Assembly: GCA_009602725.1 (NCBI GenBank)
Contig: WELB01000105.1
Span: 163,980-192,941, forward strand
DNA: 28,962 nt
Source: Spirogloea muscicola
Lineage: Eukaryota; Streptophyta; Zygnematophyceae; Spirogloeales; Spirogloeaceae
Reading direction: 5' to 3'
The position numbers were made by a program, and so were the translations under genes. Positions 1 through 28,962 of this stretch are shown here, piece by piece. A model generated the notes under the pieces. That model did no database searches. It was not told where the DNA came from and saw nothing but the letters and a program-made list of their open reading frames with translations. Position 1 is the first letter of the stretch, and every line of letters starts with the position of its first letter.

Positions 1-330
1 CGCCGCGAGGCGCGCGGCGGCGGCAGCCATGGCGGGGGGGGGGGCGACGGCGGCGGCGGTGGCGGCGGCGGCCATGGATGGCGGCGCTAGGGCTCGGGCT
101 AAAACCCGTGGAGCGGGGGCGGGGGGGTGTGGGCGGCCTCTCCTCCCCCCTCTCCTCCCCCCCTCCCCGGCGGCGCAACGGGCCACGGTAAGGGCCCCTC
201 CCTTCGCGCCGCCACCCCCCTCCGCCCCGCCGCCTGCGGCCCAGATGAGGACGCGCCGATCGGGGCCCCGCTGACGGCGTCCGGGCGCCACGGCACCTTG
301 ACGGCGCCCCGTTTGCCGCGCCGCCTGTGA
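1..330 (+). other. GC-rich leader with candidate first coding exon (29-187)
   Basis: The first 330 bases are extremely GC-rich with GGC/GCC runs. An ATG at 29 (context GCCATGG) opens an Ala/Gly/Pro-rich frame, with a second in-frame ATG at 74. A good splice donor, ACG|GTAAGG, lies at 187/188, so 29-187 could be a first coding exon. The composition is low-complexity and matches no family I recognise. It could equally be the promoter or 5' UTR of a gene running out of the window to the left, or a 5' UTR exon of the downstream SPO11-2 gene. No continuation exon was found before 959. Confidence 0.25.
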
Positions 331-426
331 TGGGCGACCCCCATTCGACGACCGATGTGATTCGGGGCGGACGGGCTGCCCGCTCGGCCCCTCTCCGGTG
401 GTGTGACGGCTTGACTGCTCGACTGT

Positions 427-800
427 TTGACTGGGCTGGCCCCTCACAGCCTTTGCCGTCAGGTTGGATGTTCTATTTGTTACTGCTTCCTGAGTGCTTC
501 GTAGCTGCTTCGTTTCTTTTTGTGCTTGTTGTTCTTAAGTTCTTCCCTTTCTCGTCCTTTGTTCATTCTTTTTTGGGCTGGCTTTTTCCAGCCCCTATCC
601 TCAATGGGCGCGAGCCCTTCTCTCTATTTGTTCACTGCCACCGCCCTCTACTGGAAGCGTCGTTCCTATTTTCTTGGCTGGCCTCTTACAACCTTTGTCA
701 ATCCTTTTGGGGCGGGCTATACACAGCCCTTGCCCCCATTGGGAGAAGCCACTTCTTCTCTTACAGGCGCCCTTTTAACATCAGCAGCCGCAGTCAGTCT
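427..800 (+). mobile_element. Cluster of non-LTR retroelement 3' tails
   Basis: Three partial copies of the 3' tail described at 10905-11048 lie head to tail. A short one holds the hairpin GGGCTGG...CAGCC at about 433-452. A subfamily-A tail runs about 487-636; it matches the minus-strand tail at 10905-11050 base for base over long stretches, with hairpin GGGCTGG 575-581 and CCAGCCC 588-594. A subfamily-C-like tail runs about 637-765 and ends in the module CCCCCATTGGGAGA...CACTTCTTCT. The stretch 770-795 carries an ATCAGCAGCCGCA motif also present at 26665, 21870 and 4045. No coding part of the element is left. The 334-aa reading frame covering this region is therefore not a gene. Confidence 0.8.
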
Positions 801-916
801 TTCCGGAATGAGCTGCCGTTTCTGTCTGATCAGGTCACCTCGGGCCACGTCCAGCGTGGCCACTCCGGCGGGCGGACGTCTCCACGGCCGGGCTGCAGCT
901 TCAGCTCATCAGCTCA

Positions 917-947
<31 letters not shown>

Positions 948-950
948 GGG
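917..950 (+). repeat. GGC trinucleotide tract
   Basis: An almost pure (GGC)n run lies just upstream of the SPO11-2 start codon, probably in its 5' UTR or core promoter. Confidence 0.7.
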
Positions 951-958
951 CCCGCCGG

Positions 959-3601
959 ATGTGTGAATCCGATTCGCGCCCCATGGACTCGCCGCAGCCG
1001 ACGGAGGAGGAGGAGGAGGAGGAGGAGGCGCTGCTCCTCGCCGAAGACCTCGCGGCGCCGGAGGTTCGCTGCACACGATCTGGCCCGCTGCCTGCATGCA
1101 CGGCTCGTCCAGGCGGCCCGGGGGGACCTGCCACCGCCACTGTTGATCGGCCCTGCCACCGCCACTGCTGCAGCTCGTTCGGGACGGCTGATGCTTCTTG
1201 AGAGGGCGTCACGTGTGCAGGTGTGCAAGAGGATGGAAGCCACTGTCATGTCCTTTTTGGAACACTTGACTCACGCACACCACCCGATCATACCATCGCT
1301 CCGACTAGTAGGACACCAGGCTGCTGAATGACCTGCAAGGATTTTGCTGGCGAGCTCTGCGCCCGTACATGTGGGAGTCTTGAGAGACGACAGCAAGAAC
1401 CAGCAATTGCTTGCGCCCAGGCTCCGGCAAATGCATGTCGTTTGTGGAGCCTTCGTGAGTCCAACAGGTGCTGTTTCCAATCCATGCAGCTGTGCAGATG
1501 GCCTCACAGGGCCTCGAAAAAGCCACGGCATGACCACTCTATTGGCTTCGTGCAGAAGGTAACTTGTCCTCACAGGATCAAAGCTTACGTGCGAGGTCAG
1601 TCCAGACCCTCTTAGCGGCTCTCCAGACCTCGCCGTGTCTCAGCAAGCGCACATGATAAGACATCTTGACATGTTGCAGCAGTGAGCAAACGCATAGAGG
1701 TCACCCTATGGTAGCGCCCTCTTGTGCTTGGACAGCATGGAAGGTCCTGGAGATTTGCCATCAGCTTCTAAGTGATGGTAGGAAAGCAAGTCAACGCGAA
1801 ATTTACTACAGGCTGGTAGCAGACATACCACGTTTGGTTGACTCTCAGCGGGACTCGAACCGAGCCATCAGCGGTGTGCATGCTGCAGCAACTTCTCTGG
1901 CACCCCGCTGCCTCAAATCCCTCCGAGTAATTGCTGTCGAGTGCGATGTGGTGGCTGGTCATTCTTGCCAAGTCCTCTGCCAAATCCTTAGCGATTTGAC
2001 TGGTTGCATGCGTTGCTCTGCAATGCTGTGCTTTATCATGATGTGCAGACGTCGTAGCTCTGTTGCGTTGTACAAGACGGAGCCTTGGGATAGTGACATC
2101 TGCAAGAGGAGCAGTCACGGGAAAGCTTATTGTTACGGTGGTCAAGTTGGGACAAGCCTCTCATTGCAAACAGATTGCTGGAGTCTGTAGCGAGAAGCAC
2201 ACAAGGATGTCCAACAGAAGCTAAAACAGGCGTGCTCACCTTTCTCTGCTGCTCAGGCAGTCACAGGATCGTCAGTTGATTGTTCAAAGCTCGGCACAAG
2301 CGGCATGGCCATAAGTGGAGATGTACGGGAGCTCGAAGGACTGCGCTTCTCGAGTGAGGCGCGTTATATTCTTGTCATTGAGAAGGTGTGAACTCGGACT
2401 CTCCTTCCTCACCTCTAACGGCAGCAAGCATTCCAGTGCTTGATGCTTATCTTGGACAACGGTCATTATCTCACATGGAAGAGTGTGCTCCAGGATGCTG
2501 TCTTCCAACATTTGGCTCAGGATGCACTTTTCATGTCAATACCAAATATCATGATCACAGCGAAGGGCTTCCCAGACCTTGCCACAAGGTAGGTGTAAGT
2601 TTGACTTCGGTGTGCACCCTATTTATTTAATATGACCACCTTCACTGAGCACATGGTCGCCGCGCTCTTTGCTACCTCGACTGCTCCAAGGCCTGCTGGA
2701 GTGCTTGCAGGAGAGACATCATCGTGCAAGGTCACAAGAGATTCTCTCAACCTGTGGCTTTGTTGCTGACTCCAAATATAGGGTCTTTCTCTTTCAACTG
2801 CACAAAGCCTTCCCTCATTTGCCAATCATGGCGCTCGTTGACTGGTATGTGAGTATGTTGGCATGTGCATCAAAGTGGTGCCTCTGATGGTTCTTTACAT
2901 CCAACCGTCGAGACATTTCGAGATTTAGAAAGCAGATGTCCTTTTCCTATATCCACCTATGACTGACATATTAGGGGGTCTTGCGCCAGGAATCCAGCTG
3001 GTATCCACATTATCTGTAATTACGCTATTGGTGGCTCAAAAGGCAACCTTGAGTCACCAAGATATGGTGGGAAGCTCTGTAGCATATTTTGGTACTCATC
3101 AACACTGTTATGGCATCACCTTGCATACATTTTGAAATATGACACCTTTGTGTCACATTGCCACACAGTGACTGACGCTTCTCCGTCCAGTGCAGCCTGC
3201 CCAGTGAGGTGGCTTGGTCTGAGGTCGCAAGATGTTAAGCTCTTGCTGGATGATAGTCTAAAACCCTTCACAGCAAGGGACTGGAGGATGATCGAGAACC
3301 TCCACAGCTCATGTGCTCTGCAAGTAAGATCTGGAAGATCCGATGACCAACTGGCACAGTCCAGAAATAGCTCTTGTTATCTTTTCAAATTAGGGCAGCA
3401 CGTTGGTTTTGAAAAGCCACTTGCAGCTTGACTCAACCTGTATTTGTAAATCCTCGACAGGCATATCCCCAGTACTTGTGTGAGCTTCAGAGAATGGAGG
3501 CCCTGGGAAAGCGCGCAGATATTGAGGCTTTGTATAGGGACGACTACCACCTTCTTGGAAGGCATGTAGCTCAGAAGGTCCTTAGAGCAGACTGTTTATA
3601 G
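959..3601 (+). CDS. SPO11-2: Meiotic recombination protein SPO11-2 (12 exons)
   Basis: TopVIA-type transesterase that makes the double-strand breaks starting meiotic recombination in the nucleus. Exons: 959-1063, 1221-1307, about 1404-1467, 1510-1558, 1680-1873, 2049-2137, 2257-2385, 2494-2588, 2782-2844, 2990-3066, 3196-3323, 3461-3601. Phases agree throughout and give about 406 aa; Arabidopsis SPO11-2 is about 383 aa. Seen: WKVLEIC then QREIYY (tyrosine pair about 144/145, one being catalytic); DVVALLRCTRRSLGI (exon 6); Toprim-type ILVIEK with Glu about 238, ending exon 7; ITAKGFPDLATR; VDWNPAG with Asp 291 and Asn 293; VRWLGLR; C-terminal GKRADIEALY. DWNPAG and the C-terminus match plant SPO11-2, as I recall it, better than SPO11-1 or TOP6A. 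A pure GAG run encodes eight Glu near the N-terminus. An in-frame ATG at 983 has a better +4 G. The start of exon 3 is the weakest junction (1398 also fits). Confidence 0.9.
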
Positions 3602-3679
3602 ATACATCACTTGAACGTGATCTATGTACCGACAAGACATTGTGCAGCGCTATGTGTGACTTGCACAGGAGCATATGTA

Positions 3680-3734
3680 TGTAAGGACAGTGTGAGCAAA
3701 ACGTGCTAAATTTTCGGTGAAGTTGACCATGTAA
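3680..3734 (+). terminator. Candidate polyadenylation signals of SPO11-2
   Basis: Two TGTAA pentamers, the usual green-algal poly(A) signal, occur at 3680-3684 and 3730-3734, about 80 and 130 bases after the SPO11-2 stop. Which one is used cannot be told. Confidence 0.35.
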
Positions 3735-3849
3735 AGTAGCGGCATGATGCCTGCTGGCTCCACTTGTCATTAGCTGCAACACTTAGTCGTAAGTGCTAAG
3801 ACTTGGTCTCTGTGACAGAATCATAATTAGAGTAAGTAGTGGACAGAAA

Positions 3850-4215
3850 GGGAAGTGTCTTTCTTCTTCCGAAAAGCGTCGTCCTGGCAGAACCTGGAGG
3901 CAGCAGCTCTCCCAACGAAGCAAGCTCTTGTGACCAATGGCTGTGAGAGGCCAGCCCAACCGAAAGTGCAAGGTCTGAAAGGGTCATCCAAAGAAGGCGA
4001 GGGCTGTGAAGGGCAGCCTCAAAAGGCTGGACAAGTAAAGCGAATGCGGCTGCTGATATTGAAAGAGCGGCCGTAAAAGCCAGGAGAGAGAGAAGGGGAG
4101 GAGTGTGTTTTAAGAAGCGCGGCCAGAGTGACTGGTGGCTACGAGAGGCCAGCCCAAAGGAATGGACACGGTCTGAAGGAGCCAAGTGCGAAGTGCTAAG
4201 ACGGCAGCAAGTGCG
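3850..4215 (-). mobile_element. Retroelement 3' tail fragments, minus orientation
   Basis: Read on the minus strand this holds at least three tail remnants. The hairpin arms appear on the plus strand as GGCTGTGAGAGGCCAGCCC near 3940-3960, as GGGCTGTGAAGGGCAGCC near 4000, and as GGCTACGAGAGGCCAGCCC near 4137-4156. The last copy runs from the GCGCGGCCAG end motif to GGTCTGAAGG and matches the subfamily-B tail at 22068-22140. The module containing TGCGGCTGCTGATATT (about 4044-4059) is the reverse complement of the ATCAGCAGCCGCA motif at 771-795. The copies fill most of the spacer between SPO11-2 and the exostosin gene. The 129-aa minus-strand frame here is a by-product of the repeat. Confidence 0.75.
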
Positions 4216-4329
4216 TATTCATCACCTGGGCCCGTGTGGCCAAGTACGAAGGCAAGCACATTGACAAATGTATATCACCTGCTGCTAAGCTGACCCCGCT
4301 CAGTAGCGACGAGTCAGCAGATAGAGGTC

Positions 4330-4681
4330 GCTAACTGATGCCCGAAATCGGGACGTGAAGGGGAGGGGGGGAGGCAGTGGGGCCAACGTGTACGTGGGAC
4401 GACTGCCGGATCGCCGACGCAGGCGGTTATATTGCAGCGGCCCAACTAACCGCGTGTTATCGGCGCAAACGGTGGCCCGATGCGGCACCCGCCCGCCGCC
4501 GCGGCCCACCGACGCAGCCGCCGTACCGACGCCAGCCCGCAGTGGCGCCGCCGCGCCGGGGCTCACCTCGGTGGCCGACGCCGCCGCGGGCTGACGGCCG
4601 TGGAGGCGCTTAGTGGAACGACGACAGCCTCTGAACCTCACGCGGTGATCGCCTGGAAAGGCGGCGGCGAAGCGGCGCCCG
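4330..4681 (+). promoter_or_regulatory. GC-rich upstream region of the exostosin gene
   Basis: Base composition rises sharply to GC-rich at about 4340 and stays so through the first coding exon, as at the other gene starts in this window. It probably contains the core promoter and 5' UTR. No TATA box or other named element was identified. Confidence 0.35.
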
Positions 4682-7600
4682 ATGTCGCTGAACCACCGGC
4701 CGGCGACGGCCAAGGAGGATGCCACCGCCAACGGCGGCGGCGACGGCGGCCAGGGCGGAGGCGACGGCGCGGGCGCGACGGCGGCGTCGGCGCTGCGGAG
4801 GGCGAGCCGGCACCCGGCGACTTCCCTGCTGGCTGCCCTGCTCGTGATCACGGTCGCTTTCTACACCGTCGACTGGATGGAGCTGATGGCGACGCGGCAG
4901 AAGCCCGAGGGCGTCTGCGGCGGCCCCGGCCTCTTCGCCGACTTCACGCCAGCCGGCGCTACCACATATCGCGGCGCTCCGTGGAAGCACCGCGTCGGCC
5001 ACTGGCTGGCCGCATGCTACTTGCCAGATACTTTTGTCCAAGTTGACGAGGTGCAACCGATGCCGCCATCCTGTCGCTCTCCGCGGCCGCCGTTGCATGG
5101 GCACGGTGCCGTGGCTTGCAACGAGCAGTGTTTTTACGAGTGGCAGCCGCTGAGTGCCACCTGTTGCCGATGGAAATGACTGCAGCCACTCTACAGCAAA
5201 GCCTGTGCAAACAACTGCACCGGCAATGGTGTCTGCAACCTGGAGCAGGGGGTCTGCGATTGCAGTGTCGGTTACAAAGGTTCTCATTGCAAACTAGTAG
5301 CTTGCCAAGTGCCTTCGAGTGTTGCAAGCATGAGCTGCAAAACTTGCAGGAGCCTTTGCATGGTCAAAGCTTGCCTCCTACATGTGCTGCGCTGCACCAG
5401 GGAGTTGCTCGGCTGTTGACATCAGTCATGCAGACGTTTTGACTGTGTGCACTCAGGCCCCCTCCCCTTGGCTTGCATAGGTGATGACTGCTCTGAGGAC
5501 GACATCTTTCCCTGCAACAATGAGAAGACTGAGGAGCATCCAGTTGGCAGTTGGATCGTTTCAATATGTGCCACCGACGTCTGCGACACAAAGAGATCTC
5601 ACTGCCTATGTGGTTCAAAGTCAAAGTATCCTGACAGGCAGGCGGTTTCTCCTTGTGGCTTTAGCAGGTCAGCCCCTGCTGATGCTGCCCATCAGCTCGG
5701 CGCTCTCCAGTTAGTTGCTGGCACTTCGACAGTCAAAGCTGTTGCTTAAAAGCTAACTCTTTGCGAGAGTCTCGCGACCACAGCTGCCTGCAAGTCTTCA
5801 CAACATTCCTTGGCTTGATGTCAACAATAAGTTGCTCCATTTGGCAGCTGTTACATTGCAGGGATCCACACACTGGTGCTGTACTGTTCAATGTGCTCAA
5901 CCATACTGAGCTCTTCTCAACCGACGAGGACACCCCTGGCTGGTGCAATGTGGATCCCAAGGACTACTACCAAAGAAGAGTAGCCCCCTTGACCACATGC
6001 TTCTGCAATTATGATGGGACAGCTGGCGAGTTCTGCGAGCTGCCAGCATGGTCATTTTGTCTCAACCAGTGCTCAGGGAGGGGCTTCTGCGACCAAGGAT
6101 TTTGCAGGGTATGCCGCCTTCCTTTGTATTCCAACCAATGGAGATGTCACTTTCCAGCAGGGGAACTAAACGTATGAAAGTTTTGGAAAGTTTGTGCCAG
6201 TTGACTTGAGTTGCAGGCACTGAGTAAGTTGGATGTGATGTCCTTCTATTGAGATTGACATGCAGCATACTGTACTCGTATTGCAGTGCGATGAGGGCTG
6301 GTATGGCATTGACTGCAGCACTCCTTCAGCGCTCTCCCGCAGAAACTCCACCTCAGACCCCCCTTGGCTCGTCCCGTTCTTCTCTGTCTCCTCCTCAACA
6401 GACATAGGGTCCTCAGCCTCCTTCCTGGGAGACATAGCTCCGGCTCCGTCAAGGTCCATCCCCACAAGTGCGGCCAAGAGACGAGCTGTTGCAACTATAG
6501 ATAATTCAGGCAGGCGATTGTTAAGCTATACTGAGCTTCTCAATGCCAGTGTCAATAGCCAGTACTTGGTGAGGCGACAACTTCTGCTATCATCTGCTCC
6601 ACGCACTGTAGAAGTTCCAAAACTGCGACCCCTTGTATATGTGTATAACATTCCAAATGATTTCAACGCACACATACTGCAGGTGCAGACTCCTCTATGG
6701 TACCAGCTGTAGCTCGTGCTTTCCTGCACCTCTACTGCAAGTGAAGATACAACTGTATCTGTTGTTCTCATCGTTGCTTCTTTCTATCCTCCAAGATCTC
6801 AAGCCTGATATTTCTGGTAGTGTCAACGATAAAATCTGATACTTCTGATGTTCAAAAAGTGCAGGGACGCCAGTGGAAGTTCTACTGCTCAAGCAGGACT
6901 TACAACCATTTGAACGAGACAGACTGGAATAATGGTTGGTTGTATGGAATGGAGGTGAGCAATGCAAGACTTTCTACATTAAGGTACGGAACATGTCATG
7001 CAGCTAGGTGGTGGAAACAGCTTTTTGCAATGCACACAGCAAGAGCTGGAGAGGAAGCTACGAAGCATATGTTTGCTGATTTGTGCTTGCCCTGCCAGAA
7101 CGCTGTTGTAGAGGGCTTTCTCAACAGTCCTCACAGGACAAACAACCCAGAGGAGGCCGACTACTTTTTTGCCCCCCTCCTAGGCGCTTGCGCTGTGATA
7201 CGTGGCGACGACTCACCCCGATTTGACTTTCAGGTTAGTAGGAATGCTCACGGGTGCTCCATTGTATACAAGAAAAGTTACAAAAGGGCACATAGCTATG
7301 GCACTGTCTTTTGTCTAGAGAAGTGATGTATGTCTTCCCATTGATAATCACCATCCTTTCTGGTGCACATGATGTGGCGACCTCCAGAAATAGGAGGTAC
7401 AATGTTAGCTGCTTATCCAACTTTGCTTTTTAATTGATGATCGAAAGTCCTGAAAGCTGTGGGTTGTTATGAGCTCAAGTCCTATGATGATAGTGTGCCA
7501 CAAGTCTTGTGCAGAAAAGGCACAAAAGCTTGAGGTCATGGTTCGCTGCAGAGTTTTACTTGAAAGTGTATCAGCACATCAGCTGGCAGTATCCGTACTG

Positions 7601-9874
7601 GAATCGCACTGGTGGCAGGGATCACATCTGGGTGAGGAAGCTGTCTTCACAGTATGTCACCACAGTAGTTTACAGCAGTGCTCCAAGTGTCAAGGAGATT
7701 TGCTGAAGGACCTCTCTGGCGCCCTCTTGCGGCATTGCAAAGGACCAACTTAGCAGACTTCAAAGTCTGCGCAAGATGCTAAAATACCTAGAAGAAATTT
7801 GAGAGCTTAATTGGGCTTCGCTCTGGCAATCCCTCACCAGTGTCCTTCGTCAGACCCTTCGCTTCCACATGGCAACATGCCACTGAAGAACGCTGGGTGC
7901 ATCCTACTAGCAGGTCTTCCCATGGGATGAGGGCGCCTGCATGGCTCCAGCTGCTATCTGGAATGGCACTATGTTGTCGCACTGGGGCAACACGGGTAGC
8001 AAGCACAATGAGAGCACAACAGCATACGGCTATGATGTGTGGACTGGGATTCCCACTGAGCTCCGGGGCAATCATACATGCTTTGACCCTGCCAAGGACA
8101 TCGTCCTGCCTGCATTCAAGAATCCTTCAGCGTTTAGGGTTGATGAACGGCTTTGGGAGACGTAAGACCATCCTAATTTACGACTGGCAGACCTAGTAAT
8201 TGCTCGTCATGTAGCCCAAGAGTATGCATTACCCATCTTTTGTTGCTGAACTTCCAGAGAGCCGCTTTGCTTTGTTTGCACACACTCATAAGTGTGTGCA
8301 ACCAAGACAGATATTTGTGACCTTAGCCTTTTGCTCTCGTCACATATGCGTGCAGGCCTCTCAGGCAGCGGACCAAGCTCTTTTACTTTGCCGGTAATCT
8401 GGGGCACAGATACCAGTATGGACGCACGGAGAAGCAGTAAGTGTAGCTACAGGCTCCCATTCGCTAGAGCAGATGGACTGTGTATGCAGCCTAAAAGCTG
8501 GCAATGCACTTTAGTCTGCAACACCTGGCAATACTAGTCCCTGACATGACTGCAATGTAGTCACTGCTCTCTTCCAGTTCACTCATTCAATTTGTCACTG
8601 TATTTCCTGTGGTTCTTAGTACATAGGAGTCTCAGTAACGTCAAGTCCCAATTGTTGTGCAGTTACAGCATGGGCATCCGGCAGAAAGTGGCCAAGCTCT
8701 TTGCTTCCACCCAGGACGTGCACGGCAAGCTTGGAGTAAAGAGCGAAGAAGGTGTGGTTGTCAGCGGTGTAAGAAGCCCCGAGTATGCGCAGCAGCTGGC
8801 CACCTCAAGGTTCTGTGGCGTGTTTCCAGGAGATGGCTTCAGTGCCAGGATGGAGGATTCGATCTTGCATGGCTGCATACCTGTCATCATTCAGGTATGA
8901 GAAACATCTTAATTACATCATTGTGATGTGAATGTTTTCTATGTTCCTGGAGTGAGACTTAATCCTTGTTTGACAATTTGGAGCTGACGTGTTGACTTTG
9001 ACTGGTGTACGGGTCACATAGGCAGCATGGCTGCTGATAGGTATCTTCTTCAAGCAGTGTAGGTCTTCCTCTGATTGGACAACCTTCATGGCATTTGAAT
9101 AGGATGGAATACAATTACCATACGAGAACTTTCTGAATTACAGTACGTTCACTGTGCGGATTGCGGAGGATGACATTCCCCAGACGATAGATATTCTGAA
9201 GGTCTCTATGAGAGGCCCTTCCATGCTGCAGATTGTAGAATGTGAAGTCATAACCGCCCTCTGTTCTCGCCACAATATCCTGTGTACCTGATTCAACACA
9301 AATTCAGGGCCTTGCCTGCACGTCCCTTAAGCAGGCCAAACATGCTACTCTCATGCGACAGCTTGTTCCTTGATTGGTTGTATCTTCCTTTGACCGCTGT
9401 CAAAGTTTGCATCTCCCTTAACTTGCTGGTCGTCTGTGCTCCAGAGCATATCAGAAGTGGAGGTGGAAGCAATGCTGAGGACAATTCGGGGCATCTGGCA
9501 GCGGTGGTCCTGGAGCAGCATCATGAACCTCGAAGCCGCCCGGCAGGCAGCAGTTGGCAGAGTCCCTCGCTGGGCCAAAGAGATGGCAAAGCTGCAGAAC
9601 GATGATGCCATGAGCACGCTCATACAGGTCTCTCCAGCAACAAGCAGATGACATGCTTGTTCATGTGCTCATAGGAACTAGAAACCACCAACTGGTTTGT
9701 CTTTCTCAGGAGCAGCAGAAACTCGTACACTGACAGGCTCAGGTTACTATTCTCCTGATACAGATTCTACACTACAAGCTTTACAACGACCCCTGGCGAA
9801 TACAGGCCACAATGGGAAAGGAGGATTTGCAAGAGCAGACAAATCTTCCCTCCCACTGCCACTGCCGCACATGA
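4682..9874 (+). CDS. EGF-domain exostosin (GT47) glycosyltransferase, 14 exons
   Basis: Predicted Golgi type II membrane glycosyltransferase of the exostosin/GT47 family; in plants and algae these act on cell-wall or extracellular glycans, substrate here unknown. Exons: 4682-5050, 5186-5279, 5481-5667, 5862-6108, 6287-6682, 6865-6954, 7099-7233, 7554-7631, 7914-8161, 8356-8436, 8663-8894, 9103-9201, 9445-9627, 9764-9874; phases agree and give 849 aa. Order: Gly/Ala-rich cytosolic tail; signal anchor about 46-66; EGF-like module about 130-158 (CANNCTGNGVC, CDCSVGYKGDDC across exons 2/3); Cys-rich stretch with GWCNVDP and TTCFCNYDG; second EGF (CLNQCSGRGFC, CDEGWYGIDC across exons 4/5); Ser-rich linker; GT47 domain from PLVYVYNIPNDF (about 400) through EEADYFFAP, GGRDHIW, DIVLPAF, YSMGIRQK and SRFCGVFPGDG, to LHYKLYNDPW near the C-terminus. 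The exon 8 acceptor (CAGAG|TTT) is the least certain. Confidence 0.92.
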
Positions 9875-9987
9875 GGCCAATTTCTTGGCTTCCCTACTTT
9901 GAAACTGCAGCAAATGCCAAGTCCTTGTTTTGTTAGGTGAGGTGCCCGTGAGGGCACTGTGAGGTGCCCTCAACCATCTGCGGCTGC

Positions 9988-9992
9988 TGTAA
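9988..9992 (+). terminator. Candidate polyadenylation signal of the exostosin gene
   Basis: TGTAA, 114 bases after the stop codon, fits the green-algal poly(A) signal and the usual 3' UTR spacing. Confidence 0.4.
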
Positions 9993-10134
9993 TTTGATGA
10001 ATCTGCTTGCAGTCTCGGTTGGTCATGAAGTGGTAGGTTGAAGTGCATTGTCTCCAGCCATGTACACCACTGATGTTGGATGCTGGACCTTGTGGACGGG
10101 CTGAGCATATAGCTCAATTGCTTTAAATATTATC

Positions 10135-10900
10135 TTAATGCGATTGCAATCCAGCCTTTGGAGCATCTGGTTGCCTTTGGCCACAGTCAGCAAAAGTAAC
10201 AAGCTGTGCGGCTCTTGTGGGTGCCGGAGCTTGTGGTGCTGGCGACAATGATTGCCCACAGGCAACATGTGGTCGATAAAGAACGGGGGCATGGACCAAC
10301 AAAGCAGGCAGAGGCAGAGCGGCAATTCTGGCGCTCTCCTACGAAAGGGGTTGTTGCAGTATGGGGTGGGATTGAATTCCTACTGCACATGTTCGATGTG
10401 CTACTGTCGATTGCACTGGCACTAGGTGGCTCTTTAGGTAGCAGCATGGCACCAGTGGCTCGCGATGATAGCAATCTGTGCTTGACGAGGTGGCCGCTGG
10501 TGCTCCGCTAGGAGCTTCAGCTTGAGCATGTTGCGATGGGGAGGAAGGCGAGGAGCTGACACCCGTCCGAGCAGGTGCACCACCCGCCCATGGCAGAGGC
10601 AGAGCGAGGGCGTGAGGTCCATCTCCAGCACCATGCAAGCTTTTGCATTTTGCAATGGGCAGCAGGTCCAGCCACAATCATGGGTCCACAGTGGATGCAG
10701 CAGCAGCAGGGTAATCATTCATTGATTCAAGGGCCCAATAATCTGGAAAATCCAGTGATCCACTGTACTGCTGGCTCGCTTGTCGCTGCTCCTGGCCTCG
10801 TTGCTCTTGCAGCTGCGCTGGTAGGGAGACGGACCGGTGCAGCCAGCAGCTTGGAGCGTGGGGGCACCTTGGAGGCAGACATTGCTGCACTATACGGCGC
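10135..10900 (-). other. Possible 3' exons of an unidentified minus-strand gene
   Basis: On the minus strand an open frame runs from an acceptor-like CGTAG|GAG at 10338 to a TAA at 10135 (67 codons, Ala/Pro-rich, with PAPQAPAPTRAAQL). Further upstream, 10678-10890 is open and reads Gln-rich then GSLDFPDYWALESMNDY, which looks protein-like. No complete splice chain or family could be established. If real, the gene converges with the exostosin gene and its 5' side abuts the retroelement at 10905. It may be a decayed or interrupted gene, or chance open frames. Confidence 0.2.
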
Positions 10901-10940
10901 GGAGAAATGGCGGAGAGAAGGGCTCGCCCATTGAGGATAG

Positions 10941-10960
10941 GGGCTGGAAAAAGTCAGCCC
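10941..10960 (-). repeat. Conserved tail hairpin of the retroelement
   Basis: In element sense this is GGGCTGACTTTTTCCAGCCC, a 6-bp stem GGGCTG/CAGCCC with a pyrimidine-rich loop. It lies about 90 bases after the stop codon and is preceded by TTCATTCTTTT. Copies of this hairpin recur on both strands through the window. Confidence 0.8.
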
Positions 10961-11048
10961 AGAAAAGAATGAACAAAGGACGAGAAGGGGCCAGGGGAAG
11001 TACGAAGAACAACAAGCACAGAAAAGAAACGAAGCAGCTACGAAGCAC

Positions 11049-13777
11049 TCAGTAACCCCTGCTAAGCAGCCTCAGGTCAGAGAGACTGGGTTCCTGGAAG
11101 CGGGTCCCCTGGCCAGAGCCAGAGGCAGCAGCGAGGGCTCTGCCTGCACGCAGGTGCAGCGCGCGGGCCATAGACCTCTGCAGCGAGACGGCCAAGCGCA
11201 TGCGGTACACCTGCGCTAGCGACCCTGCTGCATGGGAGTCCACCGGCTCCCCATGGAAGCGGCGGACAATGGCGTGGCGTGAGAGCTGGTTGAGCAGCTC
11301 GAGCCACCGAGCGCCCAGCGCCCCGTGCATATCGATGGCGAGCGGGAAGAACTCGTCTTCCCGCGGGTAATCTGCGTATTTTAGCTCCTTGGCCCGAGCG
11401 GCGCAGGCTACCGCATACCCAGCCTTGGTGGCACACTGGGTTGGATGTGAGCGGTCATAGGATTCGGTGGTCACCACGTCCAGGAGAAGACGTGGCCCGC
11501 CTGCTGGTGGGGTGGCCACAAGGTCCACGCGACGAGCGTGGAGACCGTCGGCCCGTTGCTGGAGCGGCATGACGGCAGAGTTCTTGGCTGCCACCGAGAA
11601 GCCAGCCTCCACAAGGATGCCATGCATCGCATTCCGGAGATGGTCATGGGCCGCTGTCCGCTCTCCGCCGTGGGAACAGCGCAGAACATGAGCGGCCAGC
11701 TCCCCATGCTCGGCCCCTCGCTCGCCACATTCACACTGTTGCCCACCCTGGAGACATGGCGGCGGCAGGCCCAGGAGCCGGTGGACGGCACTGCGGAACA
11801 CATCGTCCGGGAGTGTGAGGGCTTCATTGAGGGGGAGGGCCTGGAGCCACGCAGCGGCGCCACGCCGCGGCCCCCGGGGAGGAGGCCGAGTGGAATCACA
11901 CGTGCCCGCGCAGGTCGGCCTCCGGGAGCTGGAGCAAGGGGGTTGTGAAGGCTGCCTTGTCCATTGCGGCTGCGAAGCGCGCTTGGACGCGCTGGTCGGC
12001 GGTGTGCGCGAGGTGCGCAAAGGAGACCGCCTGGCCCGCCACGTCCGGGTGCACCGCGAGCAGCTCCTGGTGGGCGGAGCGTAGCGACGCCTGGAAAGGC
12101 AGCACACCCGTGTCTACCTCCACCACCGCCTGCTCCAGCGCACGCTGGCCGTGGACCAAGAAACGCTGGGCCACGGAGGCGGCTGTCTGCGCCCAGCCGC
12201 CGAGGTACGCTGCCCGGCAGGAACGGACGAGCGGGCGCAAGCCGAGACCGCCGTATCTGAGGGGAAGCGTGGCCTGGTGAAGGGCGGCAGGCGACTGGGG
12301 GAAGCCCTGGTGGCGGACCAGGGCCGACAGGCTCGTCACCATGCCTGCGTCAAAACCCGTGTACGCCGCCAGCGCCCCTGGGGACGGCGGGGTGGCCCGC
12401 GTCAGATACTGGGGTCGCTCGGCACTGGCCTTGGTCAACATGGCCAAAGCCAGCTGCATATCCTGCAGCTCGGGCCGCAGGCTGGAGGTGCTCCTCGAGG
12501 CGGGCTCGCAGCTGCCCCTCCACGAAGGACGGCGCGCCGATGGGGACCCCCAGGAGGGTGAAGCCGTTTGCGGGAGTCAGGCATCCGGGGGGCAGCGCCA
12601 GGGTGGGTGGGAGGCCGCAGGGGGACCAAGCCGCACACTTCGACGCCCGGGTGGACAGGCCGAGGGTGGCCAGCTGCCGCTCGAAGGTGACGAAGGCCGC
12701 CGCCACGTCTTCCGGAGGGCCGACCATGGTGGTGTCGTCGGCGAAGGTGGGCAGTAGGACCCCTGGATGTGCCGCTGCGGTAGCCTGCAGAGCCCGGTGG
12801 TGAGCGAGCGCAAAGAAGAAGCCGGCGAGGGGGTCCCCTTGCCGCGTGCCCGCTTGGGACTGCAGGACCTCCACTTGGTCACCCCCTGTCCTCCTGAGGA
12901 GGTCGCTGGGCTTACCGTACCCCAAGCGGAAAAAGGGTACCAGGGAGGGGAAGGCGGCCCGGAGCTCCTCCGCGATGCAGCCGCGCTCCACGGTGTTGAA
13001 CGCATTTTTTACGTCGACGGCCAGTGCCAGCCACCCCGGGTGTTGGTCCAAGGTTGCACGGACCCCGTGGACCACGGCCTCGCCCCCACTCCGCAGCCCC
13101 GCGCCGTATTGATGTGGCGCCAGGTGCACCTGCGCCGGCCCCGCATGCTGCTGCCAGAGAACGCGGCTCACCAGGCGGTAGAGGACCTCTCCAATGGCAA
13201 TGGGCCTGACTCCCCTGCTCGGCTTGTCGAGGGCGAGCAGCGTGCTGGTGCACAGTACGCCATCCGCGGATGCTGGCCGGCACATTGTCCCGGGCCAGAT
13301 GCTGGCAGATCTGCAGCAGCGCGTTGAAGTCCGCAGCCTCTCCCTCGAGGAAGATCTCCGCAGGTGCTCAGTAAGCATGCGGGAGGGGCCACCGGCGGCT
13401 GCGCGACGGCTGGTCTGCAGAGCCTTCTTGAGGTCGTTGGCATCCAAGACCACCTCCTCTGGTGGAGCGAAGGCGGCCAACCACGGTGGCAGGGGGGAGC
13501 TCGCCGGGGGGTGCAGGGAGTCCAGGGCCGCCCGAGTCGCCGCATTGGTCGGCGCCAGCATCGTATCGTCGAGGGCCTGCACAGCCCTGGAAAGCTCACT
13601 CGCGTGGCCGAAGCGGAGTGCCCGACGGACGCTGGCGGCCCTGTCGGGCGCTGCCCCTGTGCCACCACGGTTGGCCGCAGAGGCTGCCACGGCGGCGTCA
13701 TGACGCGCCAGAAGCTCCTCCCAGTGCCCGCTCTCGAACAACTGGACGCGCTCCAGCAGGGGCTGCTGGTCCTGCAT
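11049..13777 (-). pseudogene. Reverse transcriptase/RLE polyprotein, five disabling lesions
   Basis: RT motifs: LLALDKPSRGVRPIAIGEV, VDVKNAFNTVE (motif A), AGTRQGDPLAGF (motif B), FADDTT at about 12732-12745 (YxDD box as FADD). A thumb-like part follows (GGLGLRPLVRSC, LPFQASLRS), then a knuckle CECG...HVLRCSH at about 11675-11735. The RLE-like domain has RVDLVATPP, LLLDVVTTESYD, then AKELKYADY and FPLAIDMHGALG. The C-terminus ends SDLRLLSRGY. Lesions: one base missing near 13357 and one extra near 13266, so about 90 bases are read out of frame and then restored; a frameshift near 12480; a TGA at 11896-11898 where a sister copy has Arg; and a 13-bp tandem duplication (GCCACGC at 11846 and 11859). 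The protein cannot be made as it stands. Most codons are still conserved, so inactivation looks fairly recent. Confidence 0.85.
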
Positions 13778-14170
13778 GCGGCTGTCGGGAGAGGCACGCC
13801 CGAGCAGCAGCGGAGCTCTACAAACCGTATGTAGGGTTTCCTTCTGTCCGCGTGGGGCATGATGGCACGGGCGGGCAAGGTTGTGGCGTTGCCCAGCAGC
13901 CAGGCGCAGGGTCAGGCGCCCAGCGACGAGGTCGATGACGGCGGAGCAGCGGGCTCAGCTGTGGCCGAGCACACTTTGCACGTCCTCAGCACCATGCAGC
14001 TGCGCCGCGAGGCTGTGTGCCAATCCGCAGCCACCGCGTCCTGGGAAAGTCGGCCTTGTCATGCCCTTGGGCGTCCACTGCAAGTGCACGACTTTGGGCA
14101 TGCGGATGGAGTGAAAGGCCGACAAGTCAGTATCCACTTGTTAGGCAAACAAGCCATTCAAGTATGACAG

Positions 14171-15283
14171 CCAGTTAGCGAGAAAATCAAAGAAGTAGCT
14201 TGTCAGATGATCTACACAAGCACGATGTATACGCAGAGGAGTCGACAAAAGAAGCCGTAATTGACAAGGTGCATGATATCTGGAAAGTTGACTGGACGAG
14301 TCACACTCAGGTCTGTGACTGCCTCATGTCGGCAGTGGACTGCCCTGACTAGCTCTGGACACGGCTCGACTACATTTGGCAAGGACTTTCTTCGTTTGTG
14401 GTAGGAAGGCACTTGCAAGCAGGCCATTCTTTGGCTGCTGCTCCGGTTTCAGCAGGTTGATGCTTTTCTACTTACGCCGCCCTATGGTTACGCCGATCTG
14501 CATTAAATGACTTGAGTGCATGGGCAACATCCGTTCGCTGTCACAAATGGTTCCATGTGTTTTGCTACACGGCCCTTTCTGACCTTGTTGAGTTCTATTG
14601 GGCTGAGCTCTTACAGCGATTGCCTTACATGGAAAGAGCTGTTTCTCAGATGTTGCTTCTCAATTGGCACCCTTAAGCAGATTGAGGTCCTCATCTCCAA
14701 ATAAGCACCTGCATGAAGCACCCAACGTTCCTGTAACATTCTTTGTGCTATCTTCAACTTAGAGTGGGAATCAACCAAGACTTGCCGGCTCCATCTTAAT
14801 CCTTGGAAGATCTGCACCCTTTTAAATAACACGGTGGCCAAAGGATGCCAGCCCAGAAGAGGGGTCAGACTGGGCGAGCACCAAGAGTGAATGGGTCTAG
14901 CTAGCGCGAGAGGATAATTCATGGGAACATTGACCTCAGGCTTCCTCTATATCACCCAGTTCATTGCTTGACATAACGCTGACAGCTAGATAATCGTGCT
15001 ACCAGAAGGCCAAGAGTGGGCGCTAACGTTAGTACCAATGACAAAGAATTGGTCGTAATCGTGCAATGCCAGCTCTTCAGGGAGGAAGATATTGTGTGAC
15101 AAGCGTTGCATTTCCTCTGTGATCGTTTGCTTGCTCTGCGCATGTCAGCAGTCAAGTTGGGAGGAGCACGTGCTCGATTGTGGCTCAGCTAGGCCTGCTG
15201 TGGACATTGCATGTTGCAAGCCCAGATGGCATTCAGCAGGTGTAGAGCCTAATGGCTCAAGCAATGAGATAAAAGTTGCCGGG
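14171..15283. other. Spacer with no recognisable gene; one old retroelement tail
   Basis: No ORF here shows a family or a convincing splice chain. The part 14582-14655 (+) aligns by eye with the subfamily-C tail: CCTTGTTGAGTTCTATTGGG, then GGGCTGAGCTCTTACAG, then a worn ATTGCCTTACATGG... block. It is a strongly decayed tail. The rest probably holds the 3' UTR of GLG1, which ends at 15284 on the opposite strand. No clear TGTAA was seen beyond the one overlapping the GLG1 stop codon. Confidence 0.5.
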
Positions 15284-18200
15284 TTACACATCACCAGCTT
15301 TTACTACGAGAGTATAATTTTTGTGAGGCCCATATAGTCTCCAATAAACCCCGTATACAAGGCCAATGAGTACTAATGCCAGCGACACGACTGCCATGAA
15401 AGCAGTCCAGCCAGTGAGCACCAGCCACTGGGAGCTCAAGGCTGCTGAGGGCCCAGATGCTTGGAGCTGCATAAGTGGTCAGGTAAGAAATCGTATTAGC
15501 TGGAAAAAAGAGATCTGCTAAATATTAATCACAGGTTGGCTTGCAGACATTCATTGGAGAAGGAACTTCAACCAACAGGCTTGGCAAGACCGCTGGAAGA
15601 GGGTATGGACAGGCAGGCCAGACGTAAAGCAACGGCTGCAGTGACAGGACCTCTCAAGTCAGCGAATCCCCAGCTCACATACCTCATGCAACTTGTCAAG
15701 TGTTTCTTGGAGCTGCTGCTGGTCAATGACACCCCCCACATAAGCACCATCCTTTTTCACGACTGTCACCAACTGCTTACACCCCTCATCCAGCTTGGAT
15801 TGCTCCTGAGAAAGCAAGCATTGCCCGTACAAGGCAATGACCGCTCCGTTGATCTCCTTTGCATCCTCACTTGAGCATGTTCTCTCCACATCTGCATCGC
15901 AGGCCTCCGTGAGGCTTGCACCCTTCTTGTATTGCCAGAGGGCCATCCGCACAGCGTAAGAAACCTAGATTTATGCAAATGGCACACATCAGTGCAAAAA
16001 CCCAATGTTGAGGTGCCTACAACGTGAAGTCTGCTACAGGTATGCTACAAGTAGTATAAATGCGATCGATTGTACTGTAGGACCGCTTCTATCTCATACT
16101 TTCTCACTCCCTTTAGCATGAGGCTTAATTCCATGTAACCCCAATCTTTGCACTAGCTTTGCCTGAACAGTGTATTGGCTTGATTTGGGCTTCCTTGCAT
16201 TTCATGCACCACGCGCCTTCTCTCATCCTAGAGTAGGACACTTTCAACTTGTGGTTTGACAGCAAAGTTCACCTCCAACATGAAAGTACAAAGCTGCAGG
16301 TAAGAAGGCATACCTCAGTTTGGCATCTCCCAGATAGTTCTTTGAACTTCTGTACAAAGCAACGGAGTACAGGCGCATGACCCTCCTGTCCCTTCTCAAC
16401 CCCAAGACAGTGGTCTGTTGCATCTGCCTCGCATGCTTTTCTCAGACTGACATCCAGCTTGTAGTTGGATGCACGCCGAGCTTCCTGCAGTCACAGCAAG
16501 CAATGCTACTAATGCTGGCAATGAAGTGTACTGAATGCTGGGCACTGGTGGCACAATAAGCTGATCGCGGAAGTGCTAGAAGATAAGCTGATAGCCAAGT
16601 GCTAGAAGCTCTTAAGAAGTATTCAGGTCCTCACAACATCAAGCAATGTGGTAATGCAGCAATCTACTGAAGTGTGAAGTACACAGGTGATAGCATCAAG
16701 CTGACCTGCAAATTGACTTCTCCCTTACAAGCAGCACTCATGCCTACGGCTTCTAGATTTGCTTGGAGGCACTTGAAGGCCTGGCTATCAGCAGGTGAGA
16801 CATCCCTGCAGAAAGTTTGGATCTCTGTCACACACATCCAAGGCAAACTTGAGGCAGGGGCCTTTCTTTGCCTGTCGTCAAAGTCTTTAAACTAATGCAC
16901 AATCACATAAGAAGAGGCTATGCCACGACGCTTAGGCAATTAAGTAAGAGGAGCTTGATGTGGTGTTATTATTAGATGGATACAACACTCTGAGGCTCGA
17001 GCATTAGCATGACTAGCAACTCCCTAGAGCAGCATACGACACTCATGTGCTGCCTGTAGGGTACAAAGCCTCTCATACCTTGTCCACAGGCGTTCATCAG
17101 TGTTGGAGTTAAGCGAAGGTCAGATGCCTGTGAGATCACAAGATATAACGCTTCACTCCAGAACATAATGGTGGGGTGATTCCAGACATCTGGTTTCTCA
17201 TGCTCATGCAAGCCATCAACAAGCAGCACAGTTGCTCCCATGGAGAAGGCTGCTGGACTCTTCAGCTGACTGATTGGAGGTTTTCAGAACCTCAGAAGGA
17301 TCTCACCTCCATCATGCTGAAACGCAGCTCCTCAGCTCTACATTCATCGGACAGGTTGTCCCTGTGACTCCGCAGGCAGGACAAAGAGTTGCCATGATCC
17401 TTGCTAGTCTCACGGCACATTTTGGCGAGATCATCTTCACAGGCAAGCTGAAGTGGCACATCCAGCCTGACATCAGCTACCTCCAGCTTCTCGAAAGAAA
17501 AGACTTCCTTCTTGCAGCTATCTGATGTCAGGTTCTCCATGTTCTCTGTCAAACACTTGAGGACTTTCCCGCTGCATGTGTCTGACACAGAAGTCTTGTC
17601 GCATGCATGCAGGCACAACTTCTGCACATCACTGTAACAGGCCTTTGAAAGCCTGTACATCAATCTGTAGTCTGCAAACAGAATGGGAACAGCAGCATCT
17701 GAATGATGGGCTTGCCTGGCTGAAGTAGATGTCTTACATCAGGTGCTGTTGTAACACATACAATATCTATGATGTATGGGTTGTGTACAGTAAGATCAGA
17801 TCATTGAAAAGATTCACGGATGTCAACTGCTCATGTGCACCTTGAGCACTTCGTAACTCGTTACGCTTCACCTCCTCTTTGCATTCTGTGCCCATCTCTG
17901 TCTCCTCGACTTTTTCTTGCAAGCACTTGATGATTGCAGCATGTCCTGGACTCGAGCATTCGTGCATTGATATTTTCTAGTTAGCGAGCGCCTCTGGGGA
18001 GAAAGTTTCGTCAACTCTGCAAGCCTAAAACCCAAGAAGACCTCCACAAGACTCTAGCATGCAAACAATGTGCAGCCACATACTTCAAAGACAGGATGAG
18101 AAGGTTTCGAGCTTCCCACATATGACTTGGGAGCCTCTCCAGACTATTATGAATATTCACTTGTACTTAAGGTTTAGGGGATAAAATTCTGCATTGTAAT

Positions 18201-21200
18201 CTCAGCAAGGAAAGTGGTTCAAGTGAATAATTGCACACCTTGCACTACATCTTTGCAGAGATTCTTGATTTCTGCAGAGCAAGCCTGCTTCATGGGGAAG
18301 TGGAAGTCAATGTCCTCAGCCAATCGCACTTCCTGCAAGAAGTTAAGGTAACATAGACGTCAACCATAAGTTGCATCAATTTCGTCCAAGAAGCATGATG
18401 TTGCAGCTCTTCCAAACAACCAAGATCTTCGTGCTTCTCACATGCCAATACATGGACGTCGCTTCAGTACAGATGGAGGTTCAAGGACCTGATCAAACAT
18501 GGAGCTTTTACAGAGAGGTTGTAACTCTTCGCGATGGTCCTGAAGGCATCTTAAGACCTGTGCCATTCCAAATGGCACATTACTGCAGTGCTTCTTCCTG
18601 TCAGCTGTTACAAGAACAGCAACTGTCAGTGCTAGGAACCTGCTATCCTGCTCTATTAAACCAGTGGCTAACCTCTGCAATGCAACATCTTGATCAAAAG
18701 GGTAAGTGTGAGAAACCAGGTAGTAGCTTCAGTTACTAGTCATTCACAATAGCAGGAGGCTCTCAAGTTACTATTGGGCGTCATGTGCTGATACTTGCAG
18801 ATGTGCAGCGTAGGTCTTCTTTCTGTCTCAATGGGGTAAGAAGCTCTCTGGTCTCTTCACGGACCTTGACAGACTTCTGCCAAAGGCCTGTCGAAGCGCA
18901 TGTCTTCAGCAGCTCTCTTTGTCAAACGATGCACCTGTTGTCGGCACTTCGGATCCCTCAGCTCCTCTCTGAAGTCCTGTAGACATTGGATTACCTTGGC
19001 ATCCCAGTTCTCTTCCCCAGATTGCTCCTTGTCGAAGTTGCACATCTGAGAGTGCGAAGGAAGCCCAGAGTCAGCATCACTATCTGTATCTAACAAGTAG
19101 GGACCTTAAGCACTGAGCAGGTAGCTTCCTGAGCAGCTTATGAACAATGAAGCAGTCAAACAAGAACCCATGTTACAGGTCGAGATATAGTGCATGCAAA
19201 AGGAGTAGCACCTCAATATCAGATGCACAGTACTTGCTGAGGGTAGGATCTAGGCGGAAGTCACTTGCCCGTCGCTCCATCATTCTGTCAAATTCCGTCT
19301 TGCTGCACAGTAACATAGGTGTGAAGGGACTTATTGGGGCAAACTCAGAGCCTCCTACAGTTGTAGTAATAAAAACCGTATAATACACAACCTCACAAAA
19401 GCTATCAAAGTCTGCTGTCAAAGGATATGTCAAGAGCACACACATAAAAGAGACTAAGAACACCAAGACTGCTTGACTAGGCATGAAAGGCTGTTCCAGG
19501 CACCAGCGGTGTATGAAACGGCAGTCAACGATTTAATCTGTGTGCCGCACCAGCTAGTCGTAAAATCTGGATCCAAACGATGACTTTCAAGGCAATCTTT
19601 CACCCGCGCATCGCCGGGTGTAACGTCATTGCAGAACTTCCTCTTGTCATTCAGGCATGCTGCAATGTGAAGCGCACAGTTACCAACCATGAAGCGGCAG
19701 AACGGCTGCCGCGCCCAATTCAAGTGAAAGGCGAGGTCCACGGACCCATGTGGTGACCACATGAGATATTGCAGTCAGTTAGCAGACACCCCACAGCAAG
19801 TATACCTCGAAAGAGTCTAACGTCAAGTCTTATATCATCTGCATTTTCTTGCTCCTGTCGGAAAAGTGCGTCCCGGCAATTCCAGTCCAGCTTTGTTCGA
19901 TGCTCCCTCTGCACTAGCCACCAAAGTGTGAAAAACGCTTTGGTGTCCCAATTCACCTAGATTGAGTGACAATGTTTTGTTCCACGATAGATATTAAGCA
20001 GTACTACCAAGTAACCACCTGCCAAAAGGTAGGAGGCCGCTCATCTAGCAAAACAGGATGGAAAGCTGTTGATGGCGGGTCTTTTATACCAAGCATGTCT
20101 GAATGCGTGCTTCCCCATAAGGGATGTCCTTGCACAGTTTCTTTGCATCTGGAGAGCAGAGCTCGTCAAGCTGAGGATCTAGCTTAAAGTCAGTTGCAGC
20201 ATCCAGCTGAGCTTGGAATATCTGCTCCTTGCAAGCTTCAGTTACACTATCCTTTATCGCCCTGCACGATAGCAACCCAAATGGCCAAATCAGATTGCAT
20301 ATCATGAAGCCGTAGTAATCTAAAATCTAGCTACCATGCCCAGCAGGAAGTGTACATTGGCAAGGACTCCTTAGAATTCCTGCAAGCTCACCACTAAGAG
20401 AGCCTATCAAGGTGTCAATTAATGCATAAGAATAATCTGAACCTAACCTCAGACAAGCAAGGATGTCTCCAGGTCCTGGATAGAGGGAGTTGTCATCACA
20501 AGATGAGGAGATCTCATTCTTACATGCATCCACTGCATGCCAGCCACAGGAGATGGGAGGGTGGTTATAAGGCTTTGTGAGCAGCTTTGAAAGAGTGCAT
20601 CACCATCACCAACATCAAAGCTGCTGATAGTACAAGCTGCTTACAGCAACTGAATTGTAGGATGCCAAGACCTACCAGGAATTACTTCTAGGTCTGGATC
20701 CCTAAGCCAACAAGCTGGTAAAACGTACACGCTCAACCATCAATACAGTATAAAGGCATGCTCTCACAGGTTGCCATATGTCAGGGACGTCCACAGGCAC
20801 TCACCCAGCTTCTTGTCGAGCTCTGTGTCCCTGTACATCTCAATCTTAAAAGCCCGCAGCTCAAGCTTACACACCTTGGAGACCTGCAGACCTGCGTGCG
20901 CCAGTTGAGGCGCTTTTATGCAATCTACTAATTGCTCGTCTCTCAACGCACAGATTGAGTGCCTTCCCCAAGCTCTTGTGCAGGTCAACCAATGCTTGTG
21001 CAGGTGTCTTTGCTGGAGTCTCACTTTGCAACTCATTGGCTACTTTCTCGGCCTTCAAGCGGGCTGTGATGCAATCTGCTAATCTGGCTCCTCCCGCAGG
21101 AACATCCTTGCAGTAGGTGGCCACTTCCTGGCGGCACCCGCCTGCAGTAGGACGTCTTTGTTGCCCTTAGTACAAGAAGCGTAGCTCGAAGCACGACGCC

Positions 21201-21532
21201 AACGGCAGTGGTAACTTCCACGCAGTGCAGCCAAGGATCACTGTAGTCTTGTCTCTCTTCACACTGTTCCCAAGACTCAGATCGCAGTTGAAGGAGCACA
21301 CACCATCCTTGGAGATGTCGTCAGCAGATCTGGGCTCGTTGAGAAGCGATATGGTCGCATTCCTCTTGGCTGCACGGTTCGAGGCCGCGTCGCCCGGGGC
21401 CACAGCATTCGCCGAGCCGAGAGCCGCGAGCAAAGCCAGGACGTAAAGGCCGACCCTCAGGCGCTGCTTCTGCTGTAGCCAAAGCGCCAAGAAGTGCTTG
21501 CGATCGTGGTCAGAACCTCTGATCCTGAACAA
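15284..21532 (-). CDS. GLG1: Golgi apparatus protein 1 homologue (GLG1/ESL-1/MG-160), 18 exons
   Basis: Type I membrane protein of the Golgi with tandem Cys-rich GLG1 repeats; animal members bind FGFs, TGF-beta and E-selectin, and the algal role is unknown. Exons (minus, 5' to 3'): 21532-21304, 21141-21025, 20891-20805, 20532-20448, 20261-20090, 19908-19806, 19659-19530, 19302-19212, 19045-18865, 18604-18489, 18332-18239, 17945-17841, 17671-17307, 17127-17079, 16824-16706, 16484-16314, 15964-15683, 15466-15284. Phases agree and give 892 aa. Signal peptide: hydrophobic core about 27-40 with cleavage after ANA43. About a dozen repeats follow, with patterns such as CRQEVATYCKDVPAGGARL, LCKDIPYGEARIQTCL, KFCNDVTPGDARVKDCL and RLDVPLQLACEDDLAKMC. 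One transmembrane helix lies at about 847-872 and a short basic tail follows. Introns often fall inside repeats and in mixed phases. Animal GLG1 is longer, about 1,180 aa with 16 repeats, so this copy has fewer repeats. Confidence 0.92.
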
Positions 21533-21860
21533 TCTGCGGGTGACGCAGAAGCGCCGCCGGCGAGTGTCTGCAGGCGAAGCTCCGGGGCGCGGCAGCGAGG
21601 CTGACCCGCCGGCATCGCCGCGGCCGGAAGCCCGAAGCCGGATGTTTCGAGAGCGCAGGGCGGCGCACCATCTCGCCGGCCCTGCCGGTTGGCGCGGCGC
21701 TCAGGCGTTGCATGGCCGGAGGCGCATCGAGGCCGCCGGCTGAAGTCGTCTCACGGGCGCGGCGGCGGCGGCGNGCAATCGGGCGACCCGCGCGTGGGCG
21801 GTTCGGGGGGGCGAGCGGCGAGCGGCGGCGGGCGCGGGCCAGGGCCGGCCGCGGGTGGCC
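21533..21860 (-). promoter_or_regulatory. GC-rich upstream region of GLG1
   Basis: This GC-rich block lies directly 5' of the GLG1 start codon and probably holds its promoter and 5' UTR. It contains the only ambiguous base of the window (n at 21774, in a GGC run). A retroelement tail begins about 330 bases upstream of the GLG1 ATG. Confidence 0.4.
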
Positions 21861-22058
21861 AGACGAAAAGAATGCGGCAGCTGATAGTAAAAGGGCAGCT
21901 GTACAGAAGAAAGGGCTCGCCCATTGAGGATATTGGGCTGGAAAAGCCAGCCCATGAAAGAAGGAACAAAGTACGAGAAGAGGGGCCAGGGGAAGCGCTA
22001 AGAAGAAGCACCACAACAAGAAACAAAGCAGCAACGAAGCACTCAGTAACCCCTGTAA
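21861..22058 (-). mobile_element. Retroelement subfamily-A tail
   Basis: Minus-oriented. It contains the last codons (RGY then TGA at about 22045), the 3' UTR, the hairpin (plus strand GGGCTGGAAAAGCCAGCCC at about 21931-21949), the CCCATTGAGG block and an ATCAGCTGCCGCA module. It matches 10905-11050. The coding part is cut off at about 22058 by the next fragment. Confidence 0.8.
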
Positions 22059-22059
22059 A

Positions 22060-22423
22060 AAGGAAGCAAGCGCGGCCAGATTAACTGGTGGCTGGGAGAG
22101 GCCAGCCCAAAAGAATGGACAAGGTCTGAAGGAGTCGGAGTGCTAAGGACTGAGACAGCAGTAAGCGAACTCTCAGTAACCTCTCGTCAGTAGATGCAAG
22201 TCTGAGTAGCTAGCAGGCGGAAAGACGTCGCCCTGACGGAAGCCGGAGGCCGCCGCCAGAGCGCGGCCTGCGCGCAAATGGACCGCAAAAGCTGCAAAGA
22301 GACGGCCAGGCGCATCCGGTAAACTTGGGCGAGGGACCCGGCGACATGGAAGCCGGGCTGCTCGCCTTGCTGCCCGTCGCGGCGGGCCGCTGCTCGCCGC
22401 GCAAGGCGGTGAAGGAGTAAAGC
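22060..22423 (-). mobile_element. Retroelement subfamily-B C-terminus and tail
   Basis: Minus-oriented. The coding remnant 22423-22173 reads HVAGSLAQVYRMRLAVSLQ, then after a frameshift VHLRAGRALAAASGFRQGD and SDLHLLTRGY with TGA at 22173-22175. The tail runs to about 22068, with hairpin GGCTGGGAGAGGCCAGCC on the plus strand and the subfamily-B end motif GGCCGCGCTTGCT in element sense. It is nearly the same as 23935-24315. It is cut at its 5' side, where it meets a copy pointing the other way. Confidence 0.8.
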
Positions 22424-22945
22424 CGAGCAAAGGCCGCTCGCAGCAAGGCGGCCAAACACGCCGACCACCCGGCTGCCGATGAGTTCGTCCCCCTGGCTGT
22501 GGACGTGCACGGGGCTCTCGGATCCCACTGGCTCGACCTGTTGGCCAGGCTTGCACGGCGCGCTGTGTCCCGCAGGCGCGGTGAGCCGGCTGCCTTCAAC
22601 GCCGCTGGCTCGTGGGCTCAGGTATATCGTTTGCGCTTGTCCGTCTCCCTCCAGCGGTCCATGGCCCACGCCTTGCATCTGCCTGCTGGCCGTGCTCTCG
22701 CTGCGGCCTCCGGCTTTCGTCGGGGGGATAGTTTTCCGGCAGCTAGTCTGTCGGATGTGAGGCTCCTCACTCGTGACTACTGAGTGGTCCATCCTCCCCC
22801 GTTCTGCCATAGCCTCTTCAGGCCCCGTAGTCGCTGCTTAGCTCGTAGTTTGGCCCCTTCGAACCTTGTCAATTCTTTTCGGGCTGGCTTCTCACAGCCC
22901 TTGCCCCCATTGGGAGAGCCACTTCTTCTTCTGTAAAGCGCCCCC
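22424..22945 (+). mobile_element. Retroelement subfamily-C C-terminus and tail
   Basis: Plus-oriented. It begins abruptly in the RLE region (ADHPAADEFVPLAVDVHGAL), continues through RRAVSRRRGEPAAFNAAGSW and ends SDVRLLTRDY with TGA at 22781-22783. The 3' UTR is followed by hairpin GGGCTGGCTTCTCACAGCCC and CCCCCATTGGGAGAG. The frame is open over the whole fragment. Its tail is almost identical to 23510-23655. Confidence 0.85.
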
Positions 22946-22985
22946 GTGTCAGCAACGGCAAGTTAGATGAGCTGAGGGGAGGAAA

Positions 22986-23022
22986 GGCGCGCGGTTCGCA
23001 TGAGAATGAAAGGGAGGCCAAA
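22986..23022 (-). repeat. GGCGCGCGG...GCATGA motif, copy 1
   Basis: A block of about 37 bases, GGCGCGCGG-TTCGCATGA then GAATGAAAGGGAGGCCAAAG, recurs at 27224-27259 and 28464-28499, always in this orientation. In the second copy it lies 5' of a minus-oriented hairpin, so it may belong to a 3' UTR of another subfamily. Confidence 0.6.
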
Positions 23023-23051
23023 GCTGAGCCTCACAGGCCGGTAACCGGGCA

Positions 23052-23658
23052 ATCAGCCGCGGCGGCTTGGGATGTCGCTCAGTTGCCCGCGCCTGCGAGG
23101 CGGCCTACATGGGTAGCTGGGCTCAGGTGGCAGCCCCCATGTGCCAGAGGTTCCTCGTCCACGGCCAGCGTGCCTCGGAGCGGGCGGCAGCTGAATTGGA
23201 GATCGGCCAGCTGCCCTTTCAGGTTGCCCTCCGCTCTCTGGGCTCTCGGGTCCCACTGGCTCGACCTGCTGGCCAGGCTTGCACGGCGCGCTGTGTCCCG
23301 CAGGCGCAATGAGCCGGCTGACTTCAACGCCGCTGGCTTGTGGGCTCAGGTATATCGTATGCGATTGTCCGTCTCCCTTCAGCGGTCCATGGCCCACGCT
23401 TGCATCTACGTGCTGGCCGTGCTCTCGCTGCGGCCTCCGGCTTTCGTAAGGGGGGATAGTTTTCCGGCAGCTAGTCTGTCGAATTTGAGTCTCCTCACTC
23501 GTAACTACTGAGTGGTCCATCCTCCCCCGTTCTGCCATAGCCTTTTCAGGCCCCGTAGTCGCTGCTTAGCTCGTAGTCTGGCCCCTTCGAACCTTGTCAT
23601 TTCTTTTTCGGCTGGCTTCTCACAGCCCTTGCCCCCATTGGGAGAGCCACTTCTTCCG
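23052..23658 (+). mobile_element. Retroelement subfamily-C copy with internal deletion
   Basis: Starts in the thumb region (SVARACEAAYMGSWAQ, RFLVHGQRAS, LPFQVALRS). At about 23238 it jumps to GSHWLDLLARLARRAV near the C-terminus, with a frame change. The knuckle and most of the RLE domain are therefore missing. It ends in a worn LLTRNY with TGA at 23509-23511 and a tail with hairpin and CCCCCATTGGGAGAG. The short shared run CTCT/GGGCTCTCGG at the junction suggests deletion between short repeats. Confidence 0.8.
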
Positions 23659-23712
23659 CTCTGCCCGCGACGGGCTCCTGGCGGTCCACCCCAACATGTC
23701 GGAGGAGGCCGT
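23659..23712 (+). mobile_element. Subfamily-D copy, 5' piece, split by an insertion
   Basis: Reads RSARDGLLAVHPNMSEEAV, matching RSAHQELLAVHPDVAGQAV in the copy at 11-14 kb. The sequence then breaks off into a subfamily-B copy and resumes at about 24316 with AAFIHLAHTPDL, which follows directly in the uninterrupted protein. Confidence 0.7.
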
Positions 23713-24315
23713 CCCTTGCCGACGTCGTCACAACGGACTCCTTGGATTCCAGGAGCGCTACACGCTCGGCGGAGGAGACGGGCTACGCCGTCCGCCAAGC
23801 GGCCGACGCAAAGGAGCGCAAGTACTCGGATCACCCGGTAGGCGACGAGTTTATCCCACTCGCCGTCGACGTACACGGCGCCTTTGGCGCCAAATGGCTT
23901 GACCTACTTCACCGCCTTGCGCGGCGAGCAGCGGGCCGCCGCCACGGGCAGCAGGGCGAGCAGCCTGGCTTCCATGTCGCCGGGTCCCTCGCCCAAGTTT
24001 TCCGGATGCGCCTGGCCGTCTCTTTAAAGCAAGCGCGGCCAGATTAACTGGTGGCTGGGAGAGGACAAGGTCTCTTTGCAGTGGTCCCTAGCTTTTGCGG
24101 TCCACTTGCGCGCAGGCCGCGCTCTGGCGGCGGCCTCCGGCTTCCGTCAGGGCAACGTCTTTCCGCCTGCTAGCTATTCAGATTTGCATCTACTGACGAG
24201 AGGTTACTGAGAGTTCGCTTACTGCTGTCTCAGTCTTTAGCACTCCGACTCCTTCAGACCTTGTCCATTCTTTTGGGCTGGCCTCTCCCAGCCACCAGTT
24301 AATCTGGCCGCGCTT
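23713..24315 (+). mobile_element. Subfamily-B copy inserted inside a subfamily-D copy
   Basis: A 5'-truncated subfamily-B element. It starts within the RLE core at LADVVTTDSLDS and reads ETGYAVRQAADAKERKY, DHPVGDEFIPLAVDVHGAFG, HVAGSLAQVFRMRLAVSL. It is then interrupted by a 44-bp insert (24026-24069), resumes with VHLRAGRALAAASGFRQG and ends SDLHLLTRGY with TGA at 24208-24210. The tail has hairpin GGCTGGCCTCTCCCAGCC and ends at GGCCGCGCTTGCT about 24315, where the host element resumes. It shows the 3' end of the subfamily precisely. Confidence 0.8.
24018..24077 (-). mobile_element. Very short tail insertion with 8-bp target-site duplication
   Basis: GTCTCTTT occurs at 24018-24025 and again at 24070-24077. 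Between them lie 44 bases that read, on the minus strand, as a subfamily-B tail (CTCTCCCAGCCACCAG to GGCCGCGCTTGC) with a small internal deletion that removes half of the hairpin. Removing the insert and one GTCTCTTT restores the host reading frame across the site (RLAVSL to SLAFAVHLRAG). Confidence 0.75.
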
Positions 24316-25445
24316 GCTGCTTTCATCCACCTCGCCCACACCCCTGACCTGCGTGCCCAGGCACGCTTCTCGGCGCTGGTTGATAAAGCGGCCTCTGACC
24401 AGGTGGTGGAGCTTCTCCCTCCGTCTGACCTTCGAGGGCGCGCCCGGCTGCTCTCAGCCTCCTCCCCTGGGGCGGCGGCGTGGTTGTCAGCGCTCCCACT
24501 CCACGCGGCGCTCACCATGCCCAATGAGGTCTTCAGGACGGCTGTCCACCGGCTCTTGGGCCTCCTCCCTCCCTCCCAGCCGCATTCTCTGCCTCGTGGA
24601 CGTCACTCAGTGCAAGTGCGGTGCCCGTCACGCTGAACCTGCGGAGCTGGCTGCGCATTTGCTCCATTGCGCACACGGGGGCGAGCGGACCTCTTCCCAC
24701 GATCTCCTGCGAGATGGTATTTAGGGGGTGTATACGGAGGCTGGCTTCAAGGTGGCTGTGGAGAATTCCTCAACAATGCCCCTCCAGCTGGGCGCGGACG
24801 GCCAGCCCCATACACGACGCGCCGACCTGGTCGCCATCCCGCCCGGCGGCGGTCCCCGCATCATCGCCGATGTGGTGACAACTGACTGCATCGACTCCGC
24901 CAATCCCAACAGATCGGCGTCGTTTGCAGGGCACGCGGTCGGCCTGGCGGCCCGGGGCAAGGAGCGAGAAAATGCTGATCACCCGATTGGTGATGAATGC
25001 GCGGCCCTGGCGATGGATGTACACGGGGCTATCGGCAGCCGCTGGCTGGATGACCTTCAGCAACTTGCCCGCCAGGCCATTGACCGGCGGCCGGGTCTGC
25101 CAGGGGCGATGCCCAGCTTCAAGGCCGCCGTTTTGCTCGCCCAAGTCTTCCGCATGCGCTTGGCGGTATCGCTTCAACGCTCCTTTGCCCACGCCGTCCA
25201 CACGCGAGCAGGCCGGGCTATGGCCGCCGCCTCTGGGTCTCGGCGGAGTGCCTCTTTCCCTGCAGCGAGCTACTCAGACCTGATCTCACTCGTGGGTACT
25301 GAGCTTCCCTCTGCATCGTCTATGTGTTCTGCAGTGTTATGTAGAGTAGTCCTTTCCGACTCCTCTTTCTTTGGCTTTGGACATTGTCCATTCTTTATTG
25401 GGTTGGCTTTGCCAGCCCCTCTTCTCTATGGGCGAGCACTTTGTT
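24316..25445 (+). mobile_element. Subfamily-D copy, 3' piece: knuckle, RLE domain and tail
   Basis: The second best preserved copy. It reads AAFIHLAHTPDLRAQARF, DLRGRARLLSASSPGAAAW and FRTAVHRLLGL. After a frameshift near 24590 it has the knuckle CKCGARHAEP...LLHCAH and GGERTSSHDLLRD, with a stop (TAG) at about 24721. The RLE core is RRADLVAIPPGGGPRIIADV, then NADHPIGDECAALAMDVHGA and LAQVFRMRLAVSLQRSFAHA. A 4-base deletion at about 25283 destroys the normal LLTRGY end. The tail has hairpin GGGTTGGCTTTGCCAGCCC, in which a C-to-T change still pairs as G-U. It is close kin to 27700-28350. Confidence 0.85.
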
Positions 25446-25489
25446 GCTAAGGGCGAGGAAGAGCAACCCCGCTGCGCAAGCCAAGACGG

Positions 25490-25565
25490 GCGGAGTTGAC
25501 GGGGCTCTCCCAATGGGGGCAAGGGCTGTGAGAAGCCGTCGTTCCCCCGTTCGGGAAACGCCTTC
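25490..25565 (-). mobile_element. Subfamily-C tail fragment, minus orientation
   Basis: The plus strand shows GGGGCTCTCCCAATGGGGGCAAGGGCTGTGAGAAGCC, the reverse complement of the CAGCCCTTGCCCCCATTGGGAGAG tail at 22890 and 23625. The coding part is absent. Confidence 0.65.
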
Positions 25566-25597
25566 CACCGACCCCGCTTCTTTCTTTTCTTTGATGG

Positions 25598-25835
25598 CTT
25601 CACCGCGGGCTTGGTGACGACGGACGCGTTCGACCACGCCAACCCCACTCCATCTGCCTCGGAGGCCGGGCACGCTGTGGCCAGTGCTGCTCGAGGCACG
25701 GAGGCGAAGTATGCTGCCCATCCTTGGGGAGGACGCTTTCTTCCCCCTTGCCATCGACGTCCACGGGGCGTTCGACGCTCGGCGGCTCGAGCTCCTGCAC
25801 CGGCTAGCGCGCAGCGAGGTATCCCTACATCCACT
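25598..25835 (+). mobile_element. Retroelement RLE-domain fragment
   Basis: Reads LVTTDAFDHANPTPSASEAGHAVASAARGTEAKYAAHP, then after a frameshift EDAFFPLAIDVHGAFDARRLELLHRLARSEV. It is closest to the subfamily-A copy at 11-14 kb (VVTTESYD, FFPLAIDMHGALGARWLELL). It is cut at both ends and has no tail. The stretch 25836-25999 after it holds nothing recognisable. Confidence 0.7.
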
Positions 25836-25999
25836 TGGCAGGCTCTCTCCCCCAGAGAGAAGGCGCCCAGTGCGCAAGATATGAAAGGTTGCCGAATCAA
25901 GTCAATACATCTGCTCCGGCAAAAGCTAGTGCAAGAAGTGGGACTATATGAAACGAAACCCTATGCTGAGGTGGTTAAGGTACCAGTGTGACATAAATG

Positions 26000-26695
26000 C
26001 GGGTGAGCACATATACATCCGACAAGCTGAGTCGGGGAGCCGGAGCGCCGCCACGGAAGCCGGTGGCCTGCCTTGAAGTCCGTCCAACTCAGCAAGGGGG
26101 TTTCTTGGACAAGGGTGTCGATCTGGTAGGCGTCCCCCTGGGAGGTGGCAAGCGGCTCCTCATGGACGTCATCCTCACCAACAACTTCCGGAAGAAAGGC
26201 CCCATCACATCTGAGACTGGCTACGCTGTGAAGGTGGCCGAACAGAAGAAATGACATAAGTACAAGGACCACCCGGCTGGCGATATCTTTTACCGCCTGG
26301 CCATGGGTATTACGGGGTTCTGTGGTCCTCGTTTTGCTGCTGGCCTCTCAAGCTGACCAGCGGCGTCGCAAACAGGGTGCAGCACTTCCTGGAGGCTCGG
26401 TGCCTTCAGGTCTTCTGTCCTACTACGGCATGCGTCTATCTATGTTCCTACAGCGGTCCCATGCGCTTGCTGTGCCCAGCCGAGCCCGTCGCCCTTGCAG
26501 CAGCCTCTGGCTTGTGCAGCGGGGTTGCTCTTCTACCCTCAGCTCATCTGACTTCCTACTGCTAACACGAGATTAACAAGAGCGCCCTGTTTGCCTAGCA
26601 GGTGAATCCATCATGAACACCTTCTGTATGCAGTTAGCTGGCTTTCACAGCCGCTCTTTGAACATCAGCAGCCGCATTCTCTCTCGCAAGCACGC
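26000..26695 (+). mobile_element. Diverged retroelement C-terminal half with decayed tail
   Basis: A more distant relative. It has KGVDLVGVPLGGGKRLLMDV and ETGYAVKVAEQKK, then a stop and KYKDHPAGD. The end is SSDFLLLTRD with TAA near 26574. Several frameshifts occur in between (MRLSMFLQRSHALAVPSRAR survives). A worn tail at about 26633-26695 has AGCTGGCTTTCACAGCCG and ATCAGCAGCCGCATTC. The RLE pattern RxDLV...LLxDV is kept although the sequence differs from subfamilies A-D. Confidence 0.7.
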
Positions 26696-26914
26696 CCAGC
26701 ACGCTGATGAATAGCCAGAGCTTACGAACCCCTGCAAACGAAGAGCGCCGTATGCTGTAATATGCAACTAATGCTCTGCGGAATGCTACTGTGCCCCAAG
26801 CTGCCCCCCCGCGACTGCGCGACGCGCGTCAACCAGCCGAGGCAGATGCTGGACATGAGGGAGGACCACTTCATACCGTAGCCACCGTAAATACCGACAG
26901 CGCACAGATGGAAG

Positions 26915-27118
26915 TGGTCTCCTCGGGTGTGGTCCTTGTAGTGCCTCTCCTTTTCGCCCGGGTATATTGCATGCGCCTCTCAGCATTGCTGCAGCGGTCA
27001 ATGGCACACGCGTTGCATGTGTGCACCGGTCGTATTTGGCTGCATCCTCTGGCTATAGACAGGGACCCGCTACCTGGAGACTGATTTCCCGGACGTGCGG
27101 CTGCTCACTAGGGAAGAA
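26915..27118 (+). mobile_element. Strongly decayed retroelement C-terminus
   Basis: Reads VYCMRLSALLQRSMAHALHV and, in another frame, DFPDVRLLTREE before a TGA near 27118. These match the conserved YRMRLAVSLQRSMAHALHL and SDVRLLTRDY. The stretch 26696-26914 before it shows no recognisable content. Confidence 0.6.
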
Positions 27119-27265
27119 GTGAGCTCTTCCAAAGGGGGCGGGGCTTGTGAAATCTAGCCCAGAGAGAATGAACAATGAAAGGGCCGAAATGCGCCAAAAA
27201 CTTTCCGCTATGCAAAAGAGAGAGGCGCGCGGGGCGCATGAAATGAAAAGGGAGGCCAATTCAAG
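27119..27265 (-). mobile_element. Retroelement tail, minus orientation, with GGCGCGCGG motif copy 2
   Basis: In minus sense: GGCCTCCCTTTTCATT, then the GCGC...CCGCGCGCC block (27224-27259), then TTGTTCATTCTCTCTGGGC, a worn hairpin, and CCCCCTTTGGAAGAGC. It joins directly to the C-terminus of the plus-oriented copy at 27118. Confidence 0.6.
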
Positions 27266-27339
27266 CCAATACACAGTTCAAGCAGAGGCGAGTGAAAAGA
27301 GGGGGTATTGAGCACCCAGTGGCCACTCTGGTCGCTGTG

Positions 27340-27640
27340 TGCCTTTTCCTTGTCCATTCCTTTGGGCTGGCCTCTCCCAGCCACCAGTCCATCTGGCTGC
27401 GCTTTTCTCTTTTCTGACTCCTTAGAGCTTTGTTCATTCTTTTTACTGGGCTCTTCAAAGACAGCCATCGCCCTCCACTGAAGAATCTTCCTCTCTGAAC
27501 AGCTATTTATCTTGAGTTTCTCGCCTCCTATCGAAGAGCTTTCCCTGGCCCCTTCGAAATTTGTTCATTCTTCTTCCTGGGCTGACCACTCACAGCCACC
27601 GCCCTCTACTGGAAGCGTCTTTTCTATGACAGAGCTGCTT
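27340..27640 (+). mobile_element. Three consecutive retroelement tails
   Basis: Three tails follow each other: 27348-27408 (subfamily-B type, GGCTGGCCTCTCCCAGCC, ending ATCTGGCTGCGCTT); 27430-27485 (TTTGTTCATTCTTTTT, CTGGGCTCTTCAAAGACAGCC); and 27545-27640 (TTTGTTCATTCTTC, GGGCTGACCACTCACAGCC, then CACCGCCCTCTACTGGAAGC). The last ending also occurs at 637-655 and 28365-28390 and marks another subfamily. No coding sequence remains. Confidence 0.7.
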
Positions 27641-27644
27641 CTTC

Positions 27645-28115
27645 CAGAAAGAAGAAGTGGCTCTTCCAAATGGGGGCAAGGACCGTGCTCGCCCGTAGAG
27701 AAGAGGGGCTGGCAAAGCCAGTCCAAATAGAATGGACAATGTCCAAAGCCAAAGGAAGAGGTGCCGAAAAAGGACTCACCTCAAATAACTACAAAACACA
27801 AGACGATGCAAAGGGAAGCTCAGTACCCGCGAGTGAGCAACATCAGATCGGAGTAGCTCGCTGCAGGGAAAGAGGCACTCCGCCGAGACCCAGAGGCGGC
27901 AGCCATAGCACGGCCTGCTCACGTGTGGACGGCGTCGGCAAGGGAGCGTTGAAACGATCTCGCCAGGCGCATACGGAATACTTAGGCGAGCGAACCGGCG
28001 GCTTTGAAGCCGGGCAGCGACCCTGGCAGACCCGGCCGCCGATCAATGGCCTGACGGGCAAGCCGCTAGAGGAGATCCAGCCAGCGGCTGCCGAAAGCAC
28101 CGTACAAGAGTAGCC
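27645..28115 (-). mobile_element. Subfamily-C tail piece and subfamily-D C-terminus, minus orientation
   Basis: 27645-27700 is a reversed subfamily-C tail (CCCCCATTTGGAAGAGCC in element sense). From about 27700 a subfamily-D copy runs in minus orientation: tail with hairpin arms GGACTGGC/GCCAGCCC, 3' UTR, and a coding remnant up to about 28115. The remnant is in broken frames and matches QAIDRRPGLPGAMPSFKAA and SLQRSFAHAVHTRAGRAMAA of the copy at 25050-25270. It is 5'-truncated at about 28115, where it faces a plus-oriented copy. Confidence 0.75.
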
Positions 28116-28144
28116 ATGCTGAGGACCGGAAGCAGCAGCCAAGA

Positions 28145-28400
28145 GTGTTGCCGGGGCTTTGCAGAGCGAGCTACTCAGACCTGATGTTGCTCACTCGTGG
28201 GTACTGAGCTTCCCTCTGCATCGTCTCTGTGTTCTGCAGTGTTTTGTAGTGTAGTCCTTTCTCCGGCTCCTCTTTCTTTGGCTTTGGACATTGTCCATTC
28301 TTTTTTGGGCTGGCTTTGCCAGCCCCTCTTCTCTATGGGCGCGCACTTCCCTTTGCCTCTCCCAGCCACCGCCCTCTCCTGGAAGCGTCTTTCTTCCTAC
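28145..28400 (+). mobile_element. Subfamily-D end and tail
   Basis: Starts within the last codons (AGCTACTCAGACCTGATG, then LLTRGY and TGA near 28207). The 3' UTR is nearly identical to 25300-25440 and is followed by hairpin GGGCTGGCTTTGCCAGCCC and CTCTATGGGCG. After that comes the CACCGCCCTCTCCTGGAAGC end of another tail type. It lies head to head with the copy ending at 28115, with about 30 bases between them. Confidence 0.75.
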
Positions 28401-28463
28401 ATTTTTGCGGCCAGTTCCCCGCTTCGAAGAACCTTGTTTCTGTTCCATTTCCATCAGAGGGTA

Positions 28464-28499
28464 GGCGCGCGGTGCGCATGAATGAGAGGAAGACCAAAG
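28464..28499 (-). repeat. GGCGCGCGG...GCATGA motif, copy 3
   Basis: GGCGCGCGGTGCGCATGAAT followed by GAGAGGAAGACCAAAG. Third copy of the block at 22986 and 27224, in the same orientation and without a hairpin next to it. Confidence 0.55.
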
Positions 28500-28509
28500 T
28501 ATGAACAAG

Positions 28510-28962
28510 GTCCTAAGGACATCGTTTTCCAAGGGCCAGAGTTGCCGCTCTAGTCGTTGGGCTCGGCAACGTGCCAGCCCGCTCAGTGGGCCGCCCGGGG
28601 TCCCTGTGCCGCATATTGCGGGGTCAGGCCACGGAGCCAGGGCTCCGCACCTCTCCTGGCAGGTGGAGTGAGCGACAGAGCGACCGAACGGAGGTGGCGT
28701 GATAACACTACTTTCGGTTTGAGGGGAGGGAGGAGGCCGGCCGCGGGGAGGGAGGAGGGACCTGCCAGCAGAGCCAGGTGGTGGGGGGGAAGTGAATGCT
28801 CCCGCCCGCCCCCATCCCTCCCGGCTGCGCCTCTGCCGCCGCGGCCGCCGCCGCCGCCGCCGGGCGCGCCGCGTCTCCCGGCGGCGAGGAGACCAAGGCC
28901 CGGCCTCTAGCCCGAGTTGCCAACAACCGCCGCGCCGCGGCAGGGCGATGGCGATGGCCCCG
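28510..28962 (+). other. GC-rich leader, candidate start of the next gene at 28948
   Basis: After the last retroelement remnant the sequence turns GC-rich again, as it does before each intact gene here. It includes a (CCG)n run at about 28836-28862. ATG codons at 28948 and 28954 (GGCGATGGCGATGGCCCC) sit at the very edge and could start a plus-strand gene leaving the window. The longer frames inside are Pro/Arg-rich and look non-coding. Confidence 0.3.

What the first reader, a model, noticed from the sequence alone, without database searches (positions are those of the whole stretch)
10905..28400. A hairpin shared by all subfamily tails of one non-LTR retroelement lineage
About twenty places on both strands show pyrimidine-rich sequence, then GGGCTGG-loop-CCAGCCC, then an ATGGG or ATTGGG block, within roughly 150 bases after a worn LLTRGY stop. 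Examples: 575, 4137, 10941, 21931, 22089, 22885, 23610, 24277, 25398, 27365, 27575, 27705 and 28305. The 3' UTRs of the four subfamilies differ, but the stem core GGCTG/CAGCC persists while loops and closing pairs vary, including a G-U substitution at 25398. This pattern suggests selection on RNA structure. In R2 and related elements the RT recognises a 3' UTR structure to start target-primed reverse transcription; the same role is inferred here.
Basis: partly seen in the sequence, partly recalled or inferred. Interest (0 to 1): 0.75.

Follow-up and report, generated by a model that had tools for sequence, protein, structure and literature searches.

The report
Shared tail hairpin of green-lineage retrotransposons
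Thousands of copies of several related jumping-gene families in one green photosynthetic genome end in the same short RNA hairpin about 45 bases before their last base, most likely the handle by which their copying enzyme finds its own RNA; the principle is known from other elements, while this lineage and its unchanging stem are new to me.

Summary
The hairpin is real. Core GGCTG-N6..10-CAGCC occurs 14 times in the window against 0.79 in shuffles. GGGCTGG-N2..12-CCAGCCC occurs 9236 times in the 153-Mb genome against 3 for the reversed pattern. It is the inner part of a ~60-nt 3'-terminal module of an R2-like, single-ORF non-LTR lineage. Five families (A-E) share the module, although the rest of their 3' UTRs is within 0.05 of shuffled identity. 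Inserts have one fixed 3' end without poly(A), are 5'-truncated (median about 88 nt), carry short target duplications, and often abut another element's 3' end. This fits target-primed reverse transcription from the tail. Support for structure is indirect: arms nearly fixed and loop free; a second clade (F) with another such hairpin; and, in A and B, a predicted outer helix whose 3' strand is the 'ATGGG block', with one compensatory difference to D but also broken variants. Best reading: an RT-recognition tail of 'stringent' type, a new member of a known kind.

The parts
12350..13954 (-). RT-bearing ORF of the longest family-A copy in the window
   Evidence: RVT_1 E 3.7e-14
11049..12113 (-). 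C-terminal ORF of the same copy: Cys/His knuckle and RxDLVA..LDVVTT motif, ends LLSRGY-stop
   Evidence: endonuclease assignment by motif only
10942..10959 (-). family A tail hairpin (GGCTGACTTTTTCCAGCC, one mismatch)
576..593 (+). family A tail hairpin, exact
21936..21952 (-). family A tail hairpin, exact
3939..3956 (-). worn family C/E-type tail hairpin (family by eye)
4137..4155 (-). family C tail hairpin, worn
   Evidence: C-terminal LLTRRY stop upstream
22090..22107 (-). family C tail hairpin, exact
24276..24293 (+). family C tail hairpin, exact
27365..27382 (+). family C tail hairpin, exact
22882..22899 (+). family D tail hairpin (stem GGGCTG/CAGCCC)
23610..23627 (+). family D tail hairpin
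25400..25417 (+). family B tail hairpin with the G-U change
27707..27724 (-). family B tail hairpin with one mismatch
28308..28324 (+). family B tail hairpin, exact
27580..27597 (+). family E tail hairpin (core GGCTG/CAGCC only)
28293..28298 (+). 5' strand (GTCCAT) of predicted outer helix, family B
   Evidence: RNAfold, 62-nt tail z -4.73; predicted only
28335..28340 (+).
   Evidence: predicted only

Best explanation
The hairpin is the core of a ~60-nt 3'-terminal RNA module of an R2-like non-LTR retrotransposon lineage in a green photosynthetic genome. Shown by sequence: a fixed 3' end ~45 nt after the hairpin start; heavy 5' truncation; short target duplications; no poly(A); a module shared by families A-E whose other 3' UTR is unalignable; a different near-fixed-arm hairpin in related clade F. 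Inferred: the encoded RT protein binds this module on its RNA, places the terminal CUUUCUUCU at the nicked target and starts target-primed reverse transcription there. Because the arms are fixed and the loop is free, the contact is probably with the stem and/or the conserved flanking UUCAUUC, not the loop. A and B tails (D by eye) may close with an outer helix (CAUU/AAUG in A, CAAU/AUUG in D).
For: One representative each of A-E: tail module identity 0.65-0.79 (shuffled 0.55-0.61), rest of UTR 0.41-0.60 (shuffled 0.40-0.59), hairpin start to 3' end 43-49 nt. With anchors outside the stem, A, D, C and E tails (3285, 1055, 1897 and 60 matches; reversed controls 0) show, in the lists of at most about 100, stems mostly intact and loops differing by lineage. 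Of 73 A 3' ends chosen by the 3' end alone, 62 reach past the hairpin and 54 of these hold it exact. Of 11 long-ORF copies, 9 end at ..GAGCACTTTCTTCT or within a few letters of it; in the other two (L054, L056) the tail is broken before that. Truncation points of the 73: 6 to >400 nt upstream of AATGGGCG, median 68, 11 of 73 inside or downstream of the hairpin. 25 of 64 share >=6 nt between flanks against a mean of 4.8 and maximum of 12 in 200 shuffles. 12 of 64 abut another element's 3' end against 114 of 20000 random window positions. RT matches only R2 proteins 9nl3/9nl2/9dou, E about 1e-6. Clade F: 1193 anchored tails (control 0), GGCC..GGCC arms mostly intact, loop 2 to 9 nt in the list. 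Precedents: PMC4176376, PMC12503042, PMC3747384.
Against: No covariation in the inner stem. Fold z-scores are strong only for B (-4.73 for 62 nt, -3.00 whole UTR) and whole A UTR (-3.72); C, D, E and the F tail L147 lie between -0.2 and -1.3. The D-type tail L086 has a minimum-energy fold that does not contain the inner hairpin. The outer helix is broken in variants seen in 3 or more copies each: GTTGATT and GTTCCTT (A), GTGAATT (D). No binding data. The endonuclease was not identified by profile or fold. Composite tails show that ends can be exchanged, so sharing need not mean selection.
Confidence: 0.66

Rival explanations
1. The module is recognised as linear sequence (CATTCTTTT-GGGCTGG..CCAGCCC), and the hairpin is incidental.
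For: Arms and flank are both conserved; no compensatory signal in 119 tails.
Against: Arms are complementary in two clades with unrelated arm sequences (A-E and F), while loops vary in sequence and length; F copy L073 has a stem lengthened on both sides.
Confidence: 0.17
2. No function: the tail is shared because recent bursts and 3'-end exchange (template switching) spread one 3' end among families.
For: A body with B tail in L005; B-type upstream and hairpin with A-type end at C1:1556879. 12 of 64 inserts abut another element's end.
Against: Each family has its own downstream block and loop while the arms stay; swapping whole ends would make the ends identical.
Confidence: 0.15
3. The hairpin is a signal for forming or protecting the RNA 3' end, like a histone-type stem, and acts only indirectly on copying.
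For: Fixed 3' end without poly(A), at a near-constant distance from the stem.
Against: None tested; not exclusive of recognition by the RT.
Confidence: 0.12

Closest known systems
R2 retrotransposon 3' UTR RNA
   Same: Single ORF with finger-like N-terminal motifs and R2-like RT; structured 3' RNA used at TPRT start (passages of PMC12503042); template jumping by R2 RT in vitro (passages of PMC8857657).
   Different: About 60 nt against a longer R2 3' UTR (R2 length from memory); inserts scattered, not in one site; short target duplications; Cys/His knuckle spacing differs.
Stringent LINEs of the L2 clade (ZfL2-1, ZfL2-2)
   Same: Short hairpin in the 3' tail, recognised by the element's own protein (abstract and one section of PMC4176376).
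   Different: There the loop gives specificity and stems can be swapped; here the stem letters are fixed and the loop is free. Those elements are APE-type (from memory).
Plant L1 lineage with conserved 3' hairpin (maize/sorghum LINE1, ZmSINE2/3)
   Same: Green-lineage LINE with a conserved ~45-nt hairpin end (passages of PMC3747384).
   Different: L1 clade, compensatory stem changes and conserved loop letters there; here no poly(A), near-invariant stem, R2-like RT.
Dualen/RandI of green algae
   Same: LINEs of green algae with SINE partners (tables in PMC3747384).
   Different: They carry both endonuclease types (from memory) and end in short repeats; here no APE family was found at E<=1.

Membership tests
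RLE-type (R2 group) non-LTR retrotransposon | R2-like reverse transcriptase | tested here: met
   RVT_1 E 7.9e-16; only PDB relatives at E<=0.01 are R2 proteins
RLE-type (R2 group) non-LTR retrotransposon | single ORF, N-terminal zinc fingers, no APE endonuclease | tested here: inconclusive
   1350-aa open frame L041/L042 and no APE family at E<=1 fit; C2H2 matches are below cut-off (E 0.09-0.4), the two finger motifs are read by eye
RLE-type (R2 group) non-LTR retrotransposon | CCHC knuckle CX2-3CX7-8HX4C before the endonuclease (PMC5678591, passages) | tested here: not met
   here CX1CX11-12HX3C in A, B and F (read)
RLE-type (R2 group) non-LTR retrotransposon | restriction-like endonuclease fold at the C terminus | tested here: inconclusive
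   motif R.DLVA..LDVVTT only; AF2 model pLDDT 36.7; no PDB profile hit at E<=1
Stringent LINE tail | conserved hairpin close to a fixed 3' end, shared by families | tested here: met
Stringent LINE tail | covariation in the stem | tested here: not met
   stem too invariant for power
Stringent LINE tail | own protein binds the tail and needs it for mobility | not testable with these tools
   needs bench work
Stringent LINE tail | SINE partner with the same tail | tested here: inconclusive
   upstream flanks of the inserts were compared with each other; the shared pieces were not sorted into LINE and non-LINE

The most novel reading that the evidence does not exclude
A clade of R2-like LINEs scattered through a green genome uses one interchangeable 60-nt, two-helix tail, read through its stem and not its loop, across at least five families. 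One family's RT can therefore copy another's RNA, so that insertions are chains of mixed 3' ends, and most inserts stop within about 100 nt.
Probability: 0.28. Interest if true: 0.65.

Novelty: new member of a known kind. Interest (0 to 1): 0.42.

Why it matters
If the module is the RT's handle, a 60-nt tail with a fixed stem and thousands of natural variants gives a compact system for asking what an R2-type RT reads in its RNA, and whether related families copy each other. It would also place R2-type tail recognition in the green lineage, where the 2013 table I saw lists L1, RTE, RTEX and RandI families (passages of PMC3747384).

Tried and rejected
Covariation of the inner stem: no signal. 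First structure string had the wrong length (error), repeated correctly. AF2 model of the C-terminal ORF on four window proteins: pLDDT 36.7, not used for fold search. C-terminal profile against PDB: 0 hits. Rfam scan of the window: 0 matches. RT relatives in viral contigs: none confirmed. Truncation hot spot at the hairpin edge: 6 of 73 at 27-30 nt, about 2.4 expected from the 37 points within 6-68 nt (expectation by hand); too weak after choosing the window, so rejected. Outer helix: in the minimum-energy fold of the A UTR, B and L013; D pairs by eye only; L004 and L019 prefer CUCGUNC/GGGCGAG (the L019 centroid keeps the outer helix); three variants break it; kept open. A third element family (H) ends in GCGC-NCC-GCGC next to its 3' end; its relation was not tested. 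Clade F: GGCC is self-complementary and near-invariant, so pair counts there would be uninformative and were not run. Literature: five searches gave, in the listings shown, no report of such elements in green algae or streptophytes; one search matched 2,887 papers and listed 12, one search matched 51 and listed 10, one search matched none. Subscription journals and Repbase were not searched.
Full report
What is there. The window lies in a 153-Mb genome (G000, contig C105). The host has chlorophyll a/b antenna genes (68 exon matches). One exon product (L043) finds plant-type LHC chains in the PDB. The lowest E-value is a two-domain chain, 9vfj (Euglena, from memory); the next ones are, from memory, moss and land-plant entries. 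A streptophyte is likely but not shown.

The hairpin. The core GGCTG-N6..10-CAGCC occurs 14 times in the window against 0.79 in shuffles (maximum 3 of 100); 18 places fit within two substitutions after a pyrimidine-rich stretch. GGCTGG..CCAGCC occurs 6 times against 0.04. Genome-wide, GGGCTGG-N2..12-CCAGCCC occurs 9236 times against 3 for the reversed pattern. Of 20 such places fetched on contig C1, 19 read by eye as element tails; L038 did not.

The element. Minus strand 13954-11049 holds RT and C-terminal ORFs in different frames. The C-terminal part gives 116 matches; 115 of 20121 first-look candidates were scored. L041 and L042 hold the same 1350-aa open frame, in mirrored settings on C20 and C338, and may be one duplicated locus. 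RT: RVT_1 E 7.9e-16; C2H2 matches below cut-off; no APE family at E<=1. PDB phmmer gives only R2 proteins at E<=0.01, E about 1e-6, over the RT; a profile gives the same three chains. The Cys/His knuckle has spacing CX1CX11-12HX3C, unlike the CX2-3CX7-8HX4C printed for RLE LINEs (passages of PMC5678591). The endonuclease is assigned by motif only.

The tail. The order is stop, pyrimidine-rich UTR, TTGTTCATTCTTTTTT, hairpin, linker, family block, and an abrupt end at CTTTCTTCT without poly(A). Of 20 tails downstream of relatives, 13 hold the exact A hairpin and L001 a one-mismatch one. L005 has a B tail joined on, L008 has lost the 3' arm, L007 is decayed, L002 and L011 are interrupted before it, and L006 reads N. 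Of 11 long-ORF copies, 9 reach the common end and two (L054, L056) are broken before it. Families: A loops CTTTT/CTTGT/TTGTT/TTATT/CTGTT with ATGGGCGAGC; B loop CTTTG with CTATGGGCG; C with CCAGT.AATCTGGCCGCGC; D six-pair stem with ATTGGGAGAGC; E with ACTGGAAGCGTC. With anchors outside the stem the genome has 3285 A, 1055 D, 1897 C and 60 E matches (five of the 60 are, by eye, A tails followed by an E end); reversed controls are 0. The lists show at most about 100 each. Of 73 A 3' ends chosen by the 3' end alone, 62 reach past the hairpin, and 54 of the 62 hold GGGCTGG..CCAGCCC exactly.

Shared tail, unshared UTR. Between one representative each of A-E, the UTR upstream of the module is within 0.05 of shuffled identity (0.41-0.60 against 0.40-0.59), the module above it (0.65-0.79 against 0.55-0.61), and hairpin start to 3' end is 43-49 nt. 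Some starts and 3' ends were set by eye, so these numbers are approximate.

Structure. Inner-stem covariation is absent: 119 distinct tails, five core pairs, 93.4% of cells paired against 93.5% shuffled, one doubly changed cell against 1.0. The outermost pair fails in 25 of 119 rows, 16 of them C and E, which have A there. Rows dropped: 9 of the 128 listed, mostly long or composite; before that, 8 of 14 E candidates were dropped by a filter on stem letters, seven of them chance matches and one (L027) a readable tail with a G-U, and one chance match each from B and D. RNAfold gives the inner hairpin in the minimum-energy folds of the A-E tails tried, with z -1.90 (A, 60 nt), -4.73 (B, 62 nt), -0.73 (C), -0.99 (D), -0.97 (E); whole UTR -3.72 (A), -3.00 (B), -0.37 (C), -0.68 (D), -1.30 (E). 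The D-type tail L086 folds otherwise. A (whole UTR) and B show an outer helix: GUUCAUU/AAUGGGC and GUCCAU/AUGGGC; by eye D can form UCAAU/AUUGG. Against it: of 128 A, B and D tails mapped without these strands as anchors, variants GTTGATT, GTTCCTT and GTGAATT, each in 3 or more copies, break a pair; the folds of the whole D UTR and of L101 lack it; L004 and L019 prefer CUCGUNC/GGGCGAG. The C and E folds do not show it.

Clade F. A related clade (45% identity to A over a 147-aa C-terminal piece) has another tail: 1193 anchored matches, control 0, with GGCC..GGCC arms mostly intact, loops of 2-9 nt in the list, and AATACACG near the end. L073 has a stem lengthened on both sides. Two clades therefore carry different near-fixed arms with free loops near the 3' end. 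This is the best indirect support for structure. Limits: GGCC is self-complementary, and folds are weak for L147 (z -0.2, -1.0) and L109 (-0.55), better for L108 (-2.60) and L073 (-3.34).

How copies arise. CTCAATGGGCGAGCMCTTTCTTC has 2405 matches in the genome, control 0. All 56 on contig C1 and the first 17 on C2 were read: n = 73. Truncation points run from 6 to over 400 nt upstream of AATGGGCG, median 68; 11 of 73 lie within 22 nt, inside or downstream of the hairpin. Two estimates (C1:910731, C2:372058) have low alignment scores. Nine with too little or N flank were dropped; of 64, 25 share at least 6 nt between the flanks against 4.8 in shuffles, and 12 have another element's 3' end at the 5' junction (A 3, B 3, C 2, E 2, F 2) against 114 of 20000 random window positions. 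In L060/L061 an 8-nt duplication GAAACAAA encloses 19 nt of a C end joined to a near full-length A copy: this looks like template jumping in one event. The others could also be insertions at old ends.

Mechanism. Shown: common 3' module, fixed end, truncation, duplications, end-to-end joins. Inferred: RT protein binds the module, nicked target meets CUUUCUUCU, TPRT starts. R2 and L2-clade LINEs give precedents (PMC12503042 passages; PMC4176376 abstract and one section; PMC3747384 passages). In ZfL2 elements loops decide and stems can be swapped; the fixed stem and free loop here suggest the reverse, which is testable.

Verdict. A real, genome-wide feature, most likely an RT-recognition tail of a known kind, in a lineage that I did not see in the listings of my literature searches.

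Noticed in passing
L060/L061 (G000:C195:89051-94451): Near full-length A copy preceded by 19 nt of a family-C 3' end, the pair enclosed by an 8-nt duplication GAAACAAA: looks like template jumping.
   Followed up: partly
L070 (G000:C1:297900-299300): Chain of very short ends: A end, C fragment starting in its stem, A fragment of about 30 nt starting downstream of its hairpin.
   Followed up: partly
L041 and L042 (C20, C338): Identical 1350-aa ORFs in mirrored surroundings on two contigs: assembly duplicate or large duplication.
   Followed up: no
window near 22997, 27235 and 28475, minus strand; L063, L092 and others: A further element family (H) ending CATGCGCMCCGCGCGCCTTCTCTC, with a GCGC/GCGC hairpin next to its 3' end.
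   Followed up: partly
C1:1556879 (L112) and C2:372058 (L139): Upstream B-type sequence 98.9% alike over 93 nt; in the first a B-type hairpin runs straight into an A-type 3' end, in the second a short A-type end follows the B tail's own end.
   Followed up: no
window 17292-17738, minus strand: Host-gene exon with Cys_rich_FGFR repeats (E 1.2e-21).
   Followed up: no
window 6745-7326: Weak Exostosin_GT47 match below cut-off in a probable host gene.
   Followed up: no
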